Assembly (NCBI RefSeq): GCF_003428625.2
Contig: NZ_QVQT02000006.1
Coordinates: 124,001 to 188,000, forward strand
DNA: 64,000 bases
Direction: 5' to 3'
DNA from: Paracidobacterium acidisoli
GTDB lineage: Bacteria > Acidobacteriota > Terriglobia > Terriglobales > Acidobacteriaceae
Shown here: positions 1 through 64,000 of the stretch, one piece after another
How the letters are laid out: every line of letters starts with the position of its first letter
Numbering within the stretch: the first letter of the stretch is position 1
Notes under the pieces: generated by a model
What the model was told of the DNA's origin: nothing
Database searches by the model: none
What the model saw: the letters and a program-made list of their open reading frames with translations, nothing else
Program-made: the position numbers and the translations under genes

Positions 1-210
1 ACAGACGCAAAAGTCGGCGTAACCGGTGCATCGGCGGGAGTCGACAGTCAGGCCCTCGCCCTGAACTTCCAAAAGATTGGCCACGACACCTACAAGGCAA
101 CGATAGCCGGCCTGAAAAAAGGCGAGTACGGTTTTCTTGCGCCGGGAACCGCTGTTTCAATGAACACTGTGTCGACGGGGAAGATGTACAGTTTCGGAGT
201 TTCCGAGTAG
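1..210 (+). CDS. C-terminal end of a hypothetical protein (5' truncated by the window)
   Basis: The reading frame is open from the first base and stops at the TAG at 208-210, giving the last 69 residues of a longer protein. The visible part contains a short motif GEYGFLAPG and ends in FGVSE. It is rich in small and beta-forming residues and has no membrane segment. Similar tails occur in acidobacterial secreted or lipoprotein-like hypothetical proteins, but I cannot name a family from this fragment. The gene starts upstream of the window, so its start, signal peptide and operon are unknown. Confidence 0.75.
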   Translation, partial: TDAKVGVTGASAGVDSQALALNFQKIGHDTYKATIAGLKKGEYGFLAPGTAVSMNTVSTGKMYSFGVSE

Positions 211-657
211 CAGACTTCAGGCTGGATTCCAGTTGATTACCCGCAAACCAAATATGTTTTTACCTTTCGAGCGCGTCAACGAATCGGACACGTGGGCGCG
301 CTCCGCCATGTTTCATGGAATAGCCAGGGAAGAAAATTCTCTCTTTGGAAGCTCGATCCCCCCATTACGGGCGCGAGCTTCCAGGCCCGTCATTTCAAAA
401 ATCAAGTGTGAGCGCGTGAGCCAAAGCGGTCCGCATCTGCGGTGATGGCGCGCCGGCCCGGACACCACGAATCCGGCTGCGGGACGATGTCCGCTTTCAG
501 ACCTCACTTTCGTATTTAAGAGTGTGGGCGAACAGGCGCGAGGTGTATGCCACCAGCGCAGGCGCGGCAGCTTTCCCCCCAGACAGCGGCAGCCGCTTTA
601 TATGGCCGCAGCGCGCCGGAGACAGCCCCGGGACAACTTCATACACGGAGATTCAGG
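211..657. other. Intergenic region with one inverted repeat
   Basis: No convincing gene is seen between the truncated first gene and the kelch protein. Short frames here lack ribosome binding sites and have arginine/serine-rich composition. An inverted repeat with 9-base arms (GGAAGCTCG at 347-355 and CGAGCTTCC at 374-382) may fold in the transcript of the upstream gene. No T-tract follows, so it is a weak terminator candidate. Confidence 0.4.
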
Positions 658-3600
658 ATGCGCGCGATTTCTCGTCTTGCTTTGTTTCCTGCGTTGTTGA
701 CGCTCGCAATGCTGGCTATTGGATTCTTCTGCCCGACGGCCGAAGGGCAAACCGGAGAGTGGGCCTGGATGGGCGGCAGCAGCAGCTATGGCCAGTCCGG
801 CGTGTACGGCACGCTGGGCACGCCCGCGGCCGGAAACGTCCCCGGAAGCCGTTACGGGGCGATGACCTGGACCGACAGCAGTGGTCATCTGTGGCTCTTT
901 GGGGGGAACGGTTTTGATACTTATGGTCAGACCGGTGATCTCAACGATCTTTGGGAGTTCGATCCTGCCACATCCAAATGGACATGGATAAGCGGCGGCA
1001 GCACATGGGGTCATCTCGACGTGTACGGCACCCTGGGCACGCCCGCCGCAGCGAACACTCCTGGAGCTCGCGAAGCGGCAGTCACCTGGACCGACAGCGG
1101 TGGCCATCTCTGGCTCTTTGGAGGAGAGGGTTACGATTCCCTGAACAACAGCGGGGCTCTCAACGATCTTTGGGAGTTCGATCCTGCCACGAGCGAATGG
1201 ACCTGGATGGGCGGCAGCAACACCGTCGGCACGCAGGGCGGCCAGGCCGGTGTTTACGGCACCCTGGGCACGACGGCCGCAGGAAACATTCCCGGCGGCC
1301 GCTTCGGAGCAGTGAGCTGGACCGACAACAACGGCCATCTCTGGCTCTTTGGGGGGCAGGGTTTTGATTCCACCGATACAAACGGTTATCTCAACGATCT
1401 TTGGGAGTTCGATCCTGCCACGAATCAATGGACCTGGGAGGGCGGCAGCAGCACCCTGAGCACTTATGGGTTGGGTCACGCAGGCATCTACGGCACCCTC
1501 GGCACGCCTGCCACTGGAAATATCCCCGGAGGCCGTGAGTATGCGATGAGCTGGAGCGACAGCAATGGCCATCTCTGGCTCTTTGGGGGAGAAGGGGAAG
1601 GCGCCGTGGAGATTGACAATATTCCCTATTTTGGTTATCTCAACGATCTTTGGGAGTTCGATCCTGCCACAAATCAATGGACCTGGGAGGGCGGCAGCAG
1701 CACCGTACCGACGAGCTCCGGCGACAACCTTCTGGGCCAGTCAGGCGTCTACGGCACTCCGGGCACGGCGGCTGCCGGAAACACCCCCGGCGGCCGCAGT
1801 TCGGGAATGAGCTGGACCGACAGCAACGGCCATCTCTGGCTCTTTGCCGGGTACGGAGCCAATTCCGAAGGAGGCGTCGGCTATCTCAATGATCTGTGGG
1901 AGCTCAACACTGCCACGAATCAATGGGCGTGGATGGGCGGCAGCAGTACCCTGCTGGGCGCACCGGGCACTTACGGCACACTGGGCACGCCTGCCGCGGG
2001 AAACATCCCCACCGCTCGTGAGGCGGGGATGAGCTGGACCGACAATGACGGCCATCTCTGGCTCTTTGGAGGAGCCTTCGATGAAGGTTTTTCCAGCTAT
2101 CTTCTCAACGATCTTTGGGAATATACGCCTGCGGCGTCCGCTGCAGCCGCAGCCACACCGACCTTTTCTCCCGCGGGAGGCAACTACTCCTCCACGCAGA
2201 TGGTGACGATCAGCGACGCGACCAGCGGCGCGACGATTTACTACACCACGGATGGATCGACACCGACGACTTCCTCCACCCGATATACCGGGGCGATCAC
2301 GGTCGCGAGCAGCGAGACGATTAAAGCCATTGCAACGGCCAGCGGCTATACGACGAGCGCCGTGGCCAGCGCGAGCTACATCATCAATCTTCCGACCTTT
2401 TTCCTTTCAGTAAGCCCGTCGAGCGGCGTGGTCTACAACCAGACCGTTACCCTTACTGCGACCACGAGCCAGACCATTCCCATTCAGGATGGTCAGGCCC
2501 GGTGGTGGATCACTGAGGATGGTCTGGACTGCACGACCAATGGAGTTGTATGCAACGCTGCCCCGAATGTTACCGGAGGCGGATTCATCACCACGACTTC
2601 ACCATTGACCGCGGGCAATCACACCTTCTACGCGTATTATTCGGCCACTCCACCGCCGAACAATACGCTTCCTTCCGCCGGGACCGGAGAAGCCATTCTG
2701 GTGGTTGGCCAGGCGACTCCCACGATTACCTGGGCCACACCGGCGCCGATCATGCAGGGCACTCCGCTTTCAAGCGCGCAGCTGGACGCGACAGCATCGG
2801 TGCCGGGGAGCTTTGTCTACAACCCCGCGAGCGGCGCGGTTCTGAATGCCGGCCAGCAAACCCTCTCCGTCACGTTTACGCCGAACGATACCACGGACTA
2901 TACCTCGGCGACGGCAAGCGTAACGCTCACGGTAAACGCGGGAACGCCTGGCATCCTGCTTGCGCCGACCAGCCTCAGCTTCTCCGCGCAGAATACCGGC
3001 TCAACGAGCGCCGCACAGAGTGTGACGCTCACCAATACCGGTTCGACGGCGCTGAGCATTGCATCTATTGCCGCGTCGGGTGATTTCGCCGAGACCAATA
3101 CCTGCAAATCGAGTGTGGCTGCCGGAGCGAACTGCACGATTGCGGTGACGTTTACTCCGACTGCCGGCGGAACACGCACGGGAAGCCTGACCATCACGGA
3201 CAACGCCGGCGGATCGCCGCAGATTGTGCCACTGACCGGAACCGGCACCACGGTCACAGAGTCACCCTCGTCCAGTTCGCTGACGGTAAGCGCCGCGGGC
3301 GGATCGGCGACCGATACGATTCAGTTTTCGTCTGCCGGAGGCTTTTCGGGAACAGTAAATCTGAGCTGCGCTGTCACCTACAAGGGCACGGGAACAGCTG
3401 CGGCTGCGCCGACATGCAGCCTGAGTCCGGACGAAGCGCAGGTTTCCCCGGGCTCCGCGGTGAGCGCGACGCTGACGGTTTCGACGACGGCAGCTTCCGC
3501 ACGTCTCGGTGATCCTCTGCTGCCGTGGGGCGGTGGCGCACTGGCCGCCGTGCTGATCTTCGGAGTGCCGCGCCGCAGGTGGCGTGGTCTGAGCCTGATT

Positions 3601-3786
3601 GCCATTCTGTGCATTGCCCTTGCCGGAATGTGCATGGGATGCGGCGGAGGCAGCGTCAGCAGCGGCGGCGGCGGGAAGAATCCGCCTTCGAACCCCGGCA
3701 CAACGACCGGAAGCTACAGCGTGACGGTGACGGCAACGAGCGGAACCATCACGTCGTCCGCATCCATTCCGCTAACCGTGCAGTGA
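658..3786 (+). CDS. Secreted kelch-repeat protein with chitobiase-type and Ig-like (choice-of-anchor) domains
   Basis: A 1042-residue secreted protein. The ATG at 658 is chosen over an in-frame ATG at 547 because GGAG (647-650) sits 7 bases upstream and the product then opens with a signal peptide ending near EGQ. Six kelch-like units follow, each with WLFGG (WLFAG in the fifth) and LNDLWEFDPAT-like motifs, predicting a beta-propeller. Next come a chitobiase/beta-hexosaminidase C-terminal-type module (TIYYTTDGSTPT), Ig-like repeats, and an ASPM/HYDIN-type 'choice-of-anchor D' module. Near the C-terminus lie a hydrophobic segment, a Gly/Ser stretch and a final beta region. Such proteins are common on acidobacterial surfaces and probably mediate binding, but the ligand is unknown. 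It is convergent with the kinase gene and stands alone. Confidence 0.85.
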   Translation: MRAISRLALFPALLTLAMLAIGFFCPTAEGQTGEWAWMGGSSSYGQSGVYGTLGTPAAGNVPGSRYGAMTWTDSSGHLWLFGGNGFDTYGQTGDLNDLWEFDPATSKWTWISGGSTWGHLDVYGTLGTPAAANTPGAREAAVTWTDSGGHLWLFGGEGYDSLNNSGALNDLWEFDPATSEWTWMGGSNTVGTQGGQAGVYGTLGTTAAGNIPGGRFGAVSWTDNNGHLWLFGGQGFDSTDTNGYLNDLWEFDPATNQWTWEGGSSTLSTYGLGHAGIYGTLGTPATGNIPGGREYAMSWSDSNGHLWLFGGEGEGAVEIDNIPYFGYLNDLWEFDPATNQWTWEGGSSTVPTSSGDNLLGQSGVYGTPGTAAAGNTPGGRSSGMSWTDSNGHLWLFAGYGANSEGGVGYLNDLWELNTATNQWAWMGGSSTLLGAPGTYGTLGTPAAGNIPTAREAGMSWTDNDGHLWLFGGAFDEGFSSYLLNDLWEYTPAASAAAAATPTFSPAGGNYSSTQMVTISDATSGATIYYTTDGSTPTTSSTRYTGAITVASSETIKAIATASGYTTSAVASASYIINLPTFFLSVSPSSGVVYNQTVTLTATTSQTIPIQDGQARWWITEDGLDCTTNGVVCNAAPNVTGGGFITTTSPLTAGNHTFYAYYSATPPPNNTLPSAGTGEAILVVGQATPTITWATPAPIMQGTPLSSAQLDATASVPGSFVYNPASGAVLNAGQQTLSVTFTPNDTTDYTSATASVTLTVNAGTPGILLAPTSLSFSAQNTGSTSAAQSVTLTNTGSTALSIASIAASGDFAETNTCKSSVAAGANCTIAVTFTPTAGGTRTGSLTITDNAGGSPQIVPLTGTGTTVTESPSSSSLTVSAAGGSATDTIQFSSAGGFSGTVNLSCAVTYKGTGTAAAAPTCSLSPDEAQVSPGSAVSATLTVSTTAASARLGDPLLPWGGGALAAVLIFGVPRRRWRGLSLIAILCIALAGMCMGCGGGSVSSGGGGKNPPSNPGTTTGSYSVTVTATSGTITSSASIPLTVQ
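757..2130 (+). repeat. Six tandem kelch-coding repeats
   Basis: Inside the kelch gene a unit of roughly 210-270 bases is repeated six times. Similarity is visible at DNA level, with identical stretches around the codons for LNDLWEFDPAT and GHLWLFGG. Unit lengths differ through short insertions between the GGSS and GVYGTLGT motifs. The high nucleotide identity implies recent duplication or gene conversion between units. Confidence 0.8.
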
Positions 3787-3822
3787 GCCGTCGGTCAGCT
3801 GCGACTGAACCGTTTTGAGAGC

Positions 3823-3854
3823 TACCCCGAATCCTTCGTATCGGATTCGGGGTA
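3823..3854. terminator. Bidirectional hairpin between convergent genes
   Basis: A perfect 12-bp stem (TACCCCGAATCC pairing with GGATTCGGGGTA) and an 8-base loop lie between the ends of the kelch gene and the kinase gene. T-tracts are weak on both sides, so I infer a termination or processing role from position and stem strength only. Confidence 0.55.
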
Positions 3855-3940
3855 CATTTCAGGAGGGGAAATGCGCGCTGAAGATCCCATGCGCGGCTAC
3901 GCTGTCGCCGGTGATCGAACCGATACCGCAAAGCGCTGCG

Positions 3941-6619
3941 CTATCGGGCGGCCTGGATATGCGGGGCGGCCGATACGGCTTCGAACTGCTTTTCCCTGTC
4001 CGGCTCGCGCAGCTCCGCATAGTCGATGACCAGATCGTGGCGCGCACCCTGAACCCATCCCGAACCGGGGTTCATCTGTTTACTGAGACTTTCGTAGCCG
4101 GCGAGTGAATACTTTGCCGCTGCTGTGTATTTTTTTTCGTAAAGGAGTGTTCGGCCGAGCCGCACCTGGGCCATCCCGGTCTGGATGTTGCCGGCTCCAA
4201 GCGCGCGCGTAAAGCGGTCCACCACGTCGAGGAGCATACGCTCACACTCCGGATAACGCTTTTCGGCCTGATAGACGCTGGCCAGATTGCCCAGCGCCAC
4301 ACCTACCCGATAATCTCCGTCGCCGTAGGACTGACGATAGATTTCCGCAACTCTGAGATTGTCTTTCTCCGCCTCCGAAAACTTCTTCTCGCCCAGCGCA
4401 ACCGCTCCCATTGAATTAAGAACATAGGCGACGTGCGGATGCTGCGGTCCGTAAACGCGTTGCTGAATGGCGAGGGCACGCCGGAGGAGATTGTCCGCCT
4501 CGTCGTTCTTCTTCTCGTAGATAAGGGTGCTTGCCAGCGTGGTCAGCTTGCGCGCCGTCTCCGGATGATCGGGCCCGTACCATTTCTCCATGATCGCCAG
4601 CGCCTCCCGCTCGAGCTGCTCGGCCTGGGCATAGTAACCACGAGTCTCCTGTGTCTGCGCGAGGTTTCCGAGGTCTTCGGCGACATGCGGATAGGTCTCG
4701 CCGTAAACGGCGCGGTCGATTGCGAGCGCTCTTCGATTGAAGGCATCGGCCGCATCGTAGTCGCCGGCGTAGATTTGCGCGTCGGCCAGTTTGCCGAGAG
4801 CGCGCGCCAGCACCGGAGACTGCGGTCCATCCGCCGCTTCGATGGTTTTCACGGCCTGGGCGAGCTCGCCGAGCGCCTGGCTTTGTTCGCCGGCAGTGAC
4901 CATCACGGTTCCCAGAGCGAGCTCTGCCTCACCCTGCAGGGATGCATCGCCAGGGGCGCGGCTCCGCAGCTCGTCGAGCGAGCGGCGCACGAGCTGCTCA
5001 GCAGCCTGAGTTTTCTCCTCGTCCGCATAGACGAGCCCAAGGGCGATCTGCGTGGCCGCAATGCCCGCAGGGTCCTGGTCCTTCAACGATTCCCGATCGC
5101 TGAGCGCTTTTTGCAGGAGAGATTCGGCCTGGCTGAGCCGGCCGAGCTTCTGCGAGATCGTGCCCAGGGTCTGATAGATGTCGGACTGGATGAGCGGCTC
5201 ACCCCGGAGCGCGGCTGCCTGCTGCATGCCTCGATCGAGCATGGCGGTGACGGGCAGGTTCGCTTCCGGACCGGCATCCTGATCTCCGCCCTGAAGCAGA
5301 TTGTTCATGAAATTCTGGATGTACAGCACGCGTGCCGCTTCAGCCACGGCAACATTTCGTTCCCTGGCAAGCCGCCAAGTGAAGAGGGCCGCCATCGAGA
5401 GGACCAGCAGCAGCGTTGCCGCAGAGGCAAGTACCGCACGGCGCCGCCGCCGAACGAACTTTCCCATGCGATAACGCAGCATCCGGGGCTGAGCATCGAG
5501 CGGCTCGCTGTTCAGATAATGGTCGATATCGCGAATCAGCGATTCGACGGAGGCGTACCTCTGCCGCACATCCGGGTGCATGGCCGTCAGGCAGAGTTTG
5601 TCCAGATCGCGCCATGCCCAGCGGGAAAGGCCGGGCTGCGAGTCTGCCGACCGCTCCCGAAGAACGATTGCGGAAGGTTTTTCAGGAAGCCGGTCACTCT
5701 TTTCCCCGGGAGTGAAGCCCTGCGGCTGCGTTTGCTGCCGGAAGGGATGCCGGCCGGCGAGCACCTCATAGAGGATGACGCCGAGCGAGTACACGTCGGT
5801 ACAGACGCCCACCTGGCCCTCATACTTCCACTCGGGCGCAGCGTAGTCGAGCGACATGACGCGCAGACTGGGGCTGGTTGCGTCCGCAGCTTCGCCGGCA
5901 TCCTGCAGCCGCCGCGCGATGCCGAAGTCGACGATGCGGGGTGTTCCGTCCTTCGCGATGAGAATATTGGAAGGCTTGAGGTCGCGGTGGATGACTCCCT
6001 GCAGGTGCGCATAGAGCACGGCTTCGCAGACCGAGCGAAAGAGGCGCAGCCGCTCGTCGATGGACCGGCCGGGCAGCCTGCTGTATGCGGTGAATCGCAT
6101 GCCCCGGACATATTCCTCGACGTAATCCATCACGAAGAACGGCGTTTCGTCATCGAGAACACCCGCATCGTGGAAGCTGACGATGTATGGATGACGAAGG
6201 CGGGCGAGCGTGCTGATCTCGTCGGCGAAGCGTCTGCGCCACATCTCCGATAGCCGGTCGCGGGGGAGCAGGAACTTGATCGCCATCGGCTGGCCGGTAT
6301 CGATGCGCAGAGCCTTCCAGACGGCGCCCATGCCGCCGCGGCCCAGAAACTCCTGGCGCTCGTACAGCCCGATTCTCTCCGGAGGCACGAAGGGCAGAGA
6401 GTGCCGCATGTCTTCAAATGCCCGATCCACGGCGGCGGCGACTCCGTCGCGGAGCCAGGAAACGCCGCGCCGGTCCTCGTCCAGCATGGCGAGCACCTGG
6501 GTTCTGATCTCTTCACTGCCGTCGCAGGCAGCGATCACGAACTCCGCACGCTCTTCCTCGGGGCGCTCAACCGCCGCATGAAAGATGTCCACCACATTCA
6601 GCCAGAGCTGTCCGTCCAT
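3941..6619 (-). CDS. Membrane serine/threonine protein kinase with TPR sensor region
   Basis: An 892-residue Hanks-type (Pkn-like) kinase. The glycine loop GRGGMGAV is near residues 93-100, the ATP lysine is K115, the catalytic loop is H211-R-D213 with KPSN, and DFG is at 231-233; all key residues are present. One membrane helix lies at about 395-416, preceded by a run of arginines. It separates the cytoplasmic kinase from a long C-terminal tetratricopeptide region whose repeats match the NLAxxYxxxxxYxxAE pattern. The start is 3 bases after the stop of the upstream ECF sigma gene, so the two are co-transcribed. This sigma/kinase arrangement recurs in Acidobacteria. The kinase may act on the sigma factor or its regulon, but the phosphorylation target is not visible. 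Confidence 0.92.
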   Translation of the reverse strand: MDGQLWLNVVDIFHAAVERPEEERAEFVIAACDGSEEIRTQVLAMLDEDRRGVSWLRDGVAAAVDRAFEDMRHSLPFVPPERIGLYERQEFLGRGGMGAVWKALRIDTGQPMAIKFLLPRDRLSEMWRRRFADEISTLARLRHPYIVSFHDAGVLDDETPFFVMDYVEEYVRGMRFTAYSRLPGRSIDERLRLFRSVCEAVLYAHLQGVIHRDLKPSNILIAKDGTPRIVDFGIARRLQDAGEAADATSPSLRVMSLDYAAPEWKYEGQVGVCTDVYSLGVILYEVLAGRHPFRQQTQPQGFTPGEKSDRLPEKPSAIVLRERSADSQPGLSRWAWRDLDKLCLTAMHPDVRQRYASVESLIRDIDHYLNSEPLDAQPRMLRYRMGKFVRRRRRAVLASAATLLLVLSMAALFTWRLARERNVAVAEAARVLYIQNFMNNLLQGGDQDAGPEANLPVTAMLDRGMQQAAALRGEPLIQSDIYQTLGTISQKLGRLSQAESLLQKALSDRESLKDQDPAGIAATQIALGLVYADEEKTQAAEQLVRRSLDELRSRAPGDASLQGEAELALGTVMVTAGEQSQALGELAQAVKTIEAADGPQSPVLARALGKLADAQIYAGDYDAADAFNRRALAIDRAVYGETYPHVAEDLGNLAQTQETRGYYAQAEQLEREALAIMEKWYGPDHPETARKLTTLASTLIYEKKNDEADNLLRRALAIQQRVYGPQHPHVAYVLNSMGAVALGEKKFSEAEKDNLRVAEIYRQSYGDGDYRVGVALGNLASVYQAEKRYPECERMLLDVVDRFTRALGAGNIQTGMAQVRLGRTLLYEKKYTAAAKYSLAGYESLSKQMNPGSGWVQGARHDLVIDYAELREPDREKQFEAVSAAPHIQAAR

Positions 6620-6622
6620 GCA

Positions 6623-7153
6623 TCACTTCTCCGGGGTCCCGCTTACCCGGCTTGCCAGCCAGGCATTCGCCGCCCGCAGGTCACGCTGCACCGTTTTGGT
6701 CGAAACCTTCAGCATCTCCGCGACCTCCTCGATCGTGTATCCGAACCAGGAGGTGTAGGTGACGACGAAGCCGTGGCGTGCGTTCATCTTTGCCAGCTCG
6801 TCCATGGCCTGGTTCAGGTCCAGAAACTCGACCGGGCTGAGGGTGGTTCGCTGCGCGCGTTCCGTGAGCGGCACGAATTTGAGACGGCCGCCCTTCTTCA
6901 CCTCAAGCTTCTTTCGCGCCGCGTCCACCAGCACCTGACGCATGGCGCGCGCCGCCAGCGCCATGAAATGCGGATCGCTGCTCGGGGGCAGACCGGGCCA
7001 TGCATGCACCTTGATCAGGACTTCATGAACCAGTGCAGTCGGCGAGAGGGTCCAGCTTGGACAGCGCCGGTGAAGCGACTCGGCCATACGCAGCATTGCC
7101 TTGTATTCGTCCCCGGACAGAGACGGTATCCGGGGCGGCGCGGACTGGCTCAT
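6623..7153 (-). CDS. ECF RNA polymerase sigma factor (TIGR02999/Sigma70_ECF type)
   Basis: A 176-residue sigma factor. Region 2 covers MALAARAMRQVLVDAAR and region 4 covers GYTIEEVAEMLKVSTKTV, a helix-turn-helix for the -35 element. The frame stays open upstream to 7501, but that extension is arginine- and proline-rich and lies in what looks like a promoter region. I start at the ATG at 7153, preceded by AGGCAGGG. This subgroup lacks a membrane anti-sigma partner and is usually found beside a Ser/Thr kinase, as here. I infer a two-gene signalling operon; the promoters it recognises are unknown. Confidence 0.85.
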   Translation of the reverse strand: MSQSAPPRIPSLSGDEYKAMLRMAESLHRRCPSWTLSPTALVHEVLIKVHAWPGLPPSSDPHFMALAARAMRQVLVDAARKKLEVKKGGRLKFVPLTERAQRTTLSPVEFLDLNQAMDELAKMNARHGFVVTYTSWFGYTIEEVAEMLKVSTKTVQRDLRAANAWLASRVSGTPEK

Positions 7154-7517
7154 GCGCCCTGCCTCTGTGTCCAAAGGTACAGGCCGGAATTGTGTGACGA
7201 ACGACGCATGACCGTCTTTTGCACGAACATCTGTATCGTCTGTTTGTTTATGCGGGGCTGGAGTGGTCCTATCGTAGCATCGGCAGCCGCGCCGGACAAT
7301 GCATAGTTTGCGCTGCCGGAGGGCGTCTGGCGCCAGAGATGAGACGAAAGGAACGGAGCGACGTGCCGGGACTATAACTCGTGGACCGTCTGCTCCTGGC
7401 GAGACCGTTAACAGCGCGGCACCGGTTCGGGAGATTCGGGATATTCCCGTCTGGGAATTGGAAAAAGAGGAATCGTCATTGCTTTGTTTTGAGACTTTCA
7501 TTTGCAGAATTCTTTCC
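7154..7517. other. Divergent intergenic region between sigma factor and marR
   Basis: No gene is supported here. It should hold the promoter of the sigma/kinase operon (minus) and leads into the well-defined marR promoter on the plus strand. Frames in both directions lack Shine-Dalgarno sites and have shadow-like composition. Confidence 0.4.
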
Positions 7518-7546
7518 TTGACAATAGTTTCCTAGGAATCTATTGT
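7518..7546 (+). promoter_or_regulatory. Sigma-70 promoter of the marR operon
   Basis: A perfect -35 box TTGACA (7518-7523) is separated by exactly 17 bases from a -10 box TATTGT (7541-7546). Transcription would start near 7553. This rules out a TTG codon at 7543 as the marR start and supports the ATG at 7567. Confidence 0.75.
7522..7545. promoter_or_regulatory. MarR-type operator palindrome overlapping the promoter
   Basis: A 24-bp near-perfect palindrome centred on CCTAGG (7531-7536), with outer arms CAATAG and CTATTG; 11 of 12 base pairs are symmetric. It covers the end of the -35 box, the spacer and most of the -10 box, the classical position for steric repression. MarR dimers bind such inverted repeats, so autoregulation by the gene just downstream is the simplest reading. 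Confidence 0.75.
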
Positions 7547-7566
7547 TGGGTTTGAGTGAGGGGCAT

Positions 7567-8043
7567 ATGGCGACCAGGAAGAATGCGAAGCTAAACGCGA
7601 GCCAGCTCACCGCGCACATCGGGTTCTGGATGCGGCTGGTTTCCAACCACGTCTCGCATGCCTTTGCCCGAAAGCTGGAGGCTAGCGGCGTGACGGTGGC
7701 CGAATGGGTTGTTCTGCGGGAGATGTATGGAGGGGACGAGACGACCTCGCCCAGCGCTGTCGCGGAGCTGACCGGCCTTACGCGAGGCGCGGTCTCGAAA
7801 CTGATCAGCAGGCTGCTGGCGAAGGGGCTGGTAACACGCAGCGAATCGGCCAGTGACCGCCGCTATCAGGACATCGAGCTGACGAGGGCCGGAGTGGCCC
7901 TCGTTCCGCAGCTGGCCAGGCTCGCGGACGAAAACGACGAAGCGTTTTTCGGCGTGCTCTCCGGCTCCGAGCGCAGAACGCTGACTACGCTGCTGAAGAA
8001 AACGGCAGCGCTGCATCAACTGAAGCAAATGCCTGTGGAATAG
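7567..8043 (+). CDS. MarR family transcriptional regulator
   Basis: A 158-residue winged-helix regulator. The recognition region SAVAELTGLTRGAVSKLISRL and the wing ESASDRRYQDIELT are typical of the family, where the D-R/D-x-R wing contacts DNA. The start ATG at 7567 has GAGGGG a few bases upstream and lies downstream of the predicted transcription start. Its stop overlaps the Shine-Dalgarno of the next gene, so translation is probably coupled. It should repress its own operon through the palindrome at 7522-7545 and respond to a small ligand; the downstream DUF1398 and SRPBCC genes do not reveal which. Confidence 0.9.
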   Translation: MATRKNAKLNASQLTAHIGFWMRLVSNHVSHAFARKLEASGVTVAEWVVLREMYGGDETTSPSAVAELTGLTRGAVSKLISRLLAKGLVTRSESASDRRYQDIELTRAGVALVPQLARLADENDEAFFGVLSGSERRTLTTLLKKTAALHQLKQMPVE

Positions 8044-8052
8044 GAGAAACCT

Positions 8053-8448
8053 ATTAACGAAGCGACGGTTCACGAGCTGATCGATAAGGCTCTGGCCGGA
8101 AAAATCACGTTTCCGGAAGTTCTGGCGACGCTAAGCAGGAACGAAGTGGAGTCGTATCATGTGGACTTCCTCAGAAATGAATTCCGGTACTACAGAAGCA
8201 ACGGCGAGTCGCTGGTCACGAGCGTACCTCTGGTTCACGACAGAGTTGCGCCTGCCTTCTCAGCAGAGAAGCTCGATGCCATCAACAGGAAAGTCCAGTC
8301 CGGAGAATGGTCGTTCGCCGATTTTGTAAGAGAGAGCACGGCTGCGGCAGGCTGTGCGTACTACATGGTGTATCTGAATGGAAAAAAGGTTCGCTACTTC
8401 GGCCGCGATGGCGACGAGCACGTGCAGTATTTTCCAGGTTCCAGATAA
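8053..8448 (+). CDS. DUF1398 family protein, probably initiated at a rare ATT codon
   Basis: A predicted 131-residue soluble protein of the DUF1398 (YbcV-like) type. Recognisable parts are ELIDKALAGKITFPEV, VESYHVDFLRNEF and VRYFGRDGDEHVQYFP. No ATG, GTG or TTG precedes the first conserved block. Starting at the GTG at 8146 would delete about 31 residues, including GKITFPEV. An ATT at 8053 has GGAG (8043-8046) at an ideal 6-base spacing, overlapping the marR stop codon, so I choose it. Function is unknown. It forms an operon with marR and the SRPBCC gene, and the start of that gene follows 11 bases after its stop. Confidence 0.65.
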   Translation: MNEATVHELIDKALAGKITFPEVLATLSRNEVESYHVDFLRNEFRYYRSNGESLVTSVPLVHDRVAPAFSAEKLDAINRKVQSGEWSFADFVRESTAAAGCAYYMVYLNGKKVRYFGRDGDEHVQYFPGSR

Positions 8449-8459
8449 AGGAGACGAAG

Positions 8460-8861
8460 ATGAAGAAGATAGCCCGATCCGCGATCAAACATGCAGACAT
8501 TCAGGCCGCGCCTGAGAAGGTGTTTGGCTTTCTTGCCGATCCGATGAACTGGCCCCAATATGCGGTGGTGAACCTGCGCTCGGTGAGTCCGGGCACGGAT
8601 GGGTGGTTTAAGGCCGTTACCAAATTCGGCGAAGGACAGATCAGGGTGAAGGGCGTAGAGGAATTCGGCATCCTCGACCATACCTGGAAGGACCCGCAGG
8701 CAACGTGGGATGCATACTGCCGCGTGGTTCCTAACAATGACGGCTCGACGGTGATGTTCACGCTCTTTCAGCCTCCGGTGATGAACGACCCGCAGTTCGA
8801 TCAGGCCATGAAAGAGATGGAGATCGAAATGGCGAAGCTGAAAGAGATTCTGGAAGGATAG
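8460..8861 (+). CDS. SRPBCC (START/Bet v1-like) family protein
   Basis: A 133-residue protein of the polyketide-cyclase/dehydrase (SRPBCC) fold. It opens with the usual beta-strand and helix pattern (IQAAPEKVFGFLADPMNW) and ends with a long amphipathic helix (FDQAMKEMEIEMAKLKEILEG). AAGGAG lies just upstream of the ATG and overlaps the stop of the preceding gene, so it is the third gene of the marR operon. Members bind hydrophobic ligands in a deep cavity. No catalytic residues can be assigned, and the ligand may be related to the signal sensed by the MarR protein (inference). Confidence 0.75.
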   Translation: MKKIARSAIKHADIQAAPEKVFGFLADPMNWPQYAVVNLRSVSPGTDGWFKAVTKFGEGQIRVKGVEEFGILDHTWKDPQATWDAYCRVVPNNDGSTVMFTLFQPPVMNDPQFDQAMKEMEIEMAKLKEILEG

Positions 8862-8890
8862 CCTCGGCAGCGCCCGTGTCTGCGCGGCGA

Positions 8891-9046
8891 TCAGATAACG
8901 CGCAGGAGCAGCAGGATAATCACGATGAGCAGGATCAGACCGATTCCGCCGCTTGGATAATAGCCCCAGCCCCGGCTGTGAGGCCATGACGGGAATGCTC
9001 CAATCAACATCAGGATCAGAATCACAATCAAAACATCGACAAGCAT
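8891..9046 (-). CDS. Small DUF3309-type membrane protein
   Basis: A 51-residue protein with two hydrophobic helices, LVDVLIVILILMLIGAF at the N-terminus and GLILLIVIILLLLRVI at the C-terminus. A short loop with WPHSRGWGYYPSGG joins them, which is the DUF3309 signature. The ATG at 9046 is fixed by AGGAGGTG immediately upstream; a longer in-frame extension has no such signal. The function of this widespread small family is unknown. The gene stands alone, convergent with the SRPBCC gene. Confidence 0.85.
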   Translation of the reverse strand: MLVDVLIVILILMLIGAFPSWPHSRGWGYYPSGGIGLILLIVIILLLLRVI

Positions 9047-9137
9047 TCTGCACCTCCTCAAAAGGCTGAACTGCTTTTCCCCTTCGGATGCGCGGGTGCG
9101 CGGCAGCAGATGTATGGCGGCGGGAATATTCAGCGGC

Positions 9138-9902
9138 TCATTTGCCCTGGGCAAGCTGGCGGGCGCGGCGAAAGACCTCGAGCATCATGGGAGCGGTGAG
9201 CCTGCCGGTGTTGGTGTTCTGCAGCGAGGGGTGGTAGCTGGCGAGGAGCCAGCGTCCGCCGGGGATGGCGTATTCGACGCCGTGACCGAAGACGAGAGGG
9301 CCGCGGCGCGGGATCTGTCCGGTGCGCAGCAGGTGCGCGACGACGCCATCGAAGCCGATCTTTCCGAGGCAGACGAAGACGCGCAGACGGTGGCATGCGG
9401 CGATCTCGGCATCGAGGAAGGGCGCGCAGCGGGCGATCTCGTCGGGCAGAGGGCGATTGCCGGGAGGCGCGCAGCGAACGACGGAGGTGATCCAGGTGTC
9501 GTGAAGCTGCATGCCGTCGTCGCGGCTGACGGCGCCGGGTTGCGAGGCGAGGCCGGCGCGGTGCAGCACCGGATACAGGAAGTCCCCTGAGCCGTCGCCG
9601 GTAAAGGGGCGTCCGGTGCGGTTGGAGCCGTGCGCGCCGGGCGCGAGGCCGACGATCATGATGCGGGCCTCCGGATCGCCGAAGGAGGGTACGGGCTTGC
9701 CCCAGTACTCCTGCTCGCGATATGCGCGGCGGCGGACGGCGGCGACGGTGGTGCAGTGTTCCCTGAGGCGCGTGCAGAGGTTGCAGGCGACGATCTGCTC
9801 ATTCACACGAAAGAGATCAGACACGGGAACGATGTGCTTTGCAGGGGCCACTGCATCTATTTTATCGGGAGATTTCGTCAGGCTCTGCCGATGGACGGGC
9901 AT
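9138..9902 (-). CDS. Uracil-DNA glycosylase, family 5 (UDGb type)
   Basis: A 254-residue base-excision-repair enzyme that removes uracil, and probably other deaminated bases, from DNA. Motif A is GLAPGAHGSNRTGRPFTGD (85-103) and the C-terminal motif is HPSLQNTNTG (from 224), both typical of family 5 rather than family 4. Four cysteines (C40, C43, C144, C159) fit the Fe-S cluster ligands of this group. Family 5 enzymes lack the usual polar catalytic residue of motif A, and none is seen here. It is monocistronic on the minus strand. Confidence 0.88.
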   Translation of the reverse strand: MPVHRQSLTKSPDKIDAVAPAKHIVPVSDLFRVNEQIVACNLCTRLREHCTTVAAVRRRAYREQEYWGKPVPSFGDPEARIMIVGLAPGAHGSNRTGRPFTGDGSGDFLYPVLHRAGLASQPGAVSRDDGMQLHDTWITSVVRCAPPGNRPLPDEIARCAPFLDAEIAACHRLRVFVCLGKIGFDGVVAHLLRTGQIPRRGPLVFGHGVEYAIPGGRWLLASYHPSLQNTNTGRLTAPMMLEVFRRARQLAQGK

Positions 9903-9929
9903 GATCAGTCTGAAGGACGCAGAGAAGGC

Positions 9930-9968
9930 AAATCACCCCTCAGCGGCTGAAGCCGTGCCCTTCCCCAC
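9930..9968. repeat. Dispersed 'GGCTGAAGCC' hairpin repeat, copy 1
   Basis: The sequence around CAGCGGCTGAAGCCGTGCCC at 9941-9960 is a copy of the hairpin repeat that recurs at about 51.3, 52.4, 57.9 and 60.3-60.5 kb. It lies between the divergent UDG and epimerase genes and codes for nothing recognisable. Confidence 0.65.
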
Positions 9969-10180
9969 AAATGGACCCAGGACAGACGGATGGAGTGGCG
10001 GCTCGGGACGTTCCTGACGGAGGCGCGATCGCGGCGGCTTATCTATTAAACAGGATCGCGGAGGTGCGGACAGGCTGTAGAATGGGTGCGCTTCAGGAAA
10101 CGTTTGCCAGCGCGACCGCGAAACAGGATGCTGCGGCCGCTGCGGAATCCTGGGGAAAATCCTCAACGAGGTTTCTGCGC

Positions 10181-11389
10181 ATGCCTGCAGGGTCGTACCG
10201 TCTCTTACTGATTCTCACCGCCGTTGCGGCGTTGTTTGTGGCGGGATGCCGGAAGCCGGCGCCCGCTCCGTCCGAATCCTCTGCCGCGACTCAGCCGGCC
10301 ACTCCGCAGATTGGTGGAATGGATGTGGTGAAGCTGACGCGCCCGGCAACCAGCAACGGCGCTTCTCCGGAGTTTACTTCGGTGACGGTTCTGCCGGGGC
10401 GGGGCATGAATGTGTTTCAGATTACGGCAAATGTTCCGGGCAAGGGCGAGATACCGGTGCTGGCGTCGCCTTCACTGGAAGACGCGGCGGCGAAGCTGAA
10501 TGGCGGTCCGGACGATCAGAACGGTAACGCCAGCTTCTCATTCGGCGGAGCCTTCCTGGTTCCCTACCCGAACCGCATTATCGGCAAGCTCTCTGCCGAT
10601 CAGTCGACGGTAACGACCGAATGGCACGGCAAGACGCTGACGCTGCCGGCGAACTGGTACAACAGCGAGGACCCGACGAAGGACAAGCATGCCATGCACG
10701 GTCTGATTCTGGCGTCGCAAGCCGAAGATGTGCAGACGCAGAACACGACCGATGGGCAGACGGTGACAAGCACGATTCACGCGGGCGACTTTGGCGGCCA
10801 CTGGCTCTCGAAGACGGACCTGAGCTTCTCCATCGCACTGAGCGGCAAGGCAGTGGATGCGATGATCACGGCAAAGAATGTGGGCACGGAAGATGAGCCG
10901 ATTGCGATCGGCTGGCATCCGTACTTCGCGATTCCGAGCAACGACCGGAAGCAGGCCAGGATTCATGTTCCGGCAGAACAGCTGGCGGTGGTGAATAACT
11001 ACGGCGATGTCTTTCCGACGGGCAAGCTGATTCCGGTAAAGGGCACGAAGTGGGATTTTACGGCGCAGGACGGCAAGGCGCTGAACGATGTCTACCTGGA
11101 CGATAACTGGTCGAAGCTGCAGAGGACGGACGGAGCGGTGAATGTGGAGCTGAGCGATCCGGCGAGCAACTATGGCGTGCGGGTACAGGGGCTTTCTCCG
11201 GAGATCAGGACGGTGCAGGTGTATGCGCCTCCGACGAAGCAGTTTGCGGCGATCGAAGAGCAGTTCAACTTTGCCGATCCCTTCGGCAAGGAGTGGCACG
11301 GCATGGATACGGGGATGGTCACACTGAAGCCTGGGCAGTCCGTAACCTGGCATGTGCGGCTTGAGCTGTTTCAGCCTAACTCAAAGTAG
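10181..11389 (+). CDS. Aldose 1-epimerase (GalM-like) lipoprotein
   Basis: A 402-residue lipoprotein. Starting at the ATG at 10181 gives a typical lipoprotein signal (hydrophobic core followed by LFVAGC), so the mature protein is anchored by lipid at cysteine about 21. Earlier in-frame ATGs at 9971 and 10082 would bury this signal. The body matches galactose mutarotase: GGAFLVPYPNRI near the start and IGWHPYFAIP, whose histidine corresponds to a GalM active-site His. The enzyme interconverts alpha and beta sugar anomers; an envelope location implies action on incoming sugars. A strong terminator follows. Confidence 0.82.
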   Translation: MPAGSYRLLLILTAVAALFVAGCRKPAPAPSESSAATQPATPQIGGMDVVKLTRPATSNGASPEFTSVTVLPGRGMNVFQITANVPGKGEIPVLASPSLEDAAAKLNGGPDDQNGNASFSFGGAFLVPYPNRIIGKLSADQSTVTTEWHGKTLTLPANWYNSEDPTKDKHAMHGLILASQAEDVQTQNTTDGQTVTSTIHAGDFGGHWLSKTDLSFSIALSGKAVDAMITAKNVGTEDEPIAIGWHPYFAIPSNDRKQARIHVPAEQLAVVNNYGDVFPTGKLIPVKGTKWDFTAQDGKALNDVYLDDNWSKLQRTDGAVNVELSDPASNYGVRVQGLSPEIRTVQVYAPPTKQFAAIEEQFNFADPFGKEWHGMDTGMVTLKPGQSVTWHVRLELFQPNSK

Positions 11390-11406
11390 ACGGCAGTGAT
11401 AAAAGA

Positions 11407-11441
11407 GGGCGCGCCTGCTCAGGCGTGCCCTTTTTCTTTTT
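11407..11441 (+). terminator. Rho-independent terminator of the epimerase gene
   Basis: A 10-bp stem (GGGCGCGCCT with AGGCGTGCCC, one G-T pair) with loop GCTC is followed by TTTTTCTTTTT. It is 18 bases after the stop codon and is one of the clearest intrinsic terminators in the window. Confidence 0.9.
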
Positions 11442-11508
11442 GCATTGTTCTGTCAGGGGCGCCGGGCCGGGCGTACTTTGATCTGTCACGGCGGCTATTG
11501 ATTGCTGC

Positions 11509-12243
11509 TTATTTTGCGCGCTTCGAGAAGGGCACGAGCATGGGCGTGCTTTGGCGATACTGCCGGTAGGCGTCTCCAAAGTACGTGACGAGATCGCGCT
11601 CTTCAAACTGAATGGCGATGAGGATGTAGCCAGTGGTGGCGACGGCAAAGAGAAGGTGGCCCTGGGTCATGTGGGGCGTGGCCCAGAAGGCGATGAGAAA
11701 TCCTGCATAGATAGGGTGACGAACCTTTTTGTAGAACGCGGGAGCTTTGAAGCCGATGGGTTCATAGGGCCGGTTGTGCATGTACAAACCGACCTGGCGA
11801 AGACCGAAGAGATCGGTGTGGCTGATGAGCAGTGTGCTGGCGAGCACGAGGAGCCAGCCGATGCAGAAGAGCGCGAGGAGAACGATCTGGCCGGCAGAGC
11901 TTTGGACACTCCAGATGGTTCCGGTCATGGGCCGCCACAGCCAGTAGAGGATGTCGAGGCAGAGGCTTGCGAAGAGCACGTAGGTGCTGCGCTCGATGAC
12001 GGAGGGGATCAGTCGGGTCCACGCTTTTTTGAACCAGGGACGCGCCATGACGCTGTGCTGCACGGCGAAGAGCGACAGCAGAAGAGCATCGATGACCAGC
12101 GCGGCGATAGAGAATGCGGCGGTGCCGGAGTCGATCGATTTGGGAACGAAGAAGTTGCCGACGAAGCCGATGGCGTAGAGAAAGGTGACGAAGAAGATCA
12201 GATAGACGAGGATTCCATAGAGATACGCTGCGATTCGGGACAT
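11509..12243 (-). CDS. mddA: Methanethiol S-methyltransferase (MddA-like)
   Basis: A 244-residue integral membrane methyltransferase of the NnrU/isoprenylcysteine methyltransferase-like group. The N-terminus ([20 protein letters not shown]), the block [15 protein letters not shown] and the later [11 protein letters not shown] match what I know of MddA, which methylates methanethiol with S-adenosylmethionine to give dimethyl sulfide. The SAM-site region [10 protein letters not shown] and the acidic EERDL near the end are present. About five to six hydrophobic helices are visible. It is probably monocistronic. A less specific NnrU-like methyltransferase role is the main alternative. Confidence 0.75.
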
Positions 12244-12453
12244 AGTGTTTCTCCCCTGGGGTTTGCGCGCTCAGATGGTATCAGGGGGAGCGGCGTTTGA
12301 AGCGCGCTGCGCCGGAAGTCGCTCGTGATGCTATTCCCGCGACTGGCCGATGTCAACAGAAGAGGTTTCGGTGCAATGCAGTTTAGCACTCTACCCAAAT
12401 AGATTAGTTATTTTGAATTAACCGATCAGCGGGGCCGATGTTATCAGCGGAGG

Positions 12454-13236
12454 TTATGCGCCGGGGCCAGCGGGATGCTTTACGCCGATGTTGCCGGCGA
12501 CTACCCATGCGGCGGCGGTAATAATCCACGAGATAAAAAACGCAGTCCACGGAAGACGCGTTCCGGGCGCGGCAAGAATCGCAGGCAGCCAGACGAGGAG
12601 GGTGAAGAGGCTCAGCATGACGGCTTCGGTACATGCGGCGATGCGCGGCAGAATCGAGAAGAGGACGCCGAGACCGCAGGCCATTTGTCCGATACCGGTG
12701 AGGCGAGCGAAGCCCACGCGGAAGTGGAACCATGCAGGCACATAATCCGCGGTCTGCTGTGTGTAGATAAGGTGCGAAAGACCGATGGGGATAAGTGAGA
12801 GTGCGAATACGATGCGCGCGATGCGCACTCCGCTTTCGCCGGCGGCAAAGGAGAGGAGAGATCCTTCGCGCAGCCTGGCGAGACGCGCGAAGAGAATCCA
12901 TCCTCCGGAGAGGAGCACGGTGAGCTCCCCCACGCCGAGCCAGACGTCTTCAATCTGCGGCGTCACGAAGAGAACGGGCACCTTGAGCAGCGTCCAAAGG
13001 ATGAGATAAAGAAAGAGAATGCGCACGGATATTGCTGCGGTCGCCTCAAAGAGCAGGCCTATACCGCCGAGCAGCATGACCACGCCTGAGGCATAGGCCA
13101 GCGCGGTGCGGCCGGGCACCCAGGCGGCGACGGGCTGCCAGACCAGAGCGAAGTCTCCATAGATGAAGGCGAGGATACCGAGGCCGATCAGGCCAATGGC
13201 AAAGAGTGTCAGAGCGGGTTGCTGGCTTCGGGTCAT
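12454..13236 (-). CDS. DoxX-like polytopic membrane protein
   Basis: A 260-residue, almost wholly hydrophobic protein with about eight predicted helices and short loops. The start at 13236 has GGGAG 7 bases upstream, whereas the longer frame to 13389 adds a tail without a signal. The two halves resemble each other (LGGIGLLFEATAAISVR and ACGLGVLFSILPRIAAC), suggesting internal duplication of a four-helix DoxX-type unit. No catalytic motif is visible, and it has no tight operon partner. Confidence 0.65.
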   Translation of the reverse strand: MTRSQQPALTLFAIGLIGLGILAFIYGDFALVWQPVAAWVPGRTALAYASGVVMLLGGIGLLFEATAAISVRILFLYLILWTLLKVPVLFVTPQIEDVWLGVGELTVLLSGGWILFARLARLREGSLLSFAAGESGVRIARIVFALSLIPIGLSHLIYTQQTADYVPAWFHFRVGFARLTGIGQMACGLGVLFSILPRIAACTEAVMLSLFTLLVWLPAILAAPGTRLPWTAFFISWIITAAAWVVAGNIGVKHPAGPGA

Positions 13237-13514
13237 TGGCTGCTCCCGGTTTGCGATCGCGCAGATGAGGCCTGCGCCGGCACGGCCTAAAAGTGTATCT
13301 TGATTTTTCGCCGTATGCACCAGTGCATATTGCGAGACGGAAAGGACGAAGAGGCTCGCAGAGATCTGCGATAAAAAGCGGGAGCCCAAATGCTGAAGAG
13401 CTCACCGGATGTTGCGGATGAGCCCTTCGGATGACGATGCGCCAATAAGAGGAGGCTGCTGGCCGCGTGTCGCTTCAAAGTGAAACCAGGCGCAGCGCCG
13501 AGCTTTGTCGGTCC

Positions 13515-16088
13515 TCATATATGGACGAGATAGGTACGGCCCGGATGCGTGGAAAAGACCAGGCACTCTCCGTTGGCTGTATCGAGTTTGGCCGGTACAG
13601 GCGCAGCGGTTTCTTTATCGCGAACCGTCACCTGTTTGCCGGGCCAGGGATTCATCAACCGGCATGGAATGTTTCTGCGGGAGTGAATCTCAACGTGAGA
13701 GACACCGCCGGCATCTCTGCAGGCTGAGACGAGAAAGCCTCCGCGCGCCTGAAAGTTGCGAAAGGCCACTTCTTCTTCGGGGCCGACCACCGGAAAGAGA
13801 TGCACCCTTCCGCTGCGGCTGTTGAGCAGCATCTCCGCTTCCTCGCTCTTTTGTCTGTGACTGTTTCTCCCTTCCTGCTCGACACCCAGAAGAAGTGAAG
13901 TGGGAGCACTGGTGCTGGCTTCGCGCATCGACTGGATGGAGCGAAGCATGCTTTCTCTTTGCTCCTGCGGCGAGTCGAGGTTGACTTCATCGGCCAGCAG
14001 CGTGGGATAGAAGGCGGCTTCGCCGAAGTGATCGTCGTGGAGATAGATGGGCTCGATGCCCTCGATATCGGTGAACTCGGGACCGCCGGTTCCCTGCCAG
14101 ACGGGATAAGGCGCGATGCGTTCGGCGATCTCACGCCAGTGCCGGCGCAGATCTTCATCGACGCCGAGCAGCTCCGCTGCGTCGGCTGCGCGAGAGAGGC
14201 CCCAGCGAAACATGCAGAGAGAGCTGATGATGTCTTTGTTATGGGAGAACTTCGGATAGAAGCCCCACTTCTCCGCTTCCATGCAGGGGACGATGTGGTA
14301 GCGGCCGTCGTCGCCTTTATGAGCGTACGCGGCATAGAACAGCGCCATCCTGCGCATGATCGGATAGCACTCGTCGCGAAGGACACGGATGTCGCCGCCG
14401 TAATCCCACTCGTCCCAGGAAGGCTTGACGATCTGCGCCATCGTGTCCATGCAGAATTCGAGGGTGATGGTGGTGTGGATGTATTTGTCGGCTTTTATCG
14501 GCGGCAGATAACCATGCACGAGATACATGCCGGGAAGGTTGAAGATATGGCGGGCATTTTCTTCGGCCGCGGCGGTCCAGTGCCAGATGATCTGCTTCCA
14601 CATGTCTTCGCTGTCGCCCCAGTTTTGGACAAAGCGGCCGGTGTAGAAGATCTCGTTGTAGCAGGGAGCGCTGGTCCAGAGCTGAATATCTCTTTCAGGA
14701 AAGGCGTAGGAGGCGCTGCACTCGAACTGGCGCATGTCGGTTTTGGTGCCGCCGCCGTGGCTGTCGGTGTAGCTGCGATAGATGGCCTTTACGTTGTCAG
14801 AGCAGGCGGAGCCGGTGGTTCCGTGAAATATGCGTCCGTTCTCGCGCTGGTCGTAGAAGCGATTCCACCAATCGGTGTTTTCCTGGACGATGCCGTCGAA
14901 GCCCTTTGCCTGCGCCTCTTCGAGACGCTTTTGCGCGAGTGTGAGGAGATGAGGGCCGTCCATGCTGGTGACGATGGTGACGAGCGCTTCGAATTTGCCG
15001 CCGGCTCCCGGTATGAATGTGGCCGTTGCCGCGGCGCCGGGGGCTGCGGCGATTTCCGCGTTCGGAGGCGGCGTGCCGAGACCGGTCTGATCCTGAACGG
15101 CGTCGAGCGTGGCGTGTTGCGGCGAGAGAAGCACGCCCATCAGCACATATTCAAAGCCCTGCGGAAAGGTCTTCTCGGCGGGGAGACGCTGATGAATCCA
15201 GAAATAACGGCCTGATTTTCCGCTGGAGGGAGGATCGATGGGGCCGTTGAAGGCTTTGTCGGGCGCGGCCTCCGGCTTTGTGTACGTCTTTCCGTCGGCG
15301 CTCATGTAGGCCATGTGAGCGGTGTCGCGATGGCGATAGAGACGGAGCGAGACAGGCTGATCGATGCCGCTGCATGTGCCGCGAACAGCGTAGGTGTTGC
15401 TCGTCATACCGAGGATGTATTCGATGCCGGCAGAGGCCGCGCCTTTTTCGATGTGCAGCTTCACGAGGCCATTTGCGCAGCTCTGCGTGACCTGCGGGGC
15501 GTCTGCTCCTTCGAGCGCGTCAATGCCGAGAATGATCTGTCCGACGGGCTTCATGCAGGGGAAGGGATATTCGATGGGCTGGCGATAGGGGTCGTATGTG
15601 CCGCCTTTGGGAAGCAGATAACCGAGATCTCTGGGGCGCTGCGACTGGGCGCTGCGTCCGATGTAATCGGCATTCGCCGGCGAGAAGGCTCCTGCGGTGA
15701 TCTCCTGGAGCGTTGGCGATTCGAGCGCACGAACATTGAGGCGGCGATCCCACACGTTGTTTTTATTCAGGCTGATAGTGACGCGATAAGCCGGACCCCA
15801 GATGGTGGTGCGCATTTTGAGGTTGTTGATGCTCATGGACGGGCCGCCGAAGTACTCGCCGGAATCAGGCAGCGGATTTGCAGGGTCGAGCCGGTTCTGC
15901 AGCACAACCGATCCGGCGGCTTCGCGCAGAGAGATTTCGCGCTGCCAGGGAAGAGTGGAGGATTCGATGGAGGCTGATGGCGATGGATGCGGCGAAGAGA
16001 CGCCGGAGAGCGCGTCGGCGACAAACCGAGGCATCGATGCGGCCGCACCGGCGGCCAGAGAGGCTTTGAGGAAGTTACGCCGTTTCAT
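13515..16088 (-). CDS. Tat-exported glycoside hydrolase-like protein, (alpha/alpha)6 barrel, DUF5703/GH95-like
   Basis: An 857-residue exported protein. The start at 16088 gives a textbook Tat signal (KRRNFLKASLAAGAAAS) and has AGGGA upstream; the longer frame to 16196 would push it inward. The N-terminal third is a beta-sandwich-like region. The rest has aromatic and acidic motifs of helical-barrel hydrolases (NTDWWNRFY, QLWTSAPCYNE, PCMEAEKWGFYPKFSHN, HDDHFGEAAFYP). This resembles the GH95/GH78-type fold and DUF5703-containing proteins. The substrate is unknown; an alpha-linked deoxy sugar on a plant or fungal glycan is a guess. It follows the TonB receptor with a terminator between them. 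Confidence 0.6.
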   Translation of the reverse strand: MKRRNFLKASLAAGAAASMPRFVADALSGVSSPHPSPSASIESSTLPWQREISLREAAGSVVLQNRLDPANPLPDSGEYFGGPSMSINNLKMRTTIWGPAYRVTISLNKNNVWDRRLNVRALESPTLQEITAGAFSPANADYIGRSAQSQRPRDLGYLLPKGGTYDPYRQPIEYPFPCMKPVGQIILGIDALEGADAPQVTQSCANGLVKLHIEKGAASAGIEYILGMTSNTYAVRGTCSGIDQPVSLRLYRHRDTAHMAYMSADGKTYTKPEAAPDKAFNGPIDPPSSGKSGRYFWIHQRLPAEKTFPQGFEYVLMGVLLSPQHATLDAVQDQTGLGTPPPNAEIAAAPGAAATATFIPGAGGKFEALVTIVTSMDGPHLLTLAQKRLEEAQAKGFDGIVQENTDWWNRFYDQRENGRIFHGTTGSACSDNVKAIYRSYTDSHGGGTKTDMRQFECSASYAFPERDIQLWTSAPCYNEIFYTGRFVQNWGDSEDMWKQIIWHWTAAAEENARHIFNLPGMYLVHGYLPPIKADKYIHTTITLEFCMDTMAQIVKPSWDEWDYGGDIRVLRDECYPIMRRMALFYAAYAHKGDDGRYHIVPCMEAEKWGFYPKFSHNKDIISSLCMFRWGLSRAADAAELLGVDEDLRRHWREIAERIAPYPVWQGTGGPEFTDIEGIEPIYLHDDHFGEAAFYPTLLADEVNLDSPQEQRESMLRSIQSMREASTSAPTSLLLGVEQEGRNSHRQKSEEAEMLLNSRSGRVHLFPVVGPEEEVAFRNFQARGGFLVSACRDAGGVSHVEIHSRRNIPCRLMNPWPGKQVTVRDKETAAPVPAKLDTANGECLVFSTHPGRTYLVHI

Positions 16089-16163
16089 GTGCAATTCCCT
16101 GTTACGCAGAAATTCTGTGGCGGCTTTTCGGTCCGCTGTGGATGTGGGCTGAATGGAAGCGCG

Positions 16164-16200
16164 AGAAAAAGAAGTGTGGAGCTGAACGAGCTCCACACTT
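16164..16200 (-). terminator. Rho-independent terminator of the TonB receptor gene
   Basis: Read on the minus strand, a perfect 12-bp stem (AAGTGTGGAGCT with AGCTCCACACTT) closed by a 5-base loop is followed by CTTTTTCTC. It lies about 20 bases beyond the receptor stop codon and upstream of the hydrolase gene, so it should limit read-through between them. Confidence 0.85.
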
Positions 16201-16220
16201 TAAGGGAGGTGGAACAAACA

Positions 16221-19200
16221 TCAGAAGCGCAGGCGGCCCTGAAGGGCGAGCCAGCGGCCGGAGGAGTTTGGCCATCCGTCGGAGAAGACCCGTCCGAAGT
16301 TCGGATCGGACGGACTGGAGTTCACGCTGCCAAGCACCTGGTGGTTGAAGAGGTTGTAGACGTTAAATGTGGTTTCAAGCGAGATGCCTTCATGGACGGG
16401 GAAGGTTCTCTGCACGTTGGCGTCGGCGCCGTTCATGCCCATCTGGCGCACGCCGTTGACGCGGGTCGGAAAGACGCGCAGGTTTTCGGTCTGAGGCTGA
16501 CAGGCCGGATTGGTGACGAATCCGTTTCCGCTATATGTGCATGTGGTGGTTACAGATCCATCGCTGTTTGTCGTGGTGACGGCGCTGGCGGTGACGGTTC
16601 CGGGGTTGAGCCACTGAACGTAGTTAGAGCCGCCCGATGCCTGCTGGTTGTAGTAGACGGGATGTTTGATCTTGATGCTGTTCGATTTGATGTTGCCGAC
16701 GTAGAAGGTATTGCTGAAGTTGACGAGCTGGCCTGGCTGCGCCTCCCAGCTTGCGCTGAGCTGGAAGCCTCCGAATGCTCTGGACTCCCAGCCTGCATTC
16801 GCCCAGTGTCTGCCCCGGCCAAAGGGAAGGTCATAGACACCCTCCGCGGTGAAGCGGACGGGCTCGCTGTAGTTGCTGGGCTCCCAGCTGGGGCCGGCGT
16901 CGAATGCATTCGCGAAGTAATCGCGATCGTGCTGGTCATTGAGCTGCAGAGAGCCCATGACGGTGAGTCCGCGGCTGTAGCGGCGGGTGAGGGTGATGAG
17001 CACTTCCTGGAAGTGGGATTCTCCGAGCGACTGGTTGAGCGACAGGCCGCTCATCTGCGGATAGGCACGCACGAGGTCGGAGACGGGGATCTGCTGCTGC
17101 GTGAAGTAGCTGTTCAGCGACATCATGTTGTAGACGGCGGGGTTGGTGGACTGCACTCCGCTGAAGTTGGAGATGTAGAAGGGATTGGGAACCTTGCCGG
17201 AGAGCAGCGCGATGGGCGTGGTGTTGGGCTGCAGGCCGCCGGCATAGAAGGATGCCGGTGTGTACGCAGAGTTTTTGGTCGCCTGCAGATTCGTAGTGTG
17301 CGCGATGTTGTACGAGATATCGAGCATCATGGAGCCGCTGAACTGGTACTGCACTCCGATAGTGCCCCGCTGCTGGCGCGCAGGGACCAGATTGTGATCG
17401 AAGACGGTCGGACTGTCGCCGAGATAGTAGAGAGCTCCGGCGGCGCTGCCGATGGGCGCGTTGAAGCGTGAGCCACCGGTGCCGGAGGGAAACGGATCGG
17501 TGAGCGGAGGAGTGCCGGCGGTGAAGTTGGTTCCGTAGGTGGTGGATGTGTTCACGCTGGTGGATGCGCTGAAGCCATCCTGATCGATCGAGGCGTTCAG
17601 AGCGTTGAGTGTGTCGTAGAAGAGGCCGTATCCTCCACGAACGACCAGACGCGGTGTGACCTGATAGGCGATGGCAAGACGCGGGAGGAAACGGTAGTTG
17701 TTCTTCCACACGCTGCGCGGCGCGCCATCGACACCCGCATACTCCGGACCGCCTGCGATCGCCAGCGAGGATGGAAGCACGGCGCGCTGAGCGGGCGTGG
17801 CTGAAGCAAGAGAGCCCTGATAGGCACTGCCAGCGGGACCGGAGATGGCGGAGAGATCGGCATTAGAGTTCCAGCCGACGATGAGCTGATTGTGCTTTTC
17901 GACGACGCCGTATTCAAACTCATAACGAAGACCGGGAATGATGGTCAGCTTCGGGGTAACGCGCCATGTGTCTCCTGCATAGAACGCGTAGTAGGGCGAC
18001 TGCAGCGACGCGGAGCTGTTTCTGGCGGCCGCTGCGGTGGTGTCCACGCCCATGAGAAATGCGGCGTAACTTAACCCGGTGTTGTTCTGCTGGAACGCAT
18101 TGTCGGAGCCGTTGTTTTCCTGGGTGTAGGTGTTATCGAAGCTGTAGGTTCCGGAGGCATTGCCGCCTACGCCGAAAGATGCGTTCTGCCAGCGGTACTC
18201 GGCACCGGCCTGGATGGTGTGGTGCCCCTGCACATGCGTGATGTTGCCGCGAATGGCAAAGGAGCGATAGGTGGAGGGGACGCTGTCGGTTTCACCGAGT
18301 GAGGTATTCGGCGCTCCCGGCACGCTGTTCTCGTAATTGCTGATCTGCAGAACGGGCAGCTCAACGAGCGCCGGATTGACGGACTGCGCGTACTGATCGG
18401 CGTACGTGGGCAGGCCGAGATCGCTGGGCTTGTAGGTGTCGTAGCCGGGGTAGTAGCAGCAGTGCGTTCTGTAGTTGGTTCCACCGAAGGTCAGCGCAAG
18501 GTTGGTGTGGTCGCTGAAGATGTGGTCCCACCCGATGGCGGGCACGTCGATCCAGCGCGGCCCCTGCTGCTGACCGACATCGCCGACGGTCCAGTCGTTC
18601 TGTCCCTTGGTGTAGTCTGCGCGCGTGTAGCGCACGAAGAGATTGTCTTTGGGCGTGAATTTGTAGTCCACACGGAAGGTGAAGTCGCGATAAGTCTGCG
18701 GCGTGATCTGGGTGTAAGCATAGTTGCTGCCGGTGGGATTGTTCTGCGTGGGCACAGGCATGAGGCTGTTGTAGAGCTTCACCATCGCGCTGTTGGTGAG
18801 CCGGCTGCCGGAGATGACGTTGCCGCAGAAGGGCGCGCGGCGGGGAATGCCCTGCGAGTCGAGGGTGACGGAATAAGGATCGTAGATCTGATACTGGCCG
18901 AAGTAGGGCGTTCCCGCAGGGCACGCGGAGGTGAAGGCAGCGGGAATGTTCGTGGTCTGCTGAGGCAGATCGCTGAAGTCGCCGGTTCTCTCCTGCAGGG
19001 TTGGGACGGTGGCTGACTGCGATCCCGCGCCGGCGAAGGTGTCGTCGAGAACGGAGGCAAAGAAGAAGAGCTTGTTGTGTCCGTCGAAGACGCCGGGGAT
19101 GTAGACTGGTCCGCCGATGGCGGCGGCGCCGTTGTTCATGTGGGTTCCGGGCCATCCATACTGATTTTCGATGCCATAGCACTGAGGGCTGGTGCTGGCT

Positions 19201-20129
19201 CCGTTGACGCAGTTGGCAAGAGACTGCTGATAGCGGTAGTTCAGTCCCTGGAAGTGATTCATGGCGGCCCAGCGCTTGGGCGTATAGGTGTAGCGGACTG
19301 TGCCGTGAAGTTTGTTGGTGCCGTATTTCGAGGTCTGCGTAACCGAGACGCCCATGGTGTGGCCGACGGATGCGTCGTAACCGGTGACGTCGAATTTGGT
19401 TTCTCCCAGCTCGTCGATGGTCGGGTTGAGACCGGACTGGCGCGAGTTGGTTTCGTTGGGAGCGCCGTCGAGGCTGAACTCGTTGTCGCCGATATTGCCG
19501 AAGGCTCCGAAGTCCTGGGTGAGGCCGGTCCAGGCAAGCGTGTCATCGGTCGAGGCGGCCTGGCCGGTCGTGCCCTGAACGCCGGGAGCGATGAGCGCGA
19601 GCCAGGTGGGGTTGTTGCCGGAGACGGGGATGGCTTCGACCTGTTTGGTGGTGAGCACCTGGCCGCTGGAACCGCTCTCGGTGTTGAGAAGGCTGGCGTC
19701 GGAACGGACGACGACGGTCTGAACGCTGCCGCCGGTAATCAACTGCAGGGGCACGTTCACGTGCGCGGCTGTTTCGAGGGTGATGCCCTCGCGCAGCAGG
19801 TCCCGGAAGCCATGCTTTTCGACCCGGACGCTGTACCGGCCGGGGATAAGGGCGTTGACCTCAAAATATCCGGTGCCGTTGGTCAGGCTGTTATAGGGAA
19901 CACCGGTCGCCATATTTGCGACGATGATTTTGGCTCCGGGAATGACCGCGCCGGAGGAGTCGGTTACCGTTCCTGAGATGGTGCCGAGGCCGGTTCCCGA
20001 CTGGGCGAGGGAGATAACCGAGAAAAACAGGATAAAGAAAAAGGTTACTACCCCTGTGAGAAGTAACCTGCACGGCTTCTTTGTGAGTATCTCCATCCAT
20101 GCCGTAAAGTTATGAGTACTTCGCGCCAT
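16221..20129 (-). CDS. TonB-dependent receptor, Oar-like, with carboxypeptidase regulatory domain
   Basis: A 1302-residue outer-membrane transporter. AAGGAGG lies 8 bases before the ATG at 20129. After a signal sequence (LLTGVVTFFFILFFSVISLAQ), residues about 47-125 form a carboxypeptidase-like beta-sandwich (GTISGTVTDSSGAVIPGA). A plug-like region and a large beta-barrel follow, ending in phenylalanine (ALQGRLRF) as expected for BAM insertion. Such acidobacterial proteins are far longer than SusC/FhuA types and are thought to import glycans or oligosaccharides. The neighbouring GH3 gene shares its operator palindrome, so a linked carbohydrate is the likely substrate. Confidence 0.9.
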   Translation of the reverse strand: MARSTHNFTAWMEILTKKPCRLLLTGVVTFFFILFFSVISLAQSGTGLGTISGTVTDSSGAVIPGAKIIVANMATGVPYNSLTNGTGYFEVNALIPGRYSVRVEKHGFRDLLREGITLETAAHVNVPLQLITGGSVQTVVVRSDASLLNTESGSSGQVLTTKQVEAIPVSGNNPTWLALIAPGVQGTTGQAASTDDTLAWTGLTQDFGAFGNIGDNEFSLDGAPNETNSRQSGLNPTIDELGETKFDVTGYDASVGHTMGVSVTQTSKYGTNKLHGTVRYTYTPKRWAAMNHFQGLNYRYQQSLANCVNGASTSPQCYGIENQYGWPGTHMNNGAAAIGGPVYIPGVFDGHNKLFFFASVLDDTFAGAGSQSATVPTLQERTGDFSDLPQQTTNIPAAFTSACPAGTPYFGQYQIYDPYSVTLDSQGIPRRAPFCGNVISGSRLTNSAMVKLYNSLMPVPTQNNPTGSNYAYTQITPQTYRDFTFRVDYKFTPKDNLFVRYTRADYTKGQNDWTVGDVGQQQGPRWIDVPAIGWDHIFSDHTNLALTFGGTNYRTHCCYYPGYDTYKPSDLGLPTYADQYAQSVNPALVELPVLQISNYENSVPGAPNTSLGETDSVPSTYRSFAIRGNITHVQGHHTIQAGAEYRWQNASFGVGGNASGTYSFDNTYTQENNGSDNAFQQNNTGLSYAAFLMGVDTTAAAARNSSASLQSPYYAFYAGDTWRVTPKLTIIPGLRYEFEYGVVEKHNQLIVGWNSNADLSAISGPAGSAYQGSLASATPAQRAVLPSSLAIAGGPEYAGVDGAPRSVWKNNYRFLPRLAIAYQVTPRLVVRGGYGLFYDTLNALNASIDQDGFSASTSVNTSTTYGTNFTAGTPPLTDPFPSGTGGSRFNAPIGSAAGALYYLGDSPTVFDHNLVPARQQRGTIGVQYQFSGSMMLDISYNIAHTTNLQATKNSAYTPASFYAGGLQPNTTPIALLSGKVPNPFYISNFSGVQSTNPAVYNMMSLNSYFTQQQIPVSDLVRAYPQMSGLSLNQSLGESHFQEVLITLTRRYSRGLTVMGSLQLNDQHDRDYFANAFDAGPSWEPSNYSEPVRFTAEGVYDLPFGRGRHWANAGWESRAFGGFQLSASWEAQPGQLVNFSNTFYVGNIKSNSIKIKHPVYYNQQASGGSNYVQWLNPGTVTASAVTTTNSDGSVTTTCTYSGNGFVTNPACQPQTENLRVFPTRVNGVRQMGMNGADANVQRTFPVHEGISLETTFNVYNLFNHQVLGSVNSSPSDPNFGRVFSDGWPNSSGRWLALQGRLRF

Positions 20130-20243
20130 AATGCATGCCTCCTTAAGTAAAAACAGCGTGATTTAAAACGTCTTTTAGAGCAGACGATGAACGGTTCCTT
20201 AAAACCGTGGATCAAGCTATTTCGCGACTTATGGGGCTGGCTA

Positions 20244-20264
20244 CGTTAAGAAGGAGTTCTAACG
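20244..20264. promoter_or_regulatory. Operator palindrome CGTTA-N11-TAACG upstream of the TonB receptor
   Basis: A 21-bp imperfect palindrome in the 404-base gap before the receptor start. It shares 16 of 21 bases, including CGTTAA on the left and TTCTAACG on the right, with the site at 23007-23027 upstream of the GH3 gene. Equal spacing at two related genes suggests one dimeric regulator, for example of the LacI class. The rest of the gap (20130-20533) shows no gene. Confidence 0.65.
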
Positions 20265-20533
20265 ATGCCGTATATTGCTGATAAAAATAGGTTTTTACAG
20301 ATGGCGGGAATGTAACGGTAGAGACCTCCGTTAACCGGGAGGGTCTTTCGCTCCGATTGCAGGCGCGAAGAGTGTGCGCGGTCTTCGCCCACTCGCGATG
20401 GAGACGGGGAGGATGGTCCGTCGATGACGACCGCAGAAAGCACATCCGAAGATGCGCAGGGATACGCAACCGAAGAGCCAGGCGGCCTGCGAACAGGCCC
20501 GGCGGGGTCGATCCGGAATCGCCGTCTCTGCGG

Positions 20534-22927
20534 TTACGGCCGCAGATGAAGCTGCGCGGTGAGCGTTGCCTGGGATGATCCGCCGGCCCAGAGCGTGTAG
20601 CTACCCGGCTCGACGGCCCACTTCCCTTCCGCGTTCCAGACGGCGAGCTGCTTTTGCGGAATGTGGAAGGTGACGGTTTGGGTCTCCTGCGGGTTCAGAT
20701 GGATGCGCGAGAAGCCTTCGAGCGAGCGGCGAGGTGTTTCGACGCTGCCGACATCTTCGCGCATGTAAAGCTGTGCGACCTCATCGCCGGGGCGATCGCC
20801 GGTATTTGTCACCTCGACGGTGGCCTGAATGTCTGCACCGCTTCCGGGAGCGGGAGGCTGCACGATGAGGTGGTCATAACGGAAGGTGGTGTAGCTGAGG
20901 CCGAAGCCAAAGGGAAAGAGCGGCCTGCCGTTGCTGTCCGTGTATCCATACATGCGTGATGGATCGGAGTTGTAGTAGTCGGGCAGCTGGCCGATGGTCT
21001 GCGGAAAGGTAATGGTGAGGCGGCCGGCGGGATTGTTGTCGCCGAAGAGCGTTTCCGCGATGGCTTTACCGCCGAACTCTCCGGGATACCATGCTTCGAG
21101 GATGGCGGGAACGTGCTCCTTCGCCCAGCGGATGGTCAGTGGGCGTCCATTCTGAAGCACAAGCACGACGGGCCTGCCGGCGGCTGTGACGGCTTCGAGC
21201 AGCTCCTGCTGATTGCCGGGCAGATCGAGGCTGGAGCGATCGAAGCCTTCACCGGAGATGCCCAGCTTTTCGCCGAGCGCCATGACGACCACATCCGCAT
21301 CTTTGGCCTTTGCGACGGCCTGCGGAATGCTTGTGCCTTCATCGAAGGTTACGGTTGCGTGCGGAAGCAGATTCTGAATGCCCTGAAGGATACTGATGTG
21401 CTCGCCATTCGCTTCTTTCTCGTAGTCTCCGTAGCGCGCGATGTTTCCGTTGGGACCGATGACGGCGATGCGCTGCGTTGTCTTTGCAAGAGGCAGAAGA
21501 TGATTGTCATTTTTCAGCAGCGTCATGGATTCGAGGGCCGAATGCAGAGAGACGGCGAGATGCGCGGGCGCGCGATGCTCTTTGACGTTCAGATTCGTGT
21601 CCACGAAGGGATGGTCGAAGAGGCCAAGGGAGAACTTGACGCGCAGGACGGAGCGAACGGCGCGATCGAGGTCTGTTTGAGAGAGTGTGCCGTTGTGCAC
21701 GCAGTCGATGAGCGCCTTCTGAAACGGGGCGTGATCGAGATCGTAGAACTGCATGTCGACACCGGAGCGGATGGCCATGCAGGCAGCGTCTGCGAGACTG
21801 CCGGCGACGTGATGCACGGTGTAAAGACGCTTGATGGCGCCGAGATCGGAGAGCACGAAGCCCTGAAAGGCCCACTCATTGCGAAGAACGGTCTTCAGCA
21901 GAAAGGGATCGGCGGTCATGGGGATGCCGTCGATCTCGTGGTAGGCGGCCATGACGCCCATAGCGTGACCTTCGGTGATGGCGGGCTCGAAGGAGCGGAG
22001 CATGACCATGCGCAGCTCGCGCTCGCCGATGTGCACCGGCGAAGTATTAGTGCCGCCTTCGGGCGAGCCGTGCGCGACGAAGTGCTTGGGCTCGGCGACG
22101 ACGGTATGGTCTGTGCTGAGGCTGCCGCCCTGTGCGCCGCGGACATACGCGAGACCCATCCGGCCGGTGAGATATGGGTCTTCTCCGAAGTCTTCTTCGA
22201 CGCGGCCCCAGCGCGGATCGCGGGCGAGATCGAGCACGGGAGCGAGGATCATATCGACTCCTGTGGCGCGGGCCTCGGCCGCGATGGCGGCGCCGGTCTG
22301 CTGCGCGATCTGCGGGTTCCATGTCGCCGCGAGGCCGATGGGCGCGGGAAAGACGGTTCCGGTGTCGAAGCCGTGCAGACCTTCTTCAATGAACAAAGCG
22401 GGAATGCCGAGGCGGTTGTGCGCGATGACCCACCTCTGGATGGCGTTGGCCTGCTCGGGCGCCGGGTTGAGATCGTGCACGGAGCCAACGCCGAGATCGC
22501 CCCACAGCGCTTCGGCTTTTTCCGGCAGGAAGAGCGCATCGGCGGCGGCATGCGTGTCATCGGTATGGCGGCTCATGATCGAGGTCGCGCCAGAGTACAT
22601 GTCGAGCTGGCGGACTTTCTCTTCGAGGGTCATACGCCGCAGGAGGTCGCTGATACGGTCTTCGATGGGAGCACCGGCCTGGCGGTAGAGGGCGCTCGAA
22701 AGAGACGGCGCGGGCGCGGCGCTTTGCGCGTTCATTGGCGGCAGCGAAAGAGAGAGAAGCAGGGCAAAGAGGAAGAGGCAAAGTCCGGCGACTCGCACCA
22801 CAGGCAGCGTTCGCGCATCGAGCTGCTCTCGAGTTTTATCCGCGTGCGAGAAGAAAGAGCGGAGACGCGCGGCGATGGCTGAATGAGAGCGATACGGAGT
22901 GCGGCGTTTGATCATGCTTTTGACCAT
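20534..22927 (-). CDS. Glycoside hydrolase family 3 beta-glucosidase (BglX-like)
   Basis: An exported GH3 enzyme of about 797 residues that hydrolyses terminal beta-linked glucose (or xylose) from oligosaccharides. A signal or anchor segment (LCLFLFALLLSLSL) leads into the N-terminal TIM barrel. The catalytic nucleophile is the Asp of VLSDLG (about D361), and KHFVAHG is the conserved substrate-binding motif. The C-terminal sandwich (LFPFGFGLSYTTF) and fibronectin-III-like end follow. The start is uncertain: in-frame codons at 22978 (GTG), 22927 and 22915 (both ATG) all lack a strong ribosome site, and I use 22927. It shares an operator with the TonB receptor, so uptake and hydrolysis are probably co-regulated. 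Confidence 0.9.
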   Translation of the reverse strand: MVKSMIKRRTPYRSHSAIAARLRSFFSHADKTREQLDARTLPVVRVAGLCLFLFALLLSLSLPPMNAQSAAPAPSLSSALYRQAGAPIEDRISDLLRRMTLEEKVRQLDMYSGATSIMSRHTDDTHAAADALFLPEKAEALWGDLGVGSVHDLNPAPEQANAIQRWVIAHNRLGIPALFIEEGLHGFDTGTVFPAPIGLAATWNPQIAQQTGAAIAAEARATGVDMILAPVLDLARDPRWGRVEEDFGEDPYLTGRMGLAYVRGAQGGSLSTDHTVVAEPKHFVAHGSPEGGTNTSPVHIGERELRMVMLRSFEPAITEGHAMGVMAAYHEIDGIPMTADPFLLKTVLRNEWAFQGFVLSDLGAIKRLYTVHHVAGSLADAACMAIRSGVDMQFYDLDHAPFQKALIDCVHNGTLSQTDLDRAVRSVLRVKFSLGLFDHPFVDTNLNVKEHRAPAHLAVSLHSALESMTLLKNDNHLLPLAKTTQRIAVIGPNGNIARYGDYEKEANGEHISILQGIQNLLPHATVTFDEGTSIPQAVAKAKDADVVVMALGEKLGISGEGFDRSSLDLPGNQQELLEAVTAAGRPVVLVLQNGRPLTIRWAKEHVPAILEAWYPGEFGGKAIAETLFGDNNPAGRLTITFPQTIGQLPDYYNSDPSRMYGYTDSNGRPLFPFGFGLSYTTFRYDHLIVQPPAPGSGADIQATVEVTNTGDRPGDEVAQLYMREDVGSVETPRRSLEGFSRIHLNPQETQTVTFHIPQKQLAVWNAEGKWAVEPGSYTLWAGGSSQATLTAQLHLRP

Positions 22928-23418
22928 GGAGGATGGCTGTGATGGCTCGGCTGCAGAGAATTGACAAACGCAGATCACGCTAATTGATGATGGCGTGCAA
23001 TGGCAACGTTAACGACGCTTTCTAACGCGGAGATATCTGATTGCAAATAAATAACGTTAAGAAAATAAAAATGGTCTAACAGGTGGATACCTTTCACGGA
23101 TATGGCAGACGGCAAGAGCTTTATTCGGAAAGCGGAGCGATCGGGCAGCGAGAAGAGGACCGGTAAGCGGAGCGGCGCGTGCAGAGACAGCTCATATTTG
23201 GGTATGATGAGGCGGTGCTCCGGTGAGGAGCGAGGCGGTTTCCTGTTGCAGGAGGCCGGAGGTTTGACTGCGCTCTGTTTTCATCAGGAGCGTCCGAACA
23301 TTTTTTGATTTTCCAACGTCTATTTCACAGGGGACTCGCAGACTCAATAACAGCGACCCCGTTTCCTCTTTTTCGGAGAGCCCGTCGCGTAACACAGCAC
23401 TTCGAGAGGAGTTGCCGG
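22928..23418. other. Intergenic region upstream of GH3 and a small plus-strand gene
   Basis: This 491-base gap holds the operator at 23007-23027 and an AT-rich stretch near 23041-23080 with further CGTTAA and CTAAC half-sites. The remainder shows no supported gene. A 68-codon frame at 23102-23308 has no clear ribosome site and a shadow-like composition. Confidence 0.4.
23007..23027. promoter_or_regulatory. Operator palindrome CGTTA-N11-TAACG upstream of GH3
   Basis: A 21-bp site with the same half-sites and spacing as the one at 20244-20264. It sits 80-100 bases before the GH3 start, a normal operator distance. Confidence 0.65.
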
Positions 23419-23691
23419 ATGTTGTCCGGTTCGAGACTTAAATTTCGTGGTATTACGCGCGCGATCTTTGCGCGTCTTCAGAAAAAAGCAAAGAGAAACG
23501 GTATTCCTGTTCCCGGACCGGCGGGCGAAGCGGTGAAGGACGGAGCAAGGATTCAGTGGAAGTACGATCCTGAAGCGGAGCTGCTGGAGGTGGAATGCGT
23601 CCGGGCACCGTTCTGGATCGATGCAGCTCGCGTCAATCGAAAGCTAAGCCAGGAGATTGAAGATACAGCAGGTCCCGGCCAGGCGGCCTGA
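23419..23691 (+). CDS. Conserved hypothetical protein, 90 residues
   Basis: A small soluble basic protein. The ATG at 23419 has GAGGAG 8 bases upstream; a longer frame from 23305 lacks this. The sequence runs from a helical, lysine-rich N-terminal half (AIFARLQKKAKRNG) to a beta-rich centre (IQWKYDPEAELLEVECV) and an FWIDAARVNRKL helix. I believe similar short proteins occur across Acidobacteria, but no function is known. It lies alone between the GH3 and cupin genes, both on the opposite strand. Confidence 0.65.
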   Translation: MLSGSRLKFRGITRAIFARLQKKAKRNGIPVPGPAGEAVKDGARIQWKYDPEAELLEVECVRAPFWIDAARVNRKLSQEIEDTAGPGQAA

Positions 23692-23830
23692 GCTCTTTTC
23701 CCAAAAACTGTGAGCCTCTTATCGGCATCTGCGGGTGATTCGTGCGCTCCGATGCTCAGGACGATCGGGAAGAGCGGCAGGTATCCATAAATGTATCTAT
23801 AAATATAGACAACGATACAGAAGCAGGTCC

Positions 23831-23861
23831 GCGCAGACAGAGCTCGCAGCTCAGTCTGCGC
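23831..23861. terminator. Strong hairpin between convergent genes
   Basis: An 8-bp stem (GCGCAGAC with GTCTGCGC), an A-A mismatch and five more pairs (GAGCT with AGCTC) enclose a 3-base loop. It lies between the 90-residue gene and the cupin gene, which converge. There is no T-tract, so it may act as a terminator or an RNA-stability element. Confidence 0.5.
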
Positions 23862-23895
23862 GATATCTCCGAAGCTGCCGTCGCGGTTTTCGGAT

Positions 23896-24786
23896 CTAGT
23901 GTTCCATTCCCTTTTTTACCAGGCCTGGGTACCACGAACGAACGCAGAGGATGCGGGAGGGGACGTTTGGCGCACTGTAGTAGCCCACCGTTGCATTGAG
24001 GCGGAAGAAATATGCATCGCCCGGTTTGGCGGGATGCCTTCCGGCAGTTCCGTCCATGCCTCCGCCGGCCACCATGGTTCCGTGGCCGCTGAGCACAAGG
24101 TAAATCTCCTCTTCGCGCTCGTGGTGATGCGGAAAGTTGGTGCCGCCGGGAGCGATTTCCATCAGAAAGAGACTGGTGAGCACCCGTCCGGCGGCGATGC
24201 GGTCGCGCTTGCTGTCAACGTCTCCCATGAGCAGGCGGTAACGGGTTGAGTCGGGATGGCCCTGCACGAGAGCGGTGGGCACATCTTCGATGTTGGCCTT
24301 CAGCGGACCCTTCGGCGGCGCGACCGGCTCAAAGCCTTTGGTGCGAAAGCCCATGATGACGGCGACGAGAGGCTTTGCCGATGGGTTCTTCAGAGTGTGC
24401 GAAACAGCCGATGGGATGTAGAGATAGTCTTCGGTCTTCAGCGGCACGTCCTGATTGCCGTACTGTGCGCTTCCGGTTCCGCTGAGCACCACGTAGACCT
24501 GATCTTCCTGCGGATACTGCACGGAGGCGCATGCGCCACCGGGATCGACGGTGACTTCGCCATAACGCGCGACGCCCACAACGACCGACGTGTCTTTGTC
24601 GCCCGCGCCGAAGAGCGGCTTGTAGTGGCATGTGGGCGAGGTGATATCCGATGGCTTTGCGGCGACGGAGGAGACGCCGCGATAGAGCCAGGTGGGATCG
24701 ATCTGCCGGTCTTCAGCGTGGAAGAGAGATGCGCAGGATGCAGCGAGCGACAGAACGATGAGTGTGCGGGGACGTTTGAAGATCAT
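23896..24786 (-). CDS. Exported two-domain (bicupin) protein
   Basis: A 296-residue secreted protein. The start at 24786 gives a signal peptide (LIVLSLAASCASLFHA) and has AAAGGA upstream; a much longer open frame to 25446 is the shadow of the MFS gene. Two cupin barrels are visible: the first around QVYVVLSGTGSAQYG and the second around HHHEREEEIYLVLSGHG, whose histidines and glutamate can bind a metal. The first lacks the histidine cluster. Secreted cupins often act on sugar acids or unsaturated uronates, as KdgF does in the cytoplasm, and the hexuronate-type transporter 59 bases upstream fits this. The exact reaction is unknown. Confidence 0.75.
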   Translation of the reverse strand: MIFKRPRTLIVLSLAASCASLFHAEDRQIDPTWLYRGVSSVAAKPSDITSPTCHYKPLFGAGDKDTSVVVGVARYGEVTVDPGGACASVQYPQEDQVYVVLSGTGSAQYGNQDVPLKTEDYLYIPSAVSHTLKNPSAKPLVAVIMGFRTKGFEPVAPPKGPLKANIEDVPTALVQGHPDSTRYRLLMGDVDSKRDRIAAGRVLTSLFLMEIAPGGTNFPHHHEREEEIYLVLSGHGTMVAGGGMDGTAGRHPAKPGDAYFFRLNATVGYYSAPNVPSRILCVRSWYPGLVKKGMEH

Positions 24787-24845
24787 CGGAAGCCGTCCTT
24801 TCGAGGCTCTGCGCCGCGTATCGGAAGCGATGCGCAGAGCGTGCG

Positions 24846-26213
24846 TTACATATTGCCTTTGGCCTGCTCGCTGAATGCAGCGGCGCGTATAGCCGACTCC
24901 GACCGGTCGAGCCGCTGCGGCTCGATCACCAGAGGGCGCTCCGGATGTACCGTCATCCAGCAGACCGCGCTGAAGATGGCCAGCGCCGCGGCGATGGCGA
25001 ACGATGTGGTCCAGCCGTAGCGCTGCGCGATCCACGGTGTGAGCGAAGCTGTGACCGCGCCGCCGATCTGAGCGCCCATATTGATCATGCTGGAGAAGAC
25101 GCCGGAGTTGTTGCCGGCGATATCGACCGATACGGACCAGAAGGAGCTTTGCGAGATGTAGAGGGCTCCGGCTCCGCCGGCGAGAATGACGCCGGCGAGT
25201 CTGGGGCTGTGCACCTGCGATCCCAGAATCAGAAAAAGAGCCGTGGCCGCCGATGCGACGGAGGCCAGTCCGCAGCGGCCGGCGCGCAGACCCCAGCGCC
25301 GGGTGATGCTGTCGCTCATGACGCCACCAATGAGGCAGCAGACCGTCATGGAGAGGAATGGCAGCATGGCGAAGTCGGCGCTCGATTTGAGATCGAAGCC
25401 GCGCACCTGCGCCATGTAAAGGAAGAACCAGCTGAAGAAGATCCACGCAATGTAACCGAAGCTGAAGTACCCGGCGATGAGCGCGAGGAGGTCCCGTCTG
25501 TGCAGCATGGCGCGCCAGGAGATCACAGGCTTCTCAAAGGCCGCGGCCTGCATGCCCACGCCTTCCTGAATCTCGACCAGTTCAGCAGCGGTGATGGATG
25601 GGTGCTCCTCGGGAGCGTCACGCGCGATCTTCCACCAGATGAGAGCGGCGATGAATCCGAGAATGGCGCTGAACCAGAAGGCTGCGCGCCAGGTGTAGTT
25701 CATGATGAGCCAGTTGAGCAGAGGCGGCGTGAGGCCGCTGCCTGCGCCGACACCGGCGAAGATGAGTCCGTTGATGACGCCGCGCTCTCTGAGCGGTACC
25801 CACCGGGCGACGAATTGATTGGCGGCGGGATAGACCACCGATTCACTGGCTCCGAGGAGCAGACGAAGCGCGATGAGAAAGAGAACGGCGTGCTGTATGT
25901 GCGATGGAAGCAGCGCGGTGATGGCGGTCGTGACTCCCCAGAGCAGCACGCCGATGGTGAGCACTTTACGCGGGCCGGTGCGGGAGGACAGCCAGCCGGC
26001 GGGAATCTGCAGGCCGGCGTAGCCGATGAGGAAGGCGCTGAAGATCCAGCCCAGACTCTGGTTGGTAAGACCGTACTGGTGGCTGATCTGCAGGCCGGCA
26101 ATGGAGATGTTAGTCCTGTCGAGGAAGGCCACTCCGCTGAGGACGAAGAGCCAGAAGCCCAGAAGATACCGCACGCGCAGCCTGCCCATAAGAAGACCGT
26201 TACCTCCCTGCAT
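24846..26213 (-). CDS. MFS transporter, hexuronate/aldonate (ACS) type
   Basis: A 455-residue inner-membrane permease with 12 predicted helices. The signature FLDRTNISIAGLQIS at the end of helix 1 and the helix 2-3 loop GWLSSRTGPRKVL are typical of the anion:cation symporter family that imports hexuronates, galactonate or glucarate with protons. The start has GGAG 6 bases upstream. The cupin gene follows closely on the same strand, suggesting an operon. It is a clear paralogue of the permease at 27634-29085, with long identical segments such as WIFFSWFFLYMAQVR. Confidence 0.87.
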   Translation of the reverse strand: MQGGNGLLMGRLRVRYLLGFWLFVLSGVAFLDRTNISIAGLQISHQYGLTNQSLGWIFSAFLIGYAGLQIPAGWLSSRTGPRKVLTIGVLLWGVTTAITALLPSHIQHAVLFLIALRLLLGASESVVYPAANQFVARWVPLRERGVINGLIFAGVGAGSGLTPPLLNWLIMNYTWRAAFWFSAILGFIAALIWWKIARDAPEEHPSITAAELVEIQEGVGMQAAAFEKPVISWRAMLHRRDLLALIAGYFSFGYIAWIFFSWFFLYMAQVRGFDLKSSADFAMLPFLSMTVCCLIGGVMSDSITRRWGLRAGRCGLASVASAATALFLILGSQVHSPRLAGVILAGGAGALYISQSSFWSVSVDIAGNNSGVFSSMINMGAQIGGAVTASLTPWIAQRYGWTTSFAIAAALAIFSAVCWMTVHPERPLVIEPQRLDRSESAIRAAAFSEQAKGNM

Positions 26214-26463
26214 GCGACGCTCCAGAGAGAGATGCCGAAACCTGGCGCTCAGACTTTGCCGGGCGGTTTATTCGGGGGCCTCGAAATACCGGCTGAAGAT
26301 ATTCCGATGGTTCATGGTGCAGAGACAAGGCGCTGTTCCGGATGTAAGGCACGCTCACAGGCACAATTGTCGAGTGCATGTGAGGTGCCTGTCATCGGCT
26401 GTGTGCTCAGGGTTAAAGTAGGCCAAATAGCCTACTGCAGCGATTAAAGCCTTTCGAACTGTT

Positions 26464-27246
26464 TCAAAGCCTTCCGAACTGTTTCACCGCTTCTTCGATG
26501 GAATGATATTTTTCGATGAATGAATACATGGAGTGCTCGCTGTTATCGAGCTTCTGCGCGAGCACAAGAATCTCGGCGGCCTGCTGACGCGGCACCACGA
26601 CGACGCCGTCCTGATCGGCGGCAACGATGTCTCCGGGCGAGACCGATACTCCATCGCAGATCATTGTCTGATTCATGAAGGCGAAGCGGTAATGGCCCAC
26701 GGACGTTGAGGGCACCGGACCGAGAGCGTAGACGGGAAAGCCGATCTTTTTAAGCTGAGGCAGGTCGCGCACGCCGCCATCGATGACTGCACCGTTGAAG
26801 TCGCGCGACATCATGGCGGTACCCATGAGGCCGCCCATGCCGGCGATATCCGCGCCATCCTCGACGGTCATGACGAAAACGGAGCCGGGCGCGCCGGAGT
26901 CGATGGCCCTGAGCATGCCGTCGAGCGCATGCGGATCGTGATTTTCCTCTTTGACCAGCTTTACGGTCAGAGCCGGGCCGGCAAACTTTGCGGGAAAGAT
27001 GGACTGCATGTGGTGCGACATGTATCGCTTTTCGTGCAGCAGCTGCTCCATCGCGTCGGAGACGGAGGCGACTTCGACATGCCGATAGGCGTCGATCATG
27101 GCGGCGGGATTGGCCGAGTAATCGGCGGCCGTCAGCGGAGTGTCGGCATGGACGATATGCGACAACCCCAGGAACAGACCGGCAGCAAGCACAAATCCGA
27201 AGGCGGGAGCGGTGCGAAACAAGCGGGAGAAACGCTTAGCTGGCAT
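26464..27246 (-). CDS. Exported RraA-family aldolase-like protein
   Basis: A 260-residue protein of the RraA/HMG-aldolase superfamily with an N-terminal signal peptide (FGFVLAAGLFLGLSHIVHA), unusual because family members are normally cytoplasmic. The block GGLMGTAMMSRDFNGAVIDG ending in GVRD carries the Arg-Asp pair that, with a divalent metal, cleaves 4-hydroxy-4-methyl-2-oxoglutarate or related 2-keto-3-deoxy acids to pyruvate. AGGTGA precedes the ATG. It sits between two MFS permeases. I infer an extracytoplasmic aldolase step in the local sugar-acid pathway; regulation of RNase E is unlikely for an exported protein. Confidence 0.82.
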   Translation of the reverse strand: MPAKRFSRLFRTAPAFGFVLAAGLFLGLSHIVHADTPLTAADYSANPAAMIDAYRHVEVASVSDAMEQLLHEKRYMSHHMQSIFPAKFAGPALTVKLVKEENHDPHALDGMLRAIDSGAPGSVFVMTVEDGADIAGMGGLMGTAMMSRDFNGAVIDGGVRDLPQLKKIGFPVYALGPVPSTSVGHYRFAFMNQTMICDGVSVSPGDIVAADQDGVVVVPRQQAAEILVLAQKLDNSEHSMYSFIEKYHSIEEAVKQFGRL

Positions 27247-27633
27247 ATATCACCTATTGAGGAGATCACACAGGGAGTAACGCTATACTCGCATCGCACG
27301 GCGATGCAAATCACGGATGCATGCTGGCGCGGCCAGCCGGAAACCGGAGATCCGGCGCCTGAGAATACGATTTCACACGACGCGCGAGGCTCTGTCACCG
27401 GGCTTTCGTCCTACTGCGGCGTAGGTCTATTCGCCAGGCGCTGCGGGCACGCGAGCGTGCTCGCAGCACGTTTACGGATCGTCCCGCAGTACCGTACGGC
27501 CGTCAAAAACCACTACCGGACAGCGAACAGAACCTGATACCCTACACGCGTATTTGCACGCTTTTCATCTTTCTGTTTATGGCCCAGGCTGTCGATTGCA
27601 GAAATAACGCCGGAGAAATCCAGGAGTCCACGC
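27247..27633. promoter_or_regulatory. Divergent control region between RraA and the second MFS gene
   Basis: This 387-base gap must carry both divergent promoters. A 14-bp palindrome (GCGAGC-GT-GCTCGC, 27451-27464) is the only clear symmetric element and may be an operator. No gene is supported. Confidence 0.4.
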
Positions 27634-29085
27634 TTGCGCCGAGTTTTTGAAAATGACATGCTCCGGGATACCGGAGGCGCGCAGCACCCGCTCTCCATCA
27701 ACGGCCCCTCGGAAAAGGATTTTGGCGCCCGCCAGGGCTCTTCTGCGCTTCCCCTGCGCGGTTTCGGAATGCGGCTGGAGGCGGACTCGGCTTTTCCCGA
27801 GACGCGGACTCACGTGCGGTATTTTCTGGCCTTCTGGCTCTTTATTCTGAGCGGCGTGGCCTTCCTGGACCGCACCAATATCTCCATTACCGGCCTGCAG
27901 ATCAGCAAGGAATACGGGATCGGCAACCAGGAGCTGGGCTGGATCTTCAGCGCGTTTCTGATCGGTTATGCGGCGTTTCAGGTGCCGGCCGGATGGCTGG
28001 CCGCTCACTTCGGGCCGCGCAGAGTGCTCACCTTCGGCGTTCTGTCGTGGTGCGCGGCGACGGTTCTGACGGCGCTGCTGCCGGTGGGCATCAGCCAGGC
28101 GATTCTGCTTCTGGTCTCGATCCGGGTGGTGCTGGGCGCGGGCGAGTCGGTGATTTATCCGGCAGCCAACCAGTTTGTGGCGCGATGGGTGCCGCTCAGA
28201 GAGCGCGGCATTACCAACGGACTGATTCTCGCCGGGGTCGGCGCGGGCAGCGGCCTTACGCCGCCGATTCTTACCTGGCTGGTCGTTTCGTATGGCTGGA
28301 GGGTCGCGTTCTGGTTCAGCTCGGTGGTGGGTATTGCGGTTTGCGCGGTGTGGTGGCAGACCGCGCGGGATACTCCGGAGGAGCACCCCGCGGTGTCGAA
28401 GCTGGAGCTGCGCGAGATTCATGAGGGGCTTTCGTATCTGCCGAGCACGCCTTCGGAGTCGTCTACGCCGGTGATCTCGTGGAGGGCGATTCTGCACCGC
28501 AAGGATCTGCCCGCGCTGATTGCCGGATACTTCAGCTTCGGCTACATTGCGTGGATCTTCTTCAGCTGGTTTTTTCTTTACATGGCGCAGGTGCGCCAGT
28601 TCGACCTGAAGGCGAGCGCGTATTACTCCATGCTGCCGTTTCTGTCGATGACGGTATGCTGCCTGGCGGGCGGCGTGCTCAGCGATAAGCTCACGGAACG
28701 CTATGGTCTGCGCGTGGGACGCTGCTGGCTGGCCGCGGTGGCGCTGGTACTGACTGCGCTTTTCCTCCTCTTCGGCTCCCAGGTGCATAACTCCTCGCTG
28801 GCGGCGGTGACTCTGGCGGGCGGAGCGGGGGCGCTGTATCTCTCGCAGAGCTCTTACTGGTCTGTGTCGGTGGACATTGCCGGACCAAGCACGGGCGTGT
28901 TCTCGAGCATCATCAACATGGGCGGACAGATCGGCGGGGCGGTGACGGCTTCGCTGACGCCGTGGATCGCGCAGCGCTACGGCTGGACGACTTCGTTTGC
29001 CATCGCCGCGGTGCTGGCCATCTTCAGCGCACTGTGCTGGCTCACGGTTCGTCCGGAGAGCCCTATCCCCGTTCCTGCCGAATGA
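27634..29085 (+). CDS. MFS transporter, hexuronate/aldonate (ACS) type, second paralogue
   Basis: A permease of up to 483 residues, closely related to the one at 24846-26213 (shared FLDRTNIS, VPLRERG, GVGAGSGLTPP and FFLYMAQVR). The start is uncertain: TTG at 27634 has GGAG 7 bases upstream but gives a 60-residue hydrophilic leader, while ATG at 27769 would match the paralogue's length but has no ribosome site. It is divergent from the exported RraA gene and followed 10 bases later by the sensor kinase gene, suggesting co-transcription. The substrate is probably a sugar acid made by the surrounding periplasmic enzymes (inference). Confidence 0.85.
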   Translation: MRRVFENDMLRDTGGAQHPLSINGPSEKDFGARQGSSALPLRGFGMRLEADSAFPETRTHVRYFLAFWLFILSGVAFLDRTNISITGLQISKEYGIGNQELGWIFSAFLIGYAAFQVPAGWLAAHFGPRRVLTFGVLSWCAATVLTALLPVGISQAILLLVSIRVVLGAGESVIYPAANQFVARWVPLRERGITNGLILAGVGAGSGLTPPILTWLVVSYGWRVAFWFSSVVGIAVCAVWWQTARDTPEEHPAVSKLELREIHEGLSYLPSTPSESSTPVISWRAILHRKDLPALIAGYFSFGYIAWIFFSWFFLYMAQVRQFDLKASAYYSMLPFLSMTVCCLAGGVLSDKLTERYGLRVGRCWLAAVALVLTALFLLFGSQVHNSSLAAVTLAGGAGALYLSQSSYWSVSVDIAGPSTGVFSSIINMGGQIGGAVTASLTPWIAQRYGWTTSFAIAAVLAIFSALCWLTVRPESPIPVPAE

Positions 29086-29095
29086 TGTGGATCGT

Positions 29096-30157
29096 ATGCT
29101 GCAGGCCGGCTCAGAGTTAACCGCAATGGACAAGGCGCTTCTTTCTGCCGGGGCACAAGATCCGCGGCGGTGCGGCTTCCGTTTCTCTTTTGGCCTGCCT
29201 GTCCTACTGCTCGCGCTCACGGTGAGCGTGGGACTTCAAACAGCGGCACATGCCGAGAAGGCCGACGGCGCTTCGGCTGCCGCACAGAGCTCGACGGCGA
29301 AGGGCGCTGCGCAGGCTTCGCAGCAGCAGCAGGCAGCCGGATCGGCGCAGACGCTCGAATCGCGGCTGCCGTTCTATCAGACGTGGTACTTCTATCTCGC
29401 GCTGCTCTTCCTCGGCATCACGCTGCCGGTGCAGATCTTTCGCCGCCGCATGCTGCTGATGAAGGGCAGGATCGGCATTGTGGTCGAGGAGCGGAACCGC
29501 ATCTCGCGCGAGTGTCACGACACGCTCATGGCCGGCTTTGCGGCGATCTCATGGCAGCTGGAGGCAACGGCGAAGCTCTTCCGCGACAGCGGGCTCGAGT
29601 CGACGCCGGCGGCTGAGTCGTGCGAGCTGGCGCGCAGCATGGTCTCGCACTGCCAGGCGGAGGCGCGGCGCATTATCTGGGACCTGCGGGAGACCGACGA
29701 GGTGACCAGCGTTCTTTCGCAGGCGCTGACGCGGTCGCTGGCGGCCAATCACGTTCAGGGCAGGACGCAGACGACACTCGAAGTGGAGGGCGAGGAGATT
29801 CCGCTGGCGCCGGGCTGCGTGCATCATCTGGTCTGCATCAGCCAGGAGGCGGTAAACAATGCCATGCGCCACGCCAGCGCCTCGCGCATTCTGGTGCATC
29901 TGAAGTATGCGAGCGATGCGCTCTTTCTCTCGATCCGCGACGACGGCAGCGGATTTCAGCCCTCGTTCCGCGCCTCATCGCGCTACGGACACTTCGGTAT
30001 TGCCGTGATGCAGGAGCGGGTGAGAAAGATCGGCGGCGTCTTCCGTATTCATTCCCTGGCCGACTCGGGAACGGAAGTGGCGGTGGAGGTGCCCTTCAAC
30101 GCGACGGAACAACTCGTGCATCAGGGGCAAAACGTCATACGATGGATCGGAATATGA
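29096..30157 (+). CDS. NarL-type sensor histidine kinase (HisKA_3)
   Basis: A kinase of about 353 residues. Two hydrophobic segments (about 32-50 and 97-115) bracket a short Ala/Gln/Ser-rich stretch of about 45 residues, too small for a normal sensing domain. The dimerisation helix carries the phosphorylated histidine H141 in ECHDTLMAG. The ATPase domain has SQEAVNNAMRHA (N box) and RDDGSGF (G1 box). The start is not certain because ribosome sites are weak. It overlaps the response regulator by 4 bases (ATGA), a translationally coupled pair. Located between permease and catabolic genes, it probably regulates the sugar-acid cluster. Confidence 0.85.
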   Translation: MLQAGSELTAMDKALLSAGAQDPRRCGFRFSFGLPVLLLALTVSVGLQTAAHAEKADGASAAAQSSTAKGAAQASQQQQAAGSAQTLESRLPFYQTWYFYLALLFLGITLPVQIFRRRMLLMKGRIGIVVEERNRISRECHDTLMAGFAAISWQLEATAKLFRDSGLESTPAAESCELARSMVSHCQAEARRIIWDLRETDEVTSVLSQALTRSLAANHVQGRTQTTLEVEGEEIPLAPGCVHHLVCISQEAVNNAMRHASASRILVHLKYASDALFLSIRDDGSGFQPSFRASSRYGHFGIAVMQERVRKIGGVFRIHSLADSGTEVAVEVPFNATEQLVHQGQNVIRWIGI

Positions 30158-30777
30158 AACCAATCCGTGTGCTTCTGATCGAAGATCATTTTCTTGCGCG
30201 CATGGCGCTGCACTCCGTGCTCTCGGCGCATTCGCAGATACAGATTGTGGGCGAGGCCTGCGACGGCGAGGCCGGACTGGCGATGTACCGCTCGCTGCTT
30301 CCGGACGTGGTGGTGCTGGACCTGCGGCTTCCGCTGATCAGCGGCTTCGATCTGATCGTGAAGATCAAAGAAGAGTTTCGCTCGGCTCACATTGTCGTGC
30401 TTTCGAATTACTCCGGCAGCGAGGATATTTATCGCGCGGTGCGAAGGGGCGCAATGGCTTATCTGACGAAAGATGCGAGCGGCGAAGAGCTGATCAACGC
30501 GATCGAGAGCGTGCATCGCGGTCTGCGCTATTTTCCGAACATGGCTCTGGACCGGCTTGCCGAGCGGACACCCGCTCTGGAGCTGACTCCGCGAGAGACC
30601 GAGGTGCTGAGCTGCATTACCCGGGGCTACAGCAATCGCGAGATCGCCGAAGAGCTGGGCATCGCGGAGAAGACGGTCCGAATCCACGTCAGTTCCCTGC
30701 TCGACAAGATGGGCGCGAGAGACCGCACGCAGGCGACGATCTATGCCCTGCAGCGTGGCTTGATCCATCTGGAGTAA
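30154..30777 (+). CDS. LuxR/NarL-family response regulator
   Basis: A 207-residue two-domain regulator. The receiver has the acidic pair in IEDH, phospho-acceptor D56 in VVVLDLRLP, and the switch lysine in YLTKDAS. The C-terminal GerE helix-turn-helix is LTPRETEVLSCITRGYSN onward. It starts inside the kinase stop codon (ATGA); an alternative ATG at 30142 would add four residues. The cognate kinase is upstream and the exported RidA and SelA-like genes are downstream, so these are its likely targets. Confidence 0.9.
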   Translation: MKPIRVLLIEDHFLARMALHSVLSAHSQIQIVGEACDGEAGLAMYRSLLPDVVVLDLRLPLISGFDLIVKIKEEFRSAHIVVLSNYSGSEDIYRAVRRGAMAYLTKDASGEELINAIESVHRGLRYFPNMALDRLAERTPALELTPRETEVLSCITRGYSNREIAEELGIAEKTVRIHVSSLLDKMGARDRTQATIYALQRGLIHLE

Positions 30778-30917
30778 TCTTTAAGGCCATTTAGCCTGGC
30801 CTGTCATGGGGCATTTGTCCGTATATGGACGTGCCGCTTCGTCTTATGCTTTCCGCATTGCGCAATCCGGGTCCGGAGACGGCTTTTATTCCGGCGAGAG
30901 CGTGAGGGAGAGACCTG

Positions 30918-31463
30918 ATGGAGACCAGCACCCGACGAAAGTTTTTTGGCAGAGCCGCGGCTGCCGCCGCTCTTGCCGGAGCGCCAAAGCTTTTTGCGCA
31001 GCAGCCCGCTTCTTCCGCCACGCCGGCCTCGGGCGAGAAGCGCATATCCAATCATGTGCATGACGGCATCTTTTACTTCTCCGGAACAGGCGCCAATGAC
31101 GACTTCCCGGACAGCGACCACGTCACGGTAAACGATCCCTTCGAGAAGCACGTGACGCGTACGATGGAGGCGCTGAAAAGAACTCTGGAGGGCCGCGGCT
31201 GCACGATGGACAGCATTCTTCACCTCGAGGTCTTTCTGTGCCTGCCGCTCTCCGATTCGATTCCGATGCCCACGGGGAAGGCGCGCTTCGACGCGCACAA
31301 GGCGCAGTACGATGCGCTGAACAAAATCTATCGGACCTATTTCAGTCCCGGTAAGGCTCCGTCACGCGCCTGCATGGCGCTGGAATGGATACCGGGCGAT
31401 TCACTGATCGAGATTGTGGGGAGCGCCCTGGTGGTGGGGCCGGCCACGTCTCATGAAGACTGA
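30918..31463 (+). CDS. Tat-exported RidA/YjgF-family protein
   Basis: A 181-residue protein. The N-terminus STRRKFFG followed by an alanine-rich hydrophobic run and LFAQ is a Tat-type signal, whereas RidA proteins are normally cytosolic. The RidA fold follows (HDGIFYFSGTG, LEGRGCTMDSILHLEVFL), and PSRACM supplies the arginine that in RidA binds the carboxylate of imine or enamine intermediates. It lies 35 bases upstream of a Tat-exported SelA-like PLP enzyme, whose eliminations would generate such intermediates, so hydrolysing them is the inferred role. Confidence 0.85.
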   Translation: METSTRRKFFGRAAAAAALAGAPKLFAQQPASSATPASGEKRISNHVHDGIFYFSGTGANDDFPDSDHVTVNDPFEKHVTRTMEALKRTLEGRGCTMDSILHLEVFLCLPLSDSIPMPTGKARFDAHKAQYDALNKIYRTYFSPGKAPSRACMALEWIPGDSLIEIVGSALVVGPATSHED

Positions 31464-31498
31464 TTCCACTTCAGCCGTTTATCAGAAGGAGTGAAAAG

Positions 31499-32899
31499 AT
31501 GCCGTTCCCTTCGAGATGGAGCCGCCGTTCCTTTCTTGGCGCACTGAGCACAATCACGGGCGGTCTGCTGGCGCCGGATCACCTGAAGGCCGCGTCGATG
31601 CTGAGCCCGAAACGGAAACGCCCGGTAGATGGCGATCCGATTGTGCCGATCGAGAGCGGCCTGGGATCGACCGGCGACATCTACGCCGAGCTTGGCATTA
31701 CGCCGCTGGTCAACATCAACGGGACGCTGACGGTGATCGGTGGATCGGTGATGCGCCCTGAAGTGATGGAGCTGATTCGCCAGGGGAACCAGCACTGCGT
31801 GTCGATTGACGAGCTGGAGATCGCGGCGGGGAAATTTATCGCGAAGATCTGCAGGTCTCCCACGGGCTATACGGGCCTGGTGACAGGAGGAGCGGCTGCG
31901 GCGCTGACGGTGGGCTACGCCGGGATGATGACCGAGGATCTGAATCCGCGTCTGCGCACCATTCCGGATGTGAGCGGATTTCCGAGGACCGAGGTGATCA
32001 TCCAGAAGAGCCATCGCTATGCCTTCGACCACCAGATTCGCCAGACAGGCGCGACGCTGGTGGAGGTGGAGACGCGCGAGGAGATGATTGCGGCGATCAA
32101 TCCGAAAACAGTGGCGATTCACTTCACGAATATTCTGTCGGACCAGGGACAGGTGAGCGGTCCGGAGACGGTTGCCATTGCGAAGGCGCACAACCTTTAC
32201 ACCTTCAACGATGCTGCCGCGGATGTTCCGCCGAAGGAGCGGCTGTGGGAGTATCCGGGACTGGGCTTCGACCTGGTGGCCTTCAGCGGCGGCAAAGATA
32301 TTCGCGGGCCGCAGGCCTCCGGCGTGCTGATCGGCAGAGAAGAGCTGATTCGCTATGCGCTGCTGAATATGAGTCCGCAGGAAGATCGCGTCGGACGCTG
32401 CTGTAAGGTCGGCAAAGAGACGATCTTCGGCCTGCTGAAGGCGCTGGAGCTTTTCGTGAATCAGGACCTGGACGAAGACACGCGTATGTACGATGCGCGC
32501 GCGCGGGTGATTACCGATGCGGTGACGAAGTTCGGCGTGACGGCGCTTCCGAGGCAGTACAATCCGCAGGCGCTTGGCAACGTGACTCCGTATTACTCAT
32601 GGCGAATTGCTCCGCGGCTTGGATTGACCGGGGCGGATGTGATGCAGAAGCTGGCCGAAACGCGGCCTCTGGCGATTGGAGCACGCAGCGCCGGCGCGAG
32701 CGGTTTGCGCGGCCGCGATCCTGAAGGCGCATCGGAGCCGAAGCCCGCACCGAAGCCTCACACGAAGAAGTACTCCGATGACGATCCGGAAAGCGGCCCG
32801 AACGATTTTGGATTCCCTCTCTGGCAGCTGAAGGAAGGAGAAGACAAGCTGATTGCGGACCGGCTGGCTGAGATCTTCAGCGAGGCGCGGAAGGGATAA
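31499..32899 (+). CDS. Tat-exported PLP-dependent SelA/D-glucosaminate ammonia-lyase-like enzyme, copy 1
   Basis: A 466-residue fold-type I PLP protein. A classical Tat signal (SRRSFLGALSTITGG) opens it, so it probably folds with PLP in the cytoplasm before export. The Schiff-base lysine is K266 in FSGGKDIRGPQ, and D238 in FNDAA should contact the pyridine nitrogen. Relatives are annotated as selenocysteine synthase-like or as ammonia-lyases/dehydratases acting on 2-amino-2-deoxy-gluconate (DgaE type). There is no selA/selB context here, so a role in tRNA-Sec is unlikely. A charged insert rich in Lys/Pro/Asp lies near residues 410-445. It is in an operon with the exported RidA. Confidence 0.8.
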   Translation: MPFPSRWSRRSFLGALSTITGGLLAPDHLKAASMLSPKRKRPVDGDPIVPIESGLGSTGDIYAELGITPLVNINGTLTVIGGSVMRPEVMELIRQGNQHCVSIDELEIAAGKFIAKICRSPTGYTGLVTGGAAAALTVGYAGMMTEDLNPRLRTIPDVSGFPRTEVIIQKSHRYAFDHQIRQTGATLVEVETREEMIAAINPKTVAIHFTNILSDQGQVSGPETVAIAKAHNLYTFNDAAADVPPKERLWEYPGLGFDLVAFSGGKDIRGPQASGVLIGREELIRYALLNMSPQEDRVGRCCKVGKETIFGLLKALELFVNQDLDEDTRMYDARARVITDAVTKFGVTALPRQYNPQALGNVTPYYSWRIAPRLGLTGADVMQKLAETRPLAIGARSAGASGLRGRDPEGASEPKPAPKPHTKKYSDDDPESGPNDFGFPLWQLKEGEDKLIADRLAEIFSEARKG

Positions 32900-32912
32900 C
32901 AGGAATTGCTGA

Positions 32913-32937
32913 GGGAGCCGGTGAGGTTACGGCTTCC
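32913..32937. terminator. Hairpin between convergent SelA-like and cytochrome genes
   Basis: GGGAGCCG and CGGCTTCC form an 8-bp stem (one G-T pair on the plus strand) around a 9-base loop in the 38-base gap between two converging genes. The T-tract is weak. Confidence 0.35.
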
Positions 32938-33756
32938 TTACTGATCGTCGTCGTCATCGCTGTCGGAGTGCGTGCCGGCGGGAGCGGGGCCCATCAGCGA
33001 TGCGGACTTGATCAGATAACTCACCAGATCATTCAGCTCTTTTGGCGTGAGCGTCTTTCCGTAGTCTTGCGGCATCAGCGTCTGCCTGCCGGTGTTCAGC
33101 GTGGCGATGCATTCGCGTGGAATGCTGTGGAAGGCTCCGTCTCTGGTCTGCAGCACAACATGAAAATTGTTTTCCGCACGCAGCAGTCCTTCATATTTCG
33201 TTCCATCGCTGAGAGCAATGCTTGTCAGATGTCCACGGCTCTCGGGGCCGTTGTCGGGGCTGACAATGGCGGTGCGAACGGCATCGACTGCACGGCCGCG
33301 CGCGTAATCGCTCAGGTCATCGCCGAGAAATCCGCCCCTGCCTCGCATCATGTGGCAGCTTGCACAGGAAGCTTTGCCGGCGAAGAGCGCTTCTCCGGCT
33401 GCCGGATCACCAGGAAGCTCAACGTGCGCCGTGTCTCCCACACCCTGCAGGACGCGCAGGTAAGCGACGAGCTGGCCGACCTTTTCGTTTCCGAGATGCG
33501 CGAAGGACGGCATGCCTGCTTCGGCAATTCCGTGGCTCACGATGCCCTTCAACTGCGCATCGGAGGCGGCAACGATATCGTGACGGGTGGCAATATTCGG
33601 GGCATGCTCTCCACCGCGGCCGTCACTGCCGTGACAGGCGGAGCAGTTCTGACTGAAGAGGAGCGCGCCCGCACCGTCTTTAGTGGTCTGCGCGGATAAA
33701 GCGCCCGCCAGGAGCGTAAGAGAGCAGAAAACACCCAGATGTATCCGTGTAAACAA
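32938..33756 (-). CDS. Periplasmic diheme cytochrome c with putative heme-binding (TIGR02603-like) domain
   Basis: A 272-residue exported cytochrome. After a signal peptide come CSACH (38-42) in an N-terminal class I domain and CASCH (131-135) in a second domain. The latter continues with GRGGFLGDDLSDY, a beta-rich KYEGLLRAENNFHVVLQTRDG stretch and LMPQDYGKTLTPKELNDLVSYL, the pattern of TIGR02603 domains found on PQQ dehydrogenases and sugar oxidases. The tail is an odd run of aspartates (DSDDDDDQ). The start appears to be TTG with a weak ribosome site. It follows the PQQ-dehydrogenase operon and probably accepts its electrons. Confidence 0.85.
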   Translation of the reverse strand: MFTRIHLGVFCSLTLLAGALSAQTTKDGAGALLFSQNCSACHGSDGRGGEHAPNIATRHDIVAASDAQLKGIVSHGIAEAGMPSFAHLGNEKVGQLVAYLRVLQGVGDTAHVELPGDPAAGEALFAGKASCASCHMMRGRGGFLGDDLSDYARGRAVDAVRTAIVSPDNGPESRGHLTSIALSDGTKYEGLLRAENNFHVVLQTRDGAFHSIPRECIATLNTGRQTLMPQDYGKTLTPKELNDLVSYLIKSASLMGPAPAGTHSDSDDDDDQ

Positions 33757-33863
33757 TGGCTGATTCTACCTGTCGGCTCCCGCGGGCGAGTACATCAGGA
33801 ATGCCTGCCCAAAAGCATAGAACGAGGTCTCTCGCATGAAAACGGCGCAGCGCCCTATTCGGT

Positions 33864-33883
33864 GTTAGAGCAATTGTCCTAAC
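33864..33883. promoter_or_regulatory. GTTA-N12-TAAC palindrome upstream of the cytochrome gene
   Basis: A 20-bp palindrome centred on AATT (8 of 10 pairs symmetric) lies in the gap before the cytochrome start. The half-sites resemble the CGTTA/TAACG sites near the TonB and GH3 genes, but the spacing is one base longer, so a common regulator is uncertain. Confidence 0.4.
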
Positions 33884-33907
33884 GCGAAGAGCCGGCCGGA
33901 ACGAGCC

Positions 33908-34672
33908 TTACACCGGACGGGCAAGCGCGCGCAGCGTCTCTTTCTTCAGCAGCGAGGAAGACTGCACATCCAGATAAATCGCGGCATTTGCGTGCGCGCG
34001 CAGAATTGACGCGGGCGCGGCCGGGCTTACCGGATGATCGAAGCACGCCTCGATCGCGGCGGCTTTGCGCGGGCCGGGCACGATGGCGAGAATCTCCTTC
34101 GCCTTCAATACCTGCTGCACGGACATGGAGACGGCGCGCCAGGGGACCATATCAAGCGAGGGAAACCAGCCCTCCTCGACCTGCTGGCGGCGGCACATCT
34201 CGTCCAGCTCCACAACGATGTATGGCTCTTCGGTGGCAAAATCGGCAGGCGGATCGTTGAAGGCGAGATGCCCGTTTTCTCCGATGCCGACAAAGGCTAC
34301 GTCGATGGGCGCGGAGGAGATGGCTTCGCCGGCGCGGCGGATGACCTCGGCCGGGTCCTGCTCGCCATCGAGCAGATGGAAGGCCGTGATGCCTGTCTTC
34401 GCAATGAGGCGGTCCTGCAGGAATCCGCAGAAGCTGGCGGGATGGGTCATCGGCAGCCCGATGTATTCGTCGAGATGGAAGAGCTCCACGCGCGACCAGT
34501 TGATGCCGGGCGTGGCCGTCAGCGCTTCGAGGAATTCGAACTGAGAGGCCGCGCTGGCCGCGATGATGCGCGCCCTGCCGCGCTCTCTGATACTGCGCCG
34601 GATGGCGGCTGCCGCCTGCGCCGCGGCGGCCTTGCCGAGGGACTTTCTGTCTTCATGAACCAGTATGTGCAT
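33908..34672 (-). CDS. nagB: Glucosamine-6-phosphate deaminase (NagB-like)
   Basis: A 254-residue cytoplasmic enzyme without a signal peptide. It would convert glucosamine-6-phosphate to fructose-6-phosphate and ammonia. The catalytic base region [10 protein letters not shown] (D68) and the ring-opening histidine in [14 protein letters not shown] (H135) are present. It is slightly shorter than E. coli NagB and lacks its allosteric region, so it should be non-allosteric. The ATG at 34672 follows AGGT. It is 43 bases downstream of the PQQ dehydrogenase on the same strand. Its presence is the best evidence that the neighbouring pathway handles amino sugars. Confidence 0.88.
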
Positions 34673-34715
34673 ACCGTACCTGCCTGGTCTGTACGCTGTG
34701 TGCTCGTCGATGCTG

Positions 34716-36338
34716 TTATGGCAGAGCAAAGGTGAAGAGATCGTCGCCGGCGGCGATCGCGACATATTGCTTACCGTTGACCGCATAACTCATCGGGGAG
34801 GCATGCTGAGGCTGCCCGGTGTTGAAGTGCCACAGGCTCTTCCCTGTTCTGGCGTCCACGGCTTCGAAGCTGTTGGCGTCGTCGGCGAAGAAGACCAGGC
34901 CTGCGGCGGTCGTCATGACTCCGCCCCACGACTGGGCATTGCCCACCTGTGGATAGATCCATGCGAACGAATGCGTGGAAGCGTCAAAGGCCATAAGCCG
35001 CTTTTTGCCCTTTGCATTCGGATCGCGGCGGCCGCCAGTGGCATAGAACTCCTTGCCCTCTTCAAACTCCTGGGGCTTTGAAGAGTTTACCGAGCACTCA
35101 TCGAGAGCAAGGAAGTAGAAGAGCTGCGTTCCGGGATTGTAGGCGGGCGAATACCAGTTGGAGGCTCCCACTTCTCCAGGGCACACGAGCGTCCCTTCTG
35201 CAGTCGGCTTTACATCGGTGTAGATCGGGCGGCCCTGCGGATCGATTCCCTTCGCCCAGTTCAGTTTTTCGGCGAAGCGCGTTGCCGACAGAAACTTTCC
35301 GTTGGTGCGATCGAGAATATAGAAAAAGCCGTTGCGATTCGCTTCCATCAGCAGCTTTCGCGGCTGACCGTCGTAGATTCTGTCAACGAGAACCGGCGTT
35401 TCGACTCCATCGAAGTCGTAGAGATCGTGCGGCGTGAATTGAAAGTACCACTTTATGGCGCCGGTGTCGGGATCGAGCCCAAGCACGCATGCTGTATAGA
35501 GATCGTCGCCGGGGCGGCCGGTTCCGTCATAGTCGGGCGCTGCGTTGCCGGTGCCCCAGTAGAGCGTGTTCAGCTCCGGATCGAAGGTTCCCGGCATCCA
35601 TGAAGCGCCGCCGCCGTGCAGATAGAGATTGCCCGGCCAGCTCGATGAGCCGAATTCGCCGGGAGCGGGAATGGTCCACCGCCTCCAGACCTCGGCGCCG
35701 GTCTGCGCATCGAAAGCGGCGATGAATCCCCTGACTCCGTCGTCACCGCCGGAGGTTCCGACGATGACTTTGCCCTTCACCATCAGCGGCGCACTGGTCG
35801 CGCCGTAGTTTTTGTTTCCGTCGGTGTATGCGATATCCCAGATCAGATGGCCGGATCGCGCATCGAGGCAGAGCAGATGCGCATTGTCGGTTTCCATGTA
35901 CAGGCGATCGCCCCAGACGGCAACGCCGCGATTGATGTGGCCCGCTGCGTCATCGATGAGGCCGTCGCTTACCGGCCGCGAGTAGTGCCACAGGATCTGC
36001 CCGTCTTCGGCATTGAGCGCGTAGGCGTCATTCGATGCGGTGACGTACATCACTCCGTTGACCACGACCGGAGTGACCTCGAGCGTGCCTGCGTTTCTGC
36101 TGTGGAAGACCCAGACGGCGCGAAGCTGCTTTACATTGTCGGGCGTGATCTGCGTGAGGCCGCTGTACCGCTTTCCGGTGTAGTCGCCGTTGTAGGTCGG
36201 CCACTCGCCTTTTTTGAATGCAGAGGCAATATCCTCGGTTGTTTTGATGGTCGTCGCCGTGTTCTGGCCAGCGGCAGCCGCAGTGAGACCGAGCGCCGCA
36301 CAGCACAGGCAGAGAACGCCTTTTACGAACCGGATCAA
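34716..36338 (-). CDS. Exported PQQ-dependent sugar/alcohol dehydrogenase
   Basis: A 540-residue quinoprotein with a signal peptide ([16 protein letters not shown]) and repeated beta-propeller blades ([39 protein letters not shown]). [20 protein letters not shown] and [12 protein letters not shown] are the PQQ-site and catalytic-aspartate regions of the methanol/ethanol/glucose dehydrogenase family. The adjacent Cys-Cys ring of methanol dehydrogenase is not seen, which fits a sugar or polyol enzyme. No heme domain is fused; the nearby diheme cytochrome can take the electrons. Translation starts at TTG inside the stop of the upstream gene (TTGA overlap). The substrate is not provable from sequence. 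Confidence 0.87.
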
Positions 36339-37717
36339 CGCTCACCCGCCGGAGTGGAAACGAGCGCTTCCCCCAGAGCGCCGCGGTCGGCCTGATGGCT
36401 GTCTATCAGGTGAATCGTGATGCGGGCGATATTCGCGGGCGCCGGTATCGCGTGGTGCAGATCGATCAGTTCTTTCGGGCTGACTGTCTGCACGGGCACG
36501 CGGCCTCTCTCGGTGCCGCCTCGATCGTACAGATAGGCTTCGAGCGTTCCGGGAAAGAAGACGCCGAAGTGTCCGCTCAGATTGACTTCGGTGCCGTTAC
36601 GCACTGCGGTAAGCGCGGTTCCGATCACACCGGAGTCGGTGACCTCTTTGAGCTCAGGCCCCATGCGACATGGAAACCATCGCGTGTCCATCGTGTAGGT
36701 CTGACCGGCCTCGAGCTGCGCCATCGGACTGTTCAGCTCCGCCTCCATGTAATAAGGTGTTTTCTCACGACCGGGCGGCGTAACAAAGGGCATCTCCTGA
36801 GCGTTGAACTCCACCGTCGGGCCGTTCTTGTAGAAGATCACCGTCGCTTTGCCGGGATACTCCGCATTGCGAATGTGCGTGCCCTTCTCGACCATGGTGT
36901 AGTTATTGACGCCGTTGACGAGAGCGACCCACTGCGGTCCGGAGTCGACCCATACCTCACCTTCGATATAACGCCAGTGCAGGCGGAACATGCCATCGTC
37001 GACGGCATAAGAAGGATCGTTGGCGAGGCCGTCGCGCACGTGGTATCCGAGTAAGTAGGGCGAGTCGGAAGCTACCTGGGTAAGCGCCCAGAAGTTATGG
37101 TTCCAGCCATCGGGAGCATTCGCATCCGAAAGATCGTACTGCGAGACGGACTGCACGGACCAGTCGATGCTGTGACCGGTGCTGTTCTTCGTGATGGCAT
37201 GGAAATCGATCTCGGGCGAATCGCTTCCGATGCTGATCTCGCGCGAGTACTGCAGCCCGGTCGGCGGATCGGGCGGGCCGTCGAGGCGAACAGTGCAGCG
37301 ATCGCCCTGCGAGAGGACGGAGAAGGCATAGACACCGTCATCGAGCGGCGTCGACGCTCCGGTCCAGTGCTGCTCGTCGTCATTGCCTTCGGGCAGCGGC
37401 CATATCTTGTCGCCGCCGTAGTTGATCCATCGCCCGGCGGCCTGCTCGGGCGAAATGTATTTGCCTGCGTATTTCGGGTTTACGAAGAGATAGGCATGGC
37501 CGTCGAAGGTGACCTGCATAAGCCGGCCACCTAACTGCGGCACGAAGTCCAGCCGTACCCACTGGTTCGACATCTCCTGAGCCGGGAATCCGTCGAAGGT
37601 CGTCGCGCGGATCGTGCATGGCTGAGAGGCTGCTGCCGCCTGCGGTTCCTGCGCGCTCAATCCGGACGCCAGAATTCCGATGGACATCAGAATTCCGGCG
37701 CAATACAGGGCTTTCAC
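36335..37717 (-). CDS. Secreted DUF4380 / mutarotase-like protein
   Basis: A 460-residue exported protein. The GTG at 37717 is chosen because AGGAG lies 8 bases upstream and the signal peptide (ILMSIGILASGLSAQ) then sits at the N-terminus. The sequence resembles DUF4380, a beta-sandwich with the galactose mutarotase fold (FVPQLGGRLMQVTFDGH, WINYGGDKIWPLPEG). No catalytic assignment is possible. It may bind or epimerise the sugar before oxidation. Its stop codon overlaps the TTG start of the PQQ dehydrogenase, so the two are translationally coupled. Confidence 0.75.
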   Translation of the reverse strand: MKALYCAGILMSIGILASGLSAQEPQAAAASQPCTIRATTFDGFPAQEMSNQWVRLDFVPQLGGRLMQVTFDGHAYLFVNPKYAGKYISPEQAAGRWINYGGDKIWPLPEGNDDEQHWTGASTPLDDGVYAFSVLSQGDRCTVRLDGPPDPPTGLQYSREISIGSDSPEIDFHAITKNSTGHSIDWSVQSVSQYDLSDANAPDGWNHNFWALTQVASDSPYLLGYHVRDGLANDPSYAVDDGMFRLHWRYIEGEVWVDSGPQWVALVNGVNNYTMVEKGTHIRNAEYPGKATVIFYKNGPTVEFNAQEMPFVTPPGREKTPYYMEAELNSPMAQLEAGQTYTMDTRWFPCRMGPELKEVTDSGVIGTALTAVRNGTEVNLSGHFGVFFPGTLEAYLYDRGGTERGRVPVQTVSPKELIDLHHAIPAPANIARITIHLIDSHQADRGALGEALVSTPAGER

Positions 37718-37786
37718 GTTCTGTCTCCTGAACGGCTGCACATAGGTACGGATGTTATCCAGTTATAGCTCCGGAATCGTTATACG

Positions 37787-39049
37787 CTAAGCCTTTTTGG
37801 ACTTCGCTTCCGACAATAACTGGCGCAGACGCCTTCCGACGATGATCTCTTCGCCTGGCTTGAGCGTCATGGAAATGATCTGCAGATTGTTGTTCTTAAT
37901 GTTTTTGACCTTGCGACGGTCGGGAGCGCGGCCGAGAACGTCGCTGGGATTGTCGTTGGTGAGGACCGCGATGCTCGGCGTGCCGTCGAGCAGCTCACGG
38001 GCACAGTCCGCGATAGTGTATCCCCAGGCATCCTGATCCCAGCTCACGGTCAGCGTGGGATAGCTGTTGCCTCCTGGCGGCGTGTCGATCGAGGTTGTGA
38101 CTCCCTGCATGGTCTGGATCAGCTTCTGAATGCGCTCCACACGTCCGTTCCATTCCTTATCGAGCGCGGACAGGTCTTTGTGGTACCAGGCTTCGACCGC
38201 AGCGAGGCAGCCCATGATCTCTTCTTTGCCCACCTTCATGGGCCGGCACACCGCGCCCTCCCATGGATTTGAATTGGCCAGCGCGGCTTCGATCAGGTCT
38301 TTGCGCCCGAGCAGAACACCGCTGCTCTGCGGACCGCACAGGCCCTTGCCGCCGCTTACGGTGAAGAGGTCGCACCCCATCTTTGCAAAGAGCTGGAGCT
38401 TGTCGATGGGCGGTACTCCATCGGCCGCGTCCATAAAGATAGGCACGTTCGCGCGTTTGGTCACCGCGATCTCTTTGACCAGCGTGTCGGGATCGGAGGT
38501 GGTGTAGACCATCGCGGTGTTATCGGTGATCGCGTTCGCAAGCTCGTCGACAGACTTTGCGATGACCAGCTTGCCGCCGGCCAGACGGATGGCGCTGTCA
38601 AAGGGGCTTCGTCCGCCCATCATGACCACTTCATGCTTCAGGCCGGTGGTATCGGGCAGCTGCCAGACTCTTTCGGGGTCTGTACCGGCGATGCAGCCGG
38701 CTGTCGCCGAAGCCATCGCTCCGGCAGCGCCCGACGTGATCATGCCGGACTGGGCACCGGTGAGCTCGGCCAGACGCCGGCCGACCGCGTGCTGCAGATC
38801 AAAGATATTCACGAAGTGCTGAGAGGCGGCTTCCTGCGCGGCCTTCACTTCGGGCAGCTCAAGCGTCGCGCTGAGATAGGTCCAGGTGCCACGGCCGTTG
38901 ATCACCGGCTTGATACCGATCCGCGTATAGATATTGTCGGTCGAAACCTTCGCGGTCTGCGCCCAGCCTGTGCCGATCGCCCGCTGAAACTCCACCTGCG
39001 CAAGCAGTGGAAGGGCTGTCGCCCACTTGATAAATGTCCTTCGTTCCAT
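37787..39049 (-). CDS. Tat-exported PLP-dependent SelA/D-glucosaminate ammonia-lyase-like enzyme, copy 2
   Basis: A 420-residue relative of the protein at 31499-32899. The N-terminus ERRTFIKWATALPLLA is a Tat-type signal. The PLP lysine is K235 (VSGGKGLCGPQSSG) and the ring aspartate is D207 (FMDAADG). It lacks the long charged insert of copy 1. ATG at 39049 or GTG at 39052 can serve as the start, both after GGGGAG. The triple-RidA gene is just upstream (21 bases) and the DUF4380/PQQ-dehydrogenase operon downstream. As for copy 1, beta-elimination or dehydration of an amino-sugar acid is the most plausible reaction, with an aldolase-type activity as the alternative. Confidence 0.8.
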   Translation of the reverse strand: MERRTFIKWATALPLLAQVEFQRAIGTGWAQTAKVSTDNIYTRIGIKPVINGRGTWTYLSATLELPEVKAAQEAASQHFVNIFDLQHAVGRRLAELTGAQSGMITSGAAGAMASATAGCIAGTDPERVWQLPDTTGLKHEVVMMGGRSPFDSAIRLAGGKLVIAKSVDELANAITDNTAMVYTTSDPDTLVKEIAVTKRANVPIFMDAADGVPPIDKLQLFAKMGCDLFTVSGGKGLCGPQSSGVLLGRKDLIEAALANSNPWEGAVCRPMKVGKEEIMGCLAAVEAWYHKDLSALDKEWNGRVERIQKLIQTMQGVTTSIDTPPGGNSYPTLTVSWDQDAWGYTIADCARELLDGTPSIAVLTNDNPSDVLGRAPDRRKVKNIKNNNLQIISMTLKPGEEIIVGRRLRQLLSEAKSKKA

Positions 39050-39070
39050 CACGTCGTCTTCTCCCCGTGG

Positions 39071-40300
39071 TTAGTGATTGGCAGTCTTGACTGCGATAAA
39101 GGAAATCTGCTCCGCGGCTTCCACATCGGTGTCCGTGTTCTGCTGCATGGTGGTCCGCGTCGGATAACTTCCTTTGAAAAAGGTTTTGTACAAGTTATTC
39201 ATTTTGTCGAAGTCCTGTATCTGGCGGAGGTAAACCGTGGTGAACACGACGTTCGAGAAATCCATGTCGGCCTCTTCGAGGCCATCGAGCAGGTTGCGCA
39301 TCGATTGCCGCAACTGCAGGTCAAAGTCCTGCGTCACCATGCCCTGGCCGGGAATGAAGCCATCCTTGGCGGAGAGATACAGCGTGTTGCCGTAAAGGAT
39401 GCCGGGGCTTGCCGTAGCGCTGGGAGGCATATTGCGCGGGCGGATCGCTTTGCGCTTGGCGAGGTCTGCACCCGCGATGCAGGTAAAGACGATGTGGCTT
39501 CCGCCGGGAAGGGCGACGATCTGGATGGTTCCGCGCCCTGGCGTGTTGCCGAACTCGAAGTATGTTTTGTAGACGCTGCCCATGACGTCATACTGGCCGC
39601 CGACGCTCATATACGGGTTGACCCACAGAACATTCTTCATGCTCATGTGCGCGGCGCGCAGGATCGCAGCCACGTTGTCCAGAGCCTGGCGGGTTTCGCC
39701 GGAGAATGAATCGGCGAGCTTGCCCGTCACCGGGTCTGCGCCGTTCTGAGCGGAGAGATACAGCACATCATTCGCCTGGATGGCCGGCGGATCTTTGTGC
39801 TCGCCCTTCGGCCAGCCCTGCGGCCAGATGGCTTTGCGATGGGCCTTGTCTTTGACGGCGATGCAGTTGATCTCGACCGTATCGCTGCCGACGAGCGAGC
39901 CGACGACCATGACTGACCGCGCCGGAGGGTTGGCACCGATCTCATTCCAGTAGACGTCATTCATTGCGTCGATGTTGTCCGCGCTTGATACGTAGACATT
40001 CATCCAGACGACGTTGCTGAAATCCATGCCGGCGGCCTGAAGAACGCCGCGCACGTTATCGAGAGACTGTTTGACCTGGGCGGGGAAATCGGATGGGCGA
40101 ACATCCTGCGCGTTCGCACTGCCCTGCCCGGCGACATAGAGCGTTCCATCGACAAGAATTCCGGGGCTGTAGGGGAAGTTTCCCGTAACACCCGCCGGCC
40201 GGATGATCTGACGGGAGGTATCCTGCGCCGCCGCCGTGCCTGCTGCACCCACGACCGCCGCCAACAGCAGGCAGGCCATACAACTCACCAGCTTTTTCAT
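39071..40300 (-). CDS. Exported triple RidA/YjgF fusion protein
   Basis: A 409-residue exported protein made of three consecutive RidA-like domains at about 30-152, 155-282 and 283-406. Each has the strand ILVDGTLYVAGQ-like opening, the helix QSLDNVRGVL-like segment and the N(V/I)Y-type core. Each keeps an arginine at the RidA active-site position (R128 in PPARSV, R256 in TPGRGT, R382 in YPTRTT), while the usual glutamate is replaced. The signal peptide MKKLVSCMACLLLAAVVGAA directs it to the periplasm. RidA is normally a homotrimer of single-domain subunits, so this chain could fold as a covalent trimer. It lies between the SMP-30 and SelA-like genes. Confidence 0.85.
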   Translation of the reverse strand: MKKLVSCMACLLLAAVVGAAGTAAAQDTSRQIIRPAGVTGNFPYSPGILVDGTLYVAGQGSANAQDVRPSDFPAQVKQSLDNVRGVLQAAGMDFSNVVWMNVYVSSADNIDAMNDVYWNEIGANPPARSVMVVGSLVGSDTVEINCIAVKDKAHRKAIWPQGWPKGEHKDPPAIQANDVLYLSAQNGADPVTGKLADSFSGETRQALDNVAAILRAAHMSMKNVLWVNPYMSVGGQYDVMGSVYKTYFEFGNTPGRGTIQIVALPGGSHIVFTCIAGADLAKRKAIRPRNMPPSATASPGILYGNTLYLSAKDGFIPGQGMVTQDFDLQLRQSMRNLLDGLEEADMDFSNVVFTTVYLRQIQDFDKMNNLYKTFFKGSYPTRTTMQQNTDTDVEAAEQISFIAVKTANH

Positions 40301-40359
40301 CGTTTCTCCGATTCACTTCCTGAAGTTATCCGTCATTGTCCTGCAAATCGCGCGCAAAG

Positions 40360-41340
40360 TCATAAGTACGGGATGAAGCCGCGCGCGTGCGTTGGAATTT
40401 TGTAGACCGAAGTTCCCGCCGTGATGTAGAGCGTCGAATCACTCGCGTCGCCCCAGGTAAGATTCGCCGGCTGCTCGGGAACGACGATCGTGCCGAGGTG
40501 CCTGCCGGAGGGACTCCATACCCAGATGCCGCGTGGTCCCACGACATAGAGATTTCCCTCTTTGTCGACGCGCATTCCATCGGGATCGCCGGACTTCGGA
40601 GGGCCCGCTTCAGAGCCAAAGACGCGGCCGTTGCTCAGCGAGCCGTCGGGATGAACGTCGTACACATGAATGTTTCGATCCTCGTCGTCGTCGATGTACA
40701 GCTTCTTTCCGTCGGGAGAGAAGGCGAGTCCGTTTGGTTGAGGAAGCTCTTTGGTGAGCAGCCTGACCTGTCCGTCCTTCGAGATGCGATAGATGCCCTG
40801 GAAGGGGATCTCCTGCTTCTGGCCCGGAGGCAGATCGGAGGTGGGATCGGTGAAGTAGATTGCTCCGTCAGGGCCAAGCACTACGTCGTTCGGCGAATTG
40901 AAGCGCTTGCCCTGATAACGGTCGGCAATGACCGTGTACTGGTGGCCGTCCGGCGACAGACGAATGATCGCGCGCAGAACACTGGCGCAGTCGAGAATCC
41001 TCAGATTTTTGTCGTAGGTATTTCCGTCCGGATCGCCGAGCGCAATGATCTCCTGCTTTTCGCCGGTCCGCACATTGACCTTAAAGATTTTGTTCAGCGT
41101 CTCATCGCTGACATACAAGTATCCTGCTTTGTCCCAGACGGGACCCTCTGTAAATCCAAAACCGGATGCGACTTTGGTGAGCTGCGCATCGTGGCCAATA
41201 AGTTTCCAGAAGCCCGGAGACAGGGCCTGCAGCTCGAACTTTTGCTGCGCCTGCTGCGCGCCTGCACTGCTCCACGCCATCGCGCCCAGAAGAACAGACG
41301 CCGCGGCAACGATCAGTCTTTTAATTTGTGGCACCGTCAT
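40360..41340 (-). CDS. Exported SMP-30/gluconolactonase-like protein
   Basis: A 326-residue beta-propeller enzyme with a signal peptide (LIVAAASVLLGAMAWSSAGAQ). The metal-binding glutamate lies in GFTEGPVWD, the asparagine in NSPNDVVLGPDG, and further propeller ligands in PNGLAFSPDGKKLYI, as in regucalcin/gluconolactonase. These enzymes hydrolyse sugar delta-lactones to aldonic acids, the product expected from PQQ-dehydrogenase action. AGGAGGT is 11 bases before the ATG. It is the first enzyme gene after the TonB receptor on this strand and is probably co-transcribed with the RidA and SelA-like genes. Confidence 0.87.
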   Translation of the reverse strand: MTVPQIKRLIVAAASVLLGAMAWSSAGAQQAQQKFELQALSPGFWKLIGHDAQLTKVASGFGFTEGPVWDKAGYLYVSDETLNKIFKVNVRTGEKQEIIALGDPDGNTYDKNLRILDCASVLRAIIRLSPDGHQYTVIADRYQGKRFNSPNDVVLGPDGAIYFTDPTSDLPPGQKQEIPFQGIYRISKDGQVRLLTKELPQPNGLAFSPDGKKLYIDDDEDRNIHVYDVHPDGSLSNGRVFGSEAGPPKSGDPDGMRVDKEGNLYVVGPRGIWVWSPSGRHLGTIVVPEQPANLTWGDASDSTLYITAGTSVYKIPTHARGFIPYL

Positions 41341-41431
41341 TTCGACGAGTGACCTCCTCTTTCTGCTGTGGCGCACGCCTGACTGGAGATGACAGCCAGA
41401 GGTGCGCCGGACACATCCGTACCTGTTTCGC

Positions 41432-44400
41432 TTAGAAGACGTACTTCAGAGCGACCTGCATGATGCGGGGATCTCTGGTTGAGAGCGTATAGCCAAAACC
41501 ATTTGCTCCTGTGTTGTCGACCTGGCCATTGGGGTTATTAAACTGCGCGTGGTTGAAGACGTTGAAGGCTTCGGCACGGAAATTCAGGCTCTGATTTTCC
41601 ATGATCTTCGTCTCTTTCTCGAGAGCCATATCGGAGTTCAGAATTCCAGGGCCGGAGAAGTACCGCCGCATCGCGTTACCTACCTGACCGAGTGGTTCGG
41701 GCACAAAGTAATTCGGGTTGAAATATGGCTGCTGGCTGCGCGGGTTGCGATTCACGAACAGTTTGCTGCCGTTATTGGCATAGCTGGGCTCGTCGATCGT
41801 GTCATTGAAGGTTCCGGTAAGCGAGTTGTCATCGGACTCAGCCAACTGCACCGGCTGGCCGCTGGCGAAGGTCGACACACCGGAGATGGACCACCCTCCG
41901 GCGACCCGAGTGGAGAGAGCTCCTTTGCCGGTGAGGTTGTTGAATGGCAGCTGCACGGTGTAGCTGGCCACCAGGTCCTGCGGCACGTTGAAGACCGACA
42001 GGGCACGGCTGAGCGCGGGATTGTAGGGATTGGTTGCATCGAACGCCGTCGAACCATTGTCGATGGATTTCTCCAGCGTATAACCGATGAGGAAATTTGC
42101 GTATTTCTCATTGTGCTCGACGCTGATCTGCAGAGAGTTGAAGCTGGAGCTGACGGCCGTCTTCATATACGGATTGCTGCCGAAGTTGATGCCGAAGGTC
42201 GGGCGCGTTCCGTTTACTGTCGTCCCGTTCGCCAGCGTGAAGACACTGTCTTCCTGGTTGGGGCCGCATGTCAGCGTATTGGGGGCGACGGCCGCTGCAT
42301 TCAGCTGCAGGCAGAGAGCGGGGTTCGCTGGGTTCGACTCTTCAAAGGTAAGCAGGTGACGGCCGACGTTGCCCACATAGCTTACGGACAGGACAGTCGC
42401 GCTTCCAAGCTGCCGCTGCAGCGAGAGATTGAACTCCTGCACGTAGGGAATCACGTTATGGGAATAGAAGTAGTCCGCACCGGAGATCGGCGTAGCCTGC
42501 ACCCAGTTGAAGGTCGTATCGGGATTTTTGGGAGAGACATTGGTCGCCGGGAAGGTGAAGGGGAATTTGATTCCCTCGTTGTTGCCGGTTGCGCGATCGA
42601 TAAAGGGCGAGTCGAGCAGCGGAGGAACCGGAGAGGAGTAGTACAGGCCGTAAGGCGCGTCGCCCACTTCCACGAATCCGGTCGCGTTCTGAATGGCGCT
42701 GTAGAAGATGCCGTATCCGGCGCGAATGCTGCTCTTGCCGCTGGTACCGAAGATTTTGCTCAGGAACCCGCTGGCCAGGTCAGGCGAATACGCAAATCCA
42801 ATGCGCGGAGCGAAGTTGGTGTATTTGATCGGAGAAAGCGTGCGCGGAATGCCGGGATCGCCGGGCACGACCAGCCCGGTGGGAGCTCCGGGAAATGCTT
42901 TCGACTGCTCGCCGGCCACGACCGTCTCCAGCTTGTTCTGCGTGTCATACCAGGGTGTCATGACCTCGTAGCGCAGTCCATAATTGACGGTAAGCTGGCG
43001 CGAAGCCCGCCAGGAGTCCTGCACGTAGCCGCCATAATAGCCGGCGCGCGAGTCGAGAAGCTGCTGGCTTGCCTGCGTGAAATTGTTCGTCGCGCCGATC
43101 AGATAGTCGGCGAAGTCGAGGCCCGTTTCAGAGCCGTTGAATCCGAAGGCTCCGTTAGGGTCGTCGAAATTCCGCTCGTTGATCTGGTCATAATGCACGT
43201 CGATGCCGAACTGGATCGTGTGGGTTCCCGCCACCTTGATGACATTGTCGATCAGCTGCACCGTATTGTTGTACTGCCGCAGCGTGTCCTGCGCGAGCCC
43301 GAACTGGTAATTGTTGAAGAAGAACGAGGGCACACCGGCAAGCTGCGATGTGATGTTGCTGATGCCGCCGGTTGGGTTCCAGGGAGTGTTGAAGCCTAAT
43401 GAGCTTAGAGATACTCCCGTGCCCTGCACCGGCACACCGGTAAAGTTGACGTCCCGGAGATAGACCAGCCGGATATCGTTCACAAGATTCGGACCGATGG
43501 TTGTGGTGAGGCCGAAGTTGTACATCTGCGTCTGGCCGGTGTTCTGATCGTCAAACCCGGGAATATTGATTCCCTGATCGTACGGATTGATCGTCTTGAA
43601 TTTGTCGATGAAGTAATAGCCGAAGAGCGCGCCGTAGGGTGTGGTCGCATCCATGCGAAATCCACCCTTGTCATCCTTCAGGCGTCCGTTGAATGCGGAC
43701 GTTTCATAAAGAGGGCCGTTCGGCGAGGATGTGTTCGACACAGGAATGTATTTCAGAGTATTTACGGCGACGGACGACCATGCGCTCTGAGGAATCTGAG
43801 CGTTTGGAAAGACGCACTGCGAAGAAGTCGTGCATCCCGTCGTGTAATAAGGCTCGCCTGCGGTGACGGTGTATCCCAGTTTCTGGCTGAGCACGCCGGC
43901 CCAGTAGGAACCGACGACGCCCTGTCCTCCGTTCGCCGGGTCTGAGGCGGATAAAGCTCCTATGTCCGTGGGGTTGTTCAGATTGCCGTTACGCTCGTCA
44001 AACGATGGTACGGGAAAGTTCTGCGTGGCACCGATGATCTGGCGCGTGCCCTGGTAGTCTGCAAAAAAGAAGAGCTTATTTTTCAGAACTGGCCCGCCAA
44101 AGGTGCCGCCGAACTGGTTCTGAATGTATACGCCACGCGCGGAAAAGTAATTCGCCGCGTCGAGGTCGGTGTTGCGCAGAAAGTCGAATGCCTCTCCGTG
44201 GAACTGGTTGGTGCCGGACTTTGTGACGACGTTGATCTGACCGCCGCTGAAGTTTCCGTACTCGGCGTTGAAGTTGTTGGTGATGATGCGGAACTGCGCG
44301 ATGGAATCGGCGTTCGGGATCATCGCTGCGCCGTTATGGACACCCTCTTCCGCGTCTGCGCCGTTCACCATGAAGCCGTTCGCTTCGACGCGGCCACCGT

Positions 44401-44980
44401 TGACCGACTGCGTGCCGTTTGTCTGATCGCCGGAGAGCGTCGATGCGCCGACGCCGGAGGAGGTGTCGTTGCCCTGATAAGGCGACACACCGGGCTGCAG
44501 GGCGAGGAGATCGATAAATGACCGGCCATTGAGCGGCATGGCCGTGATCTTGGGGCCGTCGATGACCTGACCCATCTGGGTGCTCTCGGTCTCGACGTGC
44601 ACCGCATTGTCTTTGACCGATACGGTGTTCGTCACCTGTCCGAGCTTGAGAGTGATGTCGACGCGGACGGCGGAGTTCGCGTTGATGATGACGTCCTGCA
44701 GCTCGAATTTGTCATATCCCGACTGGGTCAGCGAAATCGTATAGTGGTCGACCGAAAGCGTGGGAAACGCATAGAAGCCGCGGCCATCGGTGACGGTGGT
44801 GTGCTGTACGTTCGTGGACGCGGCCGTGGCCACGACGGTCGCTCCCGGAATGACCGCGCCGCTCGGGTCAGTCACGATTCCGGAGATGGTTCCGGTAATG
44901 TCGGCTCTGGCGATGCCTGTGCCGAAAACGACGAGCGTACATAAGGTCAGAGCGGTGAGGCCTCTCAAAAATAACTTCAT
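41432..44980 (-). CDS. TonB-dependent receptor, Oar-like, second copy in window
   Basis: A 1182-residue outer-membrane transporter. The start at 44980 has GGGGGA 9 bases upstream and places a signal peptide (TALTLCTLVVFGTGIARA) first. An N-terminal carboxypeptidase-like domain (ITGTISGIVTDPSGAVIPGA, about 28-110) is followed by a plug-like segment (LNGRSFIDLLALQPGV) and a large barrel ending in phenylalanine (ALKYVF). Sequence similarity to the receptor at 16221-20129 is limited outside the domain plan. It heads the minus-strand catabolic cluster and presumably imports its substrate across the outer membrane. Confidence 0.9.
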   Translation of the reverse strand: MKLFLRGLTALTLCTLVVFGTGIARADITGTISGIVTDPSGAVIPGATVVATAASTNVQHTTVTDGRGFYAFPTLSVDHYTISLTQSGYDKFELQDVIINANSAVRVDITLKLGQVTNTVSVKDNAVHVETESTQMGQVIDGPKITAMPLNGRSFIDLLALQPGVSPYQGNDTSSGVGASTLSGDQTNGTQSVNGGRVEANGFMVNGADAEEGVHNGAAMIPNADSIAQFRIITNNFNAEYGNFSGGQINVVTKSGTNQFHGEAFDFLRNTDLDAANYFSARGVYIQNQFGGTFGGPVLKNKLFFFADYQGTRQIIGATQNFPVPSFDERNGNLNNPTDIGALSASDPANGGQGVVGSYWAGVLSQKLGYTVTAGEPYYTTGCTTSSQCVFPNAQIPQSAWSSVAVNTLKYIPVSNTSSPNGPLYETSAFNGRLKDDKGGFRMDATTPYGALFGYYFIDKFKTINPYDQGINIPGFDDQNTGQTQMYNFGLTTTIGPNLVNDIRLVYLRDVNFTGVPVQGTGVSLSSLGFNTPWNPTGGISNITSQLAGVPSFFFNNYQFGLAQDTLRQYNNTVQLIDNVIKVAGTHTIQFGIDVHYDQINERNFDDPNGAFGFNGSETGLDFADYLIGATNNFTQASQQLLDSRAGYYGGYVQDSWRASRQLTVNYGLRYEVMTPWYDTQNKLETVVAGEQSKAFPGAPTGLVVPGDPGIPRTLSPIKYTNFAPRIGFAYSPDLASGFLSKIFGTSGKSSIRAGYGIFYSAIQNATGFVEVGDAPYGLYYSSPVPPLLDSPFIDRATGNNEGIKFPFTFPATNVSPKNPDTTFNWVQATPISGADYFYSHNVIPYVQEFNLSLQRQLGSATVLSVSYVGNVGRHLLTFEESNPANPALCLQLNAAAVAPNTLTCGPNQEDSVFTLANGTTVNGTRPTFGINFGSNPYMKTAVSSSFNSLQISVEHNEKYANFLIGYTLEKSIDNGSTAFDATNPYNPALSRALSVFNVPQDLVASYTVQLPFNNLTGKGALSTRVAGGWSISGVSTFASGQPVQLAESDDNSLTGTFNDTIDEPSYANNGSKLFVNRNPRSQQPYFNPNYFVPEPLGQVGNAMRRYFSGPGILNSDMALEKETKIMENQSLNFRAEAFNVFNHAQFNNPNGQVDNTGANGFGYTLSTRDPRIMQVALKYVF

Positions 44981-45037
44981 GGAATCATTCCCCCTGGTAT
45001 TCACGGCTTCAGGATGTTCGTATGCCATAAAGCCTGC

Positions 45038-45081
45038 ACAATCATTTGGTTTCCCATTCCATTACCTTTTCAAATGGTTGT
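45038..45081. promoter_or_regulatory. Inverted repeat upstream of the second TonB receptor
   Basis: Arms ACAATCATTTG (45038-45048) and CAAATGGTTGT (45071-45081) are complementary at 10 of 11 positions, with 22 bases between them. The element is 58-101 bases before the receptor start and is an operator candidate. The rest of the gap 44981-45365 shows no supported gene; frames at 45046-45558 and on the opposite strand lack ribosome sites. Confidence 0.45.
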
Positions 45082-45365
45082 CATGTGGCTAATGCCGTGC
45101 GCCCTTCTATGGCAAATGCCCTGGACGAGAGGCGATGCTTCTCCTTCATGCGCAAGCGATGCCGCAGCGCACAGGAGCCCGATAAAGGCGGCTTTATCGG
45201 GCGCAGAAATTCGATGTATGGGAGGAGTGGGATATCGACCGTGGCGCGGGTAAGCGCGCACTGGAATGCGTGTCGCGGTGAGGACGGCAATCATCGGCTG
45301 TTCAGCCGGCGGCTCGATATGTCGCGGCACAGCGCGGTCTCAGTCACGGCGCTGCGGTTTCGGAA

Positions 45366-45836
45366 TCAGTCACGCTCCCAGACGACCCGCCAGTGCTCGC
45401 CGGGATTAGTCGATTTCACCGTGAGCTGTCTGCCGTTCAGCTCATACGCGCGCAACAGATCCTGGCCGACCAGTGTGCGAACGAGAGCGCCCTCAACATG
45501 GAAGGTGAATGTGTGCCCGTTCTGGTCGAGGTCGAAGGTGCCGAAGCTCGCCTCATAGCCGCCCCGAGAGTATGAGGAGGCGCCCGCGGCCGGATCGGCA
45601 TCCATCACCTGCACGGACATATGGCCGTCACTCGTGTAGACGAGCAGCCCGGAACAGTTCACGCGGTGAAGGATTCCATCCGCGGCAGGCTGTTCGAGCG
45701 ATACCAGCCGCCAGGCTCCAGTCAGTGCGGCGCGGTCACTGCCCGAGGCCGCCTGCTTTCGGCGTGCGTGGGCCAGGGACAAGGAGACTGTGGCCATCAT
45801 CAGGAAAGCCATGCTGATTGAAATGCGCTTTTTCAT
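45366..45836 (-). CDS. Secreted lipocalin-like domain protein
   Basis: A 156-residue exported protein. AAGGAGGA lies 8 bases before the ATG, and a signal peptide (SMAFLMMATVSLSLAHA) opens it. The body starts with LTGAWRLVSLE, the GxW-type start of lipocalin-like barrels, and continues with LLVYTSDGHMSVQVM, matching the Lipocalin_5 pattern. The ligand and role are unknown. It is monocistronic. Confidence 0.8.
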   Translation of the reverse strand: MKKRISISMAFLMMATVSLSLAHARRKQAASGSDRAALTGAWRLVSLEQPAADGILHRVNCSGLLVYTSDGHMSVQVMDADPAAGASSYSRGGYEASFGTFDLDQNGHTFTFHVEGALVRTLVGQDLLRAYELNGRQLTVKSTNPGEHWRVVWERD

Positions 45837-45955
45837 GCCTGGGTCCTCCTTAATACTTCGCCGGTCGCGACCAGACCGATGGCCGCTCCATTCTGCGCTC
45901 TGCGCTCGTGACTATGTGCATTCTGCTCTCGTCACGGCGGTAGTAAAAACCACAA

Positions 45956-46465
45956 ATGTACCCTAAGCTAAAGAGCATGCCACCCGAATATTTCAGACTC
46001 GGTAGCGGTGACGCGCTCCCTGAATCTCTGAAAATCCAGGTTGAAGCACTCGACCCGCTTTTGATCAGAACGATGCTGGGGATAGCGTCGCTGATGCCGG
46101 GATTTGCAGGCGAGGCCGGCGCGGTCGCGGCCATTACCTACGATATAAAGCAGAGGCGATGGGATGGGGTCGCGCTGAGTACCGCTTCCCTGATTCCGAT
46201 CGTGGGATATATTCCGGGCATCATCAAAGCCGGATTGCTTCTGTTTGCGTTAAATCACCGACTGAACGATCTGGAGGCGATGCTGCCGGAGATTCACAGC
46301 TCTCCCGAGGCGTCGTCTATCGTGGAGAATGCTTTGAGCAAGTATTACCGCAAGGTGCCTGACTTGTGGGTGACACGTCCTCTTCGCAAACGACTGGGAC
46401 GGATTATGGGTCTGGACAAAGAGGATTGCCCTGCGCCATTCACGCCCTCGGAAAGCTCTCTGTAG
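45956..46465 (+). CDS. Hypothetical protein with pretoxin-TG-like hydrophobic region
   Basis: A 169-residue protein (or 162 residues if the ATG at 45977 is used; neither has a good ribosome site). The middle is hydrophobic and glycine-rich (LMPGFAGEAGAVAAI, then GVALSTASLIPIVGYIPGIIKAGLLL) and resembles the pretoxin-TG motif found before C-terminal toxins in polymorphic toxin proteins. Charged amphipathic helices follow (ALSKYYRKVPDLWVTRPLRKRLGR). There is no toxin domain or immunity-like neighbour, so the toxin link is only a resemblance. It could equally be a small membrane-associated protein. Confidence 0.6.
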   Translation: MYPKLKSMPPEYFRLGSGDALPESLKIQVEALDPLLIRTMLGIASLMPGFAGEAGAVAAITYDIKQRRWDGVALSTASLIPIVGYIPGIIKAGLLLFALNHRLNDLEAMLPEIHSSPEASSIVENALSKYYRKVPDLWVTRPLRKRLGRIMGLDKEDCPAPFTPSESSL

Positions 46466-47039
46466 AAACGAACAGCCCAGAAGCGCAGGTTGAATGCAAT
46501 ACAGCCGCTGCGTTCCATTAGTGCCTGGCGTGGACAAGATGAAGGGCGGCGTGTCCGGATGCGAGTCCCTGAACGGCGTGGCCGAACCTGGATGTGATCT
46601 CCTGGAAACTGATGTCTTCGATGGCACAAAACTGAAGCACGTTCTTTTCGTCTTCACGCAGAATCTTCATGGCAAACATGGAGAATTAAGCCGTGATCGA
46701 GCACCTGATGCGCAGCTCGCTGCCAGGCGATCATCAGGGCTGTACGGCTGGATTCATCAGGTTTTATCTTCGAGGTCTCTGTTTTCTTCCATAGCGGATC
46801 GCATGAGTTGTCGTATGCGCGGCTGGCGCTGTCCACATCGATATCTTCCGCTCAAAGAGATAGCTCCCGCATCTGGTCCCAGGCAGGAATCAAAATGGCC
46901 GTGGCTTATGGCTGCAGAGCGTCGCAGCAATGCCTGACCCTGCCAGTCCAGTGAGCTGCAGCGATCAAGGGTCACACCCTGGATTTGTGCGGGCGACCCT
47001 GCGCGAGAGCTGTTGACCAGGCGAGTCATCGATTGCCAT
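46466..47039. other. Gene-poor region before tRNA-Leu
   Basis: No well-supported gene is seen in these 574 bases. A 53-codon minus-strand frame at 46518-46679 begins MFAMKILREDEKNVLQF, which faintly resembles sigma-factor region 4, but it lacks a ribosome site. A second minus frame at 46654-46836 could be its frame-shifted upstream part. Together they may be a decayed gene. Confidence 0.35.
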
Positions 47040-47128
47040 TGGTGCCCGGAGGGGGACTTGAACCCCCACAGCCCTTTCGGGCCCGCGGATTTTAAGTCCG
47101 CTGCGTCTGCCGATTTCGCCATCCGGGC
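47040..47128 (-). tRNA. tRNA-Leu (anticodon UAA)
   Basis: The minus strand folds as a class II tRNA. The acceptor stem GCCCGGA pairs with TCCGGGC (discriminator A) and is followed by an encoded CCA. The D-arm region is GGCGAAATCGGCAGACGC, the anticodon stem-loop is GGACTTAAAATCC with anticodon TAA, the long variable arm GGGCCCGAAAGGGCT is leucine-like, and the T arm contains GTTCAAGTC. It reads UUA codons. Confidence 0.95.
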
Positions 47129-47254
47129 GGGCGGAAACCCTGCTCTGTTCCTGCAATCGTCTGCCCGGCTCTGCAGACGATCTGTCTTCTGTTCAGAGGG
47201 TCAGATCTATCTTATGGCATCGCCTGCGGGACCGAAAGCCCGCCCGTCAGCAGT

Positions 47255-47289
47255 AAGGCCTGCAACCCCTGACAGGAGCTGCAGGCCTT
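47255..47289. repeat. Inverted repeat downstream of tRNA region
   Basis: A perfect 10-bp stem (AAGGCCTGCA with TGCAGGCCTT) surrounds a 15-base loop, with only a short T run on the plus side. It lies in the 289-base gap between the tRNA and the small zinc-ribbon-like gene and could be a terminator of that minus-strand gene. Confidence 0.4.
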
Positions 47290-47417
47290 TCGTGTCCACG
47301 ATAACCATCCACGAGCATCCGCACACTGCACTGCCCGTGCTGTGTTATGACACACCGGCGCCGCATGGACAATGAGTGCGCAATGGGCGCAATCCGTATT
47401 CAGCTCACGGAACCGGA

Positions 47418-47681
47418 TCAGTGCGGCTGGCGGTATTCGATATCGTCGTCGTGCAAATAGTATTCGGCTGAGCAGGTATCGCCGCCGCAAATCATCGACT
47501 GCTGGCCGATGTACTGCGCGCGCGTGATCAGTCCGAGCGCTCCGCAGCTGGGGCAGGCCAGCACAGCGACATAAGGATTGCGGGCATCGCCCATCGTTCC
47601 GGCATTCTCGAGGACAAAAAGCGTTCCTGGTTCCATTTGCTCCGGTATCCACGCCTCAAGCAACTGAAGTTCTTCCTGCAT
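47418..47681 (-). CDS. Small conserved hypothetical protein with four-cysteine motif
   Basis: An 87-residue protein. AAGGAG lies 7 bases before the ATG at 47681. A CPSCG knuckle near the middle and a later C-GG-DTC segment supply four cysteines that could bind zinc. The N-terminal half is acidic and hydrophobic (EELQLLEAWIPEQ). I recognise no defined function. It lies next to the MerR gene on the same strand. Confidence 0.7.
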   Translation of the reverse strand: MQEELQLLEAWIPEQMEPGTLFVLENAGTMGDARNPYVAVLACPSCGALGLITRAQYIGQQSMICGGDTCSAEYYLHDDDIEYRQPH

Positions 47682-47797
47682 GCCAATCTCCTTATGTGTC
47701 ACGTACGCTGCGGATAAAGTCCGGCCCTCCGGGGATGGGCAGGACCAACGACTGCAATGTTCTCTGAGCGCCGGAAAGCTTTTGAGCCTGGCAGATA

Positions 47798-48298
47798 TCA
47801 GGCTGTGGCCGGCGGTTTTGCGGACCTCCTCTCGGAACGGTGGCTGAAGGCGGCGGGCTTTCGTTCGCCACGGCGCGCCAGAATATCGCTCAGATCAATG
47901 CGCAGCCGTCTCACTGCATCGGTGAGGCATACCAGCAACATCGGCTGTTTTACGCTGCGCATCAGGTCGACGACCTGATCGGATTCCGAACGGAGATAGA
48001 TGCGGCGGCCATCGAGCAGGAGATGGTGATCGCGCCCGTCCTGCACGAGATCGGCGAAGCGGGCGTGAATCTCCTTTGCGAGGAAGCGCAGCACGCGGCG
48101 CACCTGCTGGAGCGAGATGCGGCGGCGGCGCAGCTCTTCAATAACCAGGATGTCGATGAGATCCTCCGCGGAATAAACGCGCAGGCGGCCCTTTCGCGCG
48201 GGAACGACGATGCGGCGCTCGTCCCACCACTGCAGCTGACGTGCGGTGATGCCGGTCAGCGCAGTTACCTCGCTCGAGCTGAATCCAGATTCAGTCAT
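47798..48298 (-). CDS. MerR family transcriptional regulator
   Basis: A 166-residue regulator. The winged helix begins almost at once (SGFSSSEVTALTGITARQLQWWDERRIV), the Gly-Arg-x-Arg-Val-Tyr wing follows (KGRLRVYSAEDL), and LRRRRISLQQVRRVL leads into the dimerisation helix. The effector part is short and cysteine-poor, so a metal sensor is unlikely. The start is either ATG 48298 or ATG 48346; I prefer the shorter form because an inverted repeat (48315-48338) then falls in the leader. It is divergent from the GH32 gene and may regulate it. Confidence 0.8.
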   Translation of the reverse strand: MTESGFSSSEVTALTGITARQLQWWDERRIVVPARKGRLRVYSAEDLIDILVIEELRRRRISLQQVRRVLRFLAKEIHARFADLVQDGRDHHLLLDGRRIYLRSESDQVVDLMRSVKQPMLLVCLTDAVRRLRIDLSDILARRGERKPAAFSHRSERRSAKPPATA

Positions 48299-48314
48299 TG
48301 CGGGCGGCGTCTCA

Positions 48315-48338
48315 AAACATTTCGCTTCGGAAATGTTT
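48315..48338. promoter_or_regulatory. Inverted repeat AAACATTTC-N6-GAAATGTTT in the merR/GH32 divergent region
   Basis: Perfect 9-bp arms with a GCTTCG spacer, just upstream of the preferred merR start. MerR proteins bind such dyads. A TTGACA on the minus strand (48368-48373) could be its -35 box, though no good -10 follows. Confidence 0.5.
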
Positions 48339-48491
48339 GAGCTCATTTTTGCTGGCGGAGAGCGGTGTGTCAATCCGTTGTTATGGAAATGTGTTGTTCG
48401 CGATGGTTCATTGTGAATCGGGCATGAGACGAGGAAAAACAGCTTGTGAACAGGCCTGCGCCGGTATAGGGTTGCAGCCGCAGCCGAGGAA

Positions 48492-49996
48492 ATGGATTTG
48501 AACTTTTTGACGACGCGAAGGGTCTTTCTCTCGCTGGCCACGTCGGTGACGGCTGCGGCGGTGCTCGGTCATTCGATGCCGCCGCAGGGAGAAACGGCTT
48601 CTGAAGCGAAGCTGGCCGCCGATCCGATGCGGCCGCAGTTTCATCTGATGCCCGCGGCGAACTGGATGAACGATCCCAACGGGCCGATATGGTTTAACAG
48701 GCGCTACCACATGTTCTGCCAGTACAATCCGCACGCGGCGGTGTGGGGCGATATGAGCTGGGCGCATGCGGTGAGTCCGGACATGATGCACTGGACGCAT
48801 CTGCCGGTGGCGATGACGCCGACGCCGGGCGGCCCGGATGCGTACGGCGTCTTCACCGGCTCATGCTTTGCCGTGGATCGCCGCGTGTACGCCATTTACA
48901 CCGGCACGGTGCAGAGCACTCCGGAGAAGGCGACGCTGCACGATGAGCACTCGACGATTCGCGAGTCGCAGTGCCTGGCGTACTCCGACGATCCGGAGCT
49001 GATTCACTGGACCAAGCTGCCGGAGCCGGTGATTGCCGCGCCTCCTGCGGGGATGAACGTCACGGGATTTCGCGATCCTTCGATATGGAAGCAGGACGGC
49101 TGGTATTACATGACGGTCGGCTCGGGGATGGTGAAGCAGGGCGGCTGCGTGCTGCTCTACCGCTCGCGCGATCTGAAGCACTGGACGTGGCTGCACAAGC
49201 TGACCGGAAGGAAGCGGCGAATCCGGTGGCGTCGGGCGAGATGTGGGAGTGCCCGGAGTTCTTTGCGCTGGATGGCGGCCATGTACTGATCTGGTCGACG
49301 GCGGGAAAGGTCTTCTGGCAGAGCGGAAGGCTCGATACCAGTACGATGCTCTTTCATTCCGCAAAGACGGGGGAACTGGATGTGGGCGCGTACTATGCGC
49401 CGAAGACGCAGCTGGGCGAGACGGGGCAGCGGATTCTGTGGGGATGGATTCCGGAGAGGCGTCCGGAGGCGGAATACAGCGCGGCAGGATGGGCGGGGGT
49501 GATGAGCCTTCCGCGGGTCCTGCATCTCGATGCGGATGGAACGCTGCGCATGAAGATGCTGCCCGCGCTGAACGAGCTGCGCGGCGAGGCGCTGCCGACG
49601 GTCGAATCTCCCGGCGCGGTCAGCATCCGCTTTCCGGAGGCGAATGGCGAGATGGAGTGCAGCGGAGCGGCGGCGGCGGGGTTCGATTTTGTGCTGACGA
49701 CAGTGGCAAATGGCACAGAGGTGCTGAAGATCTCCTGGCTGCCCGACCGGCATGCGTTCTCTGCCAATGGCAGAGAGATTGCGCTCAGCCAGGATGAGAC
49801 GCCGCGGCTGCATCTGTTTCTCGACGCTTCGGTTGCCGAGATGATTCTGGGCGAGCGCACCGGTTATACCGCGCGGTTTTACGGCGCGGGTAGCGGCGCC
49901 GCAGAGCTGACGGCGCGGATCGAAGGGCCGGGCGTGACGGCGAGCGCGTGGAAGGTGCGTCCGATCTCGAGCAACCGCCTGACGACGCCTGGTTAG
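48492..49996 (+). pseudogene. GH32 fructan hydrolase (levanase/invertase type), frameshifted
   Basis: The two halves together match a full GH32 enzyme of about 500 residues with a Tat-like N-terminus (TTRRVFLSLATS). The nucleophile Asp is in NWMNDPNGP (D61), the transition-state Asp in FRDP (D195), and the acid/base Glu in MWECPEFF. The first frame is correct to about residue 238 (around 49203). It then reads into junk and would stop near 49289, while the correct sequence EAANPVASGEMWECPEFF continues in the -1 frame to the stop at 49996. One base is missing near 49200-49212. All catalytic residues are intact, so this is a very recent mutation, a sequencing error or, less likely, a programmed shift. 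Confidence 0.8.
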
Positions 49997-50018
49997 AGAA
50001 CACTCCCGATCACGACAG

Positions 50019-51113
50019 CTATGATGCGAGCGCCTGCCTGAGCGCGGCCACGACCTCTTCGATGGCCTGCGGCGTGAGGTAGGGGTGCATGGGCAGGCTG
50101 AGCACGCGCTCGCCGGCGCGCTCGGCGTGCGGGAAGCTTCCCTGCTTCAGACCGAGCGATGCATAAACAGGCTGCAGGTGCAGCGGCACGGGATAGTGCA
50201 CGGCGGTAGGGATGCCGGCCTTTTGCATCGAATCCTGAACGGCGTCGCGGTGATCGACTTCAATCGTGTACTGCGCCCAGGCGCTGGTGTATCCGGGCAG
50301 AAGACGCGGGGGCTGCAGGACGTCCTGCAAAAGAGTGGAGTAGCGGTCGGCGGCTTCAGAGCGAGCGATCAGCTCGTCGTCGAAGGCTTCGAGCTTCGCG
50401 AGCAGGATGGCGGCCTGGAGCGTGTCGAGGCGGCCGTTGATGCCGATGCGGGTGTGGTGGTAGCGGCGGTCCTGCCCATGATTGTGGAGCTGGCGGAGGG
50501 CGGTGGCGAGGGTGTCGTCGCTGGTGAAGCAGGCTCCGCCGTCGCCGTAGCAGCCGAGGGGCTTGGAGGGAAAGAAGCTGGTGCAGCCGATGGTGCTGAG
50601 GCTGCCGGAGTGGCGTCCTTTATACAGCCCGCCGAAGCTCTGCGCGGCGTCTTCGATGACGGCGAGGCGATGGCGTTCGGCGATGGCGTTGACGGCGTCC
50701 ATGTCCGGGCACTGGCCGTAGAGGCTGACGGGCATGATGGCGCGGGTGCGCGGCGTGATGACGGCCTCGATGGCCGAGGGCTCGATGTTCCAGGTGACCG
50801 GATCGATGTCGGCGAAGACGGGGACGGCGCCGAGAAGCGAGATCATTTCGCCGGTGGCGAAGAAGGTGAAGGGCGAGGTCACGACCTCATCGCCGGGGCC
50901 GATGCCGAGGGCCATCATGGCGAGGAGCAGCGCGTCGGTGCCGCTGGCGCAGGCGATGGCGTACTTCGCGCCGATGCGGGCGGCGAGCTTCTCCTCGAGC
51001 TCGGCGACTTCAGGGCCGAGGATGAAGCGGCCATGGTCGAGAACGGCCTGGATGCGGGCATCGATGCGGTGCTTCAGAAGGTGGTACTGCGCTTTGAGAT
51101 CGACGAAATCCAT
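50019..51113 (-). CDS. DegT/DnrJ/EryC1-type sugar aminotransferase
   Basis: A 364-residue PLP aminotransferase acting on nucleotide-linked keto sugars, close in pattern to WbpE/WlbC (UDP-2-acetamido-3-keto-uronate aminotransferases). The PLP lysine is in TSFFPSKPLGCYGDGG; the cofactor-phosphate region CASGTDALLLAM and the aspartate motif VIEDAAQS are present. The ATG at 51113 has GGAAG upstream. It is isolated from other polysaccharide genes here, so the surface glycan it serves cannot be told. Confidence 0.85.
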   Translation of the reverse strand: MDFVDLKAQYHLLKHRIDARIQAVLDHGRFILGPEVAELEEKLAARIGAKYAIACASGTDALLLAMMALGIGPGDEVVTSPFTFFATGEMISLLGAVPVFADIDPVTWNIEPSAIEAVITPRTRAIMPVSLYGQCPDMDAVNAIAERHRLAVIEDAAQSFGGLYKGRHSGSLSTIGCTSFFPSKPLGCYGDGGACFTSDDTLATALRQLHNHGQDRRYHHTRIGINGRLDTLQAAILLAKLEAFDDELIARSEAADRYSTLLQDVLQPPRLLPGYTSAWAQYTIEVDHRDAVQDSMQKAGIPTAVHYPVPLHLQPVYASLGLKQGSFPHAERAGERVLSLPMHPYLTPQAIEEVVAALRQALAS

Positions 51114-51302
51114 CGTCTTCCATTTTCGCTCATTCCCGTCCGGGGTCCGAATGCCGCGAAGCGAGGGTTCGCACAGAGAGACGCAGAGGTTCTGCAATGA
51201 TGTGTGTTTTTATTGGGAGGGGTGTCCGTAAACTGTCTTATTTCAATGGTTTATCCATGAGTTACCTCGGTTATCCCTTCGTAAACTGCTGATTTTAAAG
51301 AG

Positions 51303-51620
51303 AGGGGGCAGAAGACCATCCCTCGGCGGCTGAAGCCGTGCTCTTCCCATGCAAAGCGGCACTTCGGTGCGATCCGCTCCTCTTTTCAGATTAGTGGAGC
51401 ATGGGAAATTTCATGCCAGCTTTTCTGAAGCGGGAAGTGGCTGAAGGCGAGTCAGTTTCTGCGCGGCGCAGGGTTCTGAAGATTGACAGCTCACAACTGG
51501 GATCGACGAAATGCAGATCCCTTCGCTCTCCACCCCACGGACGAAGACCTGTCCGTAGGGACCCCGGTTGCGTAGCCGCCTGACGGCAGCTACTCCGGTC
51601 GGGATGACAAAGGGATGGGT
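51303..51620. repeat. Composite of dispersed intergenic repeats
   Basis: This gap upstream of the aminotransferase contains a 'GGCTGAAGCC' hairpin near 51325, then a second family near 51510-51620: a block starting AATGCAGATCCC, a CACCCCACGG...GGACCCCGG hairpin, and an end GGTCGGGATGACAA. The same blocks recur at 52.5, 56.9, 57.1 and 60.5 kb. No gene is supported in 51114-51706. Confidence 0.6.
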
Positions 51621-51706
51621 TTTCCTGCTCGCAGATGTTCAATAAAGGTTTTAAAAATCCCGCACGTCATCGCCTGCCTCAGTCTGCAATCAGCCGGCAA
51701 TCCGAT

Positions 51707-52012
51707 TCAGGCAATTTTTCCCCGCCGTACGGGAGTCACGGAGAGCTGCAGCCCTAAAGCCCGTATGACTCGCAGGACTGTAGCAAACTCCGGGTTGCCG
51801 TCTGTGCTCAGAGAGCGATAGAGGCTTTCCCGCGATACTCCGGCTTCCCGCGCAACCTCACTCATGCCGCGCGCCCGCGCCACGACTCCAAGCGCATCCG
51901 CCACAAAGGCAGGGTCTTCGCTCTCCAGCGCATCACTCATGTACGCGGCAATGGACTCGCTGTCGTCAAGGTACTCTGCCGGATCGAACGGTTTTGTCTT
52001 TGCTTCACTCAT
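51707..52012 (-). CDS. Antitoxin of a HigA-like addiction module
   Basis: A 101-residue helix-turn-helix antitoxin. The DNA-binding part is GMSEVAREAGVSRESLYRSLS, followed by ATVLRVIRALGLQLSV, the pattern of 'putative addiction module antidote' proteins. Its ATG overlaps the stop of the toxin gene by 4 bases (ATGA), giving toxin-first order as in higBA. It should neutralise the toxin and repress the operon at the palindrome 52311-52332. Confidence 0.88.
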   Translation of the reverse strand: MSEAKTKPFDPAEYLDDSESIAAYMSDALESEDPAFVADALGVVARARGMSEVAREAGVSRESLYRSLSTDGNPEFATVLRVIRALGLQLSVTPVRRGKIA

Positions 52013-52302
52013 TCCGTCTCCTTCGCCAGCCGTTTCGCTGCCTCAATGTCTTTGTCCTGTGTGCTCTTGTCTCCACCACAAAGCAGGACTATCAACACCG
52101 TTCCCCGCTGGATGAAGTACACCCGGTATCCCGGCCCGTAGTGAATACGCAGCTCGCTGACACCGTCACCAACCGGCTTCACATCGCCGGGATTTCCGAA
52201 CGCCAGCCGCCGGATTCGCGCTGCGATTCTCGCTCTGGCCTGAGCGTCGCGAAGCCCCCGCAACCAGACAGAGAACCTGTCAGTCTCCCGAATTTCGATC
52301 AC
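52009..52302 (-). CDS. RelE/HigB-like addiction module killer protein
   Basis: A 97-residue toxin of the RelE/ParE superfamily, TIGR02683-like ('addiction module killer protein'). Features are the N-terminal DRFSVWLRGLRDAQARARI helices, the beta-strand SELRIHYGPGYRVYFIQRG and the final LLCGGDKSTQDKDIEAAKRLA. Members usually cleave mRNA on the ribosome. Translation starts at GTG only 8 bases from the operator palindrome, with no Shine-Dalgarno site, so the message may be leaderless. Confidence 0.88.
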   Translation of the reverse strand: MIEIRETDRFSVWLRGLRDAQARARIAARIRRLAFGNPGDVKPVGDGVSELRIHYGPGYRVYFIQRGTVLIVLLCGGDKSTQDKDIEAAKRLAKETE

Positions 52303-52310
52303 AGGATTAC

Positions 52311-52332
52311 ATTGTAGCCTATAGGCTACAAT
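52311..52332. promoter_or_regulatory. Perfect 22-bp palindromic operator of the toxin-antitoxin operon
   Basis: The arms ATTGTAGCC and GGCTACAAT around TATA are a perfect dyad. On the minus strand the last six bases, TACAAT, make a good -10 box whose start point would fall at or next to the toxin GTG. Antitoxin binding would block polymerase directly. Confidence 0.8.
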
Positions 52333-52354
52333 GAGAGCGCAGCCGTTTGCGGAA

Positions 52355-52640
52355 AATCCTTCCCTCAGGGCTGAAGCCCCGGCTTATTTTTCGCCGTTCC
52401 GGCACGGCTGAAGCCGTGCCCTTCCCACGCAAACCAATGAAGATGAGTCAGTTTCCGCGCGGCGCAGTGCTCGGGGACTTGATGGCTCGCGATTGGTATC
52501 GAAGGAATGCAGATCCTCCGCTGCGTAGCTGCCTAACGGCAGCTACTCCGGTCGGGATGACAAGGGAAAAGGGGGTTTCCTGCTCATACCCAAAATCTTT
52601 CATGTCCCATGTCCGAACGAACGGACATGGGGCACCCGGA
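52355..52640. repeat. Composite of dispersed intergenic repeats
   Basis: In order this holds a GGGCTGAAGCCCC hairpin, a GGCACGGCTGAAGCCGTGCC hairpin (about 52402-52421), a copy of the AATGCAGATCC...GGTCGGGATGACAA family (about 52507-52562), and a short hairpin CATGTCCG...CGGACATGGGGCACCC (about 52609-52638). The same four elements are shuffled at 56.9-57.2 and 60.2-60.8 kb. No gene is supported; a 140-codon frame here is repeat-derived. Confidence 0.65.
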
Positions 52641-52792
52641 AAGTCTTCGATTTCAGCATATAAGCCGTTAAAGACAATTCACCGAATAATATTGATTGTT
52701 TTTGAGTTAGCTATGATTTGGATCATCGGAACGCACCCGACATATTTTGATATATCTCGATCTAACTAGAAAAGATGTATACAGCGTATATT

Positions 52793-52832
52793 CTGTTTTT
52801 ATAGAACAGCAGCATAGATTCAATAAAAACAG
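52793..52832. repeat. Inverted repeat in AT-rich islet
   Basis: Perfect 10-bp arms CTGTTTTTAT and ATAAAAACAG are separated by 20 bases, just upstream of a TTGACG (-35-like, 52834-52839). The surrounding DNA from about 52640 to 52890 is much richer in A and T than the rest of the window. It may be an operator or a hairpin ahead of the small gene. Confidence 0.5.
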
Positions 52833-52888
52833 GTTGACGATAATATCATCCGGACCTACGCTATTAAAGTTTAAGAAAGGAGATATTA

Positions 52889-53059
52889 GTGTCTAAAGTG
52901 CCTGCGTATAACACCTCGTCTATGGAGTATCCACCAACCCATCGGAACGTATATCACGATCACGATGACTGCAAATACGGCAAAGAAATTAAGTCGTGGC
53001 ATCGGCAAGAGGGCACCGGGGGCAAAGACCGCTGCGACGAATGCAAGAAGTTAGGCTAA
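52889..53059 (+). CDS. Small 56-residue cysteine-containing protein in an AT-rich islet
   Basis: A short gene starting at GTG with AAAGGAG and a 6-base spacer. The product is hydrophilic and rich in histidine, aspartate and lysine (THRNVYHDHDDCKYGKEIK) and ends GGKDRCDECKKLG. Three cysteines and several histidines suggest a metal site. Codon and base composition differ from the neighbours, a sign of transfer. I think similar small proteins with a GTGGKxRCxEC-like end exist elsewhere but cannot name a family. The next gene runs in the opposite direction. Confidence 0.7.
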   Translation: MSKVPAYNTSSMEYPPTHRNVYHDHDDCKYGKEIKSWHRQEGTGGKDRCDECKKLG

Positions 53060-53120
53060 TAAAATTTCAACCTAAAAAATATCTGCCGGGGGTTTGGCAG
53101 CCTGTGCGCGGCGGTACGAC

Positions 53121-55697
53121 CTATCGCGTGAGGGAGGCCTGCTGGGATGTCATCTTGTCTAGCTCGCGGTAGATCTCCTCGTTGCGGAGGATGGCCTGGA
53201 CGTACTCGCGGGTTTCGGTGAAGGGGATGGATTCCACGAACTCGTCCATGCCGTGGTAGGTGCCGATGGTTTGCCAGTCCTCGACGCGGTTGTCGCCGGC
53301 GTTGTAGGCAGCGAAGGCGTATTCGGGATGGCCGCCGAATTTGTCGAGGGTCTGGCGGAGATAGAGGGTGCCGAGGCGGATGTTGGTCTCCGGGTCAAGG
53401 AGATCGGTGGTGCGGAAGTGATGGATGCCCTCCTCTTTGGCCATGGAGCGGCCGACGGAGGGCAGAAGCTGCATGAGGCCGTAGGCGCTTTTGCCGGAGA
53501 CGGCACCGGGGTTGAACTCGGTCTCCTGACGAATGAGCGAGGCCACCATATAAGGATCGAGACCGTTCTTCTCCGCCTGGGCGCGAATGTCGGACCAGTA
53601 GGACTGCGGGAAGAGGATGCGCCAGTAGGCGACGGGAATGGCCTCGATGGGCGCTGAGGTATAGAACGGGATGGCGCGCTTGAGCAGACGCATGGCGCGC
53701 CAGGATTCGCCGTAGGAGGCGTAGATTTCGGCCTCGGCGAAGGCTCCCCATTCATGGCTGCCGTCGGCCGCCTGGATCTCGGGCGCGATGTATTCGTTGA
53801 GTCCGGCGTTGGCGAGCAGGCGGGCCTTGACGACGTGCGGATCGTCGTTGGGCACATCGTCGGTGAGCTCAGGAATGGAGTCGGGCTGGAGGGCGTCGAG
53901 CGCGGCGACGGGCTCGGGCGTTACCTGGCCGAGCTCGCGGAGGCGGTCCTGCGCGATGGTGGCGTAGTAGTAGTGGGGATAGAGCCGGATGACGGTGCGG
54001 TAGTACTCGGCGGCGAGGGCCGGGTTGTGCTCCTGATCCTGATAGATGCGGGCGCGCCAGTAGAGCGCGGAAGGGATCTCTTTGCCGCCGGCGTAGTAGC
54101 GGATCTGCTCGTCGAAGAGGCGGGCGGCCTCAGAGTATTGCCCGATGCGGTAGTTGAGCCAGCCGGCGCGCCAGTGGCTGCTGGGCGAGTAGTTGGAGCA
54201 GTCGGCTGAGGGCGTGGGCTCGCAGGAGCGCGGGAAGCGTTTGGCCAGCTCGCCGTAGTATCCGATGGCGCTGGGATAGTCCTTGCGCAGCAGATACATG
54301 TTGCCGCTGGAGTAGAGGGCTTCGGCGAGCCAGGGGCTCTGGGGGAAGCGCGTCTCCATCTGCGTGACGAGGGAGCGCTGGGTGTCGCCGTCGTCTTTGT
54401 CGCGGGCCAGCTCCATGAGCAGGTAGAGGCGGCGCGCGCCGGCCTCATCATTGCTGTCGGGGAGGTTGTCGAGCTCGCTCTTTTTGAGGCGATTGAGCTT
54501 CCAGTCGCAGGAGGCGGCGGCGACGAGCAGCGTGTTGCGGTCGGCGGAGGAGAGCGAGGAGTCGTTGGCGAGGGCGCGGTATTCGTCGCCCGCGTCGCTG
54601 TAGCGATGCGCGGCGTAGAGCGCGTCGGCGTGGCGGCGGCGCTCGGTGACGGGAAGCGTGGCAAGGATGCCGGAAGAGGCGAGCTGGGTGTGCGCGACGC
54701 CAGCTTCGAGGCTGAGCGGATAGTCGAGCCAGACGTGGCGGAAGCCCTGCCCGGCCTGCGCGGCGTTGCCGGCCATGAGCTGGGCTTTGGCGAGCGCGAG
54801 CTGGTAGTCGGCGTGTCCGGCGAGAGGATCGGAGCGGTGCGCGTTGAGCACTTTGAGCGCGGACTGCGGATCGCCTTCCTGCAGGAAGAGGTTGGCTTCG
54901 AGCACGGGCACGCTGTTTACGAAGATGCTGTCGGGATGTTTGCTGTCGAAGCCGGAGAGGACGGCCTCGGCGCCGGCGGACTGGTTGCTCTGCAGATAGG
55001 CCTGCGCGGTGAGGTAGTCGGCGTAGTCGTCGAGGGAGTGGCCGGCGGCATCGGCGGAGTGGAAAGCGGCGATGGCTTCGGGGAAGTTTTTGTCGAGCAG
55101 ATAGGCGTGGCCGAGGGCGAGGTACGCCGCGGCGGCGGCTTCTCCGGTATGCGCGTGCGCCCAGGCGGAGACGCCGTGATAGGCCGCAGGGGTGCGCATC
55201 TGCGCGAGCTGCTGCGCCATGGGACGAAGCTGCGAGGAGGCGACGAAGGCGCTCTGGAGGCGATGGCTCTTCGCCAGCTCCTTCGCGGTGAGATGGTGAC
55301 GGCGGGCGCGGCTGCGGCGGGTGCGCGTTGAGACTTCGGCACGATGCGCGGTGCCGCGATGCGCGGAGGCGGTCTTCGACTTTCTGGCCGATGCGCTTTT
55401 TGCGGAAGCGGTCTTTGACGATGCGGCGTGTCTGGCCGCGGCAGTGTGCGCGTGATGCGCGGCGGTGTGCTTTCGCGTGGAGGAAGACGCGGTTTGCGGC
55501 TGTCCGAAGGCCGAGGCCGGGAGCAGCAGGAGCGCTGCCAGCATGGAAGCAAAGACGGCTGCGGCGATGAGGCGGTATCCGCGATATGCCGGGCGATGCG
55601 TTGTGCGATGCGCTTCGCGGTTCCCTGCTGATCCCTGTTGCTGCGCTGACATCTCGTTCCGCGCCCCGTGTTTCCGCGCTCTGGTGCTGTGCTGCAA
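53121..55697 (-). CDS. Slt70-like soluble lytic murein transglycosylase
   Basis: A protein of about 858 residues that cleaves peptidoglycan glycan strands with formation of 1,6-anhydro-MurNAc. After a basic N-terminus and signal/anchor helix (LIAAAVFASMLAALLLLPASAFG) comes an Ala/Lys/His/Arg-rich low-complexity linker of about 80 residues. A long helical superhelix with TPR-like repeats follows, then the SLT domain with catalytic E725 (IRQETEFNPG), SAYGLMQLLPSVG and AFAAYNAGDNRV. The start is either TTG 55697, with a strong GAGGGAG site, or ATG 55652. It is monocistronic. Confidence 0.9.
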   Translation of the reverse strand: MQHSTRARKHGARNEMSAQQQGSAGNREAHRTTHRPAYRGYRLIAAAVFASMLAALLLLPASAFGQPQTASSSTRKHTAAHHAHTAAARHAASSKTASAKSASARKSKTASAHRGTAHRAEVSTRTRRSRARRHHLTAKELAKSHRLQSAFVASSQLRPMAQQLAQMRTPAAYHGVSAWAHAHTGEAAAAAYLALGHAYLLDKNFPEAIAAFHSADAAGHSLDDYADYLTAQAYLQSNQSAGAEAVLSGFDSKHPDSIFVNSVPVLEANLFLQEGDPQSALKVLNAHRSDPLAGHADYQLALAKAQLMAGNAAQAGQGFRHVWLDYPLSLEAGVAHTQLASSGILATLPVTERRRHADALYAAHRYSDAGDEYRALANDSSLSSADRNTLLVAAASCDWKLNRLKKSELDNLPDSNDEAGARRLYLLMELARDKDDGDTQRSLVTQMETRFPQSPWLAEALYSSGNMYLLRKDYPSAIGYYGELAKRFPRSCEPTPSADCSNYSPSSHWRAGWLNYRIGQYSEAARLFDEQIRYYAGGKEIPSALYWRARIYQDQEHNPALAAEYYRTVIRLYPHYYYATIAQDRLRELGQVTPEPVAALDALQPDSIPELTDDVPNDDPHVVKARLLANAGLNEYIAPEIQAADGSHEWGAFAEAEIYASYGESWRAMRLLKRAIPFYTSAPIEAIPVAYWRILFPQSYWSDIRAQAEKNGLDPYMVASLIRQETEFNPGAVSGKSAYGLMQLLPSVGRSMAKEEGIHHFRTTDLLDPETNIRLGTLYLRQTLDKFGGHPEYAFAAYNAGDNRVEDWQTIGTYHGMDEFVESIPFTETREYVQAILRNEEIYRELDKMTSQQASLTR

Positions 55698-55907
55698 GGC
55701 CGGCTCCCTCTTCTTATCACTGTAAGACGAAAGAGCCGCCCTGCTGCAGAAGAAGAACGCAGAAGCAAAACAAAAGTTTCATAGTTGTACACCCCTGCTC
55801 CCGCGCGCGAACGCGGGAACAGAGAGTGTGGATACAGCGATGAGGTGCAGAGGGCTATATGGGTTGCACCGATCTGCACGCCGCAGAGGGCTACACGTCG
55901 CAGAGAC

Positions 55908-56774
55908 CTATATGTCGCAAAGGTCGACGGCCTGGCGCAGGCTGGTGAGCGGATCGCGCGTGGGCAGGAACTCGTGCGCGACGTAGCCGGTGAAGCCGGC
56001 GTCGGCGATGGCGCGCATGACGGGCGGCCACTGGATCTCCTGCGTATCGTCGAGCTCGTGACGGCCGGGAACGCCGCCGGTGTGGAAGTGGCCGAGCCAG
56101 GCGATGTTCTTACGGATGGTGTCGATCAGGTCCCCCTCCATGATCTGCATGTGGTAGATGTCGTAGAGCAGCTTCACGTTGGGGGAGTTGACCTCCTGCA
56201 TGACGCCGACACCCCACGCGGTATGGTCGGCCATGTAGTCGGGATGGTTGACCTTGCTGTTGAGCAGCTCGAGGCAGATGGTGACCCCGTTGTCTTCGGC
56301 GATCTTCTTCACGCGGTTGAGGCCGATGATGGTGTTCTTTGCGCCTTCCTCGTCGGACATGCCGCGGCGGGTGCCGGAAAAGGTGATGACGTTGGGCACT
56401 CCCGCTTTGGCGGCGATGGGAATGTTTTTGCGGAAGGCGGCCTCGATGTCCGCGTGGTGCTCGAGGCGGTTGAGCGCGTCGGGGATGGTTCCGCCGCCGG
56501 CGTAGCCCATGGAGCAGACGAGGCCGTAACGGCGGGGCACGTCGAACTCATTGATCTCGAGCAGGTCAATGCCTTTGAGGCCGATCTGCACGCCCCACTG
56601 GCAGAGCTGGTCGAGCGGCGTGTCTTTATAGCACCAGCGGCAGGCGGACTGATGGATGCGACCCTTGCGGGGGGTTGGGGTGTCCGGCAGAGAAGCTGCG
56701 GAGCCGGGCAGAGCGGCAGCCACAGAAGCGGCTGCGCTCATCTTCAGGAACGAACGACGAGAGCCTGGCATCAT
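55908..56774 (-). CDS. Tat-exported sugar-phosphate isomerase/epimerase-like (hydroxypyruvate isomerase) protein
   Basis: A 288-residue TIM-barrel protein of the xylose-isomerase-like family. The N-terminus PGSRRSFLKMSAAAS is a Tat signal. Metal-ligand motifs are visible: the glutamates in CLELLNSK and VAHEF, and the His/Asp regions LLYDIYHMQIMEGD and GHFHTGGVPGRHELD. This last block is characteristic of hydroxypyruvate isomerase (Hyi), which interconverts hydroxypyruvate and tartronate semialdehyde. Exported versions are common in Acidobacteria and Planctomycetes but their substrates are unknown. Starts at 56774, 56771 or GTG 56792 are all possible. Confidence 0.82.
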   Translation of the reverse strand: MMPGSRRSFLKMSAAASVAAALPGSAASLPDTPTPRKGRIHQSACRWCYKDTPLDQLCQWGVQIGLKGIDLLEINEFDVPRRYGLVCSMGYAGGGTIPDALNRLEHHADIEAAFRKNIPIAAKAGVPNVITFSGTRRGMSDEEGAKNTIIGLNRVKKIAEDNGVTICLELLNSKVNHPDYMADHTAWGVGVMQEVNSPNVKLLYDIYHMQIMEGDLIDTIRKNIAWLGHFHTGGVPGRHELDDTQEIQWPPVMRAIADAGFTGYVAHEFLPTRDPLTSLRQAVDLCDI

Positions 56775-56859
56775 TTCTCTGTTTGTATACACCGCGCAGA
56801 GGAGGGAATGGAAGCGGTTTCATAGAAGGGGAGAAAAAGAGGCGGATTCTGAAATCAGG

Positions 56860-57205
56860 AAATGCAGATCCCTCGGCTTCGTGATCGCCTGACGGCGCTC
56901 ACTTCGGTCGGGATGACAAGGAGCTTTTGATTCCCACCTTAGCTTTTCCACTCCTGCGCACGAACACCACGTGCGCAGGGGAGCCCGGTCGCGAAGGTGA
57001 GGCACCGGGCATTCCCACCTTAGCTGCGCGAAGGTGAGGCACCCGGATTCTGCGAATACTCACCTCATAAAAAGCAAATGCAGATCCCTCGACTTCGCTC
57101 GGGATGACAACAGTAAGGGCTCGGGATGACATGGGAAGATTCGGGTGACAAGGAAGGAGTTTTTATTCCCTTGTCCGAAAAGCCGGACATGGGGCACCTG
57201 GTTTG
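56860..57205. repeat. Composite of dispersed intergenic repeats
   Basis: Two copies of the AATGCAGATCCCTCG...TCGGGATGACAA family (about 56863-56921 and 57078-57110) surround a CCCACCTTAGCTTTTCCAC...GCGAAGGTGAGGCACC element (about 56935-57012). A CCGAAAAGCCGGACATGGGG hairpin follows at about 57175-57194. The block separates the Hyi-like gene from the signal peptidase gene; no gene is supported in 56775-57222. Confidence 0.7.
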
Positions 57206-57222
57206 CGGACTGATAAGGTTAT

Positions 57223-57780
57223 TTAGCGGATGACGCCCATGTTGTCGGCGGGCCAGTAGATGAACTCGGCCTTGCCGTAGATGAGGCTGCGCTCGACGGG
57301 GCCGAAGTCGCGGCTGTCGCTCGAGATGGAGCGGTGATCGCCCATGACGAAGTATTGCCTGGCGGGGATGGTCATCTCGCCCATGGAACGGGTGTCGCGG
57401 AAGGGCTTTGGCACGTAAGGCTCGCTGAGACGGATGTCGTTGACGTAGACGTGGCCGTCGTCGATGCGGATGGTGTCGCCGGGCAGAGCGATGATGCGCT
57501 TGATGTAGCTCTTCTGCGGATCGCGCGGATAGTGGAAGACGACGACGTCGCCGCGGGAGACGCTTTCAAAGTGATAGACGAATTTGTTGATGAAGAGGCG
57601 GTCGTGATCGCGCAGCTCGGGCAGCATGCTGGTGCCTTCGACGCGCACCGGCTGATAGAGAAAAGTGATGATCAGGAACGAGACGGCAATGGAGACGATG
57701 ACATCGCGCAGCCAGAGGCGAATGTGCCGTGCGGTGGATTCGACGGGGCGGGGCGAAAGAGGATCGGACGGAGAGCTCAT
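57223..57780 (-). CDS. lepB: Signal peptidase I
   Basis: A 185-residue membrane serine protease that removes Sec signal peptides. One N-terminal helix (DVIVSIAVSFLIITFLY) precedes the catalytic serine S51 in VEGTSMLPEL and the general-base lysine K94 in SYIKRIIALPGD. Boxes D and E are GDTIRIDDGHVYVND and YFVMGDHRSISSDSRDFG. It is shorter than E. coli LepB, as usual outside Proteobacteria. The many Sec-exported enzymes in this window would be substrates. It appears monocistronic, flanked by repeats. Confidence 0.93.
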   Translation of the reverse strand: MSSPSDPLSPRPVESTARHIRLWLRDVIVSIAVSFLIITFLYQPVRVEGTSMLPELRDHDRLFINKFVYHFESVSRGDVVVFHYPRDPQKSYIKRIIALPGDTIRIDDGHVYVNDIRLSEPYVPKPFRDTRSMGEMTIPARQYFVMGDHRSISSDSRDFGPVERSLIYGKAEFIYWPADNMGVIR

Positions 57781-57896
57781 CCCTGAACGAGGATCTCCTG
57801 GTGCATGCTGCGATACGGCATCTCTGAACTGTTACCTGAATATATTGTATCCGGATCGCTTCCCTTTTATGGCGGCTGTAAGGGGATGCAGAAAAT

Positions 57897-57970
57897 CATC
57901 CCTCAGGGGCTGAAGCCCGGAGATATTTTCGGCAGCGTATGGCACGACTGAAGTCGTGCCCTGATACAAA
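57897..57970. repeat. Dispersed 'CTGAAG' hairpin repeats
   Basis: Two adjacent hairpins, CAGGGGCTGAAGCCCGG (57904-57920) and GGCACGACTGAAGTCGTGCC (57941-57960), the latter carrying a compensated pair of changes against the usual GGCACGGCTGAAGCCGTGCC. The gap 57781-58141 holds no supported gene. Confidence 0.65.
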
Positions 57971-58098
57971 ACTTTGCCCCAACCGGTTCGTCAGACGCTG
58001 CCTGAAGCCCATGCCATTCACTGTGAAGCCGATATTCTTCACGCAGAAAGCCCGTGCCATTCAGACAGACCCACTATCGGGGATGCGGACAAAACTTC

Positions 58099-58121
58099 GG
58101 CCCGGCTGCGGGAGCCGGGCC
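58099..58121 (-). terminator. Terminator-like hairpin after the glycine-zipper gene
   Basis: A 9-bp G+C stem (GGCCCGGCT with AGCCGGGCC, 5-base loop) lies 21 bases past the stop at 58142. On the minus strand it is followed by GAAGTTTTG, a modest T run. Confidence 0.6.
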
Positions 58122-58141
58122 ATTTGCCGTACGGGAGCCGC

Positions 58142-58957
58142 TTATTCCGGCTTAGGCAGCGGCTGCGACTGCGGTGGCAGAGGCATGGCAACCGGAGTCA
58201 TCCGCCGGGGATCGCTCGGCGCAACGACGTCGGAGACCCTGACGCTAAGCGGACGCTGCAGGACCATCTCTATCGACTGTCCCTGGGGAAGAACAATGTC
58301 CTTGCCCCGGGTGAACATCGTATAGACGAGGCCGGCGGCTGCTCCGGCTGCGGCACCGTATCCGGTACCGGCGGCGAGATTGCCGCCCGATGCGGCTCCG
58401 GCAAGCGCGCCGATGGAAGCACCGCCCACGGTGGTTTTGCCGATATTGGCGGCATCATTGCCTCTTCCGCCGGACTGTTCGATTGTGCCTTCCGACCCTT
58501 TGACCATGGGGCCGCCGGAGCCGGGGACGCGATCGACGTTGCCGGGGATAAAGACCTGCGAGCCGTTCTGAAAGATGATGCTGGTGAAATAGAGGCTCAC
58601 GGCAGCGCGTCCGTGGACGCGGCCGGGTCTCACAACCTTATTCACAACACCCTGAACGAAGGCACCCGGAGGAATGGCCAGACGACCGTTGACCATGACC
58701 GGGAAAGTGGACTGCAGATAGACGGGATCACCGGCTTTTGCCGTGCGGGTATCGATCGCCGTCTGAAGGGAAAGCAACATTTTGGTTCCTTCGGGAACCT
58801 CGATGATGTCGGAGGACTGTGCGGGCGCTGAGGCCGAATTCTCCGCAGCGGTAGCTGCCGAGGGGGCACTGTTGGGGGTCTGGGCCTGTGCGCAGGGAAT
58901 CAACGAGCTGCCGATCAAAAGTGAACCGGCGATCAACAAACCTGCCTGTAACTGCAT
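58142..58957 (-). CDS. Secreted glycine-zipper protein with TrbI/VirB10-like region, paralogue A
   Basis: A 271-residue exported protein. GAGGAG precedes the ATG, and a signal peptide ends near CAQAQ. After a Ser/Ala/Pro linker comes a beta-rich domain (IEVPEGTKMLLSLQTAIDTRTAKAGD, then LAIPPGAFVQGVVNKVVRPGRVHGRA). It resembles the C-terminal fold of TrbI/VirB10 conjugation proteins, in which large barrels carry 'IPxGxxxxG' motifs. Then follows a glycine-zipper stretch (GASIGALAGAASGGNLAAGTG) that may insert in membranes. There are no conjugation genes nearby. The downstream neighbour on the map is a clear paralogue. Confidence 0.7.
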   Translation of the reverse strand: MQLQAGLLIAGSLLIGSSLIPCAQAQTPNSAPSAATAAENSASAPAQSSDIIEVPEGTKMLLSLQTAIDTRTAKAGDPVYLQSTFPVMVNGRLAIPPGAFVQGVVNKVVRPGRVHGRAAVSLYFTSIIFQNGSQVFIPGNVDRVPGSGGPMVKGSEGTIEQSGGRGNDAANIGKTTVGGASIGALAGAASGGNLAAGTGYGAAAGAAAGLVYTMFTRGKDIVLPQGQSIEMVLQRPLSVRVSDVVAPSDPRRMTPVAMPLPPQSQPLPKPE

Positions 58958-59180
58958 GGGGAGCTCCTCATAGCCACGGCGGGGGAGGCGGGGCTGCTAT
59001 GACTGAATAGAGCGGACTGCGCATCTGCGCTGAACCGGGGCCTGCGGTGGACACAACTGTCCGGCTCTGCTTGCTTCAGTTTATGCATTGCTGCACGAGC
59101 TTCATTCTCTCAGATGCCCGGCGCCGTCAACAGCCCCGACGGTACCTTTTTGCGGAGATAACAGTAATGACTCGAAGGTG

Positions 59181-60041
59181 TTACACGCAGCCCAAAGTAC
59201 CCAGGGGGCACAGCATGTGCGAGCGCGCGGGCCTGGCCATCGGACGCTGCAGATCGCTCTCCGGAGACGGGACGGGACCGGGGCCGGTGATGCCGGCGAG
59301 GTTGGCCGCATCGAGCTTCAGCGGGCGCTGCAGAACCATTTCGACGGTCTGGCCCTGTTCGAGGGTGAGGTCGTTGTTGTGCGTAAAGAGCGAGTAGAGA
59401 GCGCCGCCCGCGGCACCGGCGAGGGCTCCATAGCCGAGGCCGGAGAAGGGATGATCGGCGGCGGCTCCGGCGAGGGTGCCGACACCGGCTCCGGTAGCGG
59501 CTCCGGTGGCGACGGCGCCGGGATCGATGTGCGCGCCGCTGGATTTTTCGACGGCTCCCTCGTCGTTCTTCACTCTGGCGTCGGTCGAGCCGGGGAGCGC
59601 GTTGATGACGCCGGGGATGGAGACGACCGATCCATTGGGAAAGATGATGGTGGTGAAATGCATCTGCACCTCGGCGCGTCCGTGAACGCGGCCGGGGCGC
59701 ACCACCTTGTCGATCACGCCCTGCACGTAGACGCCGGCGGGGATGGCGACGCGGTTGTCGACGACGACAGGAAAGGTGGAGGCGAGGTAGACACTGTCAC
59801 CGGGCTGCGCCGACTTCGTGTCGATGCCGCTGTGCAGAGCGAGCAGGACCTTCGTTCCGGCGGGCACCTCGATTGCGGCAGCCGGCGCATCGGCCGCTGC
59901 GGGGGTCTGCGCGGGAGCCGTCTGCGGCGCAGAGGACTGCTGGGCATCGGCGCCGGTGACCATGCCGCCCGCGATGACGAGCCCGAGTACGAGGCCTGGC
60001 GCGGCGATGCGCAACCGGAATGAGCTGAGTTCTCTGTTCAT
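59181..60041 (-). CDS. Secreted glycine-zipper protein with TrbI/VirB10-like region, paralogue B
   Basis: A 286-residue paralogue of the protein at 58142-58957, with the same order: signal peptide (PGLVLGLVIAGGMVTGADAQ), Ala/Pro linker, the GTKVLLALHSGIDTKSAQPGD and RVAIPAGVYVQGVIDKVVRPGRVHGRAE blocks, a glycine zipper (GAATGAGVGTLAGAAAD), then TVEMVLQRPL. It ends with a cysteine-containing tail (MLCPLGTLGCV) absent from paralogue A. ATG 60041 is used; TTG 60047 also follows AAGGA. The 223-base gap between the genes suggests separate promoters. Function unknown; an envelope role is likely. Confidence 0.7.
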   Translation of the reverse strand: MNRELSSFRLRIAAPGLVLGLVIAGGMVTGADAQQSSAPQTAPAQTPAAADAPAAAIEVPAGTKVLLALHSGIDTKSAQPGDSVYLASTFPVVVDNRVAIPAGVYVQGVIDKVVRPGRVHGRAEVQMHFTTIIFPNGSVVSIPGVINALPGSTDARVKNDEGAVEKSSGAHIDPGAVATGAATGAGVGTLAGAAADHPFSGLGYGALAGAAGGALYSLFTHNNDLTLEQGQTVEMVLQRPLKLDAANLAGITGPGPVPSPESDLQRPMARPARSHMLCPLGTLGCV

Positions 60042-60224
60042 CTGCAACCGTCCTTCGAAACCGGCATGATCGATGGGCTGGGGGAGGCTTGCTGAATAGA
60101 CGAAGCGGGGAGGATCGCGTTAGCTCTGCGGAGCGGTAAGCGCCTCTTCCGGGTTCAGGATATCAGTTGCGCCGATACTTTCTTTCTGCTTCGGCCTTCC
60201 TTGCGTGAAGGGGTGAAACGCAGA

Positions 60225-60815
60225 GCTTTTCCTTCCCCTGTCCGAAAGTCCGGACATGGGGCACCCTGGTGATTTTGGCGGAGCCGGGGCTGAAGCCCCT
60301 TTTCTTTTGCCTCTTTCACCGGGCTAAAAGCCCGGTGCTTCTACCGGGTCTCGCTGACGCGAGACGAGAAGTATTCTGTGGCTGAGTCGCACAGGGGCTG
60401 AAGCCCTTTACTTTTTGAGATTTGTTCGGCACGGCTGAAGCCGTGCCCTGATACAAAACGATGACGCTTCCCACCTTAGCTTCTCCACCCCAGCGCACGA
60501 ACACCACGTGCGCCGGGGACCCCGGTTCGCGAAGGTGGGGCACCCGGATTCTGCGAACACCCAATTCATGAGAAGCAAACGCAGATCCCTCGGCTTCGCT
60601 CGGGATGACAAAGGAGTGCCGGGATGACAAGGGGAAAGGGATGACATAAGTGGAATTCGGATGACAGGTTTCCACTCCCATGTCCGAAAAGACGGACCCT
60701 TCGGCTCCGCTCAGGACAGGCTATGGGGCACCCGCCTTCCCACCTTAGCTTCTCGACCCCAGCGAACTTTGTTCGCCGGGGACCCGGTTCGCGAAGGTGG
60801 GGCACTCTGGTTCTT
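60225..60815. repeat. Large mosaic of dispersed intergenic repeats
   Basis: About 590 bases made almost wholly of repeat elements. They include two CCGGACATGGGGCACC-type hairpins (about 60237-60266 and 60678-60732), GGGGCTGAAGCCCC, GGGCTAAAAGCCC and GGCACGGCTGAAGCCGTGCC hairpins, and two CCCACCTTAGCTTCTC...GCGAAGGTGGGGCAC elements (about 60470-60543 and 60739-60806). One AATGCAGATCCC-family-like block (CGCAGATCCCTCGGCTTCGC, about 60580-60599) is also present. The gap 60042-60941 contains no supported gene. Confidence 0.75.
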
Positions 60816-60941
60816 CCAACATAACAATGCAGACCGAACCACGGCGGCTGCTCCCTTCTTTGACAATTCAGATAACGGTGGTCACACTAACAGGACTCAG
60901 GCGCGCGGACCAGTTCCCTGCCTGACGGGAGGAATAGGCCC

Positions 60942-62069
60942 ATGCCGCCACCGGTGGTCGCTGTTCCGGAATCGGCTGCTGCCGGACGAGAGCGTTTTGC
61001 GGCGGCGCGCGCGGTGATCGAAGAGGCCATTGCACGGCGGGCCTTTCCTGGCGCGTCGTGGGGCGTGTGGCACAACGGCGAGATTGTTGCGCTGGATGCT
61101 GCCGGACGCTTTACCTACACGGAGAACTCGCCGCAGGTGGCACCGGGAACGGTCTTCGACCTGGCGAGCGTGACCAAAGTGGTGGCAACGACGGCGGCGG
61201 CGATGCTGCTGTATGACCGCGGCATTCTGCACCTCGATGCGCGGCTGGGTGATATTCTGCCGGGCTTTGTGATCGGCATGGAGCCGGGCAGCGGCAAGGA
61301 GCGCGTGACGCTGCGGATGCTGCTGGCGCACTCGTCGGGCCTGCCGGGATATGCGCGGCTGTTCGAGAAGCATGCGACACCGGAGGGGATGCTGCGCGCC
61401 TGCCTGCGGATGCCGCTCGAGGCGCAGCCTGGCGAGCGGATGGAGTACTCGGACCTGGGGTTTCTTCTGCTGGGCAAGGCGATCGAGATTTTGTCGGGCG
61501 ATCTGCTGGCGCGCTTCTGCACGCGGGCGATCTTTGAGCCGCTGGGTCTGGACAGCATGCGCTTTTGTCCGCCGGAAGAGTGGCGGCCGTTTATTCCGCC
61601 GACCGAAGACGATGCGGTGTGGCGGCAGCGCGTGATTCAGGGCGAGGTGCAGGATGAGAACTGCGCGGCGCTGGGCGGAGCGGCCGGACATGCGGGCGTG
61701 TTTGCGCACGCGCTCGACGTGCTGTGCTTTGCCGGATGCGTGCTGGCCGAGGGACGCTCGGGACGAGGGCAGCCGCTTTTTCGCGCAGAGACGGTGCGGC
61801 TCTTTGCAACGCGGCAGACGGAGCCGGAGGGCACGAGCCGGGCGCTGGGATGGGACACGCCGACGGCTCCTTCTTCTTCAGGACGGTATTTCAGCGCGCG
61901 CTCGATCGGGCATCTGGGCTATGCGGGAACATCGCTGTGGATCGATCCGGAGCGCGGAGCGGCGGTGGTGCTGCTGACGAATCGCACCTGGCCGGACCGC
62001 GCGAGCAAAGAGATTCAGAGAGTTCGTCCGGCCTTTCACGACGCGGTGATCGAAGCACTGACGCGGTAA
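60942..62069 (+). CDS. Serine hydrolase of the class C beta-lactamase/esterase family
   Basis: A 375-residue penicillin-binding-protein-like hydrolase. The nucleophile is S76 with K79 (SVTK), the second-motif tyrosine is in MEYSDLGFLL, and the third motif is HLGYAGTS near the C-terminus. No signal peptide is visible, so it should be cytoplasmic, unlike true class C beta-lactamases. GGGAGG lies about 10 bases before the ATG. murQ follows 113 bases downstream on the same strand, so a part in muropeptide or amino-acyl ester recycling is possible (inference); a general esterase or D-amino peptidase is the alternative. Confidence 0.82.
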   Translation: MPPPVVAVPESAAAGRERFAAARAVIEEAIARRAFPGASWGVWHNGEIVALDAAGRFTYTENSPQVAPGTVFDLASVTKVVATTAAAMLLYDRGILHLDARLGDILPGFVIGMEPGSGKERVTLRMLLAHSSGLPGYARLFEKHATPEGMLRACLRMPLEAQPGERMEYSDLGFLLLGKAIEILSGDLLARFCTRAIFEPLGLDSMRFCPPEEWRPFIPPTEDDAVWRQRVIQGEVQDENCAALGGAAGHAGVFAHALDVLCFAGCVLAEGRSGRGQPLFRAETVRLFATRQTEPEGTSRALGWDTPTAPSSSGRYFSARSIGHLGYAGTSLWIDPERGAAVVLLTNRTWPDRASKEIQRVRPAFHDAVIEALTR

Positions 62070-62182
62070 ACCTTTTGCTCAAAGCGCGCATCTGCAAATC
62101 ATTTCTACCTCCTCAGAATTCACATGCATATGCCGCCACAACGCGTTAGAATATGGTGTTCGTTCCGGGGAACAAAACAAAG

Positions 62183-63151
62183 ATGGCAACCACACTGACC
62201 CCTCAGGCCGAAGTATCTGCAGACGGGCCCGCAAGACCAACAACCAGTCTTCACGATCTGCTTACTGAGAGCATGAACGAAGCTTCTCAGGGTTTCGATA
62301 CCAAATCTGCTCTTGAGATTGCCCGCATCATTAATCATGAAGATCAGAAGGTCGCCGCGGCGGTGAAGAAATCGCTGCCCGAGATCGCTTTGGTGATCGA
62401 CGCGGTGGCGCACAGCCTGCGCGACGGTGGACGGCTGATCTATGTCGGCGCGGGATCGAGCGGACGGATTGCCGCGCTCGATGCGTGTGAGTGCCCTCCC
62501 TATTTCTCGAACGCGCCGCAGACGGTGCAGTACCTGATGGCAGGCGGACCGAAGGCCCTGGCTTCACCGGTCGAGGTCAATGAGGATTCAGAAGAGCTGG
62601 GGCAGCGGGACATCGCGCGCCGCCGGCCTACGCGCAAGGATGTGGTGATCGGGCTTTCCGCCAGCGGACGCACTCCCTACGTGGTGGCCGCGGTGGCATA
62701 CGCCCGCGCGCGCGGCGCGAAGACGGCCTGCATTACCTGCAACCCGAACACGCCGCTGGCCGGAGCCGCCGATATTGCCATTGTGGCCGAGGTCGGCCCG
62801 GAGGTCATCTCAGGCTCGACGCGCATGAAGGCGGCGAGCGCTCAGAAGATGATCACCAACATGATCACGACGGGCGCGATGACGCGTCTGGGCTATGTGT
62901 ACGAGAACCTGATGGTGAACGTACACATGCAGAACTCGAAGCTGATCGAGCGCGGTATCGGCATTCTGATGCGCGCCTGCAGCATAAGCCGCGACGAGGC
63001 GGTGCAGGTGATCAAGTCGGCAGGGCGCAGCGTGCCGGTGGCTCTGGTGATGCTGAAGGCCGGCGTGGACAAGCCGGAAGCGGTACGGCGGCTGGCCCGC
63101 TCGGGCGGCAATGTGCGCCTGGCGATTGAAGACACCGCTGCCGAGATCTGA
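62183..63151 (+). CDS. murQ: N-acetylmuramic acid 6-phosphate etherase
   Basis: A 322-residue enzyme of cell-wall recycling that splits MurNAc-6-phosphate into GlcNAc-6-phosphate and D-lactate. The SIS-domain phosphate loop YVGAGSSGRIAALDA (about 87-101), the catalytic ECPP (E103) and EVNEDSEE regions, and ISGSTRMKAASAQK match E. coli MurQ. ATG 62183 is used; ATG 62153 would add ten residues and has no ribosome site. Its product could feed NagA/NagB-type steps; a NagB-like gene lies at 33908-34672. A strong terminator follows. Confidence 0.93.
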   Translation: MATTLTPQAEVSADGPARPTTSLHDLLTESMNEASQGFDTKSALEIARIINHEDQKVAAAVKKSLPEIALVIDAVAHSLRDGGRLIYVGAGSSGRIAALDACECPPYFSNAPQTVQYLMAGGPKALASPVEVNEDSEELGQRDIARRRPTRKDVVIGLSASGRTPYVVAAVAYARARGAKTACITCNPNTPLAGAADIAIVAEVGPEVISGSTRMKAASAQKMITNMITTGAMTRLGYVYENLMVNVHMQNSKLIERGIGILMRACSISRDEAVQVIKSAGRSVPVALVMLKAGVDKPEAVRRLARSGGNVRLAIEDTAAEI

Positions 63152-63173
63152 GCTTTCTTTCCTTCTCTTTATG

Positions 63174-63197
63174 AGGCGCGGCTTCGGCTGCGCCTTT
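63174..63197 (+). terminator. Rho-independent terminator of murQ with UUCG loop
   Basis: A 9-bp stem (AGGCGCGGC with GCTGCGCCT, one G-T pair) is closed by the very stable TTCG tetraloop and followed by TTACTGTTTT. It lies 22 bases after the murQ stop. Confidence 0.8.
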
Positions 63198-63226
63198 ACT
63201 GTTTTGGCGGGATTTGGCGCGGCTTT

Positions 63227-63246
63227 GTTATAATCATGGTTATAAT
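63227..63246. promoter_or_regulatory. Operator/-10 region of the AbrB-Doc operon
   Basis: GTTATAAT occurs twice, 12 bases apart (63227-63234 and 63239-63246), making a near-palindrome TTATAA-N6-TTATAA that contains two TATAAT boxes. It is 40-60 bases before the antitoxin start and is a likely autoregulatory site. Confidence 0.6.
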
Positions 63247-63285
63247 TCAGGTGCGCTTTACGGCGACCACTCCTGGAGGTGTTTT

Positions 63286-63513
63286 ATGGCAACTACGGTG
63301 AAGGTAACGACGGTCGGGAACTCTGTGGGGATCGTGCTGCCGAAGGAAATTCTGGAAAAGCTGCAGATTGAAAAAGGCGACATCCTTTGTGTAACGGATA
63401 CTCCGGATGGGGTGCAGCTCACTCCGTATGACGAGAAATTCATGAAGACGATGCAGGCTGCGGATAAGGTCATGCGGCAGTATCGCGATACGCTTCGCCG
63501 TCTTGCTGAGTAG
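63286..63513 (+). CDS. AbrB/MazE-type antitoxin
   Basis: A 75-residue swapped-hairpin DNA-binding protein (KVTTVGNSVGIVLPKEILEKLQIEKGD), the SpoVT-AbrB fold. GGAGGT lies 6 bases before the ATG; an open frame from 63214 adds a leader without support. The C-terminal helix (FMKTMQAADKVMRQYRDTLRRL) should wrap the toxin. It starts the operon with doc, 11 bases apart, and probably represses it. Confidence 0.88.
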   Translation: MATTVKVTTVGNSVGIVLPKEILEKLQIEKGDILCVTDTPDGVQLTPYDEKFMKTMQAADKVMRQYRDTLRRLAE

Positions 63514-63524
63514 GCCGATTCTTT

Positions 63525-63920
63525 ATGGACATTTTCTGGATCACAAAGGAAGAAGCACTGGCGATTCATCGCAGACAGCTCTCGGTTCACGGAGGGTCGG
63601 ACGGGATACGCGATGAGGGATTGCTGGAATCCGCTCTGGCGCGGCCGCAGAATGTTGCGGCTTATGCGAGCGAGGCTCCTTCTCTGCACCGGCTGGCCGC
63701 GTCTCTGGCGTTCGGAATCGCGAAGAACCATCCGTTCGTTGACGGCAACAAGCGGACTGCGATGGTCACATCGTTCACTTTTCTGGCGATGAACGGTCTG
63801 GCCATGACGGCCACGCAGGAAGAGGCCTATTTCGTGATCTACGACCTTGCCGCGGGGCAGGTGACGGAAGATCAACTCACGGCATGGTTTGAAGACCACT
63901 CCGCGCCTGCGGAGGAGTAA
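63525..63920 (+). CDS. doc: Death-on-curing (Doc/Fic) toxin
   Basis: A 131-residue Fic-fold toxin. The active-site loop HPFVDGNKR (69-77) fits the Doc consensus HxFx(D/N)(A/G)NKR, in contrast to AMP-transferring Fic enzymes with a longer loop. Doc kinases phosphorylate EF-Tu and stop translation. The N-terminus (ITKEEALAIHRRQL) and RDEGLLESALARPQN are also typical. An AbrB-like partner rather than Phd is a known alternative pairing. Confidence 0.92.
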   Translation: MDIFWITKEEALAIHRRQLSVHGGSDGIRDEGLLESALARPQNVAAYASEAPSLHRLAASLAFGIAKNHPFVDGNKRTAMVTSFTFLAMNGLAMTATQEEAYFVIYDLAAGQVTEDQLTAWFEDHSAPAEE

Positions 63921-64000
63921 GCGTACCTTCGCAGGCACCCGCTTCCCCACAGTCTGCGGATTTACACTACTGCTTTAAAGGAGCACTTCCGCAGGGTGGT
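63921..64000. other. Window end, no gene seen
   Basis: The last 80 bases after doc carry no complete gene. AAAGGAG near 63977-63983 could be a ribosome binding site for a gene beyond the window. Confidence 0.3.

What the first reader, a model, noticed from the sequence alone, without database searches (positions are those of the whole stretch)
39071..40300. Triple RidA fusion that may fold as a covalent trimer
The chain contains three consecutive RidA/YjgF domains, each keeping an arginine at the active-site position (R128, R256, R382) while the usual glutamate differs. RidA acts as a homotrimer with active sites at subunit interfaces, so three fused domains could form one pseudo-trimer with three non-identical sites. 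It is also exported, which is unusual for RidA.
Basis: partly seen in the sequence, partly recalled or inferred. Interest (0 to 1): 0.68.

Follow-up and report, generated by a model that had tools for sequence, protein, structure and literature searches.

The report
Exported triple RidA beside exported lyase
A soil-type acidobacterium appears to export an enzyme made of three joined RidA units, encoded next to an exported vitamin-B6-type lyase that may make the reactive compound RidA clears; the triple form itself was already known, but this exported pairing with lopsided active sites looks new.

Summary
The observation mostly holds: window 39071-40300 (-) encodes 409 aa with a signal-peptide-like leader and three RidA domains (PF01042 x3). 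R128, R256 and R382 are right, but domain 1 keeps the usual glutamate (E143); only domains 2 and 3 lost it. The covalent-trimer idea is in print: Niehaus 2015 named '3x-RidA' and called them presumably covalently linked trimer units. An AlphaFold2 model (pLDDT 83, pTM 0.85) has single-chain chorismatases as its best full-length match (Z 25).

What looks new is the setting. Of 83 acidobacterial 3x-RidAs examined, 37 have a SelA/DgaE-like PLP gene within 6 kb; 36 of these fall in one part of the tree. By a loose residue criterion none of the 37 keeps three sites, against 34 of 46 others. In the window protein only the D1 acid half plus D3 arginine half looks canonical; its more distant relatives do not follow that rule. 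The best reading is an extracytoplasmic lyase-plus-imine-hydrolase pair, perhaps for oxidised amino sugars. Export, activity and substrate are inferred.

The parts
39071..40300 (-). 3x-RidA with signal-like leader, 409 aa: leader about 1-26, D1 about 30-150, D2 about 155-278, D3 about 283-405
   Evidence: leader by eye
37787..39052 (-). SelA/DgaE-like PLP enzyme with Tat-type leader (MMERRTFIKW..., by eye); 18 bases lie between the 3x-RidA stop codon and its listed start
   Evidence: PF00266 over cut-off, PF03841 below cut-off; TIGR01437 below cut-off; DGL 7lc0 E 2.9e-29
40360..41376 (-). SMP-30/gluconolactonase-like protein, signal-like leader by eye
   Evidence: PF08450 150.6 bits
36335..37741 (-). 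DUF4380-like protein (weak mutarotase-type hit), signal-like leader by eye; fold not established
   Evidence: PF14315 below cut-off, NF052227 E 0.0039, model failed
34716..36338 (-). quinoprotein-like beta propeller, signal-like leader by eye; Ala-Ala where the best PDB match has its Cys pair, and Asp for a Glu recalled as the Ca ligand
   Evidence: TIGR03075 497.9 bits over cut-off, TIGR04528 'acido-empty' 540.1 below cut-off 650; alignment to 1kv9
33908..34786 (-). NagB-like protein (glucosamine-6-phosphate deaminase family); models match from residue 39, so probably an internal start and no leader
   Evidence: PF01182 over cut-off; NagB models below cut-off
32938..33756 (-). c-type cytochrome, signal-like leader by eye
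   Evidence: PF13442, TIGR02603 over cut-off
41432..45028 (-). outer-membrane beta-barrel protein with carboxypeptidase-like regulatory domain (TonB-receptor type)
   Evidence: PF25183, PF13620
30918..31463 (+). single RidA domain protein with Tat-type leader (by eye)
   Evidence: PF01042 45.3 bits; ORF
31499..32899 (+). second SelA/DgaE-like PLP enzyme with Tat-type leader (by eye), 35 bases after the single RidA
   Evidence: PF03841 25.1 bits, TIGR01437 132 bits below cut-off

Best explanation
The gene encodes an exported 3x-RidA that folds as one covalently closed RidA-type pseudo-trimer. It works outside the cytoplasm as the imine/enamine hydrolase partner of the Tat-exported SelA/DgaE-like PLP enzyme encoded directly downstream. 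The PLP enzyme would eliminate from a 2-amino-3-hydroxy acid and release an enamine/imine, which the 3x-RidA hydrolyses to a 2-keto acid and ammonia. Shown here: three domains, arginines, gene linkage, loss of site halves in the linked group, a confident model. Read by eye: the leaders. Inferred: export, the activity, the partnership, and that in this protein only the interface of the D1 acid half (Y44, G58, E143) with the D3 arginine half (N368, R382) is a canonical site. More speculative: the neighbours (quinoprotein-like, cytochrome c, SMP-30-like lactonase, DUF4380) make this an extracytoplasmic oxidation route for an amino sugar or its acid, such as D-glucosaminate to 2-keto-3-deoxygluconate.
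For: Domains and family. Model: pLDDT 83.2, pTM 0.85; single domains match RidA and the whole chain matches chorismatases. Half-site logic: Arg105 and Glu120 come from different subunits (passages of PMC1884159, and of PMC4960622). Linkage: among the fetched phylum loci, 46 of 85 SelA-like ORFs have a RidA-domain ORF within 300 bp, in 10 of 19 genera; the window's own genome has 5 RidA proteins in 5.0 Mb, and both of its two SelA-like genes sit beside one. Among 83 3x-RidAs, 37 have SelA within 6 kb (32 within 300 bp, same strand); linked v unlinked (37 v 46): DUF4380 22 v 0, quinoprotein 20 v 1, SMP-30 13 v 0, cytochrome c 12 v 0. 36 of the 37 lie, with 5 unlinked, on one side of an SH-aLRT 93 branch; the label needs 4 changes against 27 in shuffles. 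D3 acid half lost and SelA near: 36; neither: 40; one only: 7. Precedent: RidA protein OngD is essential, role unknown, in a cytoplasmic pathway that deaminates glucosaminate (passages of PMC9537276). Both window SelA-like enzymes lack DGL's His162/163; a DGL H163A mutant releases the enamine (passages of PMC9529869).
Against: His162/163 is missing from almost all SelA-like enzymes here, with or without RidA beside them (2 of 90 ORFs have His at 162, 0 of 90 at 163), so this test did not separate the groups. The one-site rule fails in the 17 own-order proteins of 39-43% identity: D1 Glu120 is Gln in 10 of 17, D3 Asn88 is Asp in 13 of 17, and the D2 arginine half is intact in 17 of 17 although the D3 acid half is lost in all; L234 and L235 (59 and 55% identical) deviate too. 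15 of 37 linked proteins have no site passing the loose criterion. Pairing n/n-1 fell from r 0.58 (36 rows) to 0.46 (83 rows) while 'same domain' rose from 0.09 to 0.29, and no tree-corrected test reaches significance. The quinoprotein may be cofactor-free; no pqqE passes the cut-off in this genome, nor in any of the 14 controls. 39 of 85 SelA-like ORFs have no RidA within 300 bp. My automatic leader test called only 11 of 78 SelA-like ORFs 'Tat'.
Confidence: 0.5

Rival explanations
1. Ordinary 3x-RidA: an exported general scavenger of imines, whose place beside the PLP gene only reflects an inherited gene cluster; no dedicated partnership.
For: 3x-RidA is a known architecture; 46 of 83 acidobacterial 3x-RidAs have no SelA seen within 6 kb, although signal-like leaders occur in the unlinked ones printed too (25 of 25's unlinked list); 3x-RidAs occur in Vibrio and Photobacterium records where I recognised no SelA-like neighbour (neighbours not scanned with profiles).
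Against: Adjacency of RidA and SelA-like genes recurs in 10 of 19 genera, with one-hit, two-hit and triple RidA ORFs, and loss of site halves goes with the SelA link, though largely within one part of the tree.
Confidence: 0.21
2. The fused trimer has been repurposed, as in chorismatases or AtzD: it binds and converts a different ligand, and loss of two of three canonical sites marks a new activity rather than imine hydrolysis.
For: The best full-length structural match is chorismatase; the acid half is lost in D2 and D3 of the window clade, and 15 of 37 linked proteins keep no site by the loose criterion; AtzD is a documented repurposed YjgF concatenation (passages of PMC3758960).
Against: A search with one chain favours single-chain targets; identity to chorismatases is only 11-12%; no chorismatase or AtzD model was among the hits (whether the libraries hold such models was not checked); the catalytic arginine is kept in 102 of 111 domains of the linked group.
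Confidence: 0.2
3. A non-enzymatic role: a carrier or chaperone-like binding protein for a small carboxylate outside the cell.
For: Two of three sites look decayed; RidA proteins have been given chaperone roles (start of the abstract of PMC4284807 in the listing; paper not opened).
Against: One complete set of the five compared residues is kept in the window protein, and a lyase is encoded next door.
Confidence: 0.09

Closest known systems
3x-RidA proteins (Niehaus et al. 2015, PMC4433059; e.g. EF_0115 of Enterococcus faecalis)
   Same: three RidA domains in tandem; proposed there as covalently linked trimer units (section 5 read)
   Different: the main text has no occurrence of 'signal peptide', 'periplasm', 'Acidobacteria' or 'DgaE'; here a form with a leader, SelA-linked, with unequal domains. 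EF_0115 itself was not compared
RidA/TdcF homotrimers
   Same: domain fold and, in D1, all five residues compared (Y17, G31, N88, R105, E120)
   Different: three fused, diverged domains; leader; only one canonical interface predicted
Chorismatases (4bps, 5ag3, 5a3k)
   Same: single chain that overlays the whole model, Z 25
   Different: 11-12% identity; three sequence-detectable RidA domains here; RidA arginine kept. That chorismatase is a YjgF-like pseudo-trimer, and the names FkbO/Hyg5, are recalled; no paper on them was read
AtzD cyanuric acid hydrolase, Toblerone fold (PMC3758960, passages)
   Same: three concatenated YjgF-like units
   Different: AtzD has its site in the central barrel and binds a metal; here RidA-type interface residues are kept, and no AtzD model was among the hits
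[quoted passage not shown]
   Same: PLP lysine position kept; carboxylate Arg226 position kept in both window enzymes
   Different: Tat-type leader; His162/163 and the phosphate-site Arg301 not kept; scores below the family cut-offs
ong cluster of marine chitin oxidation (OngB/OngC/OngD, PMC9537276, passages)
   Same: PLP deamination of an amino sugar acid together with an essential RidA protein
   Different: cytoplasmic, single-domain RidA; OngC is a fold-type III PLP enzyme; RidA role unknown there

Membership tests
3x-RidA | three RidA domains in one chain | tested here: met
   PF01042 x3, TIGR00004 x3
3x-RidA | folds as one covalent RidA-type trimer | tested here: inconclusive
   confident model and full-length match to chorismatases; no coordinates to overlay on a RidA trimer; pairing statistics suggestive only
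RidA subfamily (imine hydrolases) | catalytic arginine (R105) | tested here: met
   R128, R256, R382
RidA subfamily (imine hydrolases) | Tyr17, Gly31, Glu120 in each domain | tested here: not met
   met in D1 only; D2 and D3 lost all three
RidA subfamily (imine hydrolases) | imine/enamine deaminase activity | not testable with these tools
   needs protein
Chorismatase | chorismatase sequence family | tested here: inconclusive
   no such model among Pfam or NCBIfam hits at E <= 0.01; I did not check that the libraries hold one
Chorismatase | overall single-chain fold | tested here: met
   Z 25.3, 284 residues, 3.0 A; a shared fold shows no function
AtzD/barbiturase (Toblerone) | AtzD sequence family | tested here: inconclusive
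   no such model among Pfam or NCBIfam hits; I did not check that the libraries hold one
AtzD/barbiturase (Toblerone) | Toblerone fold with central site and metal | tested here: inconclusive
   not in the listed rows, which does not exclude it
DgaE ammonia-lyase (neighbour gene 37787-39052) | NCBIfam score over cut-off | tested here: not met
   TIGR01437 153.1 v 385.3, NF047797 137.6 v 600
DgaE ammonia-lyase (neighbour gene 37787-39052) | His163 proton donor | tested here: not met
   aligned residues Pro/Asp at 162/163; the loop differs in length, so the exact column is uncertain, but no His stands in it
DgaE ammonia-lyase (neighbour gene 37787-39052) | PLP lysine | tested here: met
   Lys at the SGAK position in every aligned row

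The most novel reading that the evidence does not exclude
Acidobacteria run an extracytoplasmic PLP-dependent ammonia-lyase pathway for oxidised amino sugars (or similar hydroxy amino acids): deacylase or oxidase, lactonase, Tat-exported SelA/DgaE-like lyase that lacks its own proton donor, and an exported RidA that finishes the reaction. In one branch the RidA became a covalent trimer whose symmetry was broken so that one interface does the catalysis while the others decayed or took a new role.
Probability: 0.26. Interest if true: 0.78.

Novelty: new variant of a known kind. Interest (0 to 1): 0.52.

Why it matters
RidA is usually discussed as a cytoplasmic safeguard for PLP enzymes (general knowledge). 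A conserved exported pair of PLP lyase and RidA would mean that the same enamine problem is handled outside the cytoplasm, and would make RidA a pathway enzyme with a defined partner and a testable substrate. It could also help explain why a RidA is essential in amino sugar acid use (OngD, role unknown in PMC9537276). Natural 3x-RidAs with one intact and two decayed interfaces also let one ask whether a RidA trimer needs all three sites.

Tried and rejected
His163 test: I expected loss of the DGL proton donor to track RidA adjacency. It did not discriminate, because nearly all SelA-like enzymes here lack it.

One-site rule for all SelA-linked 3x-RidAs: rejected. It fits the window and L038, L039, L040, L227, L231, L232, L233 (L229 has Thr for the D3 Asn), but not L234 and L235 of the same clade, nor the clade of 17.

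Significance of site-half pairing: on the tree of 83, summed over the three interfaces, the partner half goes the same way in 4.9 and the other way in 0.6 independent pairs for n-1; 1.9 and 1.0 for the same domain; 0 and 1.0 for n+1 (my sums). No test there or reaches 0.05; kept as suggestive only.

DUF4380 as a mutarotase: the structure prediction failed (pLDDT 39.6); no fold claim, and no fold search was made with it.

PQQ supply: pqqE has no hit over cut-off, but none of the 14 controls had one either, so this says little.

An ORF 'family' seen beside amidohydrolases (L147:2509-4095) gave no Pfam hit, matched reverse-strand ORFs over amidohydrolase genes and was dropped as a shadow ORF. L142:5457-7229 is a stop-to-stop artefact around a Tat-RidA. 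L187, L182, L180 and L189 were dropped as duplicates of L264, L259, L257 and L265; L228 and L230 were left out beforehand as re-fetches of L038 and L040, judged by equal contig lengths.

Not all hits were examined. Searches list 70 and 34 match rows; the 83 3x-RidAs are those with fetched loci. Nine of them (L188, L190-L197) had only 1.5 kb flanks, and several lie near contig ends (such as L256, a 3.5 kb contig), so SelA links and neighbours may be missed, mostly among the unlinked. Of the SelA rows, those weaker than about 1e-44 were not fetched; thus covers 19 of the 24 genera tallied.

Literature: listings (79, 97 and 101 capped at 10 of 113, 8 of 58 and 12 of 36) showed no paper on exported RidA or on a RidA-SelA pair by title or abstract start; most were not opened. 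'3x-RidA' occurs in one held paper. The library lacks most subscription papers.

Full report
WHAT IS THERE. The ORF at 39071-40300 on the - strand (409 aa) carries a leader that reads as a Sec signal peptide and three RidA domains: PF01042 in three stretches (183.2 bits) and TIGR00004 in three (201 bits). PDB sequence search lists 47 distinct sequences at E <= 0.01, all with RidA/YjgF/L-PSP-type names or a 2-aminomuconate deaminase. Its statement on the glutamate is not: domain 1 keeps Y44, G58 and E143, at the positions of Tyr17, Gly31 and Glu120; domain 2 has Asp/Ala/Val and domain 3 Ala/Ala/Gln there. The Asn88 position is Asn in D1 (N114) and D3 (N368) and Gly in D2 (G241).

IS IT A COVALENT TRIMER? 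A model from the window protein and four relatives (one partial) has pLDDT 83.2 and pTM 0.85. In the 50 Foldseek rows shown, 49 are single-domain RidA-family chains (target TM-scores about 0.80-0.92) and one is the longer chorismatase 4bps. VIA-align ranks chorismatases 4bps, 5ag3 and 5a3k first, Z 25, 284-289 residues from model position 50 or 51 to 404, 3.0-3.3 A, 11-12% identity; RidA chains follow at Z about 20 with one domain each. That chorismatases are single-chain YjgF-like pseudo-trimers is recalled; no paper on them was read. Coordinates could not be inspected, so contacts between domains were not measured.

A SEQUENCE TEST OF THE RING. In TdcF, Asn88 orients Arg105, and Glu120 bonds across the subunit interface to residue 107 (passages of PMC1884159); in Arabidopsis RidA the glutamate near the ligand comes from the neighbouring subunit (passages of PMC4960622). 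I scored each domain for an 'acid half' (Tyr/Phe17, Gly31, Glu120) and an 'arginine half' (Asn88, Arg105). Grouping Tyr17 and Gly31 with Glu120 is my inference. In 36 3x-RidAs (108 domains), 21 acid halves were lost (at most 1 of 3 kept). The arginine half was damaged in domain n-1 for 15 of 21, in the same domain for 5 of 21, and in n+1 for 4 of 21; for the 87 kept acid halves the figures are 4, 14 and 15. In 83 non-duplicate proteins the correlations are 0.46 (n-1), 0.29 (same) and 0.15 (n+1); the wrap-round pair D1/D3 is the strongest at 0.70. The contrast weakened with more data, and no tree-corrected test reaches significance. I count it as suggestive of a closed ring in the order acid n / arginine n-1. 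On that reading the window protein has one canonical interface, D1 acid half with D3 arginine half, and two decayed ones.

HOW COMMON. At E <= 1e-20, 33 of 396 sampled Acidobacteriota genomes have a match (the window's own included) and 29 of 298 in the window's own order; 64 of 193 in another class at E <= 1e-25. Not every match is a triple. Signal-like leaders were read by eye in 36 of 36 printed 3x-RidAs, 25 of them outside the SelA-associated branch. Outside the phylum, 21 of 72,556 plasmid records match, 10 of them over at least 80% of the query, all Vibrio; two opened stretches (Vibrio sp. and Photobacterium sp.) hold 421-422 aa proteins without a leader, one confirmed as three-domain by profile. 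I recognised no SelA-like gene beside them, but those neighbours were not scanned with profiles.

THE PARTNER. The next gene (37787-39052) is a PLP enzyme related to SelA and DgaE; [quoted passage not shown] It begins with a Tat-type RR motif. A second pair lies at 30918-31463 (single Tat-type RidA) and 31499-32899 (Tat-type SelA-like) in the same window. These are the genome's only two SelA-like matches at E <= 1e-10. Across the fetched phylum loci, 46 of 85 SelA-like ORFs have a RidA ORF within 300 bp, in 10 of 19 genera; 3 of the 46 have one on the opposite strand, and 7 have a triple RidA (one case, the window's second pair, was entered by hand because L077 starts after its RidA). Many of the 46 are from one genus, g4. 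With 5 RidA proteins in 5.0 Mb, chance adjacency would be a fraction of a percent (my estimate). My automatic leader classifier called only 11 of 78 SelA-like ORFs 'Tat', often because it cut the leader short; RR motifs were read by eye from that output and are visible in most but not all rows.

THE LINKED GROUP. In a tree of 36 3x-RidAs, the 10 SelA-linked ones plus L049 lie on one side of a 100/100 branch. In a quick tree of 83, 36 of the 37 linked ones lie with 5 unlinked on one side of a branch with SH-aLRT 93; L194 lies outside on a long branch; the label needs 4 changes, against 27 on average in shuffles. Loss of the D3 acid half and SelA linkage go together in 36, are both absent in 40, and disagree in 7; L194 has SelA beside it and shows joint loss of the D2 acid half and D1 arginine half. 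By 'acid half at least 2 of 3 and arginine half complete', 34 of 46 unlinked proteins have three sites and 0 of 37 linked ones do; of the 37, 6 have two, 16 one and 15 none. This is largely one clade, not 83 independent facts. The 17 own-order proteins of 39-43% identity (one clade) have changed D1/D3 residues as well, so the single-site picture is confined to the window's close relatives.

THE NEIGHBOURHOOD. Linked (37) versus unlinked (46) loci: DUF4380 22 v 0; quinoprotein 20 v 1; SMP-30 13 v 0; cytochrome c 12 v 0; amidohydrolase 6 v 1; RraA-like 6 v 0 (BLAST E <= 1e-15; nine loci had only 1.5 kb flanks). In the window's own order, 26 of 28 3x-RidAs have SelA within 6 kb. In the SelA-centred loci, 17 of 26 with RidA have a homologue of the cluster amidohydrolase, against 6 of 34 without RidA; it was found in 0 of 29 loci that lack SelA (26 of these are triples). 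The three such proteins scanned pass the PRK09237 amidohydrolase/deacetylase cut-off and carry signal-like leaders by eye. These parts suit an extracytoplasmic route in which a sugar-derived compound is deacylated or oxidised, its lactone opened, and the resulting 2-amino-3-hydroxy acid deaminated. [quoted passage not shown] The window enzymes lack DGL's His162/163 and phosphate-site Arg301, which fits an unphosphorylated substrate and enamine release. (By my numbering the PLP lysine of the 7lc0 fragment is 213; the paper's passages say Lys-217.) Against this: the His loss is near universal in these enzymes, the quinoprotein has Ala-Ala for the Cys pair and Asp for a Glu, and no substrate is shown.

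NOVELTY. The architecture and the covalent-trimer reading are in print (section 5 of PMC4433059 read in full). In the listings I saw no paper on exported RidA or on a RidA-SelA pair; three of those listings were capped and the library lacks most subscription journals. I therefore rate this a new variant of a known kind: an exported, lyase-linked, asymmetric 3x-RidA.

Noticed in passing
window 30918-32899 (+): A second RidA plus SelA-like pair with Tat-type leaders, with a single RidA domain, on the other strand about 7.6 kb from the triple one; SelA-like enzymes with a similar loop beside two-hit RidA ORFs occur in L147, L149 and L164-L167.
   Followed up: partly
L136, L138, L140, L141, L143, L145, L146, L147, L149, L150, L152, L153: SelA-RidA-SelA triplets with an RraA-like homologue in all 12 loci and an amidohydrolase homologue in 9 of 12, in genera g4 and g9 of the window's family.
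   Followed up: partly
window 34716-36338 (-): Quinoprotein-like protein with Ala-Ala in place of the vicinal cysteine pair and Asp in place of a Glu of 1kv9; over the cut-off of TIGR03075, below that of the 'acido-empty' group.
   Followed up: partly
L003 (own genome, G000:C13:203576-206893): A RidA ORF between an amidohydrolase (PRK09061 model, below cut-off) and a membrane-transporter-like ORF (by eye), reminiscent of the ong chitin-oxidation cluster.
   Followed up: no
L174:4854-6119 and L175:4854-6122: Leaderless 3x-RidA proteins, with three domains that look alike by eye, on Vibrio and Photobacterium records of about 2 Mb; perhaps a separate origin of the triple form.
   Followed up: partly
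window 27634-30777 (+): MFS transporter related to the D-galactonate transporter model (below cut-off), followed by ORFs that read by eye as a histidine kinase and a response regulator.
   Followed up: no
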